NCBI RefSeq assembly: GCF_910592395.1
Contig: NC_088316.1
Span: 9,856,001 to 9,920,000 of the forward strand
DNA length: 64,000 bases
Direction of reading: 5' to 3'
DNA from: Lineus longissimus
Taxonomy: Eukaryota > Nemertea > Pilidiophora > Heteronemertea > Lineidae
The position numbers were made by a program, and so were the translations under genes. The notes under the pieces are model-generated. The model searched no databases and was not told where the DNA came from. It saw nothing but the letters and a program-made list of their open reading frames with translations. The number at the start of each line of letters is the position of its first letter. The stretch's first letter is position 1. This document shows, in pieces, positions 1 to 64,000 of this stretch.

Positions 1-1320
1 CTTTTATACTAGAAGAGGTGATCACATACTATTCTATGGCTTGACGTGCAATATTTATATAATCTGGCATTGAATAATAGTACATAAGGTTACTTCTTTA
101 CGGTACAATGGTCAATAATGGGGAAAAACCTGAAAGCACGTCCTTGGCGGACAAAGGTACCCACCCGTGTCAGTCTTGATCGACTCCGTGATTGATGCGT
201 TGCGATCTACTGCATCTGTTTGGGTAGAGGTCTGATCTCGGGTTCAATCAGCTGAGAGTGCTTTCATGGATATGGGGACGCTCTCAAGAAATTTTCGTTG
301 CATTGAAATCTCTCAGACATGACCAGGTGTGGTGTCGCTGCATGCACCGAAAATTAAAATGGTCTTGTTTTTACACTGTATTTTTAAAAGCGAGTTAACA
401 ATATATTCTAGTCAATTCAATTGCTAAATGAGACGTTATTAGTGATTCTCGGTCTTTATTACCCGATATTTTTGATAAAATCAGAATGCTTATCGCCATA
501 AGGACGTCATCATTCCCAAACATCCTTAAATAATGGGGTGTAGTACCCAAAAATGATTCATGTCAATGGGAATTTATACTCTACGAAATGAAAGAATGAT
601 CAGTTATGTTACATTGCACAAATGGGCAATAAATGAATAAAAAACATATATGCCATTTTCAAAGTTGAAGTATTTACGCGTGACTCATATCTCAAGCCTT
701 AGTGCTCGGACATATTTTTGACGCTCTACTAAGTACATGTATCATGCATTTTATCACCTTACCAGCCACATCTGCTATTTGTATCTTTGAAAATAATTAA
801 CGCCAACATATCACTCTAATTTATTCGGTTAATCATCAGGTTGGTATCAAAATACATTCTTCTGAGTTTTGTTTAAAAGCTGCCAACTGTATCCATGGAG
901 ACGAGCTTCGCCAATATTTCTGGTGAAGTAAAGGAATACATTAGTTAAAAAAAACAATGTAAATTGGATATACATGAATGATACACGTACTTTAAGTGAA
1001 ATGTTTAGAATCGCCGGTGAGAAGGAATAATGTCATTGTCAATCCTGCTGCCACGCTTTATGATGTTTCAGCATGGTACCGTTTTCAATGTCCGAGAATA
1101 GCCATTGGTAACGGTTGCTAAGGGCTCTTTGCACAGTCCTTAGTCGTCTGATCAAATAAAGCTGGTTGTCGATGACAATACGATTTTCCTTGCCCGAGAA
1201 ACGTGATATCACCTTGCTGCAACACATATTTTACGCAGTGTAATGGCATACTGTAGGGCTATCAAGCGAATCCCCCATGTTAGCGTGTAATGTGTTACGG
1301 TTTTGAGTATCTGACGACTT
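1..1320. other. AT-rich non-coding stretch, nothing recognised
   Basis: I see no domain, RNA gene, inverted repeat or tandem array here. The short open frames have no recognisable motif and low-complexity composition. It reads as ordinary intergenic or intronic animal DNA. Confidence 0.4.
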
Positions 1321-1870
1321 ATATCTCGAGGGGGACAGCTAATTCATCTGGGGACGCCTTAATCCTATTGGCAGGACAGCTTAAAAAAACGATGATGGAC
1401 AGTCTTTCCACCCTCGGTACGGGGTTACTAGGGATTGCAGAAGTGCGATGTATATGATTGGTATGTCGACAAGTACTCATTGGATAAGGAATTTCTATAT
1501 TATTGCAAATCATCTCGAGGGGGCCTGCACATTCATCTTGGGGGACGCCTTAATCCTATTGGCAGGACAGCTTCAAAAAACGATGATAGAGTCTTTCCAC
1601 TCTCGGTACGGGGTTACTAGGGATTGCAGAAGTGCGATGTATATGATTGGTATGTCGGCAAGCAGTCATTGTATAAGGAATTTCTTAATTTTTGCAAATC
1701 ATCTCGAGGGGGACTGCTAATTCATCTAGGGGGACGACTTAATCCTTTTGGCAGGACAGCTTCATAAAACGATGATGGACAGTCTTTCTACCCTCGGAAG
1801 GGGTAACTAGGGATTGCAGAAGTGCGATGTTTATGATTGGTATATGTCGGCAAGCAGTCATTTGATAATT
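1321..1870. repeat. tandem repeat, about 189 bp x 3
   Basis: Three consecutive copies start with ATCTCGAGGGGG at 1323, 1512 and 1701, a period of 189 bp. Each copy carries the same internal landmarks in order (GACGCC, GGCAGGACAGCTT, GGGGTTACTAGGGATTGC, ATGATTGGTATG), with small differences. The last copy is cut short near 1870. The open frames across it only reflect the repeat and are not taken as genes. Confidence 0.85.
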
Positions 1871-4010
1871 TGGCCGCTAGGCAATCACAATGATTCAGAA
1901 AGGTCGCTCAGTTTTAGCCATTTCGACTCGTGCAGATGGGGGGGGGGGGGGCCGGCTGCGGGATGCACTTGATTGTGACTCACGGATCACCACCGCCTGG
2001 ATGGCACTGCATGCTGTTCTGTGGTGTAGCCTACCGTGCATGTTGCAATACTCAGCATCATGCTTTATAAATTAACTGCTATCGGATGCCCCGACTCAAG
2101 TACATAATCCTTCACTAATTGACTTAAAGCGGACACAGACTACACACTGTTAAAGTTCTAGGTCACCAAGTATTGAAGGCAGGTGTGGCCAAGTTGGTCA
2201 AGTATCTAAACAGTGCACAGACAGACTAACATCTAACTCTCTATTTTAATTGAATCCATGCACCTGCGGTGGGCTACCGAAGATTGACCTTGATGGTTCT
2301 GGAGGGAAAATACAAAGATGGCTACTGTTGATATGCTGACAGTGCTTGTCCAGAGGAAGAGAAGGGCAATTTCAATGTTATTTAGGGATTTGATATGCTT
2401 GTTCTTGTATTCTTTTGACGTGACATCCCATATCCCTGTTCGATCCTGTACCAGCTCTATGAATTTGAAGGTTTCCGCCGTAAATATGTTACAAGTATCT
2501 GCGAGAGCTCTTCTTCTATTCAGTATACAGGATACTACTGACCAAATGCCCACTACACATATCTCCAGCATTTTCAGACACCGGAATGCAATCTGGTATC
2601 ACTCAAAACACCAGAAATAGACCTATTTTGAGGTCAATACCATTGACCAACTTAGTTTAGATATCAACACACCTGTCAACAACACGCCAATATAAACAAA
2701 TTGCTTGGTGAGAATAGAGCAGGCGCTTTCAGCCACCAACACTTGGCAGAGTATCAAATTACTTTGCAAAGAAAAGTTTGGGGACCAAACACACAGACAA
2801 GGAAGTTACCTGAAGGGTTGGTATCAATTAAAAGACTTTAGATAGTTTGCTGTCTGAGTCCGGCTTTAGGTAGCTCTTCAGCTACAATCATACAAACTTT
2901 CTGTCAGGTTTGTAGTTCATGTAGAATAGCCGGTAATAGCCCGGCTATTTATGTGAGGAATTCAAGGCAGTGCCAGAGTCGACACTTGAAGCACATGTTG
3001 GGAAATGCTAGGGATTTGGGAACTTGGCAATTCATCAAGGCGGTGGTGATCCATGAGTCGTAATATCTATTCAGTGAACTCAGCAGTCAAATGTGGTGAA
3101 CTGAGGTCAATGCTTGACCCTTAAGAAGGCGATAAGGTGTTGAACCCGGGGGGGGGGGGGGGGGGGGGTATCAAATGTGTTTAACGGTAAGTTAATTACA
3201 GTTGTACTAAAACACTGATTTTCGGTGTTGAACCTTTGTCGTCAAAAAAACATGATAACGTTCAATTACTGCTGCTGCTACCTTGCGTACCAAGTAGTGT
3301 TATATAAAAACCGTCGGACGCATGAAGACATGCGTGTTTTATTTAAGGTATGTCTAGAATGCTTGCCCTTATATAGCGCTCTACGATATTGATTGTCTGC
3401 GTACGTGACATTTCCAGTAAAAACAAAGCCTACTGTCTCACAGCCAATGGCATGTCAAGTATGGTAAATGTAAGCTGACTAGTCGTCCAGTGACCTAATG
3501 TCCTGCTGGTCGATGCCATTCCTGTAAATTAAAGAAAACACTGACACTGTGGTTTAATTGATTGCCAAGCAGTTCTGGTCAATGTAACTATTAACATGTA
3601 GCTTGTATCTGGGGGAACGTACGTATTTAGCACGAGTATCCAATGGAACTGCAGCACGGGCTAGGACTATTTATTTATTTTAGTTGTCGAAGGACAAATT
3701 GATATGTGGCCAAAAAAAACCAGTGCATAACTAAAAATTAAATTACAGAAAGTGTAGACTGAGACAATGATTTAGATACTGTATTTTCCGCCCATCTCTA
3801 GAGATCTTCCTTCTCAATGTGACTTGGACTATTTTTGTTGTAAATGAAGCATCCCAAATACTGCAGAAAAAAAATAACCATTGATATCACTATATAAAAT
3901 TGGGTAGTAATACAATATACATATTTAATTGGCAATCTTCGTATTCTGGCATTTCATCCTTTGGCTCAGAGTTTTGAAACCTCAGATATTTTAGCCTGTT
4001 TGAGTTTGGA
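1871..4010. other. non-coding stretch with two poly-G tracts
   Basis: No gene recognised. It holds G runs of 14 (1938-1951) and 21 (3148-3168). The stretch near 2181-2215 has a weak tRNA A-box look, but I find no matching B box at the right distance, so no tRNA is called. Confidence 0.4.
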
Positions 4011-4049
4011 AAATTCATATGTAAATACAGGGTTGAGGATGGAGGGAAG

Positions 4050-4448
4050 TTTACAAGTCTTGTTATTTTTAAGGATGAATTTGAGGATTAAAATTAGGTG
4101 AATGACATTAAAAGCAGAAGTCAGAGAATTGCTTTCACTCGTCTTAGGTTAAGTTGTCACCGACTTAAAATAGAGGTTGGCAGATACGAAAGGCCTGTTA
4201 TTCCAAGAGATGAACGGTTCTGCGACTTCTGTCATTCTCTTAATATCACAGTCGTTGAGGACGAATTTCACTTTCTCTTAAATTGTCCTAAACATAGTAT
4301 TGCAAGGAACGCTATGTTGCATCCTTTAAAGACAAACTATCCGTCAATTTGCAAATTTTCTGACATGGGTATATTTATATTTCACATGTCATCTGAAGGA
4401 CATGTGTCTAGAACTAGTTTCAAATTCAGTCTAGAAAACCTTCCATAA
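4050..4448 (+). pseudogene. LINE ORF2 C-terminal fragment
   Basis: The frame 4098-4448 (116 codons) matches the C-terminal region of CR1/Jockey-type non-LTR retrotransposon polymerases. It has a basic segment ending in LSCHRLKIEVGRY, then a Cys/His cluster (C..C around RFCDFC) followed by EDEFHFLLNCP with a final Cys. This zinc-binding-like tail is typical of LINE ORF2 proteins downstream of the reverse transcriptase. Similar sequence seems to continue upstream of the first Met to about 4050 across stops, so the element is 5'-truncated and decayed. The apparent start codon is only the first Met after a stop. Assignment to LINE is firm; the clade is uncertain. Confidence 0.75.
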
Positions 4449-4705
4449 AAACTTCATTGTCGATCCTTACTAATATAGAGTCGAATTTATTTTGTACAAT
4501 ATTTTCATATACTTAACCAAGTCTCGCACCACTGCACTTCTTCTTCTCTTTACTGTATATGGTTTGAATAAATGTTCAGCATGCTTCAATACCTTCTAAC
4601 CTGTCATAGTTGCACCTTACACCCGTTTATTGCAATTTCTGCTGATATGAAATGTAACTTTTATATGGTAACAATAAACGTATTTGAATTTGAATTTGAA
4701 TTTGT
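4449..4705 (+). repeat. LINE 3' UTR with (TTTGAA)n tail
   Basis: Follows the LINE C-terminal frame directly and ends in a short tandem of TTTGAA (about 4680-4703), preceded by AATAAACG. Short tandem 3' tails instead of poly-A are usual for CR1-type LINEs, so this marks the 3' end of the copy. Confidence 0.6.
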
Positions 4706-5847
4706 AAATTCAGATTTTCACTGAATCTGGCGAGAAACCATATAATAATGTGTATACAAAATATAAATGGATTCTATTTTATGATATTTGGACAGTTCTC
4801 TGTATCATAGTGTACTGTCTCGTAATTATGTTTGACCAATCTTTAAACAGTTTCTATAGTCCAACGATTGATTCTCTGATGATTGATAGGGAAAACTTTT
4901 TTACCAATTAAAGCGTTACCTTTGTTTATGTTATTTTTCTGTAAAGCGAATGCTGTTTTTGGAAAAGGAATATTGAACCAGTTCACCAGCCAATGTTTTT
5001 CTAAAATGACGTGATGCAGTGCAATGCTAATTGTCTTTGAGTTACAAGACAGTGCAAGAGAGACCAACTCCTGTTTTTCGAAATCCAGGTTCTAGCTTTT
5101 TCATTTTTTAGTAAAACCTATTAAGCCCACAGCAGCAGTAAAGAACGCCACATAACTTGACCTGTTCCCTGTTAATCAGCATGCTATTGTATTCGTCCTA
5201 CTGTTAACGGTTGGACTTCTTCCATTGAGATAACCTCGTTCTTTTTCCACCAGCCTAGTTTATGGTTGAATAATGAAGTGAGCGTGCGGTAATGAACCAA
5301 ACAGTACAAACGATAGATATTTTTGTAGTCAGGTCAACAATTGATATATGAATAATAAATTTAGAGTCTGTATCAAAACGTCTGCTAAGGATGTGGGATG
5401 CAGTTCATTAAGTTACAAAAGGGTCTAACTTATCCATTTTAACTGACCCTCATCCCCGATTATTATGCGCGTAGGTCCATTTCTCTAAAGAAGTGCTAAC
5501 AAGTGCTCCACGGACCATTAAAGGACGATTGGCATTATTATTGCAGTATGTTGGTTCTTCTGTTGGTTCATCAGTAAACAATTTTTTATGGATACGTGTG
5601 TGATGCTTTTCCAACTTTGTTCGAGCTCTTAGATAGGGCCATACAATTACAGTAAAACTAACTTATATCACATTTCCTATTATGGACATGACTATAGTCA
5701 TTGGGTTTCGAAGTAAACATTTGTGTGGCCATCAACAATTAAATATCACGGTTTGTTTAGGAATCAGTTGCAACAGACAGCCTTTGAACAACCCTCTGCT
5801 CATAATTGTAATTGAACCATCAATTGAATTGAATGGCCCCATTCATT
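4706..5847. other. no feature recognised
   Basis: AT-rich sequence with no recognisable protein motif, array or inverted repeat. Confidence 0.35.
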
Positions 5848-6052
5848 GACTTCATTGCTGACCATGAGGTGTGTTCTCATCGGTTACCAGCTGTCTAAAA
5901 AAAGGCAATCACCAGTAGCGAGCTAGAAGTAATCTTCAAAATGAAGAATTTAGCAGGTTTTTTTAACAAAAGCGAAAAAGAACGAAAATGAAATAAAAAA
6001 GTGACTTTTGGACATTTTAAAAATGTCCTGTTACATAATGTAGCGACAGGAT
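5848..6052 (+). repeat. dispersed repeat family A, partial copy 1
   Basis: The stretch with TTCATTGCTGACCATGAGG, then CAGCTGTCT, AGCGAGCTAGAAGTAATCTTC and GGACATTTT recurs at 23531-24056 and 50812-51864 in the same order. This copy lacks the outer ends seen in the other two and is an internal fragment of the same non-autonomous element. Confidence 0.7.
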
Positions 6053-6532
6053 GAAATATCCTTGGTAAATATCCCCTACAGTAGTCCTGTTGTGGGCTAT
6101 AGCAGAATCACTATAAAATAAATTACACCATTGTTTTCAGACAAATTATGGTGCTCACTTCTTTTACTTGGGCAACAAAGAAAAGGTTTGCCCAACAATA
6201 GAATCGGGGAATATACGTAATCATGGAAAACAAGCCTGAGCCTAATCTATAGGCCTAATGCAAAATACACATATTTTAACAGTAGGGGGATTTTTACTGG
6301 GGGGATATTTACCGGGGGGGGGGGGGATTTTACCCTACATTCCTTTTTTATTTGGATCCATCATTGCCTTTTTGGATCCAATACGATATGATAACCTAAG
6401 ATCACATGATGTCAATCGAACAATGCCATTGGCCAGGAACATTTGCTTGCGTGGTATTGGTAAACTAACGCAATACGAGTGGTACATAACTATATCAGTC
6501 AATTTCACACGAGTCGGATGGAGCCACTGCTA
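6053..6532. other. non-coding, includes poly-G tract
   Basis: No gene recognised. A run of 13 G lies at 6314-6326 next to other G-rich triplets. Confidence 0.35.
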
Positions 6533-6999
6533 GCCCCATTTAGTGCAGCAAATGCAATACAGGTACAGGCTATCTCGAAAAAAGTCCAAGTAAAGTGCCC
6601 TTCAAACTTGACACATGTGATTTGACTCCAATAAGGATATACAAGATATGCCATTTGAATGTAAAAAAATAGATGCAACTGCAACGTTTCCCATTGTTCT
6701 ACACCTTAACAATAGAACTTTAAAAATATAAACGTTTAGATCCTTCGGGACACTCGCCAGACATGCTAGGAGTGTTGTCTTAGCCTTTCTATACACGAAG
6801 GATTCGAAAATTTGATATTTCATATTTTGACATTTTGATATTTGATACTTTGATGCAGTTGCATACAGTTTTTGTATTCCAATGGAATATTTCGTATATG
6901 AGTTGGGGTCAAATCACATCTGCCAAGTTTGAGGGGCACTTTACTGGGACTTTTCGAGATAGCCTATACCTGTAATGCATTTGCTGTACTAAATGGGGC
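6533..6999. mobile_element. foldback MITE-like element
   Basis: The first ~130 bp and the last ~130 bp are inverted copies. GCCCCATTTAGT then GCAGCAAATGCA on the left are matched on the right by the reverse complement (TGCATTTGCTGTACTAAATG, then GGGGC). Matching continues through CAGGTA.AGGCTATCTCGAAAA and AAAGTGCCC. There is no coding capacity. Length is about 467 bp. I could not fix a target duplication. Confidence 0.75.
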
Positions 7000-8520
7000 A
7001 AACAAAGGCTTTCTTCTGCCGGGTGTGGAATTGACAAATAGTGGAGATACCTTGATCATCATGGCCATGCTGCCAAATTCTACGTCGGAATCTCTCATCT
7101 TGTGTGCATCGATCACGCCTTTCTGCCATTTCCTCGTATTCATCTACCCATCCAGAAAAAGTCCGTGAGTGGATACTAAATAGAACAGGCTGGGGATGGT
7201 CGATGCCTATCGCATGGTGCGACTGAAAATGTCAACGTAGTCCAACCGCTGATTTAAGCTGTAACCATGAAGACGCCTCTTTTCATATCCTGCCTGCTCA
7301 TCGTCCGCCCCATCATCATCATTGTCCATCGAAATCACCACACGAATCCAAAATGCAAAGCAAAAAGTTAATCCAAAGTAGCTTCATCTGGACAAACCGA
7401 ACCACGAACCAAAACATATACACTCTAGGCCTTAGCCAACTACACCAAAAGTTCCAACTTGTGTTACACGATTTAGTTTGTTTTTTTTATTTTTCATATT
7501 TTGCTATTTTATTTCATTTGACAGAATATACGTTGATGCCCTATGCAGCTCTCTCAGCTTGAAGGGGATAGCTTGCACCTTGCCTATTGCATTCATGGAC
7601 AGGCCTTACACACCATAAGAAATGGCATGAATAATCGCATATCAGGGCATCGTGATTATTAAGATTTCACAAGTTGGGCCCGAGACTAAGTGAAAATAGC
7701 CGAAAGAGCCCCCCCCCCCCCCCTCTCCTTTTCCATTACAACATCGGTTAAACCGTTTCACTACCCTCTTGCACGACTGTTTACGCAAAATAAACGTATA
7801 ACAACATTAAAGCGTGAACAACATTAAGCTATTCCAGAAAATGTAAACTTAATGTCTCACGAAAAAAAGGAACCACTGAATGCCACATACTGGATGATAT
7901 ATTATCATTTCGATAAAGCTACATTCTGCGTAGTAGCTTCAATCAATACAATGTTATCTTTAGCGCATGATTATTTCCTTTCCAGGCAAATTCTTAAAAG
8001 GTTGTCAGAGGAAGATGGCTGTAGAAAAATATAAATTGCCTGCGGACAATTTTGTCGTTTATGGTTGGTGCTTTTTTCGGTAAGATAATGTATAATAACA
8101 ACGCTGTATGAAATCAGTACAAGTCAACCCTAAACAGCCTCGGGAAATATATCGGGTCTGTGTTTTCTGAAGAAATGTTTAGCAATCACTAGTTATTCAC
8201 TAATTCATGGTGTTTCTCGGTTACCATGGAATTCTTGCCGAGTAAGGAATTATTCGATAAATAGCATCAAGAAACAGCAACAAATCGTATTTAAATGTGT
8301 CAGGCGCTTTTGTCCGCTGGGTAACTGTTTACATTAACTTCTTTGTCTAATACTCTGCTGCATCTGTTCGCTTCCCAACGAGGAGCCCTAAGCCAAACTT
8401 GAAAGCACTGATCGACGATCATTGCATGCTGATAAATATAATAACAATTATTTTGCAGACTTATACTGTCATATAAACAATAGCAATGAAGATCAAAGGC
8501 CTATGGTGAATGGGGTTAAA
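7000..8520. other. no gene recognised; one poly-C tract
   Basis: Several short open frames but none with a recognisable motif. A run of 15 C lies at 7709-7723. Confidence 0.35.
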
Positions 8521-8526
8521 TGAGGT

Positions 8527-8997
8527 GTGAACCAAACACTCAGAGTGACCAAATTGTGTCTGAGAAAATTAGCCTTCACATTCAGGGTGAGGCAAAGCGA
8601 CCATGGTAATAATGTTCAGTTTGGTTTTCGTCGAGGTGTTGGTACGACCCAAGCATGTTCTTTCCTTAATGACATTTTTGCAGTTCGAACCAGAAGGGTT
8701 CACTGGTGTAGGTCTGCAGTGTGCTTTGATAAAGTTTGGCATGCGGGTCTTTTTTTACAAGCTGAGAGGCAAACTACCCCTCCCAAGCTGGCTGTTTCTT
8801 TTTGACCTGTATAAATCATCTACTGCCACGATCTTAAGTAACTGTTCGTAAAGTGAGGTGTTCAAAATAACAAGGGATACGTCAAGGAAGTGCATTATCT
8901 CCGCTACTTTTTAATTTTTTTGCAAACGATCTATTGACTAGGCTGTCCACGTATGAGACTGGAATTCATATTGGTGATGACATTTACAATTGTATTG
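8527..8997 (+). pseudogene. LINE reverse transcriptase, 5' half (interrupted)
   Basis: Three adjacent frames together read as fingers/palm of a non-LTR reverse transcriptase. QFGFRRGVGTTQA and FLNDI come first, then a frame change into FDKVWHAGLF and FYKLRGKLPL, then GIRQGSALSPLLFNFF and NDLLTRLSTYETGIHIGDDIYNC. At least two frameshifts separate these blocks, so the copy is dead. The catalytic YADD box is absent here because a 12.4-kb transposon begins at 8998. The box resumes at 21413. Clade uncertain (CR1/L2/Jockey-like). Confidence 0.85.
8992..8997. other. target-site duplication, left (GTATTG)
   Basis: GTATTG directly precedes the left terminal inverted repeat; an identical copy follows the right one at 21407-21412. 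Deleting the element and one copy restores the LINE frame ...AAT TGT ATT GCA TAC GCG GAT GAT... (NCIAYADD). Confidence 0.9.
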
Positions 8998-9173
8998 TAC
9001 GGTGGCTGGGAAAGGACATGGTGATTTTTATTTTCAATGACGATGTTTATTTTTTATCTCAGGCGCCTGACCTACTAACTCAGGCGCCTGACTTACTATC
9101 TCAGGCGCCTACTTACTCTCTCAGGCGCCTGACTTACTAACTCAGGCGCCTGACTTACGAAAACGAGGCTGGT
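8998..9173. repeat. left terminal inverted repeat with 5 palindrome units
   Basis: Begins TACGGTGGCTGGG, has an AT-rich segment to about 9055, then five CAGGCGCCTG-type palindromes spaced 20 bp apart (9059-9152; the third lacks a G after CCT), then ACGAAAACGAGGCTGGT. The transposase start codon lies only 10 bp inside it. Confidence 0.9.
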
Positions 9174-9182
9174 GAGCTCAAG

Positions 9183-10488
9183 ATGGATGCCATCGTTAAG
9201 GAACTGTTCGGTCTTGCGCTGAATCATAAGGAAATCCTCGCTGTTCTCAAAGAGCGGTTCGGCATTAGGATTAGTGCAAGGCATCTAAGACGCGTCCTTG
9301 CTAAGTTGCAGCTGTATAGGCGACAATTCACCGATTTCGACGAAGTGGTTGACTTTATTAACGCACAGTTGTCTAAATCAGGGCAACTACATGGGTGTCG
9401 TTTCATGCATCTGAAATGTATTAGCAATGACTACGTTGTTAGTAAAGAGACAGTGCGCATCATTTTGAGTATTCTCGATCCTGAGGGCGTGGAGTTAAGA
9501 AAAGCTAGAAGATTAATCAGACGAAGATATACCGTCAAAGGGCCAAATTGCATTTGGCACATTGATGGATATGACAAACTTACACCATACGGAATATGTA
9601 TCAGTGGCTGTATAGATGGGTTTTCGCGATATTTATTGTGGTTGGAAGCATATAGAACTAACAGTGACCCAGCAGTAATTGGAGGGTATTTCATTAAAGC
9701 TGTCAGAAAACACAGCGGTTGTCCACGGTTAATACGTGCAGACCGAGGTACAGAAAACGGACACACTGAGCATATGCAGACATTTCTTAGGGAGGATGGT
9801 GCCGGCGATGGGGAACGGTGCTTTCAGTATGGCAGAAGCACGGCGAATCAGCGAATAGAGTCATGGTGGGGATTTTTTTTGGATTGCTCTTTTTAGTGAG
9901 TTGCAAGGCCAGGGTTACTTCGGCGCAGAGTTGATTGAAAAGGAGCTGATCCGATTCTGCTTTATGGGTTTAATACAGGTAGGCTAATCTTTGAACGATG
10001 TTGTCACCTTGATGGGGCCCGTTTAAAGTTCACATCTTAGCAGGCCTACTAAGAATCACCTCCGAGTTCTTGCCTAGAGCGATTACACCGGGCTTGCCCC
10101 TCGTTAAACTCCACATTTTCCCACCTAAATTTCAATCCATATTGGGGTCGCTATTTGAACTCGGTCACAGTGACACTGTGCTGGGCCTACTGGTACCCGT
10201 CATGGATCTACATTTTGCAAAATCGATAAGTTAATGTTCATGTATATCCCGTAATGTGTCGTCCCTTTCTACATGTATAGGCGACTACTTTTTACGATGA
10301 TTGCATTTCCATTACAGGAGGAACTGAGAGAAGTGTCACATCTATGGAATATCCACAAGATCCGCGGATATCGCAATATGAGCATGAATCATGGACGTCC
10401 TTTCATGATGTACACGGTGCCGGAATCGTTCGATACAGTCGACTACATCTGTGAAGCTGACGACGCAAAAGTGAGAGCCTGTGAGTAA
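9183..10488 (+). pseudogene. IS3EU-like DDE/rve integrase-type transposase, spliced and damaged
   Basis: Exon 1 (9183-9978) opens with a helix-turn-helix-like segment (residues 15-48, ending RRVLAKLQLYRR). An integrase core follows with D128 in WHIDGYDKL, D187 in RADRGTEN and E226 in RIESWW (58 and 38 residues between). After WWG the frame shifts; the next frame reads FFWIALFSELQGQGYFG and RFCFMGLIQ up to a CAG/GTAGGC donor. Exon 2 starts after TTCCATTACAG at 10318 in the same phase (EELREVSHLWNIHKIR... HGRPFMMY) and ends TAA at 10488. A second donor-like GTGAGT lies just before that stop, so a further exon is possible. From memory of related animal proteins, several residues between WW and FFW are missing, suggesting a small deletion that also shifted the frame. 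Role: cleavage and joining of the element ends. Confidence 0.85.
9979..10317 (+). other. intron of the transposase gene
   Basis: Starts GTAGGC after ...TTAATACAG and ends TTTCCATTACAG before GAGGAACTG. Both flanks are in phase 0 and encode neighbouring parts of the same conserved protein family, so the intron call is strong. Confidence 0.8.
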
Positions 10489-10594
10489 TACTGCACATTA
10501 CAGTTGCAGTATCCTTGCGATGAGGACATGTTTGAACTATGTTGCATCCTTCTTGGAAGAGAACGGTCTGGTGCCCCCCCCCCCAAAAAAAAAA

Positions 10595-10727
10595 AATCCT
10601 GACGAAGCCAGACATTTATACATAACTCTGAGAGACATTCTCAATGCACTTATGACTTAGAAATCCTGACGAAGCCAGACATTTATACATTACTCTGAGA
10701 GACATTCTCATTGCACTTATGACTTAG
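10595..10727. repeat. direct tandem duplication of ~66 bp
   Basis: AATCCTGACGAAGCCAGACA through CACTTATGACTTAG occurs twice back to back with only two or three differences. It sits downstream of the transposase, after an 11-bp C and 12-bp A run (10574-10596). Confidence 0.85.
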
Positions 10728-10737
10728 CATAGGCGCG

Positions 10738-11466
10738 TGTTTGGCATGTTAGGCGATGAAAGGAAATGCACAGACATGAGAGAAAGGTGCTGTGGATTGA
10801 ATTTCGGACTTGGTTACAAATCCCGAAATAATTGTCATCGTTCGAGCCTGACCTGGCCGATTTTAGTGCAACACTGTTTCGCCGTTTGTTATGCACTGGC
10901 TTCTATAACTATAAACATTAGTTTACAACGTTCCTTTTTCTTCAGGCATACCTGGACATGCGTTCAATTATTTCGTTCATTCAAAGGCAAAGTAAATCAA
11001 AAAGACAATGTATGAATAAATAATTTATATAAGAATTTATTAGTCTCTTGCCATCAATCTCACAAAAAACCGTCTTATTCAGAGATGATCGTTACCTATA
11101 TTAGAAGACACCGTCTTTTTGCCCCAGATCATAATTTTGTCCACGACAGAGTTTAAATTGATCATTATCTTTTCCCAACAAAGAGAATACCATAAATGGA
11201 TTAGAAGGGGATTAACCAAAATGGCTTTTCGTGGCAAAGATTATCTCCACAGTAAGATGATTTTTGTGTGTTTACCGCAGTCATTCAGACACATTTACTT
11301 CAAATTATGTTAAGGTACCGGTATATTGCTCTAAATCGAATATTTGAACTAGACACAACGCGATTCGTGTGAATCGCAATGTATGCCCCCGCTGAGTGGG
11401 CATATTTTTAATGTTGGGTAGGTTGAAGGAAATGAATTTAAGTGCTTATACTGGTAGTAATCTGCT
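10738..11466. other. no gene recognised
   Basis: Interior of the large transposon. Short frames without motifs; could be transposase 3' UTR or old insertion debris. Confidence 0.35.
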
Positions 11467-11946
11467 TACTGTATTTATGCGCATTTTAGCGCACTGCACG
11501 CGCTAATTGAGGGTGCAGTTAAATTCAATTATAAGCACAGTTTAAGCGCAGTGCGCTTATAATTGAACAAAAACGTTCTTGATGTGCGTGTTGATTGGTG
11601 GCAGGAGAGGGTCATTCCACCTGGAATGAACAGCAGTTGTGTGTTTTGCTTTTTAAAAGTGTCTTTCTCTTCGTCTTTCATGTGGCAGTGCGCGGTATTC
11701 AGAGTTAACATGCTAGCGGGTTTAAACATGGAAGCATGCAGCACGGGACTGTGACAGTTTCTTCACGTATTCTTCCAGCATGCTATTAGAAGTCATGCAG
11801 CCTCCCTTCGATGCAGTGACGATGACGTCTCCGAAAAATATTAGCACATGCGTTTATAATTGGGCAAAGTGAAGGCTGAAAATATACCCTAAAACAAGCG
11901 ATTTTTGTTTATAAGCGCATGTGCTAAAATGCGCATAAATACGGTA
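11467..11946. mobile_element. TA-flanked MITE (mariner-like ends)
   Basis: The left end TA-CTGTATTTATGCGCATTT and the reverse complement of the right end TA-CCGTATTTATGCGCATTT are inverted repeats flanked by TA. Internal copies of AATTATAAGC/GCGCTTATAATT and TGCGC motifs add secondary palindromes. There is no coding capacity. TA duplications with short inverted ends are typical of Tc1/mariner MITEs. It is nested inside the large transposon. Confidence 0.75.
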
Positions 11947-11970
11947 TGTAGTGTGACATGTTTTCATCAA

Positions 11971-12435
11971 CCAGTCATGAAAGGACTGATGATGGGCATC
12001 GTAAGTTGGGTTTGGAGAGTACCTTTGGAGACAGTGGTCATGGTGAAAACCGTGTCCTTGTTGCAGTAATCAGCCATGAAAGGACTGATTATGAGCACTG
12101 TAACTGGTGCTCTGAGAGCAGCTCTGGAGGTGGTTACAGTGGAAAGAAGTGTCCTTGGTGGAGTAATCAGCCTTGAAGCGGTGATTGGCATCGTAATCGG
12201 TGTTCGGAGAGCAGCTGTGGATCAAGGCAGTCGTCACAGTGGAAACGGTTTGCTTGTTACAGCTCTTGGGCATTCGTCCGCCATTGCTTTATATGGAAGA
12301 AGCCGAATTTGTGGGCTGGTGTGTTGGGCTGAGGTGGGAGTTGAGGAACATCAATTGGATGGGTATCGTAGCTGGTGTTCTGGTAGCAGCTGTGGAGGCA
12401 GTGGTCGAAGAGGAGGAGTTGCTTCCAAGGGATGC
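11971..12435. repeat. degenerate minisatellite, about 98 bp x 3-4
   Basis: Units begin CAGTCATGAAAGGACTGAT (11972), CAGCCATGAAAGGACTGAT (12071) and CAGCCTTGAAGCGGTGAT (12168). Each contains GGTG(T/C)TC..GAGAGCAG and a CAGTGG..GAA stretch. A fourth, poorer copy lies at about 12350-12435. The long open frames on both strands here are side effects of the repeat. Confidence 0.7.
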
Positions 12436-12444
12436 CGAGTGGCC

Positions 12445-12700
12445 ACTCTATTACTGATTGAACGTATCGTAGACTGGGTTGTGGTAGCTGTAGTATGTTC
12501 TGCACACTCCTGCATGTATTTCATCAGGATGCGACTTGATATAGATGTGATCTAACAGTGTGTAGTTGAGTGTTGTGGTTTCCTTGATGAGTTGTTGAAA
12601 TGAATGGAGGGGGTGTCCCGGCACTTGAAGACGTTCTTTGAGTAGATTGTAGTTGAAATCTCCGCCGATCACAGTATGCAATGGAGATGGAATGGTTCTC
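12445..12700 (-). pseudogene. endonuclease/exonuclease/phosphatase-type fragment
   Basis: On the minus strand the frame shows HTVIGGDFNYNLL, then TLLDHIYIKS and RTYYSYHNPVYDTF. GDFN, LLDHIY and YYSxH..V are the C-terminal active-site blocks of the EEP nuclease fold as found in LINEs and endonuclease-bearing Helitrons. The usual SDH is here SYH, so the catalytic Asp is lost. Only the last third of the domain is present, so it is a scrap of a mobile element. The TYYS variant resembles Helitron-associated versions, but I would not insist. Confidence 0.55.
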
Positions 12701-12709
12701 GGGTTAAAC

Positions 12710-13352
12710 TGTTATAGGGCGGAATGCAAAAATCAAGTTTGTGGCCTGGTCGGGCCCAAAATCAATAGGGCACCTCCCCTTCACTAGAACATCACACCAC
12801 AGAAGTTTCAGGTTTATCACTCACTCGGTTCTCAAGTTATGGGGCGGAATAAAAAAACAAAGATGGCCGCCTGGCGGCCATGATGGATTTTGGGTCGGGC
12901 CCAAAATCGATAGCGCACCTCCCCTACACTAGAGCATTACACCACAGAAGTTTCAGGTTTATCACTCACTCGGTTCTCAAGTTATGGGGCAGAATGCAAA
13001 CAACAAAGATGGCCGCCTAGCGGTCATGATGGATTTTAGTTCGGGCCCAGAATCAATAGGGAACCTCCCCTACACTAGAGCATCACACCACAGAAGTTTC
13101 AGGTTTATCACTCACTTAGTTCTATAGTTAGGCGGCGGAATGCAAAAAAAACAATATGGTGGCCTGGCGGCCATCTTGGATTTGGGCTTTGGTCCAAAAT
13201 GAATAGGGAACCTTCGAGACCCTAGGCCTTCACACCATAAAAATTTCAAGTCTACCGGACAAGCGGTTCCTCAGTTATAGAGCGGAATAGAGTGCGGACG
13301 CGGACGCGGAAACCAGCCAAGAACATAATGCCTCCATCTCAACTTCGTTGAG
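12710..13352. repeat. tandem repeat, ~130-147 bp x 4, with hairpin end
   Basis: GTTATGGGGCGGAAT-like landmarks recur at 12710, 12837, 12981, 13127 and 13274. Each unit contains CCACAGAAGTTTCAGG and a GGCCGCC..GGCGGCC stretch. The array ends in GCGGACGCGGACGCGG and a perfect hairpin CTCAACTTCGTTGAG (13338-13352). Similar hairpin-ended arrays are, as I recall, dispersed in marine invertebrate genomes. Confidence 0.8.
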
Positions 13353-14096
13353 CAGGGGCATATTTAGTGATGTAGTTTGATCCACTGAGTATGCACGGGT
13401 GTATCTACCCTAGATTTTAGAGAGGGTTAAAACAGAGTCTATGGTCTTTGGTTAAGATCAGAAAACGAGGTGCATTTTGACGACCGTTATTGCGTTGTCT
13501 GTTATCAGTAATGCAATGAAATATGCACTGGTATGTACGCAATAATACAAAGCAATAAACTTGTCTTAATGCCACTTGACACCCATAAAAGAACAAGAGG
13601 CCCAAGGGCCTGGCGCTCAGCTGAAATGGATAAGTGAAGGCAAGGGCCAAGTGTGTGTCGGTACCGTTATTATGAGGCAACGTGAAGCTATAACGTCTAG
13701 CACGCAGAGGTGCTGATGCGAAAGACCTTCTTGCTATATCAGTGCATGCTGAAGTACTGAGTTGACGTCACCCTGGTATTATGACGTAAAGTCATTTCTA
13801 TTGCCGTTGCAGTAGTGGGGTGTGTGGTGACGTCAAGGAGTTGTGTGGTGACGTCAAAGAGTGGAGTCCTTGTCTTCATGCAGCGTAGGTGGAACTAATA
13901 ACATGCACATGGACACAAGGTACATAATTATTACAGTGTATTTTGTGAGGTGGGGCCTGGTGCTTTACAATGGTCAAATGAACCGACTGTTGTCTGGACA
14001 TTGATGAAGTGGATGCAGCCAAATGTTTGGGACGGTCTTTTTTGTATGTGAAGAAAAGAAGATAAAGAGTTGGTTAACAAAATGAACTTTATTGGT
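13353..14096. other. non-coding with a GGCCC-palindrome repeat head
   Basis: At 13594-13626 the motif ACAAGAGGCCCAAGGGCCT, containing the palindrome AGGCCCAAGGGCCT, followed by GGCGCTCAGCTGAAA resembles a dispersed repeat head that I remember from several marine invertebrates, especially molluscs. The rest shows nothing recognisable. Confidence 0.4.
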
Positions 14097-14176
14097 GCGG
14101 CAGATATTTGATGCCTTTCGGCAGATATTTGAAGCGCCTTGCGGCAGATATTTGTTGCCTTGCGGCAGATATTTGA
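14097..14176. repeat. short tandem GCGGCAGATATTTG x 4
   Basis: Four copies of CGGCAGATATTTG spaced 20-24 bp, separated by short CT-rich linkers. Minisatellite only; open frames on the minus strand repeat ISAA/YLPQG and are not genes. Confidence 0.8.
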
Positions 14177-16334
14177 TAACGCTCTCCGGGAATGGAAAGC
14201 AGTAAAACGAGTAAGCACACCTTACTCTGAATGTGGGAACAGCAAGTGCTTTCCTGGACTTGAAATGTGCCAACGACTCCTCTTGCAATAACCAACAACA
14301 GTCTGTGCTTGATCAGGCATCGGTCAGATGATATCCTGAACAAGGCATCTATGGAAGCAAATCCAGAAAGAGACTTAACCTTCGAAGGGCACACTTATTA
14401 CTCAGTGAAAAGTCAGTCCTGTGGGCTGTTTTCCAATTCAAAATAAAAGTGTAACCTCTTTAAATTAGTCTCACAGACTGAACCATAACACTCAACAGCC
14501 AACCGTGCCCACATGATGTGAGCCGAGAGCTGGGCTTAAAGATGAGCGAGTGGTGTACTACATTTTGAAAATTGTCTATCGTCTACGACATGTGACAGAA
14601 CAGGATCTAGTGGACTTAATGATGAGGTACTATCAAATAAGGTGTCCATCAAATGAATCATGAGGGCCTGTTGAGTTCTACTCTAAGCCTGTCCTATAGG
14701 GCTTGGCTATGGTTTTTGTCTTTTTTACAGCTACAGTACAGCCATGCACAGCGCAGTGTACAGACAGTACAGGATTGCAAACCAAAAACATGAGCATTGC
14801 TGCGTAACGAAACTGCAGTGGGATTCATACTACGATGTCATAATGTGACTTTCAAAATAATTGTAAACAAACGTAAATGGCGAAATTTGTTGCAAAATTG
14901 CCATCCACAACAACTCAGGGACCGTAGCCAAAATGGCCGACGGCGAATTCTCCGGTCGCTAGCGCAGTCCATAAACAAGCATCAATTTTACCAACTTTGG
15001 GCGCAAGCTTGGTCATCAAAGTTACAGAACTGATAGAAATACATCCAAACAACATATATATACAGTTAAAAGTGCATAAAAATCCCGTTTCAACCTCCGG
15101 GCGCTACCTTTTTTTCTCCGCCAGACGCCGGGCCCTACCGGTCGTTATTTAGTGCGACCGCCACCAGAGTGTTTATCACGATCTTTCGCCGTTTTAATTG
15201 CGCGTTTTAGGCAGATTAATCAATTATTACATGCATGCATTATATATCACCGAAATGATAATTGCGTAGGCTATTTGAAACTAAGTTCAGATATTATTTT
15301 TGATCTTTGAATTGAATTTAGGTGAGTGATTTTTGACACCCGGTCGACATATCAGGACTTGCAAAATTCACGCGAGATCGCTTGCTTCATCGGCACGTTT
15401 GAAAACCGAATTTCACAAATTCTACAAATATTTATCACATACCATATGTATCACCACAAAGGTAACTCTCTAAACTATTTGAAACCAAGTTCAGATACTT
15501 ATTTTCACAAAAATTCGAAGCTATGCAAGCGATTTTTCAGTGGTAGAGATCGACGGAAACAAATTTCTCGCTCTAAAATGACATGAGACGAGCACCAACT
15601 TTCGCTAATTTGTGCACAAAATTTCCGCAATATTATAAAAAACTATCGATAAATCTGAATTATATAGACTCTTTTTAGTACCTAAACAAATTTCAGGTAC
15701 ATGGTCATGTTGATTAAAAGAGTATCAACCGATTGAACATGAGAAAGTTCACTCATCTTCATTGAAGCAGCGACTACCGCCATTTTTAAATGGTGGCATC
15801 TCTTCTATCGATCGGCCAATCAGCGGCACTGCTTGCAAAAAGTTGAGCCACCGCCAAATTTGAAATCGCCAAAATTCAGTCAATGTGCCTGCAGTGCCAA
15901 CTGGCGGTGAAAACTATATCAATTCCATTAAAAGTAAAAAATGAAAAAATACTAAAAAATATTCAGCCACATTTGAAAACAATATTTGCTCTGTGGACCG
16001 AGGTAAAAAGGGAAAGAAATCTAAACGCGAAATGACCTCATTCTCTTAATACAGGTCGGATCGCGCTGATTTTTCGTGTTTTGAGTTCACCTTGGGCAAC
16101 TCCTAATTTAGCACCGTCAACGAAGTGGCTAGGCCTTCCCAATCAGAAATGTCCAATTTTGTCCACAGATGGGTCCCTAGATGGATGGATGGATGGATGG
16201 ATGGATTGCAGGACGGACACCATTTGAACAGCTATTCTACTAGCTCCGCTGACTTTGTCAGCTGAGCTAAAAATGCTGCGGATCTCAACATGTTAGCCCT
16301 TACTTTGCTTGATTGGAAGGTTTGCCCTTAATTA
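14177..16334. other. transposon interior, no gene recognised; GGAT microsatellite
   Basis: No domain seen. (ATGG)n lies at 16180-16206, followed by the imperfect hairpin AGCTCCGCTGAC..GTCAGCTGAGCT (about 16242-16268). Two short blocks resemble each other (CTATTTGAAAC.AAGTTCAGATA near 15270 and 15475). This stretch lies 3' of the HECT-like gene and could hold its missing last exon, but I cannot identify one. Confidence 0.35.
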
Positions 16335-17660
16335 CTACCTATACTCTGCTAATGATGCGGGCTGACGAAAGGTTAGCACTGGAACAAGTAGCGCACTAGT
16401 GGTTACCTCCTTAGAGAATCTGAGAAATCTCTTCAATAACCTGTCGTCAAGCCCTGCGACAAACTTCGTGAGATATTTGCTTGCCCCCTTCTTCTCATCT
16501 GTCATCTTCTCTGGGAAGATGAGCGTTTTTTTCACAAGCTTGTTGGAAGGGGTCAACAACGCGTACAGTTGCATAAATGATGCATGGCTTTCGAACGCCA
16601 GGGGCCCTAAGATTAAGCGCCAGCGGTCTATTACGTACATTGGCGTTTGTATTAGCTGCTTGTGGGCAATTTCTTCAATAATGGCAAGATAGTTTTTCGC
16701 ATTTAGAAGTTTTCTGCAATCGTACGTGCTAGGTACCTCTATCAGGTCATCTAGTTTTTCGGGTTGGAAATCCTGCGTCATCTTTTTCAAAACTTCCCTT
16801 TCATCTCGATCTACGTAGTTGATGAACGCTTCGACTAGGGAGCTGTACGTCTTCCCATAGATAACCTCTTCCATGAATGGGGCTGCAAGAAGATTCGGAA
16901 TATACCTAAATTCGCGCCAGCCAATAAGGTATATTCTCGCGATAGCTTTCCATTTCTCACTCGTGAAATCGTGTCTGAGGAAAGGCACTTCGCAACACTG
17001 GCCGCCAACTGTGCACTGACTGAAAAACTCGATCCAGACTTGAGAGACGCAATCTCGAAACACCCCATCACCAACAGCAGCCTCAAGATCGCCACTGTCC
17101 GCTTTCCACCTGCAGTACAGTCGTTCGGACCGAATCGACTCATCTGAAAATGCCTTTATCATGTCATCGAGACAAGACGACCGCTTTATAATAAGCTGCC
17201 TCGGCTCTTTTTCGAAGTTAGGTTGTAGTGGCACCGTGTCATCCAAGGGTTCCAGAAAGTCCAATCCCAATATCGGCCCGAACTGTATTGTTTCTTCTAA
17301 ATACATATGTTGCGGTGTTGATGTAAGTGGCCCTACCGGCAGTTCATCAGTTACTGGCGCTCTATCATCGGCGTGCGATGGCTGGGTTTGTGAGTTAGGT
17401 AGGAACTCTGCTGGCGCTCTACCCTCGGCGTGGTATGGCTGGGTTTGTGAGTTAGGTAGGAACTCTGCTGGTGCTCTACCCTCGGCGTGGGATGGCTGGG
17501 TTTGTGAGTTAGGTAGGAACTCTGCTGGTGCTCTACCCTCGGCGTGGGATGGCTGGGTTTGTTGGATTCGTGAGGTGGGACTTGAATGCATTGTAGCTCC
17601 CATTATATCACTGTCATCATCGTCGTCGTCGTTATCACACCCTTTCTTGCTTGTTGCCAT
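16335..17660 (-). CDS. HECT-like domain open frame (441 codons)
   Basis: Residues 1-30 are acidic (NDDDDDDSD). Residues ~35-110 are four 19-residue repeats of the AEGRAPAEFLPNSQTQPSH type; residues ~170-441 are HECT-like. Family landmarks are GDGVFRDCVSQVW (the G-x-x-R-D position of HECT N-lobes), PFLRHDFTSEKW, ARIYLIGWREFRYIPNLLA and, near the end, FLRFSKEVTT then VPVLTF. HECT ligases carry a catalytic Cys about 30-40 residues before the C-terminus, after a block like the last one. Here the frame stops shortly after VLTFRQPASL, so the Cys lobe is absent or sits in an unrecognised exon (GTAGTA after AGTATAG could be a donor). The Met at 17660 is probably internal to a longer original frame. 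Confidence 0.7.
   Translation of the reverse strand: MATSKKGCDNDDDDDDSDIMGATMHSSPTSRIQQTQPSHAEGRAPAEFLPNSQTQPSHAEGRAPAEFLPNSQTQPYHAEGRAPAEFLPNSQTQPSHADDRAPVTDELPVGPLTSTPQHMYLEETIQFGPILGLDFLEPLDDTVPLQPNFEKEPRQLIIKRSSCLDDMIKAFSDESIRSERLYCRWKADSGDLEAAVGDGVFRDCVSQVWIEFFSQCTVGGQCCEVPFLRHDFTSEKWKAIARIYLIGWREFRYIPNLLAAPFMEEVIYGKTYSSLVEAFINYVDRDEREVLKKMTQDFQPEKLDDLIEVPSTYDCRKLLNAKNYLAIIEEIAHKQLIQTPMYVIDRWRLILGPLAFESHASFMQLYALLTPSNKLVKKTLIFPEKMTDEKKGASKYLTKFVAGLDDRLLKRFLRFSKEVTTSALLVPVLTFRQPASLAEYR
17355..17575. repeat. 57-bp in-frame tandem repeats within the HECT-like gene
   Basis: CTGGGTTTGTGAGTTAGGTA and GCTCTACCCTCGGCGTG recur at a 57-bp period, three near-identical copies plus a diverged one. 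On the minus strand they encode 19-residue proline-rich units between the acidic stretch and the HECT-like domain. 57 is a multiple of 3, so copy number can vary without frameshift. Confidence 0.9.
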
Positions 17661-18173
17661 GTAAAATCATAATTAGCGCATTTTAGTGATATCATACATT
17701 TCGCCGAGAGTGATGTCATCTTGAATATCTGACCCTTTGAAATCTTTTAACGAAAATGCGAAGTCCGTTGCTGGTCCTTTCGGGGAAACGCAATGGGGGA
17801 AAAATATATCGATTGTCTTTTTCAGAACGTCATTTTTCTTTCCTTGTTTTTCCACACGCACATGTCTAGTGCCCCTCCGTTGTGTTTGCGCACTTGCTTG
17901 TAGGTTAGTGAAGATTGATCAAAATGGCTCCAGCCGATTTCAACCACCCGATCTTTTTGCGGCCGCGAGTTGCGGCCGCATAACTCTTTGTTTCCCTCGC
18001 TATTGGTTTTAAACCTTTTCCTTAAGTTTTCAAGTAGATTGTCTTTCCTCTTTTTGGTGGTCATGCCAATGACTACAGAGTGAGATACGGACTTCGAAAA
18101 GTTGTTACAAAACTGTACTGTGGCAAGGCGATCTCCGAAATGTAGGATGTATACCGCTAATTGTTCATCGTTC

Positions 18174-18258
18174 ATTAGCTGAATCGTTGTGATGTCAATC
18201 TGAAAAGATAAAAGAATTAGCTGAATCGTTGTGATGTCAATCTGAAAAGATAAAAGAA
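18174..18258 (-). repeat. 42-bp duplication of the splice acceptor
   Basis: AGCTGAATCGTTGTGATGTC to GATAAAAGAAT occurs twice in tandem. On the minus strand this duplicates TTTTCAG/ATTGACATCACAACG, giving two identical 3' splice sites 42 bp apart (exon starts at 18199 or 18241). Use of the distal site would add 14 codons read from the acceptor sequence itself; the proximal site keeps the conserved frame directly. Confidence 0.8.
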
Positions 18259-18386
18259 TGAAGTAATGTAATAAACACTCAGTAAGAAATTCAAGTAGTT
18301 GCCCTGAAAACTGAACGTGACATTCTATAACTTCAGCCTAAGGCTGGTAGCACAGTGCATGAGAGGGGACGTCTTGATTACCTCCC

Positions 18387-18700
18387 ATAAGGCCACATAA
18401 AAAAAAGCTAGTTTAGCATCAGTTACACCTCTAAAAAGTGAGGAGGGAGGTTTTTTTTGTTGTTTTTTTTTTCCAAAAATTTATTTTTTTGGTGATTTTC
18501 ACATCTGAAATGGCCCCTCAGTAGCCTAAAGCAGCATGGAATGAGTCTAGCACAATGCATTGGATGAGCTACATTGAAAAACATGGATACTAACTATCAT
18601 GCTTTGCTTCAGACTCGTTCTAGTATGCTGCTTTGGCTGGTGAGGTGCCATTTCAGAGGTGAAAAATCACCCCAAAATATTTTTTTTGATGTGGCCTTAT
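18387..18700. mobile_element. foldback MITE in the HECT-like gene intron
   Basis: ATAAGGCCACAT at 18387 and its reverse complement ATGTGGCCTTAT ending at 18700 bound ~110-bp inverted arms. The arms share GGTGATTTT(T)CAC, TCTGAAATGGC.CCTCA and AAAGCAGCAT. Total 314 bp, no coding capacity. It lies wholly between the two recognised exons. Confidence 0.8.
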
Positions 18701-19138
18701 TCAAACAACCCTTTCAGTGTTTTTGAATGCTTTTTTTGAAGATTGATTACAAATTCGATGTTTTCTACAGAAATGTCGCATTGAATATTTTATATTTCTA
18801 TTAAAAGATTGTATTTTTAATAAAGCGATTTATGGATAGAGTTGTATAGTTCAAACATACCTTCTCTGCTCGCATTTCATCAACAACTTCATTTGGCAAC
18901 TTTCTCTCCGACAAGAGAAATTCGCGTAATTGCTCATCCTGAAATGAAAACAAATCATTTGTTAATGAAAAGGTAAGCAATGTAACGGTATTACGGTCCA
19001 ATTCACAAAAACCTGCGTCACTCTGATGTCGCTGGCGCGTAATTCGGCGCGCATTTCCCGCGTACATTCGACGGATGACATTTGTGATTTGGAATATATC
19101 ATATTCAGACCTCACCGAAGAGAGCCGTCGCATCCGTA

Positions 19139-19502
19139 ATGCAAGTATCAATTTGTGTCTTGTACCCCCCTCCTCAAGGGTACGACACCTTATCACCCTA
19201 TAACGACATCTTAAGGCTCAAGCATCACCCCTTTTTTCACCAATGCTACTTTTTCTTTCGTCAAGACATCACCCTCAACAATATATCAGTTATCACCATC
19301 ATATAAAGTAACCGGACTAATTTTACTGGGTAAGGCTGTATGTTCGACAAGACATCGACACATTAGCGTGCTTATTCTTTCCAGCTTCGCCAAATTTTCA
19401 CTAAAGGAAAAATAAATACTACTCAAGCATCGGCAAAGATTAGTGGTGATAGCTTAACTACCCTTGAGGAGGGGGGTACAAGTAACAAATTGATACTTGC
19501 AT
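19139..19502. mobile_element. MITE-like element with ~40-bp inverted ends
   Basis: ATGCAAGTATCAATTTGT, then CTTGTACCCCCCTCCTCAAGG, is repeated in inverse at the right end (CCTTGAGGAGGGGGGTAC... ATACTTGCAT). Interior is AT-rich and non-coding. Located just upstream of the recognised HECT-like exon, so it may separate an earlier first exon from it. Confidence 0.75.
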
Positions 19503-19817
19503 AAACTCTCTGCTCTAAGGATCAATATACCACTTGCTCACTGATATAGGCCCCTTTAAAATCACGGTTGGTAACTGTGGTTATGGCGGGGGAGGGCAAA
19601 ACGAATTTGATAATCAGGGCCTGGTTGAGACAAAGGAAATTTTGTCATCAATGTCACGTTCACTTAAATGGCAAACTTTGGCATAAGCTACTTTAGTATG
19701 TAGGTTTATCATGCAAAAACGGCTTGGAGCATGACCGCAACTTCTCCGCCGCAGGATCAATGAAAAATCATTGAAATGCAATAAACAATGCGTAAGAACG
19801 GGGTGCAACATTTAGCC

Positions 19818-20366
19818 GGTAACCGGAAAAACGCCGACCGACCGACCGACCGACCGACCGACCGACCGACCGACCGACCGACTGACCTGCCAACCCAAGG
19901 AGTTTCGTAGTTGAGTCACAGGTCTCATAAGTCAATGTGATATATAGAATCCACGATAGCAGGTCATGTGAAATGAAATTGTAAACAAGCGCACGTGCAC
20001 TGGTCAAATGACAACAAATGCATGTTGCGCGTTGCAGTTCATGCATTGCATCGGTCGATACACTCGAGTAGAAAAACTACAGTGCATAGATTAGGCCCAA
20101 ATCATGTTTTTATATCCACCGACCATGTGGACAAAGCATATCTTTAGAGTATCGTTATCAGTTCCTTACCGCGTGGGCTCGTTTTCCCGGTATAATTGAC
20201 TGAAGATGCTGCTGTCAGACACGTCGGACTCCATCACGTCCATTGCGCTGGGCACTACACAGATACATGTGCTATAGAGAAGCGAAAGGGATACTGCATA
20301 TGACGGTAGGTTGGCAGCTCAGTCGGTCGGTCGGTCGGTCGGTCGGTCGGCGTTTTTCCGGTTACC
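19818..20366. mobile_element. foldback element with GGTAACCGG ends and (ACCG)n arms
   Basis: GGTAACCGGAAAAACGCC followed by (GACC)n (19835-19880) on the left; (GGTC)n (20318-20350) followed by GGCGTTTTTCCGGTTACC on the right, exact inverted counterparts. The tetranucleotide arrays sit immediately inside the inverted ends. Non-coding. Confidence 0.8.
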
Positions 20367-20886
20367 CCTTAAGCCTGCCTGGAATTCGCAAGCCATGATG
20401 TCCAAAACAGCCTCACAGCACTGGCAAAAATCATTATCAGAGATCAACCTCCAAGTGGCGACGCATGGTGTCAATTAAGCACATTATCCTCCAGGCTTGG
20501 TAAATCCCATGCCCAAGTTGTCCCTTTAACACAGCTTCGTGGCGGTTTACGTCGCTACGGATGCTGAATACTTTAGTATACCTGCAGATCAACTACCATG
20601 TATGCCTATGTACCTAATACACTGTGTGTGTTTTGGATGTGTCACCACTGGCAGTGCCGCTGCTAATAGCCAAGCATCATGCCGTACGTGTTGAAATTAG
20701 GCCTAGTTATATAGTTAAGTTGCCAAAAAGACCTAATTGAATCAAATACTACTAACTGTCTTTGATCTCATCGTCATTACACAATAGTGATACATACCAT
20801 ACTTAAATACGTCCGCAGTGACCCTTCTTCTTCTGTGACGTCTTTATGTCAAAATGTAAAATGCCCAGTATCGCGTGCATCAACCA
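20367..20886. other. transposon interior before right TIR, nothing recognised
   Basis: No motif or repeat recognised. If the HECT-like gene has an upstream exon or promoter, this is a candidate place, but I see no direct sign. Confidence 0.3.
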
Positions 20887-21406
20887 GCCTCGTTTTCGTA
20901 TGTCAGGCGCCTGAGTTAGTAAATCAGGCGCCTGAAAAAGTAAGTCAGGCGCCTGAGTTAGTAAATCAGGCGCCTGAAAAAGTAAGTCAGGCGCCTGAGA
21001 TAGTAAGTCAGGCGCCTGAGTTAGTAAGTCAGGCGCCTGAGTAAGTAAGTATAAGTTAGGCGCCTGAGATAGTAAGTCAGGCGCCTGAGTTAGTAAGTCG
21101 GGCACCTGAGATAGTAAGTCGGGCGCCTGAGTTAGTAAGTCGGGCGCCTGAGTTAGTAAGTCAGGCGCCTGAGTTAGTAGTCGGGCGCCTGAGAGAGTAA
21201 GTCGGGCGCCTGAAAAAGTAAGTCAGGCGCCTGAGATAGTAAGTCAGGCGCCTGAGTTAGTAAGTCAGGCGCCTGAGTAAGTAAGTATAAGTCAGGCGCC
21301 TGAGATAGTAAGTCAGGCGCCTGAGTTAGTAAGTCAGGCGCCTGAGATAAAAAATAAACATCGTAATTGAAAATAAAAATCACCATGTCCTTTCCCTGCA
21401 ACCGTA
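20887..21406. repeat. right terminal inverted repeat with 21 palindrome units
   Basis: Read inwards on the minus strand it starts TACGGTTGCAGGG, then the same AT-rich block as the left end, then about 21 CAGGCGCCTG-type units spaced about 20 bp, ending ACGAAAACGAGGCTGGT. Some units are CGGGCGCCTG or CGGGCACCTG. A two-unit motif with GTAAGTAAGTATAAGT recurs near 21040 and 21280, so part of the array arose by duplication of a ~240-bp block. Peptides such as QAPDLL from these frames are artefacts. Confidence 0.9.
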
Positions 21407-21412
21407 GTATTG
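21407..21412. other. target-site duplication, right (GTATTG)
   Basis: Second copy of the 6-bp duplication, immediately outside ...GCAACCGTA and directly followed by CATACGCGGATGATG of the interrupted LINE. Confidence 0.9.
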
Positions 21413-21561
21413 CATACGCGGATGATGTAACAGTCTGTGCTGTGACGCCAGTTGGGTTAAAATAATTGTTTGATATCTGTGCAGAATTATGCCCAGTTCT
21501 TGGCGTTTTACATTCGGTATAGAGAAAACCCAATTGTGATTTCTGGAGTGAATCCCTTTGA
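21407..21561 (+). pseudogene. LINE reverse transcriptase, YADD segment
   Basis: Reads IAYADDVTVCAVTPVGLK, then a stop in place of one codon, then LFDICAELCPVLGVLHS. This is the catalytic motif and following helix of the LINE whose 5' half ends at 8997. The stop and later frame breaks show decay. It ends where a TTAA-type foldback begins at 21562. Confidence 0.85.
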
Positions 21562-22072
21562 AGGTCATCTGCAACACGTTTTAACTTAGGGAATGAATAA
21601 TTAGACATAAGCAAAAAGATAACGAACACAGCCGTGAAAAACCTCATAGTATATCGAACTACCCACCTTCAAGTTATCATATATGGCAGGCATAAAATTC
21701 AAACATTCTAGGTGGTGCAGGAGGAACAAACTGATGATGTATATTGTACTGTACTGAAATAAAGTTTTTTTTATAGTTTCATGCCTATTATTTTAAAATT
21801 CAAAATTGTACATTAATATGTTACTTAAAGCTCGTATATGTGATAAGGCAATTAAAATATAAGCAAGGAACTATTAAAACTTCATTTCAGTACAGTACAA
21901 AGTACATCATCAATTTGTTCTTCCTGTACCACCTGGAATGTTTTAATTACATACTTCTATAACTTTAAGATGAGTAGTTTGGTTTTTAATGCGGTTTTCA
22001 CACTTTCTTATGTTATGCCCTAGTATTTATACCCCTAGTTAACATTTTAAGAAAAAGTGTTTCAGGTCACCT
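21562..22072. mobile_element. foldback MITE, TTAA type, copy 1
   Basis: The left arm begins AGGTCATCTGCAACAC and the right arm ends AAAAGTGTTTCAGGTCACCT followed by TTAA (22073-22076). The left flank is TTGA (mutated). Arms of about 210 bp are inverted copies meeting near 21780. A close relative with the same arms lies at 37652-38109. TTAA duplications point to piggyBac- or Kolobok-type mobilisation (inference). Confidence 0.8.
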
Positions 22073-22076
22073 TTAA

Positions 22077-22550
22077 GACTGAGCCAGATTGGAATATAGG
22101 GAAAGAACGTCAGAAAGTGAAAAAAAATACCTTGATGTATTTTTGCGATGATGGTAAGGCATCGGGCTTACTGGACTTTGCGCAATATTTCGCCAAAAAA
22201 GTATTCTACGCAACGGTCCCTAGGTGACTTTTCCTATTCATAATACACAGCCTGTCCATCCTAGATCGTGGTTACATGGGGAGTAATCGTTGTAAAATCA
22301 GGCCAAACGCAAAGACAGTTAACCCGGGTACCACTATGTTTACGATGCGAACAAGCCGTGTACGTCATTATCAGCATTTTGTTCATTGAACATTTGCGGG
22401 TACAGCGTCACAGGGGGCAGCATTGAACGGTAAACAGGTTCACATCATATTCAGACAACGGCTTGTAACGGCCATACAGGAAATGATTCGTATCAAAAAC
22501 CGACGATCAAAACTATTCGCTTGCTGAGAGTATACATTACGCGCATACAT
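22077..22550. other. no feature recognised
   Basis: No motif identified; may be decayed LINE sequence or other insertion debris. Confidence 0.3.
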
Positions 22551-22559
22551 TACATTCAC

Positions 22560-23200
22560 ACATTTGAGCTTCCAAGCTTTGAGGAATAACATGTCGTGCG
22601 AATTTGGCATGTAATTTTGGTGATTTACGTGAGTACATTTTCAACCCCGAAAAGTGTGAAGTGAAGTTACGCTTTTATTCAGTAAAAATCGGTAGGCATG
22701 TCCAACAAGACATGTGTCTCAGCTGCCTGGTTGTGGGTCATCACTCACTGGTGACTGACACCATGTATCGAACTTGACGTACCGGGGTAAAACCTAATGG
22801 TCGCTTCCCCATTTCGCTCGTATCTAGCCATGTAGAGAATCATTAAAGCTAGGAAAGCCGCTTTTGGCCTTGCCCATAAGGGATTTCCGTTTCCTGGTTA
22901 GGCAACTGATGCTAAGACTTTGTATAAAACTCTAGTCCAGCCTTCACTGCTTGACGGTGTGGAATGCTACAATTTAATCTGTCAAGATTTAAAGCTCTGA
23001 ATTCATTCCTTGGAAGTGTTCTGAAACGGTAAGAGGTAAGAGGTCCCAACATTCTAAATTGTTAGCGTCTCTCAGGATTGAGAACGCATGATATTTTGTT
23101 GAGAGTAAAGTATATGCTCCGTATACATGATGATTAAAATAATTTTACGTTTTGAACTCTTAATACCTTTTTATCAATTATTGTATGCAGAAAAAACTTC
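22560..23200 (+). pseudogene. LINE ORF2 distal fragment
   Basis: Across frames: YIFNPEKCEVK near 22640, then ARKAAFGLAHKGFPFPG near 22855, then KTLYKTLVQPSLLDG and LICQDLKALNSF near 22915-23000. The LYxTLVxPSLLxG block followed by an L..L...LNS-type segment is standard downstream of the reverse transcriptase in several LINE clades. It probably belongs to the same LINE as 8527-8997 and 21407-21561, but the joint is not clean. Confidence 0.6.
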
Positions 23201-23311
23201 AGATGTGGAAAGTAGAGGCTATGATAATTTTTTTGAGATATAACACGTATTGTTCTGATAAGTGGTTGTTACGTAATAGACCCCTGAACAGATTTCTGTA
23301 GCACGTACACC

Positions 23312-23510
23312 AGCACTTGGCTCAAAGTGTTCTATAAAGTGACTTAAATACAATAAAAGACGGCAGACTGTCCGCTATGGTTACCTGTGTCACTGTCATG
23401 AATGTACAAGTGTAACCATAGCGGACAGTCATAGCAGTGCATGAAAGTAACCATAGCGGAATCTGCAGTCATATATTCCATTTTAAGTCACTTTGTAGAA
23501 CACGTTATCG
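23312..23510. repeat. dispersed repeat family B, copy 1, with perfect hairpin
   Basis: Outer arms CACTTGGCTCAAAGTG and TTCTATAAAGTGACTTAAA are mirrored by TTTTAAGTCACTTTGTAGAAC near the end. Inside, GACTGTCCGCTATGGTTAC (23366-23384) and its exact reverse complement (23412-23430) form a 19-bp hairpin, with a third partial copy at about 23449. Related sequence lies at 26775-27192 and 43765-44275. Confidence 0.8.
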
Positions 23511-23530
23511 TATCTGCCTAGCCTGGTGTA

Positions 23531-24056
23531 CAGTCCTACCAGAAAATAAATGTCCACCGCTTCTTAAAAACATCACAGAGATAAAATAAGATTGAATGCA
23601 GTTTTCAGCAGAGTATGGTATATTTAGTTGGCCATATATGTATATGTTTTATTTGGATGCACCTAATTCCATCCCTTCATTATGTAACAAACATTTCAAA
23701 AATGGTCCAAAAATCACGTTTTTTATAAATTCACATCATGAGCCCATGAACTGTGCTTTATGACCATCATTTTTGGCACTTGCAATTCCATAGAAAGTCA
23801 TGACAAATACACATTTTTGCTTCGGATTTTTATGTGATTTTTTAAAATCTCTCCATAACCTTTGATAAAGACCCCCAATCCTTTATGTATGAGCTGAGTT
23901 GTCAATAAAGACCCTGACTGGCTGCATTGCTGACCATGAGGGGTGTTCTCAAAGGTCAACAGCTGTCTGAAAAAAAACCATCACCTACAACGAGCTAAAA
24001 CTAATCTTTGAAATAAAAAAAAACGCAGAATGAAGAATTTATTAGGAATTTTGTCG
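23531..24056 (+). mobile_element. dispersed repeat family A, copy 2 (TA-CAGTCCTACC end)
   Basis: Starts CAGTCCTACCAGAAA directly after TA, then AATGTCCACCG, TCACAGAGATAAAATAAGAT and GCAGAGTATGGTATATTTAG, in the same order as 50812-51864. The right terminal repeat is missing. The end sequence and TA flank fit a pogo/Tigger-type non-autonomous element (inference). Confidence 0.75.
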
Positions 24057-26774
24057 GGGTTTTTTTGCAATAAAACTCCCGAACGGTTCCAGTCCAATCC
24101 GTCCGCAAATTCGATAAGGCCCACAGCGAGTCCAAAATCCGAGTCTGGCTTTTACCAACTACCCGTAGAATAAGAGATAACTGGGCACCTGACTGCTTGG
24201 TGATATTGCCCTTGATAATACCAATGGTCATTTAACGATCGACTTTTGGCTCGGTACTATGAGCGGCATCAACGGTATGATCTAAATTCGTTTCAAAATA
24301 CTGCAGGCGTAACATGAGTGAAGTAATTAGTTTTCTGGTGTGTGACACTGTTATGAAGTCTGAATGTCAGGAAGAGCACCATCCCAATAGCTGCCATGCT
24401 GATATCAGCAGTTTTCTTCATGTGTATACGCACGGTTTGATGGCTATCAAAGGTGGCAGCTATATTCCAAAACTCGCCCCAGTGCCGAAATTTAAAAAAT
24501 TCAGTCACTGAAATTGATCAATTGCCGCCATCTTGGATGTCAGCATCCTGAGATTCAGGGTTTTGATAATCCTACGTCATCCACTGCATCACCAGTTCGG
24601 ACAGTAAATCTTATTCAGACCGAATTAGTGCCACTTTCTCTCAAAAACGATAATTATTGATAACTAAGAAAATATGATCTTTATCAATAAAATCTGACTC
24701 TTACTGGTGGGTTTAAGATGATTGTATGGAGAACTATAAACGCAGCGTGGTGCAGCAATCATTTTCGCGGGCTTAGGGGTGATGCGTAGCCTCATTATAA
24801 TAAGAAAAATTATTTCCTTTTCTACATCCGCGGCACTGCTTTCCAAGATGGTGGCAAGTTACCAGTTCTAGAGGCTTTGTAAGGAACAAAATCAGCACCT
24901 TTAGTATCAAAATTGCTTTTTTCCGGAATATCTTGCGCAACCAAGCGTTGAGAATATAATACATGCAGCAGTCAGGTAGTTCGCCTTGCAGGGAGTGTAT
25001 CTACATATAGCACAATGTTTCTAGGGTCTATTCGAACTATCGCTTTGCATGTACAGGGTGATGTTCATTAACACAACAATAAAAAAGAAGTCAAGGTGCT
25101 TCATGATCAGGTCAGTACGTCAGTATCAGTCACGTGACGGGCGAATAAGAAGCCTAATCAATGTGTGTTTCTGTCTGATACCGGGGTGTTCTAAAAACAA
25201 TCAGAGTGCTCACAGCAATCATACATCTTGCAGGAGTCATGATATCTGTTATGTACGGTGACTGGGAAAGTACATCGTATGCATTACGTGTACAGCTCCT
25301 TGAAGATAAAACCATTCGTACAGCTCTAAAGCACCTTTTGGAGCGATACGAATTATCAAGATGTTGCCTTATAATCCTCAGAAAAGCAAATCAGTTGTGT
25401 GATCGTCCAGTCACGAAAGAAAAAAAGGGTTCAACATTTTTGCTGCGATCCTTTTGTAAACTAAACATTACATTGCGTGTAAGTATACGTATAAGTTTTG
25501 CTATAAGTTGCGTTGCGGACCTAAAACTCTCTATCACATCTGAGGGGGGGGGGGGCGACTTATAAGGTCAGGGGATCCGGACGACTCACAAAAACCAAAT
25601 AAGAAGGAAGTTTTCACCAGGTTCAGGACGACTTGGATTTTTAAAAGCCATTGGGACGTTCGGACCCGTATTCATCATACCTGCATGTGCAGTGTAGTGT
25701 GCAGCGGTCCCATCTCTAGTACGGATATCTATATACTATTTAGGTAGATGTTTAGCTATCAACGACAAACACTGAACGCTTGAGGAAAAAAGAAAAAGTT
25801 TGAATTCGTGTTGCATTCAAGCTACCATAGTCTCGCAGCTAAAAACTCACCCATTACTCACGCCATCATGCAAAATCCCCCGGAACATAGGCCACCGATG
25901 ATGGTTGACGCTTAGCACCTACAGCGAGCTAAATAAATTTCATAATGACATGCACATGGTACCAATTTCCTAAGCACCTGGTTTATCGCCCGCAATCATG
26001 GACAGTGACAAATGAACTACAAGCAAAATCATCGCTACCATAATCCCTGTAAAAGCAGAGTATTATTATGTGTATTTAATGTTACAGACCAGCGTCTCCT
26101 GCCATAAATGGTTTTCTAACTCAATTCCTGATTTATCCGATAAAAAAAGTCCGAACTATCCCAGGCAGTCATGTTGTTCTCCGAATCCCTGTTTAGCAGT
26201 AGGTATGTGAAATGTTCGATGATGGTGTCTATGTGGAAGCAAGGAAACGAAGCGTGTGGAAACGAAGGACATTTCTTGTGTACGATGTGTAGCGCATGTG
26301 ATGATTATATTCAGCAACATAACAAAAACAACAGTTGAATTCAGATATCCAGTTAACGTACATGCTCGTGACAGGAAAAATGGCAATTGTAGTTGTATCG
26401 TTCGCCAAATAGGCTTTTAAACTAAAATTACTTTACCAGTAAAATTGTAAGACATTTAAAGTTGTACATGTATAGAAAGAACATTGTCATAAACCTTGCA
26501 GAGGCTGGATCACTTTTTTATGTAGAGGTGTAAACCGTGTTTATCTGTATGTGCAACAAGAAAGGGGCATTGGGGTAAAGAAGCAACAAGTTGTCTTTCG
26601 AACTCCGACCCTCGATCAACATCCGATTGACGAATGAGTTTTAAAAATAATATTTTGGAGGTAAAGTCATGATCAACAGCTACTCCAAATGTCGACCAAA
26701 ACTTTCCCTCGTACATAAATAACTATAACTTATAATCAAAACTTGTACCTTAATAATGTGGACCATACATCAGT
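24057..26774. other. no gene recognised
   Basis: A ~50-bp block near 24117-24170 (CTTTTACCAACTACCCGT on +) recurs inverted at about 28509-28560 (ACGGGTAGTTGGTAAAAG), so another old dispersed repeat is present. A run of 12 G lies at 25544-25555. Open frames up to 119 codons have no motif. Confidence 0.4.
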
Positions 26775-27192
26775 GTTGGGAATTCGGACAGTGTCAGAAA
26801 GTCACTTTCCACTATGGTTTCCACAGCGCTAGCAGACGACATTAACAAATTTGAAAACTCGGCGATTCAACGGCGAATAATTCCTGTTCTATGGCACTCG
26901 ACGTGGATTTCTTGGTAGATATCTCTAGATGATAAATTCAACACGTCTGTCAATAGGTTTGTATTGGTGCAGCTATCCTGAATGAATAGAAAAAAACAGT
27001 GTTTTTGTAGTTCTATGCTTAATTCAGGGTTCAAATTGCGCTTATTTCTACCATATCTGCATAAATTGTGAAGATTATTGCATGTGTTGTGTTGTGTAGC
27101 ATGTACACAAGAATATGCAGATATGATTACAAGCACTTGGCTCAAAGTGCTCTATAAAGTGGCTTGAAATGCAATAAGACGCCAGACTGTCC
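26775..27192. repeat. dispersed repeat family B, copy 2
   Basis: Shares ATTCGGACAGTGTCAG, GCTAGCAGACGACA, CCTGTTCTATGGCACTCGAC, CAGTGTTTTTGTAG and GTGTAGCATGTACAC in order with 43765-44275. It ends in the CACTTGGCTCAAAGTG arm found at 23312. No coding capacity. Confidence 0.8.
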
Positions 27193-30100
27193 GGGCTCTG
27201 AACACTCGACGTATAATTGTCCGAGTGAGAGTGGTTTTGGCCGCAAAAAGTCATATCTTCTGATATGTTTGTCATTGAGCATAGTTGATGCTGAGCGCGT
27301 ATGCCAGTCGTATTGGGAACTGGTATTTTTGGACCGCATCTGTGGGAGCCAGCTTGATTCGTAGTGCGAAGACCCTTACCACGCTCAGATTCAGAAGCTA
27401 TTTAGTAATGCAGTGGCTTAATAACTTATTTGCCCTGCTTGTTAGGATGATATATGTAAGCAATACCTATATTCAACAGTTGCATGGGCTGAGCAACCGC
27501 TGTGGATGTGGTAATCCCGGTATTCACCGAGTTTGTCGCATCATCTTCTTGCGACGTATATCACCGTTTTCAAAGTCATGATGTATCTGAGCATGGTAAG
27601 GAGAATTGATTGATCAGATTAAAAATTAATTACTACTCCACTGAAGTGAATTTTCGAAACTAAACAAAAGGTATCAGGATAACATGTCACCACCATCTGT
27701 GCAAAATGTCGATGCTCCTTAAGTGTTACTTAAGTCATTCCCCTCCAGTATTGCCATCATATATGGTAGGAAAAGAAAATATAAAATCCTATCCATATGT
27801 GCCATATATGTGTCAATTGGGCCTTTTGGCTGATGAAATATAGCAAAGTTTCAATTTCAAGGTCGTTCTCTGACATGTTTGACGGAAAACGCGTCAAATG
27901 TTAAAAGTGCCATGAAAAATGACTGGAAATTGGTGTGGCCGTTACTCTAGGATGCCCTTCCCCTGCATGTAACTAATTCACTATTCTCTGGCAGTTTTTA
28001 GCTTTGCACATAATCTTACTGTACTTCAACATTCAACGTAAATTTACAAGTTGAATGATGAATCAAAATACAAAAATGTATTTACTAATTGCCAGCATCA
28101 GAAGGATTTTATACATGGCGTGTGATAGCTACGTTGAGGACAGCGTTGCCACGCTAGCTTCTTATCCGAGCTATATCAATCAATCTATTGATCAGTATCC
28201 ATACAGGACGCAATCACTTGCACGAGCATCGATCGCTCCTTTTTCACCCTATATTCACCAGAGTCGATCTTAGTGTCACCGGGGTCAGTCTGCCTTGCTT
28301 AGTCTTGCATGACAAATGAAAACAGTATTAGGTGCGGCGAGTAGCAAAAGCAGCAACTATAAATGTATTATTTTTAGTTCCGATTACCTGAGCGCTTTGT
28401 GTCTAGTAGTCACCTATCTCTTACCATTCATAGGACCAAATTTGTCATTAAGTAGCAATATTAATCTTAGCTAGCGCACAATTTTCCATCGCTTAGGCTT
28501 AGGAGATACGGGTAGTTGGTAAAAGCTGGAAGCAGATTTCGGATTCTGGACACTAGTCTTCGCATCATTGGACTGCACCGCCATTATTCGGTCAACCTCG
28601 CCCCAAGTTCAAGTCTAGATGAATAGTGTGCATGGTTTGGTTCCATCACCAATTGCTAAATAACATGCCACAAACACATAATCAACCAATGTTTATGGCT
28701 TTGACCTAAATAACTGACACAGGTAACGACAATCGCCGTTGAAATAAAATCAAAATAACACCCTTCTCAACCGTTCCATACCTCCCAGAGGGTCACATGT
28801 GTCCCGCTATAAGTCCACCGAGGCTGACGACATAAGTTTGCATTTTTAGGGTCTTGCGGTTTTTGGATGTTTATTCTAACGATAATAGGCGGCCTCTCGT
28901 ATTGCCTTTGGCTGGGAATCCTAATGACACATTTGGCTGCTCCGCTGGGTTGATGTCCTAAACAATCCAACGGACCCAACCAGACGATTGGGCGAACCAC
29001 AGTCTTCGCGCCAAATTTTTCGGGAGACGTTTTAGACTCTGGCGTGACAATCCTCTCCGGGAAATTATTTGGTAATCCGACCTCACGAGACTAACTTCCC
29101 CTTGCTGGACCTCGGTCGGTGACTTCATGAACGACAACTCCAACGGTCAAATCCTTCTTCGTATCTCTCCATTTGTGACGGTGCTACAACAGGGGAGCAA
29201 TTTATTCAACTAGCGTCTTCAAGATTGCCAGGGATGTGAATGTTTTCAGTCAACTAAAAAAGGGGAAGAGGGATGTTCCCCGATACCTCTATTGAGTTTG
29301 TTCCAAATAATTGGTTGACTGAAGAATATTACCTCTCATGTATGGATTCCTAACAGAACAATCCACATCAAATTCTCAAAAGAATGATTTAGAAGATCTG
29401 GAATTTGTCTGTATCTTCTGCCAGCGTGTAAAACGGGTTCCATCGATGATAATCGTTTTCTGGTGCTTATTAAAGCTGACCGGTGGCCATTGAGAAAGTA
29501 ATTATAGGGGTGATGAGAGGCAGTACATCCAGAGTATCTGCAAACTTGTATGTAAAAGGACTCGAATAACCTAAAGTAGCGCCTCATCTCCCGCAAAGGC
29601 AGTTTGCAATTCTTCATCTTTGATGTCTGATTGCTCCAAGATATCTTTTATCACTCATTTTGGCAGCCGCATTTATGAAGACCACAAAGTATGTGTGTAA
29701 AGGTTGGTGAATAACTCCATTGAGTTCTCTGAGGCACCCTCAAAAATACAAATATTGCCAGATGTAATTTCAAGCGGCACCCTCGTACTCTTTTGGTAAA
29801 ATGATGTAAAGCCCATACTACTGAGTCAGTGTCGTTGGGTTAAGCCATCTCTAAATGCAGAGCCCGGGATGCGTGGCATGTGAAGAGGCACAACGATATA
29901 TTTATTTGAACTCGTCGAATATGTTTGTTAGAAATGTTTGGGGCAATCGACGGATGTGTTAGTGAAGGCTCGAAGAGGCTGTGTTACCCCCGACATTGTT
30001 TATTGAGCCATAGGCTGGTTGGTGACTCTATAGTCTCCTAGAACTACAGAAGTTAGTGTTGGCCTCATCGTCTCCCACCTCCTCACGAACGCGAACTATC

Positions 30101-32805
30101 CAGTATTTTGCTATAGTGCTGCAAGTATCCCTATTGGACGCCTAAAAAATCGAGGTGCCTGATGGTACCTTGCTTTGATGATAAGATGTCTAGTGTCCAG
30201 ATTTTCAATACAACACCCCTCTCACATTTTGGCTTTAGACTGGCAAGCGGACTCGACTCTGGCATGCTCCCTTCCGTTTTCAGGGATGAGTATTCGTTTT
30301 TCGACGATTGGCCTGAAGATTTTCTGATAAGGAAACCTTCAGCATCATGGATGTCTTTCTCTGCTCCACACGTTTCAGCAACGTGGCAAGGGCATAGAGA
30401 TTCATCATTCTCAGCTGGTTGTCAATCTGACCGATTGATAATTCCGGTTATACACAATCCGATATCAGTTAACACTGTTTCAGCTCTTGTATCAAACCTA
30501 TTCTCTTGTCATTCTGGCTGAATTGGACATGTAGGAAGATTATCATGAATGATAAAACTATCACAATTACGATATAAGAAAGGTAATGATTGGTTAAAGG
30601 AAACTGCCTGGGAAAAAAAGGGGAGTTTTGCACGGCCCGGTCAAAACCTTAGGCGGGAATAAGGTTTCATTGATAAATATAAGGAGTTTCAAGGCCCCCA
30701 AATCACTTGTAAGGTTCAATAGATACTGGCCTTTCATTGGTTTACCGTTTGCGTATCATTTGATGCGCTTGGTCCAATTCGAATGGTTTCCTCAACTGTT
30801 GCTGACTGACCAAATCTGGTATTTTGACGGCTCTTGACAGTAAGAAAATGTGCTGAAATCTCCAGTGTCGAGATCTCCATCTGTACAGCATTGCATTTCC
30901 TCTACTCAGTTGTCTATGAAGAGTTTCAACATTTAACTTGGGCGTCTTATCCACCATAGAACGTTACAACTGTCGCACCAGAAGGTGACCCTAGACTGTG
31001 ACAACTTATTGAGCTTTAATGCAGGTTGAGAATCGCTGTCATGATCTCTAGGATCGGTATAGGCCTACTAATTAGCGACAAGAGTGGGCGAGATTGGTCT
31101 TTGAAGCTACCAGACGAGAAGTTACTATGCCGTTGCCATAGGTAACTCTCTGGTGTAGATTTCCAGGTAAAAAAATCCAGATCAGGTTTTTATAAGATTA
31201 TTTATTAAGATCTTGATTTTCAGTTTCGTTTACATACACCCGTTACAAGGTTCTTGTAAGATTCTTAGTTAAGGTTGTAACAAAGAATATTAAACGAATA
31301 ATGTAACGCATGTCCATGTACACGGAACTAAGCAACATCTTTACTAATATAAGACTATAATAATTGAAGAATCCTATCTAGATTTTCCATTAGGATGACT
31401 GCTCTATAATATGCACCTGTTGATGCGTCTCCAAATGAGTGTCTCAATCTGCTGACATCCTTTTCTTAAAGACATCTGGCTATTTTTATCTTTGCAAAAC
31501 AAGATTTCCATCATCCAATTCCTGTGTCCTTCTCCAAAGGATTCATTGACCTGCTCATTCAAATCAACTTCAAACCCAATTTTCTTGCATCAGCATCTTT
31601 CCTCTGACGACGTACTATAGCAAGCCGTTTGCAGTTCAATCATTGATAATACCTAGTTTTCAGTACAAAAACAACCTTACCTGTTCTTCCCCTTGCTCGT
31701 ATTTACTTTCATAGATGAAAACCACGTTTTTATTCAATGAACCCAAGTTTTCGAGACAAAAACCATTTGGTTTTTTTTCGCAAGTCTGAACAATGGTATT
31801 ATAACCTATGCTTCTTCCATGAAAACTATGTTTCATCGAAGAAAACTAGGTTGTATACATGTCTCTATTAAAGCCAAGTTGTTATTGAAAAAAAACAGGC
31901 AGGTTATTTTTTAAACATGCCGTCTATATAATGTATAGTATGCGTTAATCGGTCGGCCCGCGAAACTTGTTCGAATGGAAAGTCGTTGAATATCCCGGTT
32001 TTAGGTCCAGTTAAGTTGATTAGACATCTCTCCATACAACACCATGTCATTCTGCTGGTGCACAATAGCCTTTCTTGTAGCGAGTAGGCCTTGAAGAAAT
32101 GTGACAATATCAAGAAGAGGTCGGATGAGCAAGGCCTCTGTGGGCGCATGTAATACCGTGAGCATCGGCCTCAACAAGTTGAATTCAGGGCGTCCAAAGG
32201 TTGGCTGACCAGTTTTCTCTCCAGGAATAGCATAAGCTATCGAAAGCAATGTAAAAGTCCTCAGCTATCCCATGCGAAAACGCGGATGAGCGTGTTGCAA
32301 ATTTTCGGCAGCAAGTTGCTCAGACTTTTGACCAAAATGGGATAGACCTTGTTATTAATATGAATGAAACTTTTGCACTTTATGACATGGCACCACAGTA
32401 CACACACAACGCTGAGGGAGCGAAACAAATTGATGTGCGTACTTCTCGTGGTAACTCACAATTAGGGTGCACTGTCACATTGGGTATAACAGTACAGAGC
32501 ATGCTCCGCACAAAACAGTGAACTCTTCACTGTCTCCATTTTCCGCTTACACAGTAGACATTTCACAGTTGGCCAGATGCTTTCGCCGTCTATTATCCGC
32601 TTCTTGAACTAACAATGAGTGGGCCCATACGTGAGACAAAAAGTTACCATTGAGATTGTGACTCGTGGCTGTGAATGATAGGACCTAACCGCCCCAACCC
32701 CTCATACTCTTGGCACATAGGGGAAAAAGGTCTCTTATTGTGACAGGTTGTTGGAAATGATCCCCCTGTAGCCGCCCATGCTCACTGCTAAAATGAAATA
32801 AAAGA
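27193..32805. other. long stretch without a recognisable gene
   Basis: Short open frames (for example 28767-29143 and 29336-29617 minus, 30162-30521 plus, 31904-32249 minus) have mixed composition but no domain I can name. They may be decayed retroelement coding sequence. At about 29256-29274 a purine tract AAAAAAGGGGAAGAGGGA is followed by TGTTCCCC, which looks like a polypurine tract next to an LTR start, but no matching second LTR or coding domain is visible. Confidence 0.35.
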
Positions 32806-32900
32806 GTCAAAATTTCAAATTCAAATTGATTTATTGATTGATTATCTATTCGGCTACAGTCAAAAACGATATATATAGTACAAATTAAAAACACGTGGTC
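32806..32900 (-). repeat. possible LINE 3' tail, minus strand
   Basis: On the minus strand AATCAATAAATCAATTTGAA, then TTTGAAATTTTG resembles the AATAAA...TTTGAATTTGAA tail at 4670-4703. No coding match upstream of it, so low confidence. Confidence 0.3.
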
Positions 32901-33203
32901 ATTCAACAATATTCCAGAATATTTAATGGTATTCTTCGTTGCGCAGAGAATGTGCGCAAAAGCAAACACACAGTAGAATGTTCACTGTTTAATGCCATAT
33001 CGACAACAGTGAAATGCTCTACTGTTGTATAGTAGAGAGTACGTTGAACAGTAAATGTCAGGAAAACGCCTTCAAATGTCATCTTCTAAGGCCTAAGGGC
33101 AGACGGCGCAGAAATTAAGGGTTTGAGGGAAAATGCTTCCAACAACGTTCGTGTGTCGGCGTCCGAAACGGGTTGAGCCAACTGGCAGACCCATCTTTCA
33201 TGG

Positions 33204-33476
33204 GTGAACGATTGTCTTATTCTCTTTGTAGGGGACGAATTTCCGTTCCTGTTGATATGGAACATGTTCCCGGCCCATCGAAATGTACAGGTGCAGCGTC
33301 ACATTAAAAATGCGCCGGGTTTTGTAGAGATGGTCCCAGGGAGATGTACCTCGCTGGTTCGAACAATCATCCGATCTTTTAAAGTAACATGCGAAGAAGA
33401 AGATGGAAAACCTGGAAAATCGACAAGAATGATAAGAGTGCTTAATGTTATGTCTGCTGTTGAGAATGAGAAGTGA
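33204..33476 (+). pseudogene. pogo-like transposase fragment
   Basis: FLLIWNMFPAHRN, then HIKNAPGFVEMVPGRCTSLV and SFKVTCEEE reproduce the second-Asp to third-Asp part of the pogo/Tigger DDE domain (normally LL.D.F.AH, then PGGCTS..QPLD). The second Asp position reads N and the QPLD block is missing after CTSLV, so the remnant is inactive. Compare the fuller copy on the minus strand at 48368-49510. Confidence 0.6.
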
Positions 33477-33839
33477 TTAGATATAAAGGTTTTACCAAAG
33501 GGAACGCCATTTTGGCTAGAATTTGAAATCCTAAAGCAACCAGAACTCCTTAAAAATGAAGTGAATGCCCATTCAAAACCTTGGAGGCTGTTCTCTGGAC
33601 AACAACGATCAGACTCCCATCTCACCTTTGAAATTTCAGTTCACTGCTTAAAAGAGCTCCAGAGCAGGAGCAAGGTGTCTCTAGATACGTATGCGCCTGT
33701 GATGTATATGCTGAGAAGAATGACAGAATGTATATTCTATCTCATGACGGGTTATTTTCTACACATCCGTATTGCTCTATTGTGCATTAATTATGTTCAT
33801 CATGAGGATAGTCATCCTAATGTAATAATTACTTGACTG

Positions 33840-34069
33840 CATGCCTTACGGACACATCAATAGGCAACTATGTTATTATTTATATATTCGCCCTTCTCGT
33901 CTCGTTAGTGATTTCATCCCTGCCAGACATTTCCATGAGAGAGATGGGTGAGCCTTCCTAACTTATTTCATCGTAACCCAATCTCAATCTCAATCATCAT
34001 CGAGTTACATGTTGAAATGCGCCAATTGGTATTTTTTTAATCTTTTTTACATGGTCAAAAATTACTACA
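33840..34069. other. no feature recognised
   Basis: Short AT-rich interval with no motif. Confidence 0.3.
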
Positions 34070-34195
34070 TGTACATAAATCACGAATGTACAGGTCAATA
34101 TAGGTAGGGTAAAAATACTGTGAAGCGCTTTCAGCAATTGTGGTAGGGCTATACGTAAGTCTCATAATTAATTATGATTAAACAAAAGCTTTTTC
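34070..34195 (+). repeat. LINE/SINE 3' tail repeat, copy 1
   Basis: AAATCACGAATGTACAGG, then GTGAAGCGCTTTCAGCAATT, then GGGCTATACGTAAGTCTCATAATTA. The same order appears at 35288-35400. GCGCTTT...GCTATATAA before a short tandem tail is common in 3' ends of L2/CR1-related LINEs and partner SINEs. Confidence 0.65.
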
Positions 34196-35287
34196 AGCTT
34201 TTTTGGATGGTGTATAAACACTTCATAATTGAATCACAGACAGCATCATTATCTGACTGCCTTCAAAATTACAATATCATAGACCGAATACAAAGTTAAT
34301 TATTATGCCGCAAAGTTGGCTGTGTTTGTAATAATGGTCTATACCCAAACATGTTCAGACCTTGATCAGATTTTCTAGACTAAGCCATGCATGCATTTGG
34401 CCCTAAGTTCACTGGCTAAAACAGCCCGTGAGCAATACACAGTGAAAGAAACATCTCCAGCAATTACGCCGCAATAAGAATCTTGTCAACTCAGAACCTG
34501 ACCAATATCGTCGTAATATTACACTATGATGGCCTCTTTGAAGTCGACAACCTCCTACTCATATCCGGATAGAAGCTCGTCAGTTGCCAGCATATTACAA
34601 TGTTTCACTGCCTCGCGCTGGTGGTGACAAGAATGCTGAAGGCTCAAATAACAACTGCAAGTTGATGGTGTTCAGGACAACAGGTCGAGCTGATGAGGAC
34701 CAACTAATTGATACAAGGATTGCGTATGTTGAGATATATAAGACTGCGTGGCGGTGGTTGTAAAGCAATTCAATGCAGACCCTGGTATTTCTGAAAAGTG
34801 CTTTCAAAAGCCGCCGTTGTCAAGAACGTTTTCCCTAAATTTGAATTGGCTGTTTTGATCGCCATGCACATTTACTTCTTCTTGATCGACATCTACCTAG
34901 ATGAAATAATATCAAAGAACGTCAGGGGTCATTCATTGACTATGGCGCTTCAGCTTTTTAATTTCCCCGACCCCAAAATTAAATGTCCGTTTGAATCTAG
35001 GGCCTTGCTATAATGTGACCTAGACGACAATATCTTAGATCAACCTTAATAATGTTAACATAATTTGTGTTTGTTCATTCACCTTGAAAGACATTATTAT
35101 GGAACTCCAAGGCAGGTTTGCAAATATATGGATCATGTTTTCTTACTCGAAAATAACTTATTTTACTATTTACAGTAAACGGTTCGATATTGAAGATGAT
35201 GTTTTATTATGGAATGTTTATTTTCTAGTGGGCCTTCTGGGCTCCTAATTCACCTCTCGTGACGTCACTTTAGACCTTATACTAGAG
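34196..35287. other. no gene recognised
   Basis: Non-coding; short open frames without motif. Confidence 0.35.
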
Positions 35288-35402
35288 CTTAAATCACGAA
35301 TGTACAGGCCAACAGCTAGGGGTAATAATGTGAAGCGCTTTGAGCGACTGAAACCAGTTTGATTTAGTGCTATATAAGTCTCATGATTATTATCATTATC
35401 AT
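35288..35402 (+). repeat. LINE/SINE 3' tail repeat, copy 2
   Basis: AAATCACGAATGTACAGGCC, GTGAAGCGCTTTGAGCGAC, TAGTGCTATATAAGTCTCAT, then (ATT)n. Second copy of the tail at 34070. Confidence 0.7.
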
Positions 35403-35599
35403 TCGCGATGCAGGTCCGACCTTCAACGGGGCCGACCCGAGTAAGTCACCTGACTATAAGTGAGAGCACGTGATAAGACTAACAAAGACCAAGCGAAATA
35501 TGCCATTTTTTTATTCATATTACTCACCTCCTGTGTCACGTTTCAGTTAATTTACCAATACCAGGTATATTTTCATAATATGATTATATATGTTATGAC

Positions 35600-36023
35600 A
35601 GAGTTTCCTCTGATTGGGTCCAGGCAATTACCGAAGAAGGTTGACACTGCTTCAATTGAGATTGACGATGACCATATCACACTTTGTCTACTTTTGTCTT
35701 CTTTGGCAAACACATGTCGATGCAGACACATGTTAGCAGGTTTCTCAGTGCCGGAACAACAAAAACTACATGCGTTTGTAACATCACAATTAGACTATTG
35801 TACATGCTCTGCTGTGTGGCATCTCTGAACAGCTGTGTAAATGGCTGCAACGAGTCTTAAATGTACCTGCAAAGGTTGTTAGTCCTGTTCCGCGTTTTAA
35901 CCATATCTCTCCCGTGCTGATTAAACTCCATTGGTTGCCAGTCAAGGCTAGGGTTCAAAGTAATTTTGCTCACATATAAGGCAATCATGATCAATGGACT
36001 TGCACCAGCCTATCTGAGTAAGA
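35600..36023 (+). pseudogene. LINE ORF2 C-terminal fragment, upstream part
   Basis: HAFVTSQLDYC, then after a frame change KWLQRVLNVPAKVV, then HISPVLIKLHWLPVKARV and LTYKAIMINGLAPAYLSK. This is the signature C-terminal segment of many CR1/L2/Rex-type LINEs (LDYCN..L, LQRVQN.AAR, LHWLPV..R, LAP.YL). Frame breaks show decay. It is interrupted right after AYLSK by the element at 36024 and resumes at 37462. Confidence 0.8.
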
Positions 36024-37457
36024 GAGACAAGACCACAATTGATTTTTTAAGCCTTTTAGCAGTTAAATTGTCAATGTTTGACCGCGACGCATCAAAGAAC
36101 GCGTCAAGTAGTGAAACTGAAATTCGGATATGATATACGGGTTAGTCTTGCGAGTAACTGGTGCGATGGAAATTGGTGATTGACCACGGAAATTTTTTTA
36201 TAATCGACAAATTAGACAGACTTTGATATTTCCACTGTTTTCAGCCAACTGGCAGAAAAAACTCAAAACACGCCCCCTATTACCCAATTAGCAAAATTCG
36301 AAATTGATTTTTTCATCAAATAATTTCTTTATATCTGTAGACTTGCCACAGCAAATATTTTTTCAATACCTCTCAAAATATGTACTTGAGAGTAAAAAAC
36401 ATGCACTCGTCTAATTGATAGGCCTCGACCCTCCAACCTATGAATATTCATTAGTGGTCTTGTCTCAATGAAGGTACATTTCAGGGGTTGACATTTTGAG
36501 ATTTTTTTCAAACTAATGTACATGACATCCCACAACTCTCCAACAAAGGAAAGTCATATCTGGACATTTTTGGAGAAATGAGAGACATTTCAAAGAGTGG
36601 TACAACTGTGCCAAAGCGACGAAAGAGGACAAAATCGACAAAAAGTCATGATTTTGCAGCCAACAGCACCAAATTCAAAGACCTGCCCTGGCCAGAATAT
36701 GCAAGCTATGGAGCTGAAAATTTAGGATGTGATTTAGGAATATCTTTGCTGCTTAGGGCACAACTTTCAGAATCAAGGCCTAAGTAGTTTCAAAGAAATT
36801 ACAAAATGAATGGCAACACAACAAGACTTGTAAAAATGAAACCGAACTTAGACCGGGGTTAGGTTGACTCTTTTTTGGGTCAAATTAAGTTTTTTTCTCA
36901 TTATTTTAGCTTGTTTTGACCTTAAATCATCAGCAATACAATATTCTAAATGAATTAGAGTGATTTGAGCACATTCAAATTTTTCACTATATTGACCCAA
37001 AATGTAGTGTAAATAGAGACAAGACCACAATTGATTTTTTAAGCCTTTTAGCAGTTAAATTGTCAATGTTTGACCGCGACGCATCAAAGAACGCGTCAAG
37101 TAGTGAAACTGAAATTCGGATATGATATACGGGTTAGTCTTGCGAGTAACTGGTGCGATGGAAATTGGTGATTGACCATGGAAATTTTTTTATAATCGAC
37201 AAATAGGCAGACTTTGATATTTCCACTGTTTTCAGCCAACTGGCAGAAAAAACTCAAAACACGCCCCCTATTACCCAATTAGCAAAATTCGAAATTAATT
37301 TTTTCATCAAATAATTTCTTTATATCTGTAGACTTGCCACAGCAAATATTTTTTCAATACCTCTCCAAATATGTACTTGAGAGTAAAAAACATGCACTCG
37401 TCTAATTGATAGGCCTCGAGCCTCCAACCTATGAATATTCATTAGTGGTCTTGTCTC
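36024..37457. mobile_element. TRIM-like / composite element with 443-bp direct terminal repeats
   Basis: The segments 36024-36466 and 37016-37457 are direct repeats, differing at only a handful of positions. Each starts GAGACAAGACCAC and ends GTGGTCTTGTCTC, so each also has 13-bp inverted ends. The 549-bp centre has one 69-codon frame without motif. The whole unit is flanked by AAGA on both sides (36020-36023, 37458-37461) and interrupts a LINE whose coding sense continues on the far side. It could be a terminal-repeat element in miniature with unusual (non TG..CA) LTR ends, or two MITE copies mobilised together. Confidence 0.8.
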
Positions 37458-37461
37458 AAGA

Positions 37462-37647
37462 TGGTGGAACTTGGCCGAGGGTCGTCCTACTCCCTGAGAT
37501 CTGAAAGCACCCTACCTTGATAGTGCCGCACACAAGATACAAGGAATTTTTGGGGGCGGTCTTTCTAAAAATCAGCTCCAGATCCCTGGAACAAACTTCC
37601 GCTTTTCATTAGGAAAACACGAAGTTCGCTAACCAATAAGAAACTCC
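37462..37647 (+). pseudogene. LINE ORF2 C-terminal fragment, downstream part
   Basis: After the insertion, GRGSSYSLRSES, then across frames a degraded GGRSF..SAP.PWNKLP block lead to the end of the LINE frame. SLRS then WN.LP is the usual order after AYLS in these proteins. Confidence 0.65.
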
Positions 37648-37651
37648 TTAA

Positions 37652-38109
37652 AGGTGACCTGAAATGCTTTCATTAAAATTTTAACTTGGGATATGAATAA
37701 TAGGGAATAACATAAGAAACACAAGTGTGAAAACTGCATAAAAATCTAACTACATGTACTCATCTTAAAGTTATAGCAGTTTGTAATTCAAACATTCCAG
37801 GTGTTGCAGGATGAACAAATTGATGATGTACATTGTGCTGTACTGAAATGAAGTTTAGATAATTTCATGCTTATATTTTAATTGCCTTGTCACAGGAATA
37901 AGCTTTTAGTGAACATGTAAATGTACAATTTTAAAATATAGGCATGTACATTATCAGTTTGTTCTTCCTGCACTACCTAGCATGTTTGAATTTAATACCT
38001 GCCATTACTAGAAGATGGGTAGTTCGATATTTACGCGGTTTTCACCACTGTGTTTGTTATCTTATGCCCTATTTTTTTTCCCTAAGTTAAAAAGTGTTGC
38101 AGGTTACCT
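37652..38109. mobile_element. foldback MITE, TTAA type, copy 2
   Basis: TTAA (37648-37651), then AGGTGACCTGAAATGC on the left; TTGCAGGTTACCT on the right followed by CTAA. Two ~210-bp arms are inverted copies, and both match 21562-22072 (CATTCCAGGTG, GATGATGTACATTGT, GTACTGAAATGAAGTTT). Non-coding. Confidence 0.85.
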
Positions 38110-38950
38110 CTAAAGCGAGCTTCAATACAATGCCCTTACCGCTTCCCAGTCGGTATCAAAGCATTTCATGCATCATCAAGCCATACGCGAGTCTCTGAAT
38201 TAAACCCTATTACATACCCTATTGTCCGCATGTTCATCAAGCCGTATCTCCCTAACTAATCTGCGCCGGGCTTATAAACAGGAAATAAGAAAGTTCATTA
38301 TCACCGCCCAAGGAAATGTAATTAATGAAAGCACTACCTGAAACGCTGTTATCATAACCTAAATGCTTTAAAAGTAGCTTCTTGATATGCCCTGCTTATA
38401 TAGTGACCGTCCTTAAAGGGACAACTTGGATGTGTGATTTACCTGGTCAGGAGGATAATGTGCCAACTTGCCACAATGCGCCGCCACTTGTAGAATTACA
38501 CTGATGCCGTGCCCTGATAACAATTTTTCACCAGTGTTGGAAGGCAGTTTTGGGCATGGCTTGCTAATCTCAGGCAAGCCTAAGGTTACATCCCGTTCTA
38601 GTGTATCGTTTATTGCAATTCAAAGAGTTTTCATTAATCCTGTTTTGAAGTTGGGGTAATTTTCGCCAATGAAACTGAAAACGTGTTTGCCTGCCATTTA
38701 TTCCTTTAATTGTAACCTGAAAAATGCTCTACCAGTAATAATCTTGGTAAAGAATCAACTAGAATCAACCGGAATCGCCCCCCCCCCCCCCCCCCCCCCC
38801 CACTCCGCCATCGTATCACTTTTGGCAGATTTTGCACTGCGCATGGACTGGCTCTTGAAATGGTGGTTCGGACTTTCGGTTAAAGAGTAAGTTGATTGAG
38901 TAAGTACAATAGTCTAATCCACACGTTTTTCATTACTGTAGTCATAGCGA
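38110..38950. other. no gene recognised; 24-bp poly-C tract
   Basis: A run of 24 C (38778-38801) is the longest G/C homopolymer in the window. Nothing else recognised. Confidence 0.4.
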
Positions 38951-38954
38951 GCAT

Positions 38955-39263
38955 TTAAAAACGACCAAGAAACTTCTGAGCGGATATGAGGTCGTATATG
39001 GCTTCTATGGGTCCATTTACGAATGGCTGGCCATTCCCGCCGAAATAGCGCATTGATCCATGGAGGCCGCCATTAACATCGTATGGTACGTCATGTCGAC
39101 CTCTGTTGCGCCGAGGTGAGTAAATTTCGCAAGTACCCGACCCGTAGGTGACACGAGGACGTCCTTCTTGGAATTTACATGGTATGACGTCGTTTTTCAA
39201 AACACGGCCGACGTCTGTTTTTGGCGCCAAGATATTTGCCCCTTGAACGGCCGATTTAAATCT
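38955..39263 (-). CDS. candidate terminal exon of an unrecognised protein
   Basis: An open frame of ~100 codons on the minus strand with balanced, non-repetitive composition (for example DVGRVLKNDVIPCKF, GSGTCEIYSPRR, HDVPYDVNGG, AIYDLISAQKFLGRF) and a TAA stop. A possible acceptor (CCTATATCAG) precedes AGATTTAAATC at 39263 in phase. I do not recognise the family. It contains two Cys and is Gly/Arg/Asp rich; it could be a last exon of a host gene or a fragment of a mobile element protein. Confidence 0.3.
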   Translation of the reverse strand, partial: RFKSAVQGANILAPKTDVGRVLKNDVIPCKFQEGRPRVTYGSGTCEIYSPRRNRGRHDVPYDVNGGLHGSMRYFGGNGQPFVNGPIEAIYDLISAQKFLGRF

Positions 39264-39299
39264 CTGATATAGGTCATGTGGCAATATTTCGGCACAGAA

Positions 39300-39988
39300 A
39301 TTTGGTCAGTTGTGATGTATCGAGTTAATGTCTGATGTGTAAACTATATTTCGAACGATTTTAAATGCTTTCTACTTACTCTTTAAGGAAGAAACATCAA
39401 GAGAACATGCTACTGGTATGGGGAAAAATACAGATAGTACCATCCTGTGGAACAGTTGCGATGCCCATGTAAAAATCCCATCTCGCACAACGGAATTAGG
39501 GTTTTTGGTTTTTGGTTTTTAAGAGCATGTTGTTGCCAATAGTAATAACTGATCTGGCTTTTCATTGATTGCTAGCTAGGTGACGTACACCCTGGAAAAT
39601 CAAAACCTCGGATTGCCGAGAACCAGGCAGGCCTTCCATTTTGCCTATCCAGCCTGTCCTAGGAAAGGAAACAAATGTTCAATAAAGGCGGGAAAAAACT
39701 GTGTCGTTTGAGTCTTTCAACAATATATCGCTGTGTTTATTTGGTAATAAGGTTCTACAAGCATTATTTGAATCAAATATAGATGAATAATGCACTGTTA
39801 TTTTTTCCTATGAATAGCGTGCAAATTGGACAATTTGCATCAATCGATTTGTTCCGTGGACCACACAAAGTAACCCGCTGGTTATTTATATTTATCTTCG
39901 AATTTAGTGCAGATTTTGGCAGTATTTCTTGTGAGGCAGCCATTTTCCCGGGTCTCAAGTAGCATTATCCAGATGAGTGCGACTTTCA
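39300..39988. other. no feature recognised
   Basis: Non-coding; no repeats seen. Confidence 0.3.
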
Positions 39989-42595
39989 TGCGAGTTGCGA
40001 GTTGCAAGTTACATTTGCGAGTTGCGAGTTACATCTGTGAGTTGCGAGTTGGATTTACCACAATTTGCTAATTTCAGCAGGCAACTAAGTTAGACATTCC
40101 TAGACCCAATCAATGACACTGGTAATGAACGACTGGTAATCAATGGCCAAAAAATGTTGAACTAGCCCAACTTGCAGAAGAGGTAAAAGCCCCATGGTTA
40201 TTCTTTTCTGCGAGTTGCCTGGCTGAAATTGCCAAATCATGGTAAATTCTCTTGAATTTGGTCATGTTTGGCCACACTGGTAGGATGCCTCATATCAGAG
40301 ATGCCCTCTCTCATTTCAAGTGTCATTTATTGGGTCTAGAAATGGCTAACTAGCCCAACTCGCAGAAAAGAAAACCCCCAGGGTAATTCTTTTCTGCGAG
40401 TTGCCAGTTGAAATTGGCAATTTATGGTAAATTCTCTTGAATTTGGCCATGTTTGGCCACACTGATAGGATGCCTCATATCAGAGATGCCCTCACTCATT
40501 TCAAGTGTCATTTATTGGGTCTAGAAATGGCTAACTAGCCCAACTCGCAGAAAAGAAAACCCCCAGGGTAATTCTTTTCTGCGAGTTGCCAGTTGAAATT
40601 GGCAATTTATGGTAAATTCTCTTGAATTTGGCTATGTTTGGCCACACTGATAGGCTGCCTCATATCAGAGATGCTTTCTGTTATTTCCAGTGTCATTTAT
40701 TGGGTCTAGAAATGTTGCACTAGTTTAACTCGCAGAAAAGAAAAACCCCGGGGTAATTCTTTTCTGCGAGTTGCCTGCTGAAATTGGCAATTTATGGTAA
40801 ATTCTCTTGAATTTGGCCATGTTTGGCCACACTGGTAAGATGCCTCATATAAGAGATGCCCTCTTTCATTCCCAGTACCATTCAATGGGCAAAACATGTT
40901 GAAATAGCCCAACTCGCAGAAAAGAAAATCCACAGGGGTAATTCTTTTCAGCGAGTTGTCTGCTGAAATTAGCAAATCATGGTAAATTCTCTTGAATTTG
41001 GTCATGTTTGGCCACACTGATAGGATGCCTCATATCAGAGATGCCCTCTCTCATTTCCAGTGTCATTGATTGGGTCTAGAAATGGCTAACTAGCCCAACT
41101 CGCAGAAAAGAAAATCCACAGGGGTAATTCTTTTCTGCGAGTTGCCTGCTGAAATCAGCAAATCATGGTAAATTCTCTTGAATATTTCCCAAATTTATAA
41201 TTCAAATACATGTACATATTTCTTTTACCTCTTGGCTTTGGGGTAAAAGCAACCCCTAATCACCAGTCTTACCATGCGTTCACAGGCATTGTTTTATCAT
41301 TAGAAGACATGCCACTCTACACTATCCTTGCAGGTTTTAGTGCATCTAAAGGTGTAGGCCTAATCGAGGTGATAGTGAAAAAGGTGGTTGCTTTTCCCCG
41401 ATTTTACCTTACACAGCATTCGTGTTTTCTTTTCTGCGAGTTGGACTAGTTAGCCATTTCTAGACCCAATAAATGACATTGGAAATGAAAGAGGACATCT
41501 CTGCTATGAGGCTGCCTATCAGTGTGGCCATACATGACTAAATACAAGGGCATTTGGCCATGCTTTGCCAATTTCAGCTGGCAACTCGGAGAAAAGAATA
41601 TTACCCCAGGGTGTTTTCTTTTCTGCGAGTTGGGCTAGTTAGCCATTTCTAGACCCGATAAATGACACTGGAAATGAAAGAGGACATCTCTACTATGAGG
41701 CTGCCTATCAGTGTGGCCATACATGACTAAATACAAGGGCATTTGGCCATGCTTTGCCAATTTCAGCTGGCAACTCGGAGAAAAGAATATTACCCCAGGG
41801 TGTTTTCTTTTCTGCGAGTTGGGCTAGTTAGCCATTTCTAGACCCGATAAATGACACTGGAAATGAAAGAGGACATCTCTACTATGAGGCTGCCTATCAG
41901 TGTGGCCATACATGACTAAATACAAGGGCATTTGGCCATGCTTTGCCAATTTCAGCTGGCAACTCGCAGAAAAGAATAACCCCAGGGTGTTTTCTTTTCT
42001 GCGAGTTGGGCTAGTTAGCCATTTCTAGACCCGATAAATGACACTGGAAATGAAAGAGGACATCTCTGCTATGAGGCTGCCTATCAGTGTGGCCATACAT
42101 GACTAAATACAAGGGCATTTGGCCATGCTTTGCCAATTTCAGCTGGCAACTCGCAGAAAAGAATTACCCCAGGGTGTTTTTTTTTCTGCGAGTTGGGCTA
42201 GTTAGCCATTTCTAGACCCGATAAATGACACTGGAAATGAGAGGGGGCATCTCTGATATGAGGCATCCTACCAGTGTGGCCATACATGACTAAATACAAG
42301 GGCATTTGGCCATGCTTTGCCAATTTCAGCTGGCAACTCGCAGAAAAGATTTACCCGGGGGTTTTCTTTTGCGATTTGGGCTAGTTTGACATTTTTAGAC
42401 CCATTTAATGACACTGGAATTGAAAGAAGGCATCTGGCATTTTTAACTCGCAAATCCAACTCGCAACTCGCAACTCGCAAATGTAACTCGCAACTCGCAA
42501 ATCCAACTCGCAACTCGCAAATGTAACTCGCAACTCGCAAATGTAACTCACAACTCGCAAATCCATCTCGCAACTCGCAACTCGCAGAAAAGAAA
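39989..42595. mobile_element. giant palindromic element made of two opposed ~185-bp arrays
   Basis: The left arm (40060-41190) has six tandem units with TTCTTTTCTGCGAGTTGCC at 40201, 40387, 40572, 40757, 40942 and 41128 (period 185-186). The right arm (41425-42400) has about six units of the reverse orientation (CAGCTGGCAACTCGCAGAAA, period about 186-190). A unique centre of about 235 bp separates them. Both outer ends carry short arrays of TGCGAGT/ACTCGCA words joined by ACATT or GGATT (39989-40060; 42445-42595). No convincing coding frame. It resembles foldback transposons with tandem-repeat arms. Confidence 0.85.
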
Positions 42596-43764
42596 CCCTC
42601 TATCCAGAGTGGGCTGCTCGGTAAGTTAGAAAGCCTGATAAGATTATCGGCGGTCTGGATAATTGATTCTCCAGGATGAGGTTCCTGCATTCGGTATCTC
42701 TATCGTTCATCATTATGTTAACATCCGTACCCTAATCAAGTCGATTGTTTATATCTTTATTTTAATCTCTGGTTACCAAGTTCTTGGACCGGCTTTTAAG
42801 AACAGTTCATAACCAATCCAAAATCGTAGTTGTGGCTGTTTTTCTCTAACAGGATGCGAAAGCAACAGAACGCGGGATTTAAGAAGCAGCATTTGCTGCT
42901 TTTGGTTAAGATACAATAGTCAGTAAACAAATATGTTCTAACGCTGGAGACACATCTGATACAAAATGGCATGGCCGGTAGATTCGTGGCATCAAGTTGA
43001 ATCATTTCTAGATTAAACACATTGCCCTAATAAGAGGAACTGCAATTCTGTGATAAATTATGCTTCATGGTTACCAAGCCTTAAATATGTCTCAAGAGCT
43101 GTCGCCTCATCATTGTCAATGCTCAGGTTCTGACCCTCTGGGCCGAATAAGAGATGTTCTGTTCTGATTTATAATAGTTTTACTCCAGTACGGAAAATGT
43201 GAATAACATTTTTTTTGGATCTTACTGGATAAAGGGAAGTGTGGCAGAGTCACCATTGTGAGATCGCCAAGCTGCGAATACTTCCGAGGGTAGGTAACAG
43301 GAGACACAACGACAATCACTATCTTCATGTATAATATGGAAATGATACTTTAAAAACGTGATGTTTCAACTCTTCTGATTTATCTATTCTCATGAGTATG
43401 ACACTGTCTTCAGCGGAAGGAAAGGTTGTGCCAGGTAATATGGTGACTTTTTGTGCAGTATACATAGTGCATTTGATTATGAAGTGTCCTTTTGTTAAAC
43501 ACCACATGTAAAAAAACAACAACAAAATGGCATTTCAAAAAGAAGAAATGCTTGGAAAAAAGTGTATTTCTTGCTAACGCCACTGAATTGAAATGGTATT
43601 TTAATACTTCTACACTGAAAATGATGGGTTAAACAAGCATTATCAGTGGCTTCATACGACTACCAGAAGTTAATTTCTGGTAAACTTTTGCAAAATGAAA
43701 ACGGGGCGTTAGATCTGCCTGGCATTAATATGCCGTCAAAGCATAATTTTCAAACGCTGTCTTT
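42596..43764. other. no gene recognised
   Basis: AT-rich non-coding sequence; short frames without motif. Confidence 0.35.
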
Positions 43765-44275
43765 CCAGTGTGGGGATTCGGACAGTGTCAGCAAATCACT
43801 GTATGCTATGGTTACCGAAGCTGCTAGCAGACGACAGCAAATAAATTGAAAGCACAGGCAGATTCAACCGCGAATAGTTCCTGTTCTATGGCACTCGACG
43901 AGGATTAGCTGGTTCGTATTTCTAGAAGATAGCTCAAAAACATCTGTTAATAGGTTTAAGCTGTCCTACCTAAGCAGTGAAATCAGTGTTTTTGTAGCCC
44001 TACGCCCAATTAAGAGTACAAATTGCGCTTATATCTGCCTAAATTGTGATTATCATTGCACGTGCTGCATTGTGTAGCATGTACACCACTAGGAAGATGT
44101 TATAACAAGCATTTGGCTTGAAGTGTTTCATAACGTGACTTAAAATGCAGTTATAGCTGGTATACTGTCCGCTATGATTACAACTGGACACTGTCATGAC
44201 TGTCCACTAACTTCATGATGTAACCATAGCGTACAGTCACACAGGTGCACGAGAGGTAACTGTAGCGGAACATTC
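43765..44275. repeat. dispersed repeat family B, copy 3
   Basis: Shares its landmarks with 26775-27192 and ends with the hairpin pair CTGTCCGCTATGATTAC / GTAACCATAGCGTACAG and a further AACTGTAGCGGA, as in 23312-23510. It is the most complete copy, showing that the other two are different parts of one element. Confidence 0.8.
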
Positions 44276-45676
44276 AATGCATTTCCGAGTCCCCATTTGG
44301 ATACTAAATTCATCTCCTGTTTCGCGGCCACAACGTCTACTTTGTATAGGTTTCAGGAAAATTTGCTTCTAATCTGTTAACGTATTGAATTCAAGACAAT
44401 GCTACTGCTCTACAAATCAATTAATGCTTAATACATTTCCGATCGTCTCTCGTCAAACGACCCCGGGCAATCATAGAGGTCATAAGACAAATGTTTCCTG
44501 CGGATCCCCAGGTATCGAGTGGTAGCGTACGGAGGTAGGATAAAGCTTCCTTGTCCGTGCAGCGAGGCATTATAATGAGCTTGGTTTTGACATTTAAAAT
44601 GCTATAAGACTGCTGAATTTTTAGGCGTGGGCCCACCTTTTCAGACGATGTTTTTCCATCGCATCAGAACAAATATTGTGGATTTTGCGGTGTAAATATA
44701 TCAATTTCATTCTATATTGCGCACCACCTATAATGTAGTCATGTTGTTTAGACTCAGGGATGTTTGCGCTTGCTCATTAGACTGTCGGGCTGATGCCGGG
44801 TCGAAATGTGCCTCGTCACTAAATAAAATAAAAAATTTCCAAAGTGGAGCCTTTAAGCCATACGCCGTACAAACAAAAATACACCATTAAGTTTCTCTTC
44901 TCCTCAATTGCAGCTTTTCGCAATGAGCCTTTTCTCGGATCATGCTTATCCTTACTTGTTTTTGCTTACATTATCACGAATGTGGATATACGCCAGTATG
45001 GGTATAATCTTACTTGTTTCGTCGCTAAAGCTAAACCCACTCGCCGTCGTTTAACCAATCTGGTGCGTAGAGATAACGGATGAATAGGTTTGTAATTAGG
45101 TAGTCAGTCAGTGGCTAAGGGATTTACAAGGAACGATGGGAAAAAAGGCCAGCTCTCTGGTTTGCGTGTGGGTCCAAATTATCAACCTTTTAACGGCATT
45201 CGTGTATGGTATGTCACTACCACATGTTTGGGTAGACATACATCGTCTGTCATCACTACAACTTATGGATCGCATTATAAAGAGGGCCATCTGGACCTGT
45301 CATCAATCGGTTCCTTGCAAGCCACTTCGTCAATTGCTCTTTCCACCTGAATAAGCCGATCGTTCACCGTCAGTAGCGGTTTGATACAACGTGAAAAGCA
45401 ATACTCCGGGAAATGGCGGTAGTCACGGTTATCAAGGTTAGGAGGAGCGCTCAAGTTAATGAAGCATTTAGTACTGGTCGATTCTGCGGCAGTGCATTTT
45501 TGTGTGTGATCAACATGGGTTATAATAGTGAGGTTTCGCTATCCCGTTCCGAGAACCAATTCACCGAGATTGGCAAACTCTTGTGTATGACGTCATCAGG
45601 TTTAGGGCAGGTCTTCTCGTTCTCGAAGGCGGATTACATATGCGTCCGCAGAGAGTGATCGCTTCTGGGGCCGGTA
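44276..45676. other. no gene recognised
   Basis: Open frames up to 81 codons (for example 45413-45658) without recognisable motif. No arrays or inverted ends found. Confidence 0.35.
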
Positions 45677-46804
45677 GAGGCTAATTCCCCAAAGCGCCAG
45701 GGACCTTCATTAATATTCATGTATGACATCATATTGACTTATACGCTATCAATGAGATCACGTGCCATTTGTTTACATCCACAATGTCACATGGTTCCTG
45801 TAACTGATATTTTTAGAAATCTACATGGATGAAGTACTATAGTATACTCAAGTAGTTGTTTATGCTTAAAAGTTTGGGGGTATCCAATGTTTTTGAAATT
45901 TTCTTATGAAAAGATTGACAGGTCATCTTAGTGCTTTGTTCGCAGAGTAAAATATGGGTTTAATTCTTATATCATGGGATAGTTTGGGGAGTTTGGGGTT
46001 TGCCCAACCACAGGGAATAATCTTCGACTCCTGATCTGGGTGTGGCCCAGTGGTAAGGTATCTAGAACTCAAGGCCTTGTAACTGGGAGGTGAAAGGTGT
46101 TAGGAACCTTAAGTTTGATACCCATTTTCACATCGGGGTTACTGAAGGCCAGTTGGGGTACAAGACCTGTTGTAACTTGAAAAAAAACAACAGTAAGTAA
46201 ATTATATTCTTGAATGCAATTTATTCCAATAGTTCAACATTCATTACTGTGGTCACTTTTTACAGTTTGATCTTGTCGGCAGTATTCTAAGATGCAAATA
46301 TAAATATATATCATAAATTTGGTTACCAGCAAATAAGGTCCACAAAGTTTTCATGACTTTTAAAAACCATGCAAACCCCTTCGAAAAGCAGACCTAGATC
46401 CTACAGTACAGGATTGGACTTCAGCAAGTTGCCTCTGGTACAAGTATCAACTCCCCCCCCCCTTATTAAGGGTCAAAAATCCACTGAACTCTGTCGACAA
46501 TTGTTCACCTGGTCATGCGTTTCTTACAAGGTACATTGCATGCTGGGAAGGGCACAAACTTTCTGCTTGCAAGACACTTTTGCAAGTGATGTCTGAAAAC
46601 AGTAGAATTGCTGGTATATGATATGTGCTCAGGATGATCATCATGCAGTATTGATATCGCAAAGGCAAGGGAAAACACCCCACAGTCATAACCGTTTTCC
46701 TGCTTCTATGTTGAAATTCCCGTCAGTGACGTAGGATCACATGATCTATGATTAATACATGAACATTAATGAAGGTCCCTGGCGCTTTGGGGAATTAGCC
46801 TCTT
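45677..46804. mobile_element. 1.1-kb element with ~50-bp terminal inverted repeats
   Basis: AGAGGCTAATTCCCCAAAGC, then GCCAGGGACCTTCATTAAT on the left is mirrored exactly at the right end (46745-46804). No transposase frame inside, so it is non-autonomous. The flanks (CCGGT, TCCAA) show no clear duplication. A tRNA-like segment lies inside. Confidence 0.75.
46035..46200 (+). repeat. tRNA-derived SINE-like head
   Basis: TGTGGCCCAGTGGTAAGG matches a tRNA A box and AAGTTTGATACCC, about 70 bp later, a degenerate B box (GGTTCGANNCC). The sequence between does not fold as a proper tRNA and continues into GGGGTACAAGACCTGTTG and a run of A. It is best read as a SINE, not a functional tRNA gene. Nested in the element at 45677-46804. 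Confidence 0.5.
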
Positions 46805-48208
46805 CCAAGGGCTCATCTGAACTGTGCTGGGAACCGCTTTGATGACCCGCTCAGGCCCTCACGTGACCCTCGCGTTAATGGATGGCGTTGGCGAGGTTCC
46901 AGCCGTGGTTCCAGGCGGCGGTTGACCAAGATAACTATTGATGACCTTTGGCTTGTTTATTTATTCATATACCAGATGACTGGCATCTTTGTTGCCGATT
47001 ATGTAACCCATAATGGAAACAGCAGACAGTACTCTGGCTGGGGGAATCCACCTGCTGCTCGCAAATTTTAACTCATAGAGAGCAAAGTTGTAAGGTTATG
47101 GAAATGATCTTCCTTATATGGAAGTAGTGACGTCACAAAGTCGCAGATGTCACTACTGGGGGCTTCGGACTCGCGGTTGGACCTCTTTAACGTATTGATT
47201 CGTAGTGATTCCGTTTTGAATTCGTTTCCTTGGGTAACCTCTTTTCCTGAGACCTTTTGTCATTTCTTCAAGCCGCTTTTGCCTAATAGGGTCAACAATG
47301 ATTGTACAAACCCGTCTTTTCAGATAAAAGGGAAAAGCATTTTTCGTGTGTTTAGCATGGCGAGCATGCTTTTCAAAACTGGCGTTCGGTAACGTACACG
47401 CGTGTCAAGCAGATATCAGCAACACCCAATGACTTTAGAAGGGAAAACTACAGCACAGAATATTACGTTTTCAAGGAATACCATAACATGCTAAGACATT
47501 TGCAACTGTGGGGAACGCTTTCAAACAACTAAGCCATGCCATTGTCATTGGGGAATGCAGCAAAACTTTCCGGTTATAGCTGCGCATGTATAACATCCAG
47601 CAATTATATCAATTAGCAAATGACTCGTTTTACCAATAGATTTCTAGCAGAATGCGTGGTCCTAAAATTCATGGAAGTCCTAAAAGCCTATAGCAAAACA
47701 ATCCCCAGATATTTGTTTTACAATCACGAATGTCCAGTGGCTTACAGTTTGTTGAGTAAGCTGTGGAAACAGGTCGAGGAAGATTAGAAACTCACCAAGC
47801 AAAAAGAATTCAACGAATTTCTCGACATCACGCCAACTAACCAACTGCATAAATTAGCCATTAAGAAATTTACATTTTTATAAATAGTGGCATCTTTCAT
47901 TGATCAACAGAAGTGGCAAGCCGATTTGGTTGACATGCAGAAATTGGCGAGAATTGTAAGGAATAATAAATGTATTTCGGGACTTGTCCAGAGTATGATT
48001 ATATGACTCTATTTATTGATGTGTGGCTTTTCAACAAAGACAATGATCTAATGGGTTACTCTAAAACTGTTAATGACAAAATTCGATCGGAGTTCGGCCG
48101 GATTCCGACCCAATCGTGTCCAGCCTGCGATCAAGGTCAAAAATCGTCATAATAATATGTGTCCAAGGAAGGGCTAAGAAACCAACTTCTCCCCCCCCCC
48201 CCCCCCAC
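46805..48208. other. no gene recognised
   Basis: The 81-codon frame at 47147-47392 has no motif. C run of 15 at 48191-48205 abuts the pogo-like element. Confidence 0.35.
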
Positions 48209-48367
48209 TCCCACGTGTGTCGCGCGCCTAACGCGACGGAGCGCCTGAAATGTCGGTTTTGGGGGTCCAAAAACGACGGTGCGCGCGCCTAAAAAGGAAA
48301 GGAAAAACCGAACATCCTTCGGAATGTACAGTCTTGTCCGAAGTGATCAGTGAAGGACTAAAAATTA

Positions 48368-49510
48368 TTAGATTGTCCAGCGTTCAGAATCGTACCCACA
48401 ATCATTCACAACACCCACAGTCAATTCTAGTTCTAGTCCATCACAATGTCCTCCTCGACTACATTCACGAACTCTGGGCCATCCACGACAGCCTCCTCTT
48501 CTTCCTCCAAGATAGCCTGTGGTCCAGCTTGATTGGCCTTGGTCGAAACGATGTTCAAAGCCGTTGATGATAACGTCCTCATCGACACCATTCCAGGCAT
48601 CTCTGATGGTGTTGGTCACGTCTCTCAGGCCGATGTGAAAGCAGTCTCCTAGTTCGTCCGTGTGGTCCTTCTTCCACGATTTCCATTGTCGCCGTACGTG
48701 ACATTTGAAGGACTTCATGACTGCAACGACTAACGGTTGTACGAGGGATGTGCAACCAGCATGTACGTAATCCAGGCTGCCTCTCATGTTGCGGACTCTC
48801 GTCCGAAAGTTCTCTGTCCGGTGGACCCGATTATGATCGACGATTAACAGGAACTGGTCGGCCTCGTTGTCGGTGACGTGGGGTGATAGGACTTCATCTA
48901 AGCAGTGGTGCGCCGTTTCCTCCCTCATCCAACCAGTTTCCGATTGGGTAATCTTTCCATCTGTTGGTGGGTTGTCTTGGAGGGCTGCAAACACCCGGAT
49001 GACACCTCTTCTGGGAAAGTTGATGTACGCCGGCACATTTGCTCAAGAGACTGCGATGCGAGGGTGACGGTGCCTCCCAGCTTGGTATTGGACCTGGATG
49101 ATCGGACGTCTATGGCCTTCTCCCCCGTGGTGTTGACCGTCTACATGGTTCTCATGTCAAACAGGACAATCGATGGTCCCAGTAACCGCATCTCGGACAA
49201 GGTCTGGATCCTTGCAACAGCATCAGCGGGGACGGTCGTTGTATTCTTGGTCACCTTCTGTAGGGACACGTGGCGCCTCTTCTTCAAGCACTCCACCCAG
49301 CCTATGGATGCGTTGAAATCCCATAGCTGAGGGCGACAATGCTGAATCACTTCTCTGACATCTTGGGCCAACTCATTCCACTAGCTATGCCACACTACCA
49401 ACGCCTTATCTTGAATGTCGAGAACGGAGACTGCGAGGCGACGCTCTCTCATCTGCTTCAGCCATTGGTAAAGCAGTTTCAATTTCTTTGGGGTAAGGGG
49501 ATATTTTTTA
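48368..49510 (-). pseudogene. pogo/Tigger-like transposase (DDE_1), decayed
   Basis: From upstream: LTPKKLKLLYQWLKQMRERR (near 49490-49430), a stop, then FNASIGWVECLKKRRHVSLQK (CENP-B-type DNA-binding part) and VPADAVARIQ. After frame breaks come TGWMREETAHHCLDEV, FLLIVDHNRVHRTE (second catalytic Asp) and GCTSLVQPLVVAVMKSFK. The third catalytic residue, normally the D of QPLD, is V here. AWNGVDEDVIINGF near the end is also typical. At least two frame breaks plus the lost Asp make it inactive. It sits ~150 bp inside the left TIR. Confidence 0.8.
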
Positions 49511-49886
49511 CATATTGACCCTGCTAATCGCTGGCCACGCCAAAAATGATGGTCCTGTAATCATTGGCAGACGACAATTTAGACAAGCTAACAACTTTCA
49601 CTTGTTATAGCGTTCCCATATATCCTTGTCTACTGTGTGAAGTTCGTCGTCATGTGATAATTTTTGGGGGCTGCAAATATTACGAACATACATTCTGGAA
49701 TCTCTATGAGCTCTCTCCGTACAATCAATGCCAATCGAGTCAAGATTGGAATCTGGCTCATCTCTTTTGTATCGCATATTATAGGTCTTTATATAACTCT
49801 TCCTCAATCTATCACCATACAAATAGCGAAGAACACTTCTTCCTTGGGGACATTTAAGGCTATTACACAGGCACTGATTAAGTTCG

Positions 49887-50385
49887 GTGTCACTGGTCGG
49901 AGGTAGGGGGTATGGTGTCTCAGATAGGAGGTTTTGGGCCTAAAGGTGTCTCAGATCGGAGGCTTTGGGCCTAAAGGTGTCTGACATCGGAGGTAGGATG
50001 TATGGTGTCTCACATCGGAGGCTTTGGGCCTAAAGGTGTCTCAGATCAGAAATAGGGCGCATGGTGTCTATGATCTGAGGTTTTGGATCGCATGGCGTCT
50101 TATATCGGAGGTAGGGTGCTTTGTGTCTCACCCTACCTCCGATCTGAGACACCATATGATCCGTAACCTCTGATCTGAGACACCAACCACTCTATCTCCG
50201 CTGTGAGACACCATGTGATCCAAAACCTCGGATCCAAGACACAAATCATCCTACCACCCATCTGTGACACCATATGAACTCAAAACCTCTGTTCTGAGCG
50301 TCCTACCTCTGCTTTGAGACACCATTTGTTCCTAAATCTACGAAATAAGGCAACATTCACCCTACTTCCGATCTGATACACAATG
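49887..50385. repeat. opposed short tandem arrays (foldback), ~31-40-bp units
   Basis: Left half: repeated GGTGTCTCAGATCGGAGG plus TTTGGGCCTAAA or TAGGGTGTAT, about every 31-34 bp. Right half: the inverse, CCTCCGATCTGAGACACCAT plus ATGATCC, about every 40 bp. The halves meet at a perfect palindrome CGGAGGTAGGGTG / CACCCTACCTCCG (50106-50141). Confidence 0.8.
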
Positions 50386-50400
50386 AGGTTAAAAACTCTA

Positions 50401-50660
50401 CACCACCCCATTGAGGAGTAAATTTGCAGAATCGAACCAATGACCTGTTAAAGCACTACACCAACCCATTAAAGAGAGAATCTTAAGAATCGAACACATG
50501 ACCAAAGCATTACATCACACTTAGCCTCCTTATTAAGAACAGTTCTTGTTTGTCTCAAGGGTATCCTTAAAAGAGAGGTTCTGCTGTATTCCCATTGAAG
50601 AAGAAATCATAAGAATCGAACCATTGACCAAAGCATAACACCACTATCCAATGAAAGTGA
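50401..50660 (-). repeat. tRNA-like modules, three degenerate copies
   Basis: AGAATCGAACC(A/C) followed by A(T/C)TGACC, a gap and GCA(C/T)(T/A)ACA(C/T)CA occurs near 50429, 50489 and 50614. On the minus strand these read GGTTCGATTCT (B-box like) preceded by TGGTGTAGTGCT. They look like repeated tRNA 3' halves and probably derive from a SINE. Confidence 0.4.
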
Positions 50661-50811
50661 ACCTCCGACCACCAACGATTGTCGAAAAACTGTCTTCGCG
50701 GCTTCCGCGGATACAGCGGATTTAACAAATTATAATGGTAGTTTTGTGTCACATAGTTTTAGTGGATATGCCGCATATGAGTGTAATAACGAGTCTCCAG
50801 CTGTTCATGTA

Positions 50812-51864
50812 CAGTGCTACCAGAAAGCAAATGTCCACCGTTTTGTTAAAAGATCACAGAGATAAAATAAGATCTTTGAATACGGTTTTTTTACAGCAGA
50901 CTATGGTATATCTAGTTGGTCATACATATGTTGTATTTTGATGCACCCATTTCCATCCCTTCATTATATATATAAGATATATAAGAGTATATATAAAAGA
51001 ATTTCTTTAGCGCTCGAATTATGCAAGGCATATTCTCGAGCGCTTTACAATGCAAAACACTCCCTAAAAAGATGACACTTAAGGAGTGCTTTGAACTGGC
51101 CGATGTTACTTGCTAACCGTATGTTACAGGGAAGATTGTTCCATAGCTTTCCTAGTTCGGTCCCCAAAAGTTACGCAGCGCGTAGCTGGTACCACAAGTA
51201 GTAAATCTGAGTCGCTACGGAGTCTGCGAGTATGCAATAGACAATTCTAAAAAGGAAAAAAAATCACTTTTGTTATTTCATGTGCCTTTTCAAAAAATCA
51301 CATTACCCCATGAACTGTGCTTTATGACCATCATTTTTTGGCACTTGCAATTCCATAGAGTGTGTTCGATAGTCATGACAAATGCACATTTTTGCTTATG
51401 ATTTTTTTTTAATTCTCTTCCATAACCTTTGATAAAGACCCCCAATCCTTCATGTATGAGCTGAGTTGGCCCGGACTGACTGCATTGCTAATCATGAGGG
51501 GTGTTCTCAAAGGTCATCAGCTGTCTGAAAAAAACAATCACCTGTAGCGAGCTAAAACTAGTCTTCAAAATGAAGAATTTACCAGGAATTTTCTAGTAAT
51601 GAAAGCAAAAAACCTTTGTTGGATCATAGTTCACCCATACGTTGTGAAAAAGAACGAAAATAAAATATTTAAAAAAAGTTACTATTTGGACATTTTCAGA
51701 AGTGCCTTTTACATAATGAAGAGAAAGGATTAGCAGGGTCCAAATACAACAGATACAAGGCCAATTAGATATACCATTCTCTGCTGAAAACCGCATTCCA
51801 TTATCTTATTCTATCTCTGTGATATTTAAAAAAATCTATGGACATTTACTTTCTGGTAGGACTG
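50812..51864 (+). mobile_element. dispersed repeat family A, copy 3, both TIRs present
   Basis: Left end TA-CAGTGCTACCAGAAAGCAAA; right end TTTACTTTCTGGTAGGACTG-CA. The inverted ends extend ~90 bp (TCACAGAGATA.AATAAGAT, GCAGA..ATGGTATA). The only full-length copy of this family here. A LINE 3' fragment is nested at 50968-51280. Confidence 0.8.
50968..51280 (-). pseudogene. LINE ORF2 extreme C-terminus and 3' tail, minus strand
   Basis: Minus-strand frame GKLWNNLPCNIRLASNIGQF then KALLKCHLF and a stop is the common C-terminus of CR1/L2-type LINEs (WN.LP..IR....I..FK..LK..LF). It is followed by TGTAAAGCGCTCGAGAATAT and GAGCGCTAAAG, the usual 3' tail hairpin. Nested inside the family A copy. 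Confidence 0.75.
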
Positions 51865-52074
51865 CACATGTTTATACACAAATGTCAATGTCCAACGAAA
51901 ATATGATGACACCATGAGCGCGCAGAACATGTTGCTGTGCATGCAACCATCATCTTTGGCGTGGCCACCGATTTTTTGGTACGAAAAATAACCGATTTTT
52001 TAGGCGTAGGCACCGACGGACTCTCAAACACGACATTTTGGGCGCTCCGTGAGGTAGGGCGCGCGACACACGTG

Positions 52075-52500
52075 CCTTAATTTGGATTGTGTTTTGATGT
52101 GTTTTTAATTAGTTGTGCTCAAACCGAATGGTGTCCTTCATATTATCCAAAGCAATTTGACATATTGATTATCTATCGGAAATGACAGATATTCTTCATA
52201 CGTCTAGATATATTGGCATCCCGGTTTATTGGCAGTTGAGCTAGGTCTATTGATATACTGTCTCCATCTCTTTACTGGATCATCATTCCGAATATTAATA
52301 TCACCCCGGTGAATCAATATCGCATCGGACAGCAGGCACTTTGCCTCGCTGCGGAGATAACTATCTGATTTGCACGGGGAAAGCAACAAGTCTCTGGGAA
52401 AGTGGAAAAAATAATATTTCAATTTGTTTCACCACGTAAACTTCAATTTGGTGTAGCTGGTAGCCACATAAATTCTTCAGACTGTAGTCAAAATGATTAA
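52075..52500. other. no feature recognised
   Basis: Non-coding interval to the right of the pogo-like element. Confidence 0.3.
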
Positions 52501-52502
52501 AA

Positions 52503-52612
52503 ATTTGAACAAATTAACTTCAGATTCTCTATTAGAGTGCAAACAGAAATGATGTTTTAACGTCAATTCTGTGTGCAGTCTTATGGAGAATCTGAAGTTA
52601 ATTTGTTCAAAT
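52503..52612. repeat. perfect 27-bp inverted repeat with 56-bp loop
   Basis: ATTTGAACAAATTAACTTCA plus GATTCTC (52503-52529) is exactly reverse-complemented at 52586-52612. Probably a tiny foldback element or MITE remnant; a structured RNA is possible but unsupported. Confidence 0.8.
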
Positions 52613-53590
52613 TCACAAAATACAATGTATTTTGTTCAAGATATACTCTCTTAAGTTGTGTCCGGAGTTGCTCCTTTTAGTCACAACAACAGAAGCAAAT
52701 ATTTTCATTTTGATACAAATGCCGATTGTAAATATATAAATTTATCCGAATTTGGCCTGATTTCACATACATGTATTCCAACATAGGCCTGTTACCATGG
52801 TAACGCGGCTTGAAGAAATGTCATCTCCATGATTGATGAACGAGAGTAGAGACGCTTTGTGGGAATACTCAATAAAGGCCGGTCGTGATATTTGATCAAA
52901 TTGTTTAAATACATACTGGATATAAATTTCGACACGGCGATGTGTATACAAATAATTTATTATACAAAGTACAAGTACCTGGTTTCTACAAATTGGTATG
53001 CATAATTCCGCACTACGGCATTGTGTATTCAGTGCATTTCCATTTTACTGGACCAACAACATGACCAGTAATTACGAACAGCGTACCACTTTAACCACGG
53101 TGAATATGGGTGCAACAACCGATGTGCTTTGACACCGACTACCGCGTAATGGGCCAATATCAAAACGACCACAGCTATACGCTATCTTGTCACCGGTACC
53201 TAATGAATGCTGTTTCTGGTTCAAGGCCAGTTGCCAACAGGGAGTTCCGACAAATCGGAAATAACGCAGGCATGACGTTCCGTATCGATTTTACCTTGGT
53301 GTACTGAAATTAACGAATCGATACGGGTATCTCATATCTGCGCAATATTTTGTTTTGCCAGTACAAGATAAATTTTGGGCTGGCTCGGACCTTGCCCTTA
53401 TCAAAGGAAAGAGATTTTGTAGTATGTTGCTTGAATTTCATAATACTGTAGTAAAGGCGTAGTTTAAAATGTCTAAAAATGATCGGGCAAATAAAGGATT
53501 TGAGAGAAAAAAACATGTACAGACTGGTCAAAAATGTGTGCCAATTCTTGAGTGGTTTTACATATAGTCCCAATTAGGTTAAGGGAACTT
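52613..53590. other. no gene recognised
   Basis: Short frames without motif. Confidence 0.35.
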
Positions 53591-53593
53591 GAA

Positions 53594-53675
53594 GATGATG
53601 GTGATGATGATGATGAGGAGGAGGAGGATGAGGATGAGGAGGAGGACGACGACGACGACGACGACGACGACGCCG
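53594..53675. repeat. GAT/GAG/GAC trinucleotide microsatellite
   Basis: (GATGAT)n grading into (GAGGAG)n, (GAGGAT)n and (GACGAC)n. The poly-Ser frame on the opposite strand is an artefact. Confidence 0.9.
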
Positions 53676-54453
53676 ACAACAGATCATCATGAACAGTCGG
53701 GTCGAATAAATCGACAAACGACAAGCAGAATGCGATTCAAAACTGGTCAAAAGAAGTTCTTAAAACCCCTTTCACATGTTAGCTGCGCTTGCTTGGTTAT
53801 AGCGTGATTCAAGACACAGAAACCGCATCCATTTGTTTTGTAATCGCTTGGAAACATTCCATCATTACACAGTGCTAAAATATTCATAGCTTTGAAACCT
53901 ACGCACGCTTCCGGACAAACTCATCGATGCTGAAATTACGAGTCAAACGAAACGCTTAACATGCCGAATGAAAGATTCGTGAATTTCCATTGAAAAACAA
54001 TACGGCGGCACATTAGCCCAGACGGATGAGATCCCCAGAGCCGCGACTATTAAGATTGATGGTGGTATATTTCAATCACTCTCTTCGGAGGCAACATATG
54101 GGTTAGTGCGCAGTGTATTCTATACTATGGTATACATGGTCACCCTGAATAATCGATTCACCAGCTTGCCGAGAATCAGACGAACCTTTCGATTTGTCGC
54201 GTTTGCCCGACTTGCGAGATGAAAAAAATCAAGATAATGTGATAAAAGTGTATGGTTGGAGTCTCCCATCAAAGAGAATTGCGCTCATTGCATCGTATGG
54301 AGAGAACATCCACCGCCGTCATGTTCTGTTTGCAGCGAAGAAATTGCCAAGTATGATCTGATTTCGAGTGTGCACTTTAGAGTTACCCAGAAGTATTAAG
54401 GTAGCAGGAAGGGTTGGGCGTTTGTGGTTTCTGAGTCTGAGGGGGTTGGTGTC
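53676..54453. other. no gene recognised
   Basis: No motif, array or inverted repeat seen. Confidence 0.3.
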
Positions 54454-54515
54454 TGTTGACTGTGCTTTAAGAGAGACTAGGCATGGCGCCAGTCTCTCTT
54501 AAAGCACAGTCAACA
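54454..54515. repeat. perfect 25-bp hairpin, 12-nt loop
   Basis: TGTTGACTGTGCTTTAAGAG AGACT (54454-54478), loop AGGCATGGCGCC, then the exact reverse complement (54491-54515). The loop plus right arm recurs at 54833-54870 (AGGCATGGCGCCAGTCTCTC, then TTAAAGGACAGTCAACAG) with the following TTTGGTCT.AGTATTTGGG. So two copies of an element end sit ~355 bp apart, one of them facing an inverted copy. Confidence 0.9.
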
Positions 54516-55034
54516 GGCATTTGGTCTCAGTATTTGGGTTTTGATTGCCATGACTGTACCCCTGTAAAAGTCCGAGGAGGAGAAGTTTGGAATGATGAAA
54601 GCATTGAAGAAGAAGAAATGTTATTATTGAGGAAAGCAAAATTTATTATGAGACTAGAAGGCAGTGTCCTGACTCGATTATTTTGAAAATGGCGGTCTGA
54701 ACACATTAAAAGGTGGAACATGGTATTTTATCGACTTTGAAGTGTTCCGCAGTTAAAGGGAGACTATAGGCAGCAGCTAGGTAGGCAAGATAAAGTCATA
54801 CAAATTTGCCAATAGGGGTCAGTCATATCTCTAGGCATGGCGCCAGTCTCTCTTAAAGGACAGTCAACAGACTTTGGTCTTAGTATTTGGGTAAGTACAG
54901 AATCAAGGCAGCTCAGAGAGCAATGATTGAACGATGCTGTGGACAAGTCCAAGGATACTGCATCAGTCACGACCAACTTCTCATCAGAAAGCGTCACCAC
55001 CAGCATATTCAATGTTCAATTCCAACCTGTACCA
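54516..55034. other. repeat-derived, no gene recognised
   Basis: Contains the second copy of the hairpin arm. Open frames lack motifs. Confidence 0.35.
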
Positions 55035-55180
55035 GTCCAATGCACGCCTGTCATGGTCAGCAGTGGTCAGCTTAGCGCGATATCGAACATTCTTCCGAAA
55101 CTCAAGCGAGGGAAGTCTGCTCATTAGCCTATCTCGCGCACTGCTCCTTCTTGTCAAACATCGTAGTGAAATCGTGGTAC
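55035..55180. repeat. ~140-bp segment duplicated at 56508-56648, copy 1
   Basis: GCACGCCTGTCATGGTCAGC, CTTAGCGCGATATCGAACATT, CTCAAGCGAGGGAAGTCTGC, TCTCGCGCACTGCTCCTTC and CAAACATCGTAGTGAAATCG recur in the same order about 1.47 kb downstream with ~90% identity. The minus-strand frame here is mirrored there; not a known protein. Confidence 0.8.
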
Positions 55181-56507
55181 AGTGGGGCGTCCTCGAGGAT
55201 TGCAGCTGGTCGGACAGACGTGAGGTGGAATGTGGGCGGCTGCACTTCTTCGTTGATGTGCGATGGCAGATAGCACAGTTGTTGCGTTGCATGACAGCTG
55301 AAAGTGAATGTGATATCATAGAACTGAGGCGTTTGCAATGAGACTATAGGTGAATTAGAAGGAAGGAGTGAAATGGGCCATCTTCCAGTGACTAATATAC
55401 AGAGTAAGGGCACTGGGTGTTGTTAGATTCAGCATTGAATGTATTCCTCGTACAAGCGTGAATAGTGTGGACATACAGTGAGAGGTGAGAGACCCCTATT
55501 GACTACTTCTTGTAACTTTATCTTGGATAGTGCCCCTTTATCAAGACTGAAACCCACTGTGCGGGGCTAAGAAATTACCTTTATAATCCTAGTTGGATAA
55601 CCACTGTGTAGATGATTTGAAGAGTGCTCTGTGGATGTGTGCCTGTAATGTCAATGAAAGTATGATGAGGTGATGACGATAGTGGAATGACGAAATATTG
55701 GAAAGAGATCTATTCCTAGAAGAACATATGTCCTGTTTTGACTAGGTGGCGCATTTTAGAATCAGCAGTGAGCACTGTGTGTAACATGGTGGAGGCAGCG
55801 GAGATAATAACTGTGTCGAAAGTATTGTTATAGGGCCTTCCCTAGGCCCATGGGGTTAAATTTACAATCCACGATTGAAAAGACGTAGTTTGATCGCATT
55901 CAACTATAAATACATTGAACAGTTGTGTTCCTTTAGTCAACCGATGACCTTTTGTTGGGCCATGATCGGGGATTGTAAACTGTAAATGTATTATGGACTG
56001 GGAGACGGGGGAAACACAAGTGAAACTGAAATAGACCAAAACAAGTGATTTTGGGGCTTTGGTTAAGACGCATGCCCCACATGCGCCATGCGGGATTATA
56101 CGGTTCATGTGAACTTGTTGACATCTACATGATCTAGTGCTGTTATTGGTCATGGTACATGGTAGGCCTAATCATCATGGCTATATGTTTCAGGAAAAGC
56201 TCGGAGTAAAATGAACTGCCGATGAATAATGATGTTGTTCATGTTTATCATGTTTGCTAGTACATAGCCATAGGGTATGCACTGGCCAGTGCACTTTCTG
56301 CACGTCGTCATGGTCATGTACATGATTACCTTGCATATTTTTTTTTTTGAATGCGCATGCTTTTTGGGCAAAATCACTTGTACCAACACTAATGAATAAT
56401 GTCTTCTTATCCCTATGACTCCATACACAGTGAGGGCATTGTCCCATTCCCATCAAATGGTAACTTATTGTACCGTATTAGGGTGGAAGTTGGGGAGCAG
56501 ATACCTA
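55181..56507. other. no gene recognised
   Basis: Frames on the minus strand (for example 55842-56153) show no motif. Non-coding by eye. Confidence 0.35.
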
Positions 56508-56648
56508 CCGTTGCACGCCTGTCATAATCAGTAGTGATTAGCTTAGCGCGATATGGAACATTCTTCAGAAACTCAAGCGAGGGAAGTCTGCTCATTAGCA
56601 TATCTCGCGCACTGCTCCTTCTTGTCAAACATCGTAGTGAAATCGTAA
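56508..56648. repeat. ~140-bp duplicated segment, copy 2
   Basis: Second copy of 55035-55180; followed by a small hairpin GTCTGGCTTTGCGCCAGAC. Confidence 0.8.
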
Positions 56649-58060
56649 TGGAAAACGTCTGGCTTTGCGCCAGACGTTGAGACTAATAAGTGAAGAACTA
56701 ACAGGTAAAGAACTTCTACTTGCGCGAGACTGATCTGATAAAATTATCATTGCAGAGACTACGGTGACGTACACATATATTTTTTACAATCAAAAATGCC
56801 CTCAAAAGACGAAATGGAATGATTATTTTATTGATATTTCCTACTATATACCTTCCGATTATCACTTTATACAAATAGATCGGCGTTAGGTCGCATGCTT
56901 TTCTTTCCTGGTGACACTATAAAGCAAAATAGTTGCAACCCCGTAAATGCGCTATAAGTCCAATAATAAGTGACGGTGACCCGTTATAAATGTTTCGCCA
57001 GCTTCGCTTTTTTGCCGCTACGCGGCGCGTTGGGCCCTTGCGTCCAGGGGATAATTTACCTCAATATTCAGTGCTTATAATGTTTTATTTTTCTATTTGG
57101 CTGATGAACACATGTTTGAGTAAATTTATAAATGAGCGCATATTTGGTTGTTTTTCTTGCAATGCACACATTTTCCAATTCCTCTACCATATGTTTTCCT
57201 AACGAGATATTCGGTAAGTCTTTAAGACCTTCCTTGCTTTGAATAAACATGAAACTCGGTCAGTTTGGGAAGTGATTCCCCAGGGTGATGATGTCCGATA
57301 ACGTGAATGAAACATTCCATTAGCCACTTTGCAAGAAGCAATTTGGGGCCTGTCAGCTACTGACCAATCAGATGATAGCTATGACGCTTTTTCGGCGCTG
57401 TAAGCACGGCCATGATAGAGTAGGGGTTGTGATCGGTCATTACATGTCACTTGACAGGAAATCCAACCTTACTTCTGTTTGGGGAAAGTGGCGAACACAC
57501 GCCGACTTTCTTATTGACATCATGCTAGCGATCTCAACTCAAACTGCACAGCAATTCAACAATCATGATATAAGCCACTTTCGGAGCTTCACAAACAAGC
57601 GATACTCGCATATGTCGCAGTGTGGCCATTACAACATCACGATTGATTGCAATTAAACCAATCGATCTTCTGCTACTTTCCAATCTCAATTAGCGTATTG
57701 ATGTTATGGCTTCGCTCGTAGGTCGCAGTGATGAAAGTTGCTCGTTTGCGGAGAGCTTTTGATTAGTACGATGCGATTTTATTTCCTACTTGGTTCGAAT
57801 TTATTTGTGCTTCGGATACATTTGAACAGTTAACTCTAAGATATTGGTGTCTCTAGAATTAAATCGGGACATTCAGATTCCTATATCCTAGTTTAAACGT
57901 CAAGCTTTTTCTGTTTGTTTGATCGTCTCATGCAATCCAACCTAGAATAGATGTGTGGAATACGCACATTTAAGCACGCGAACGGCGGCCATAAGCTCTT
58001 ACAATTTCAGACACATGATATCATTATTTTTGGAACTTATAGCTGCTGGTGTTGATGATA
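56649..58060. other. no gene recognised
   Basis: Mixed non-coding sequence; no domain or array identified. Confidence 0.35.
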
Positions 58061-58065
58061 TTGGC

Positions 58066-58577
58066 TGGGCTGTTCAAAGCCCCGCTAACTCTTAGCGACT
58101 GGCTAGGTACAGGATAAACCCCTGCTAACTTTAGCGAGTCGCTAATTGGGTTGTTCAAATTTTTTTTTCCTTAGCGGGTCATTATCTCCCTGCTAAATCT
58201 GGTCATATTTAGCGGGCCCAGGGGGCACCGATATCTCCTTGCTAAGCCACCGCTAGCATTTGTCGTCTGCTCTATCATCCAAGATGGTTGCGCACAGGAT
58301 GCTGCTCCTGGACTTTCCAGCCCAAAATCGCAGATTTCAGCGTAATTTCCGCCACAGACCATTGCCGTTGGAGGAATTTAGTGAGATAAAATTGCAGAAA
58401 AAGTACAGATTCAATTCTGAAGTCATACATTTCATCTGTGACTTGGTGAGGGATGATTTGATGAGGGACACGGACAGAAATCATAGCCTGAATGTGGAAA
58501 CACAGGTGTTGGTCGCCCTCAAATTCTTTGCATCCGGATCTTATCTATACGTGCACACAGGTGTAATTGTTCCATGA
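58066..58577 (+). pseudogene. Harbinger (HARBI1-like) transposase N-terminal fragment
   Basis: The frame 58260-58560 reads PLPLEEFSEIKLQKKYRF, then FICDLVRDDL and RNHSLNVETQVLVALKFFAS GS. These are the N-terminal landmarks of PIF/Harbinger nucleases (KYRF, L...T.RN..L....QVL.ALRFFASGS), upstream of the DDE core. The core is absent because a BEL/Pao element begins within ~20 bp of the last homologous residue. Upstream, GGGCTGTTCAAAGCCCCGCTAAC and repeated TTAGCG(A/G)G words (58068-58215) look like Harbinger terminal and subterminal sequence. Start chosen: Met at 58284 or 58260, both in frame. Confidence 0.75.
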
Positions 58578-59640
58578 ATCCAACAACGAGAATTTCAACT
58601 TTGATTGTAACTTTATTCTTCAACGTGTTGCAAATCCTAGCGCTCGTGCCAAAACCCGAGCGCCGTCTACATTCAAGTAACTAAATCAAAAATTGTCTTG
58701 GAATTATAAGGACCATACGGTACCTAGCCGGTTTCTCATCCACATTCCCCTCCTCTCGATATGATCCCTTTTCAAATAAATCATAGCGACACCCGGACAG
58801 TCCAAAATAAACATTTCTCTCAGTTATCTACTGTGAATTATAGCAACATATTTCTATAATCAAAGAATCTCAAAATCTTATTTTAAGTTTCAACTTTTTA
58901 ACCCAGAGTAAATCAAATTAAAGCAGAGTATAAATGTAAACATTAAACTTGGAAGTGGTAACTATTTGAATCCAGGCGTTAACCCTTTTTTAACCAACAA
59001 CTGCTAATCTTATCTTAATTATGAGAGGATCAGAAGTTAGAGGAAGCTGCACTTTAATCTCTGAGAAGGATCATCAGGCTTATACTGAAGGCAGGAAGAA
59101 TTTCCGATGAATCACACACTAGGAGTTCCTTTTGTGTCAGTCTTGGCATCACTGGAGTGTCCTATTTCACCCTCACATGCCACAAGTAACTCACAGTTCT
59201 AAAATGCACCACGTGCAGTGGCAATGGAAGGAAATTACACTCCCATTTGTCTAAATTTCACAATCCTTTCGAATCAGAATACTAGCATTGGCTTAAGCCA
59301 AACACATAGAGAAATTCATGACATGAGAAACTCTCCTGGACAAGGCTCAATTAATTTTTTCAACTTCTCTTCTGAGAATGACAGGTATAACTGTTTACTG
59401 TTTAGTATTAAAAATCAAAAAGCAAATGTTGACCAAATCCAAAAAATGCATATTGGCCTTGACCCTGGAAAATCTCTTTTGTCAATAATTTCTCACCACA
59501 CAGACTTTTGATTTTATATCCTGGCGATTTGAAGATACTACTATGGCGACGATCGTGATCAGCGGCGATTTCAGCGTCCTTGAAGACTCTTCCATTAGAA
59601 AACTGGATGACGTACAATCTGATGGAAGACTTGTGTTCAA
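58562..59640 (-). repeat. probable 3' LTR of the BEL/Pao element (approximate)
   Basis: Non-coding DNA between the integrase stop and the broken Harbinger frame. Near its distal end, minus strand, AATAAAGTTACAATCAAAG could be the polyadenylation signal of an LTR R region, close to a CA end at about 58562-58576. A TATA-like GGATATAAAATC occurs near 59515 (minus). The second LTR is outside the window, so borders are estimates. Confidence 0.5.
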
Positions 59641-59659
59641 AAGTTCCTTCCTTGCACGT

Positions 59660-60712
59660 TTAGTTATCAGCAGGAAACTCCAGTGGACAGATTCGAGTTA
59701 CCGGACGTTTGTATTCACCATTTGAAGTTTTCACCGTTACCACACGTACCAATTTGTCTTCTCCAGGGTGGATTTCAGCAATGCGTCCAAGTTTCCACAG
59801 ACCCCTCAGAAGTTTGTCATCTACTACCAGTACTGGATCATCTGGCTGCAAATTTCTCTCTTGGTAAAGCCACTTCTGATGATTATGGAGCCGGGGGAGG
59901 ATTTCTTGCCGCCATCTTTGCCAAAAGTGTCTCAACAGATTCTGGACATGTCTCCATCTTCTTCTGGGGTTGTATCGGATGACGTCTGTAGTCGGTGGCG
60001 CCAGCTGGCCTCCCAACTGGCCATGTAGAAAGCTGTTTGGTGTCAATGGTGGCTCATCATCAGCGTCTGAACTGGGGGGTGTCAGGGGTCTGGAGTTGAT
60101 TAACCCCTCAGCTTCTACTACAGAGGTATGGAATTCTTCATCTGAGATGTCTGCTTTCCCCATGATGGCTTTCAGAGCCCTTTTTGCAGCCTTCACCATA
60201 ATTTCAAATGTCCCGCCGAAATGAGGTCCTCCCGGTGGGTTGAACCGCCATCTTATACCTTCGGTGTTCTTATAGCCAACGGTTTTTCTCTCAATGGCGC
60301 TCCAGTCTATGGCTGCCACCAATTCCCTCAGCTCTCTCTCTGCTGCTACAAAATTGGACCCATTGTCGGTGAGGACATCCTCGGGCACTCCTCTTCTACT
60401 CGTCATTCTGGAAAAAGACATAAGGAACCCATCCGTGTCCATGGAATATACGGGCTCAAGATGGACCGCTCTCACTTGTAGACAGGTGTAGACTGCGAGG
60501 TATCTCTTGGCTTGGGTTTTTCCTCGGCCTTGTCTAGTGAAGAAAGGCCCGGCAAAGTCGATGCCGCACTTTGAAAATGCTCTCAAAGGTTGACTGAACC
60601 TAAATCTTGGGATTGGTGCCATCATCTGCTGAGCAGGTTTTGCCCTTCGCAGGATACAGTTGGAGCATTTCTTTCCCATTCTCTCACAGCTTCTCTGGTC
60701 TTCAGGATCCAA
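59660..60712 (-). CDS. BEL/Pao integrase core and C-terminal region
   Basis: 350 codons. CSNC (residues 16-19) is the Cys pair of the integrase zinc finger. D52 in CGIDFAGPFF, D116 in LTDNGSNFV and E170 in HFGGTFE are the catalytic triad of the rve core. The C-terminal part (residues ~215-350) has PLTPNSFLHGQ, RWRQEILPRL and DPVLVVDDKLLRGLWKLGRI, the standard BEL tail binding DNA. The triad looks intact. The frame is separated from the main pol frame by shifts upstream, and the Met used as start is merely the first Met in this frame. Confidence 0.88.
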   Translation of the reverse strand: MDPEDQRSCERMGKKCSNCILRRAKPAQQMMAPIPRFRFSQPLRAFSKCGIDFAGPFFTRQGRGKTQAKRYLAVYTCLQVRAVHLEPVYSMDTDGFLMSFSRMTSRRGVPEDVLTDNGSNFVAAERELRELVAAIDWSAIERKTVGYKNTEGIRWRFNPPGGPHFGGTFEIMVKAAKRALKAIMGKADISDEEFHTSVVEAEGLINSRPLTPPSSDADDEPPLTPNSFLHGQLGGQLAPPTTDVIRYNPRRRWRHVQNLLRHFWQRWRQEILPRLHNHQKWLYQERNLQPDDPVLVVDDKLLRGLWKLGRIAEIHPGEDKLVRVVTVKTSNGEYKRPVTRICPLEFPADN

Positions 60713-60930
60713 TATCTTTGCCTTATTTGGTGGATTGTGGCTTCCCTTCCCACTGGATGACCAACTTTGTCATGCTCTCTCTGTACAACCAGTCTGGTTA
60801 CATCTCCTCTTCTTGGTAATATCACAGGAAACTTAGCGCTGTCTTTCAAGCAATCAACCCTTTCCAAACGTGATTGAAGACGGAGCAGTTGTCTCTTCTT
60901 GTCGAGGAAAGGGGTGAGTAGTAATGGCTT
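60622..60930 (-). pseudogene. BEL/Pao integrase N-terminal zinc finger, out-of-frame segment
   Basis: The frame linking the two larger ones reads VILPRRGDVTRLVVQREHDK VGHPVGR, then IHQIRQRYWI. REHDKVGH supplies the two His of the HHCC finger; the Cys pair lies in the next frame (CSNC). The reading frame must change once near 60930 and again near 60690 to pass through, so pol is broken twice. Confidence 0.75.
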
Positions 60931-63900
60931 GACCTTTTGACTCTCTTCTCCCCAGATGCAAGGTCTTTAATCTCCTCTGGAAAGCTCTCCTTTTGAGTCT
61001 GTCTCACTAAGCAGTCTTCAGCCTCTTGAATTTCTTCAGGGGAAAGTTCTCCCCGCCCGGATTTGGCTCCCTGAGGTAATGGCTTCTTCAGCATCCACTG
61101 GGCTATTCTTCTGACATAGCCAATCCTCCGGACAAGGCGATTCATATCACTCCAACGACTTGGATGCAGGCAGAACTTGGTTGGGTCCTCTCCTGTTGTT
61201 TCTTTTACAATGGCAAAAGTTGGTGATTTCTCTTCTTCAATGATGTCATCCTGAAGTGGGATCTTTCTGGGGGGCCACTTGTCCTCATCTTGCTGCAAGA
61301 AATCTGGACCTTCCCACCAGAGCTGAGATTCAGCTAATTCTCCAAGACTAAGACCTCTGGTGGGTAGATCTGCTGGGTTTTGCTTTGTAGGTACGTGCCT
61401 CCATTGGTCGGCTGAGCTTCTCACCTGGATCTCACCAACTCTATTTGCGACGTAGGTCTTGAATTCTTTTCCGGGACGTCTTATCCAGTACAAGACATTC
61501 ATGGAGTCGCTCCAGTACGTGACGTTCAAGGGCTGAGCATCTCGTCCACTTTCAAGTGTCTTCTTGACTTTTTCAACTATTATCGTCCCCAAGACAGCGG
61601 CGCATAACTCTAGTCTTGGGATTGATGCCGTCTTCAATGGTGAAAGCCTCGTCTTTGCCACTATCAGCCTCACACGAAAGGTCTCATCAGGCATCTGTGT
61701 TCTGGCATAGACTGTGGTGGAAAATGCCTCCTTGGATGCGTCTCCAAAAACATGTAGCTCTGTAGAGAGACCGCGACTCATCCCGATGTGTCTGTTGACT
61801 TTGATGCTGCTCAGACTCTGGAGTTCCGTCACCCATGCATACCATTCCTTTGCTAGGTTTTCATCAATCGGCGCATCCCACTCTTGACTGTGCACCCATG
61901 TTTTCTGATAAATGATCCATGCCCTTATCCTGTACGGGTCCAGCAATCCTAGAGGGTCAAATAACTTGGCCATACACCGGAGCAGACCCCTCCTCGTGGC
62001 TGAAAAGGTTTCTTCTTGTCCCACTACGCTAGACTTGTATGTGAAAACATCTTCACCAGCAATCCAAACCACTCCAAGGGCGTTGTGAACAGGCAATTGG
62101 TCTCGGTCTCGGTCCAGGTTGACAGATGAGGCCCTCTCGTCGATGGCTATCTCTTCCAATACTGAGGGGTTGTTGGATATCCATTTTCTCATTTTCCACC
62201 CAGCTTTTGTCAACAGTTCTGACAACTCCCTCCTGACTTGGCGCCCCTCTGCAGGGGTACATTTACTATCTAAGGCAGCATCCATGTACAATGCGTTTTC
62301 TATAGTGTCGGCAGCTTCTGGGAAATCCTTTTTGTGACTCTCAGTGTGTTTCTGTATAACTTGGTTGGCCTTGTATGGTGAAGAGCAATCACCAAAAACA
62401 GTTCTCTGATACTCAAAGATTTCTCCATTCCAAATTACTCTGTAGAATTTCTTGTCCTCTGGTTTCAGCTCTATCTGTAAAAACATTTCTGATATGTCTC
62501 CACTCACTGCTACTGGATATCTCCGGAATCGCAAGAGGACATCAACCAAATCATTCAAAAGCTTTGGTCCTGGGTAGATTTCAGAGCTGAGGCTCTTCCC
62601 TTCAAATTTCGCCGCGCAGTCAAGTACCATCCGAACCTTGGTTGTCTCCCTCTCTTCTTTCCTTACGGGGAAAATTGGGATGTAAAATCCGTTTTCTTCT
62701 GGAGGGTTGGTCTTTACGTTCCCAATCTTCTTCCCTATCAAAATGCCAATCTCTCGTTTCCTTGGTTGTGGTACAAAAGGGACATCTGCTAAATGACTCC
62801 ATTTTCTAGAGGCATCTGACCAGTCAATTACCGGTGCCTTTCCTACCAATACTGGGTGTGTCCATAGGCCCTTCAGCTTGATACTGTTTTCTCCTTCCAA
62901 ATCTTCAATGAAGAAATCTGTTACTCTGCAGGAATTGTAGGTCTCCTTCCTATCGCCAAATACTGTGGCTGTCTTGGTGGTAGTATTTTTCATCTCCAGC
63001 TTTAGTTCATGTGCTATGTCTTCCAAGATGTAGCTTGAGCTTGACCCATCATCTAACATCGCCACTGTCTGCACCGTATTGCTCCCATTTCTCAGGATAA
63101 CTAGCACTGTCCTCAATGAGATGGTGCTGCCTGTATTTACAGTAGCTATCGCGTCCCCTCCTTTCCCTGGACTTGGTTTCTTCTCTGGGCCTTGCTGTTT
63201 CTTCTCTGGAGATGCAGTTTCTGTGTTCTTCTTCTCTTTGGTGGCCGTTTCTTTCAACTCTTTACTTTTCTTTACTTCTTGACTAGGTCTCAGCAACCAG
63301 TGGCTCTTTTCATCTGTTGATTTCTGTGGACAGTCACTGCCCATGTGTCCTTGACGAAGGCAAATTCTGCAAAGGCCTTTTCTCTTCACCTCTTGCCATC
63401 TGTCTTTTAGTGTCAACCTTTTAAACTTCCGACAATCCGTCATTGGATGGTTGTAAAACTGGCAAATCGTACATTTCTCTTTGTCAGACTTTTCAGCTGT
63501 CATAGTGACTAGAGTCCTGCTGTTTCCCAGTTCCTTTTGCCTTTTCCATGGCTGCTTCTCATTTTGACCAGGATTTCTGTCTTCAAATCCATAGATTGCT
63601 TCTCGCACAATGGTCCTGGTTTCGACCAGCTGCTCCAGCCAATCCCTCATTGACATCAGCGTGTGGCCTTGGTCTTTCTGCTCTCTCCATTGATGATACA
63701 GGAAGAGGTCATTCTCAGGAATCTTGCTCTTAATTACTGACAGCATCATACCATCACCCAGTTCTGCTTCTCTGTCGGCTGACTGCATAAATGATATGGT
63801 CGTGTTAAGGACATTCAGTAGCTCCTTGAGTTTTTCAACCTTCTCTTTTCCTTCCTTGATTGGAGGGAACTTGTGTAGCTTGTCAAGCAGGCGTGCTCCT

Positions 63901-64000
63901 TCTCTTTGATCTGTACCGTACTCCCTGTCAAGTCTCCTGAGAGCTTCTTTATACTGTGCCGATGAGAAATTTTGCAGATCATCTACTAGAGCTTTTGCTT
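60846..64000 (-). CDS. BEL/Pao gag-pol: CCHC gag, protease, reverse transcriptase, RNase H
   Basis: Open from the window edge with no stop; the first Met is at 63788, but coding continues upstream (DUF1759-like helical segment), so the protein is 5'-incomplete. Counting from that Met: knuckles C106-C119 and C140-C153 (both CX2CX4HX4C), protease-like MLDDGSSSSYI with D246/D247-G, reverse transcriptase with VSGDISEMF (D431) and YMDA at 501-504, then LHVFGDAS of RNase H (~residue 715) and WSDSMNVLYWI. Family members carry two Asp at the YxDD site; here the second is Ala, which should abolish polymerase activity. The frame ends at 60846 in an out-of-frame tail after a break near 60930. Confidence 0.9.
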   Translation of the reverse strand, partial: AKALVDDLQNFSSAQYKEALRRLDREYGTDQREGARLLDKLHKFPPIKEGKEKVEKLKELLNVLNTTISFMQSADREAELGDGMMLSVIKSKIPENDLFLYHQWREQKDQGHTLMSMRDWLEQLVETRTIVREAIYGFEDRNPGQNEKQPWKRQKELGNSRTLVTMTAEKSDKEKCTICQFYNHPMTDCRKFKRLTLKDRWQEVKRKGLCRICLRQGHMGSDCPQKSTDEKSHWLLRPSQEVKKSKELKETATKEKKNTETASPEKKQQGPEKKPSPGKGGDAIATVNTGSTISLRTVLVILRNGSNTVQTVAMLDDGSSSSYILEDIAHELKLEMKNTTTKTATVFGDRKETYNSCRVTDFFIEDLEGENSIKLKGLWTHPVLVGKAPVIDWSDASRKWSHLADVPFVPQPRKREIGILIGKKIGNVKTNPPEENGFYIPIFPVRKEERETTKVRMVLDCAAKFEGKSLSSEIYPGPKLLNDLVDVLLRFRRYPVAVSGDISEMFLQIELKPEDKKFYRVIWNGEIFEYQRTVFGDCSSPYKANQVIQKHTESHKKDFPEAADTIENALYMDAALDSKCTPAEGRQVRRELSELLTKAGWKMRKWISNNPSVLEEIAIDERASSVNLDRDRDQLPVHNALGVVWIAGEDVFTYKSSVVGQEETFSATRRGLLRCMAKLFDPLGLLDPYRIRAWIIYQKTWVHSQEWDAPIDENLAKEWYAWVTELQSLSSIKVNRHIGMSRGLSTELHVFGDASKEAFSTTVYARTQMPDETFRVRLIVAKTRLSPLKTASIPRLELCAAVLGTIIVEKVKKTLESGRDAQPLNVTYWSDSMNVLYWIRRPGKEFKTYVANRVGEIQVRSSADQWRHVPTKQNPADLPTRGLSLGELAESQLWWEGPDFLQQDEDKWPPRKIPLQDDIIEEEKSPTFAIVKETTGEDPTKFCLHPSRWSDMNRLVRRIGYVRRIAQWMLKKPLPQGAKSGRGELSPEEIQEAEDCLVRQTQKESFPEEIKDLASGEKRVKRSSHYYSPLSSTRRDNCSVFNHVWKGLIA

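Follow-up and report, generated by a model that had tools for sequence, protein, structure and literature searches.

The eukaryotic transposons closest to the locus described here are those of the IS3EU/GingerRoot type. In the sections of PMC10045372 on which we draw, these have TA..TA termini and target-site duplications usually of 6 bp, and their IS3/IS481-like DDE transposase lacks an upstream HHCC finger and has 100-300 residues ahead of its first catalytic D. The same sections give Ginger1 an HHCC integrase finger and 4-bp duplications, Ginger2 duplications of 4-5 bp, and IS481EU TNT..AYA ends with duplications of about 4, 15 or 25 bp. IS3EU elements with passenger genes have been described in fungi, where, in the part of PMC12730594 drawn on here, TET/JBP-carrying elements have 6-bp duplications, TAYGG..CCRTA ends and long inverted repeats, and carry an alpha-kinase, oriented opposite to the transposase, as well as TET/JBP.

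Within the 64,000-nucleotide stretch of Lineus longissimus DNA analysed here (the window), positions 8998-21406 (about 12.4 kb) are occupied by a DNA transposon whose ends read TAC..GTA; its inverted repeats are long, and the 6-bp target-site duplication flanking it is perfect (Table 1). We consider it very probable that this is a decayed two-gene cut-and-paste element of IS3EU/GingerRoot type, with a transposase, palindromic ends and a HECT E3 ligase gene that diverges in step with the transposase. It resembles IS3EU elements in its TA..TA ends, its 6-bp duplications and an integrase-like DDE transposase related to IS3/IS481 without an HHCC finger, but differs in having a HECT-ligase second gene and ends built of phased palindromic arrays. 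With the fungal TET/JBP elements, as far as the part of that source drawn on describes them, it shares the 6-bp duplication, the termini (here TACGG..CCGTA), the long inverted repeats and an oppositely oriented passenger, whereas the passenger here is a HECT ligase and the genome that of an animal. A single literature search combining IS3EU and HECT brought up no paper, and among the matches listed for HECT plus transposons and for end arrays we recognised no title or abstract opening as describing such elements.

Table 1. Features of the element and its LINE target, in positions of the window.
Feature	Positions	Strand	Details
LINE reverse transcriptase, left of insertion	8871..8997	+	
Target-site duplication, left	8992..8997		GTATTG, 6 bp
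Left terminal inverted repeat	8998..9173	+	~58-bp end followed by 5 palindrome units and the inner border common to both ends
Left array	9059..9153		12-bp palindromes TCAGGCGCCTGA, spacing 21, 21, 20, 21
Transposase exon 1	9183..9978	+	PF24764 core D128, D187, E226; GT donor at 9979
Transposase exon 2	10318..10660	+	after AG acceptor; one in-frame stop, later frame change
Nested insertion	11353..13363		~2.0 kb; neither of the other long copies has it
Nested insertion	13597..16268		~2.7 kb; C3 copy continuous here, C1 copy has its own DNA
HECT-like gene, main exon	16383..18241	-	frameshift near 17870; stops 17673-17675 and 17667-17669
HECT-like gene, small 5' exon	18861..18938	-	AG acceptor, GT donor; family N-terminus matched weakly
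Nested MITE-like insertion	19139..19502		364 bp, 44-bp inverted ends; site empty in C1 copy
Nested MITE-like insertion	19818..20366		549 bp, GGTAACCGG ends; sites empty in both other long copies
Right terminal inverted repeat	20883..21406	-	same end and inner border as left; 21-unit array; 236-bp period, 1.9 copies
Right array	20903..21345		21 palindromes, spacing 21 (x17), 20 (x1), 27 (x2)
Target-site duplication, right	21407..21412		GTATTG, 6 bp
LINE reverse transcriptase, right of insertion	21413..21465	+	YADD box continued in frame to stop

The preliminary description of this DNA had claimed exact borders, long inverted repeats and a GTATTG duplication, and all three stand. The borders read GTATTG, TACGGT (from 8998), ACCGTA (to 21406) and GTATTG, and when the window was scanned for TA..TA ends 1.5-20 kb apart with an exact 6-bp duplication required, the 8998/21406 pair was the best of 1,454 candidate pairs, with 2 mismatches in 20 against 6 for the runner-up. 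The two ends agree at 109 of 113 outer bp (55 of the outermost 58), and since an inner border is common to both, the inverted repeat is taken to comprise the unequal left and right stretches of Table 1. The element sits at the YADD box of a LINE whose repair upon removal of the insertion had also been claimed and is confirmed: the joined flanks read ..DDIYNCIAYADDVTVCAVTP in frame, and the RVT_1 score rises from 27.9 bits for the left reading frame running into the element, which is below the cut-off of 29.6 bits, to 36.2 bits. An upstream part of the LINE (8524-8802) gives a weak match in a different frame.

Other copies in the genome, 29 in number, were chosen mainly via paired inverted matches, with ends set by best match and the duplication not imposed. 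The 6-bp duplication is perfect in 20 of them, carries one mismatch in 1 and is absent in 8, so the check proposed earlier, that copies elsewhere should share these ends and duplications, came out as expected for 20 of the 29 and not for the other nine. The 20 perfect duplications comprise 14 different 6-bp words, and the TACGG..CCGTA termini are exact in 17 of these copies, with one base changed at the right end in L025, L028 and L032. Among the eight without a duplication, L023, L036, L037 and L039 have one poorly matching end, and L026, L027, L029 and L034 keep both ends (0-3 mismatches of 24) with flanks that mismatch at 2-6 of 6 positions. Two of the other copies are long (C1 and C3), and all three long copies contain the same two genes at separate sites. 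The short copies (155-787 bp) consist of little beyond the two ends and are evidence that non-autonomous members of the family spread too.

The window copy had been called complete, and this is true of its ends but not of its genes. The transposase has lost some 8-9 codons and its frame at about 9872-9877, after the catalytic E, before resuming, and has a stop downstream; the HECT-like gene is interrupted by a frameshift and two stops and lacks the catalytic lobe. As judged from its reading frames, this copy is dead, and neither protein could be made intact. The size that had seemed unusual does span 12.4 kb between the borders, but about 5.6 kb of it comes from four nested insertions, for each of which one or both of the other long copies show the unoccupied site. 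Within the insertion at 11353-13363, positions 12454-12711 weakly resemble an endonuclease (E 0.03), and a 146-bp tandem repeat is also present. Separately, the 3' end of transposase exon 2 is repeated in a 67-bp tandem duplication (10594-10727). Rfam at the gathering threshold gave no match.

Units matching TCAGGCGCCTGA with at most 2 mismatches occur 26 times in the 64-kb window, all of them inside the two ends (5 left, 21 right) and mostly at 21-bp spacing. Of the 173 spacings below 60 bp in the 29 copies, 151 measure exactly 21 bp, and the number of units differs between copies. Three other families, making four altogether, have different palindromes at a pitch of 20-21 bp; the L049 type and the L050/L056 families have arrays in which a repeated perfect palindrome was not found. 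The palindromic ends and the second gene, earlier singled out as unusual, are real but recur in related elements and are not oddities of one copy. Because the pitch stays constant while the palindrome changes, these family-specific arrays, spaced at about two helical turns, are probable assembly sites for the transposase or for another dimeric DNA-binding protein. Pfam searches of the family of 47 for a helix-turn-helix in the transposase N-terminus gave weak matches in few members. If the arrays were instead transcriptional operators or a promoter, or a mere satellite-like expansion, one could point to the left repeat stopping about 10 bp before the transposase ATG and to a unit number that varies as in tandem repeats; this is a serious but rather unlikely reading, since arrays are present in both ends, survive in the short copies and keep their 20-21-bp pitch as the palindrome changes between families.

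Several subterminal binding sites are found in hAT/Hermes, En/Spm and P-type elements. The candidate binding sites proposed here resemble these as multiple subterminal repeats, but the transposases are unrelated and the window element has perfect palindromes at helical pitch. A foldback or P-type (Galileo-like) element was ruled out, as the transposase belongs to PF24764.

The convergent second gene owes its HECT name to its relatives, since the window's own pieces give no Pfam HECT match. PF00632 is found in 51 of 54 family proteins (E up to 0.01), the two nearest relatives falling below the Pfam cut-off (20.1 and 21.9 vs 23.9 bits), and 119 of 120 relatives among the matches listed retain the catalytic Cys, so that the HECT-like gene reported in the preliminary description is supported through these relatives. 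They share with HECT E3 ligases a C-terminal lobe with the catalytic-Cys motif R-P-x-x-H-T-C, but the element proteins are distant, and in the window the lobe is not detectable beyond 16416; the C1 copy retains it. A profile search of the PDB with the HECT family matched UBE3C (E 0.001), HUWE1 (E 0.055) and UBE3A (E 0.18), a three-sequence alignment gave one irrelevant weak match there, and no consistent Pfam match was found for N-terminal modules. The alignment search recovered 191 relatives against 2 in an earlier single-protein search, whose seed words were probably spent on 19-aa repeats. Such repeats (57 bp in the DNA) lie at 17354-17562 of the main exon.

Of 33 HECT-like loci across the genome, 27 have such a transposase within 15 kb and are convergent with it, compared with a mean of 0.39 and a maximum of 3 in 2,000 random placements; the exceptions are five loci without a nearby transposase and one divergent pair. 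Transposase and HECT distances correlate at r 0.98 over six representatives, two of them near-identical, a value reached in 2 of 720 arrangements including the true one. This recurrence of the pairing suggests that the ligase gene belongs to the transposon and not to the host. A one-off nested host gene was ruled out, as all three long copies carry HECT at separate sites. Among the matches listed, two long contigs shared by public relatives of both proteins exceed chance (0.0007 expected): one of 1,281,550 bp, on which adjacency of the two genes is not shown, and one of 37,718,764 bp from Sarotherodon, with gene tags 024914 and 024917. Two short coincidences (1,191 and 3,509 bp) were at chance level (0.5 expected) and were dropped as pairing evidence.

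At 5 of 20 related transposase loci (L041, L043-L046) no HECT gene was found in the 10 kb fetched, and a perfect 6-bp duplication is seen at 3.4-5.1 kb in three of the five, which means that some lineages can do without HECT. These transposase-only relatives, together with the broken gene of the window copy, would suit a passenger without a function, a host gene that was captured a single time and has since been passive cargo. We think this improbable given the partnership in one orientation at 27 of 33 loci, the co-divergence of the two proteins, the nearly invariant catalytic Cys among the matches listed and the long HECT reading frames still open in diverged families (665 codons in L042, 702 in L049/L051/L053/L054 and 731 in L059). 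In four related elements about 99% alike, both reading frames are open.

The IS3-like DDE integrase named earlier is substantiated by a PF24764 match of E 2e-22 in the window transposase and by matches to it in all 47 family members (E up to 0.01), by NCBIfam matches to IS481 in 44 and to IS3 in 43 of the 47 (E up to 0.1), and by catalytic D, D and E residues kept in 120, 119 and 118 of 120 relatives among the matches listed. The first catalytic D is residue 128 of the window reading frame, and no HHCC pattern lies upstream in any of the 47. PDB searches with single sequences and transposase alignments gave no useful match. At 20 related loci, TACGG..CCGTA was the best end pair in 9 when an exact duplication was imposed and the ends left free, and the duplication was perfect in 11 when TACGG-like ends were imposed and the duplication scored; at L049 the flanking match is 5 bases, not 6. 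With the same termini in the window and exactly in 17 of the 20 copies, and 6-bp duplications in the window and 20 of the 29, the suspected IS3EU features are all present, and the sequence of 8998-21406 fits a real IS3EU-type element, putatively a variant with a HECT passenger and phased palindromic ends.

Assignment to another integrase-like superfamily (Ginger1, Ginger2, Polinton or IS481EU) could draw on the 6-bp duplications also seen in Polintons and most prokaryotic IS481 and on NCBIfam IS481 matching as well as IS3, but it is very improbable: the duplications of Ginger1 and Ginger2, and the ends and duplications of IS481EU, disagree with TAC..GTA and 6 bp, and the HHCC pattern occurs in 0 of 47 members. 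Ginger1 was specifically rejected on the missing HHCC finger and a duplication of 6 bp instead of 4, and IS481EU on both ends and duplication length. A collection of viral contigs gave no relatives of the transposase, HECT protein, palindrome pair or end. A genome contig collection gave one relative, L001, a contig of high GC content placed in a Myxococcales bin; no transposon ends were found on it, and it looks like a misplaced eukaryotic contig. We found no point in favour of a coincidental inverted repeat and duplication flanking unrelated sequence, or of an assembly artefact, and both are negligible in view of the rank of the 8998/21406 pair among its candidates, the LINE frame restored at the empty site and the same ends with differing duplications at many places in the genome.

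If the element works as an IS3EU-type transposon, the transposase, whose gene reads inward from the left end, would attach to both ends, cut them and rejoin them at a 6-bp stagger, a chemistry that we infer; the ends, duplications, conserved D/D/E and separate insertions are observed directly. The second gene, transcribed convergently from the right end, is predicted to encode an E3 ubiquitin ligase of HECT type whose divergence follows that of the transposase. This ligase would most likely aid the element, either by tagging a host protein involved in silencing or repair or by keeping transposase levels in check.

More tentatively, and with somewhat less than even confidence, animal IS3EU-type elements may be a large and old lineage in which a standing HECT second gene subverts host control, and in which the transposase evolves together with the family-specific palindrome arrays, whose helical pitch is fixed, the two forming a code for self-recognition; the animal HECT gene is proposed as the counterpart of the fungal TET/JBP passengers. 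If this is true, many HECT proteins of fish, molluscs and echinoderms that databases call "uncharacterized" would be transposon genes, linking a widespread protein set to a transposon superfamily. The elements would offer a testable case of a eukaryotic transposon with its own predicted ubiquitin ligase, and their ends, with one pitch and different palindromes, a natural series for asking how a DDE transposase may recognise its own ends when sister families share the genome.

The preliminary description gave the element long terminal inverted repeats starting with TACGGT and an exact 6-bp target-site duplication, and both stand: it opens on TACGGT, closes on ACCGTA and has GTATTG on each side. 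Comparison of its two ends over their outer 113 positions shows 109 identities, and an inner border, CGAAAACGAGGCTGGT, is common to both, so that the left inverted repeat measures 176 bp and the right one 524 bp, a difference due to the larger number of palindrome-array units at the right end (236-bp period, 1.9 copies). As a control, we took every TA..TA pair in the window that lies 1.5–20 kb apart and is flanked by an exact 6-bp duplication; among these 1,454 candidates the element's pair made the best inverted repeat (2 mismatches in 20, the next having 6). To the left of the element lies LINE reverse transcriptase sequence that reads ..DDIYNC, and removal of the element with one duplication leaves IAYADDVTVCAVTP, in frame with the LINE as had been claimed, the Pfam RVT_1 score rising from 27.9 bits (below the cut-off) to 36.2 bits (above it) once the flanks are joined. 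Since the LINE farther upstream matches weakly and in a different frame, and a stop is soon reached on the right of the insertion, the LINE at the target site is itself decayed.

Features of the element and of the rest of the window
Feature	Position (strand)	Observation
Element	8998-21406	
Transposase exon 1	9183-9978	
Transposase intron	9979-10317	GT..AG, after the loss of frame
Window-only block	11353-13363	Empty site in C1 and C3 copies
Window-only block	13597-16268	Empty site only in C3 copy
HECT-like gene	18938-16383 (-)	Small exon with both splice signals, then main exon
Part of HECT main exon	16416-16874	Matched by all 120 listed relatives
Repeat in HECT linker	17354-17562	57 bp (19 aa), in frame; 3.7 units in window, clearly more in C1 copy
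MITE-like element	19139-19502	Empty site only in C1 copy
MITE-like element	19818-20366	Empty site in C1 and C3 copies
Inverted arrangement	39989-42586	Large; 185-189-bp tandem repeats, 20-bp AACTCGC arrays on flanks; putatively another foldback-like or satellite structure
DDE_1 transposase ORF	48371-49042 (-)	Presumably pogo/Tigger-like
Inverted tandem array	49886-50298	About 1 kb from DDE_1 ORF; may be another element's end
BEL/Pao LTR retrotransposon proteins	59663-63998 (-)	Peptidase_A17, RVT_1, DUF5641, weak rve; cut off by window edge

A search of the genome (391 Mb, 30 contigs) with the left end returned at least 120 matches, a lower bound because 40 of 86 candidates were scored. The 29 other places fetched were mostly chosen as inverted pairs of such matches and so form a non-random sample; their ends were placed where the sequence best resembled the end of the window's element, without requiring a duplication. 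Perfect 6-bp duplications flank 20 of the 29, which speaks for the borders as drawn, but the other nine lack one: L038 has one mismatch, and in eight the duplication is absent (far end poorly matched in four, both ends kept in four). The termini TACGG..CCGTA are exact in 17 of the 20, with one right-end base changed in three. These 20 carry 14 different duplication words, and a word that recurs does so on a single contig: C12 has four copies with AAAATG, C20 three with GAATCA and C13 two with GAATGC. Such copies appear to have arisen when an occupied locus was later duplicated. Among the 20 are two long copies, on contigs C1 (13,879 bp, CTAATA) and C3 (16,662 bp, CGTTTC). The other 27 copies are short, 155–787 bp for two-ended ones with perfect duplications, and all six examined are internal-deletion derivatives, since their middles match the inner margins of the long copies.

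Aligned with one another, the long copies (window, C1, C3) reveal four nested blocks in that of the window. The length once thought unusual is real (12,409 bp), but about 5.6 kb of it is nested DNA; the remaining 6.8 kb, allowing for a lost C-lobe, is near the size of the related complete elements L051 and L054 (6.8 kb). "Complete" likewise holds for the ends but not for the genes. No long copy has an intact transposase: in the window 8–9 codons are missing after NQRIESWWG and the frame is lost, and exon 2 contains one stop and changes frame; in C1, exon 1 is interrupted by a stop and the region holding exon 2 is missing; in C3, a 4.2-kb stretch peculiar to that copy divides the gene, which also contains stops and has Q at the E position. 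In the window's HECT-like gene the frame shifts once, two stops interrupt it and a C-lobe could not be detected; about 340 bp are missing there relative to C1, which retains a C-lobe with HTC (E 1.9e-29).

The earlier call of an IS3-like DDE integrase is well founded. Exon 1 matches the IS3/IS481-like core PF24764 (E 2e-22), and alignment places the catalytic triad at D128, D187 and E226, conserved in 120, 119 and 118 of 120 listed relatives, respectively. NCBIfam IS481 models match 44 and IS3 models 43 of 47 family members (E up to 0.1); HTH-type matches are confined to a small number of members and are weak. At 1e-5, 1,390 proteins match; those of the 120 listed whose source is named come from fish, frogs, molluscs, a hemichordate and a sea star, which points to an animal host. 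In the tree of these 120, the window copy sits beside five unnamed proteins (P0001-P0004, P0024; support 0.95–1.0), and the next group out includes Tegillarca and Patiria. A 648-aa PF24764 protein also occurs at L001, on a contig binned as Myxococcales whose adjoining ORFs were judged eukaryotic-looking.

The convergent HECT-like gene is upheld through its relatives: Pfam HECT has no match in the window's own pieces of the gene and is found in 51 of 54 relatives (E up to 0.01), the two nearest falling under the Pfam cut-off and P0165 and P0145 over it. Of 120 listed relatives, 119 retain the catalytic Cys, and a PDB profile search finds HECT ligases, UBE3C clearly (E 0.001) and others at 0.055 or weaker.

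This second gene, described as unusual, is not peculiar to the window copy. Scoring of 150 out of 183 candidates gave at least 150 genomic matches to the transposase, which merge into 113 loci, many being fragments; matches to the HECT protein number 40 and merge into 33 loci. Within 15 kb, 27 of the 33 HECT loci are convergent with a transposase locus and one is divergent; random placement, with any orientation accepted and the sizes of three contigs guessed, produced 0.39 pairings on average and never more than 3 in 2,000 trials. The five without a transposase in that range (C11:10814157, C13:15165827, C20:9189836, C3:10604094, C28:26771) are either remnants or, possibly, host-retained genes. 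Transposase and HECT distances among six representatives correlate (r 0.98; 2 of 720 arrangements as high, the true one included), the effective number being below six because two are near-identical.

HECT sequence is present within the 10 kb fetched at 14 of 20 related transposase loci, and at L056 it lies just outside; none was found in the fetched 10 kb at L041 and L043-L046, where the transposases are close relatives (67–69% identical) and three have perfect duplications (3.4–5.1 kb). L052, L055 and L057 are 4.2–4.3-kb elements in which the HECT-protein alignment covers only about 310–320 residues, the HECT part alone. If the duplication must be exact and the ends are unconstrained, TACGG..CCGTA is the best pair at 9 of the 20, the best pair elsewhere being poor or unlike the ends of an element. 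When TACGG-like ends are required instead, a perfect 6-bp duplication is seen at 11 loci and one with a single mismatch at L046. No such duplication was established for the remaining eight, which include L049, whose ends match and whose flanks agree over 5 bp (GTTGC) rather than 6. Four loci (L049, L051, L053, L054) are about 99% alike, each with an open frame for both genes (373 and 702 codons between stops); three are 6.8 kb, two of those with perfect duplications (CTTTTC, GATGAT), and no right end was found for L053. This near-identity, with the open frames and perfect duplications, suggests that related elements have moved recently.

Nor are the palindrome arrays, also called unusual, limited to the window copy. 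Array spacings below 60 bp in the 29 copies are exactly 21 bp in 151 of 173 cases, and at 18 of the 20 related loci the sequence upstream of the transposase repeats most strongly at a short period of 20, 21 or 42 bp (weakly at six of these, match 0.44–0.62), the exceptions having periods of 11 and 14. The perfect palindrome repeated at this pitch is family-specific: TCAGGCGCCTGA in the element's own family, TCGAGCGCTCGA at L042 and L048 (pitch 20), TCGATCGA at L044-L046 (21 among mixed spacings) and CTCATACGTATGAG at L058-L060 (pitch 21), with none found in arrays of the L049 type or L050/L056. Two turns of B-DNA span 21 bp, and the arrays are best read as sites that a dimer would bind along one helix face. 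Among 26 duplications (15 from the element's family, 11 from relatives; 24 different words), A/T occupies position 3 in 25 and position 4 in 24, and G/C position 1 in 21, a mild, roughly symmetrical 6-bp target preference.

IS3EU, as PMC10045372 describes it, has TA..TA ends, duplications usually of 6 bp and no HHCC, and the suggested fit holds for these features, the element having TAC..GTA ends and 6-bp duplications and HHCC being found in 0 of 47 transposase family members. All features compared agree, and PF24764 probably corresponds to IS3EU. Fungal TET-carrying IS3EU, according to PMC12730594, ends in TAYGG..CCRTA, against TACGG..CCGTA here, and has passenger genes for TET/JBP and for an alpha-kinase, the latter running in the direction opposite to the transposase, whereas the element carries a HECT-like gene. 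A limited literature search found no paper joining IS3EU with HECT, and as far as that search shows for HECT, the parts new to IS3EU are the HECT passenger and the phased arrays.
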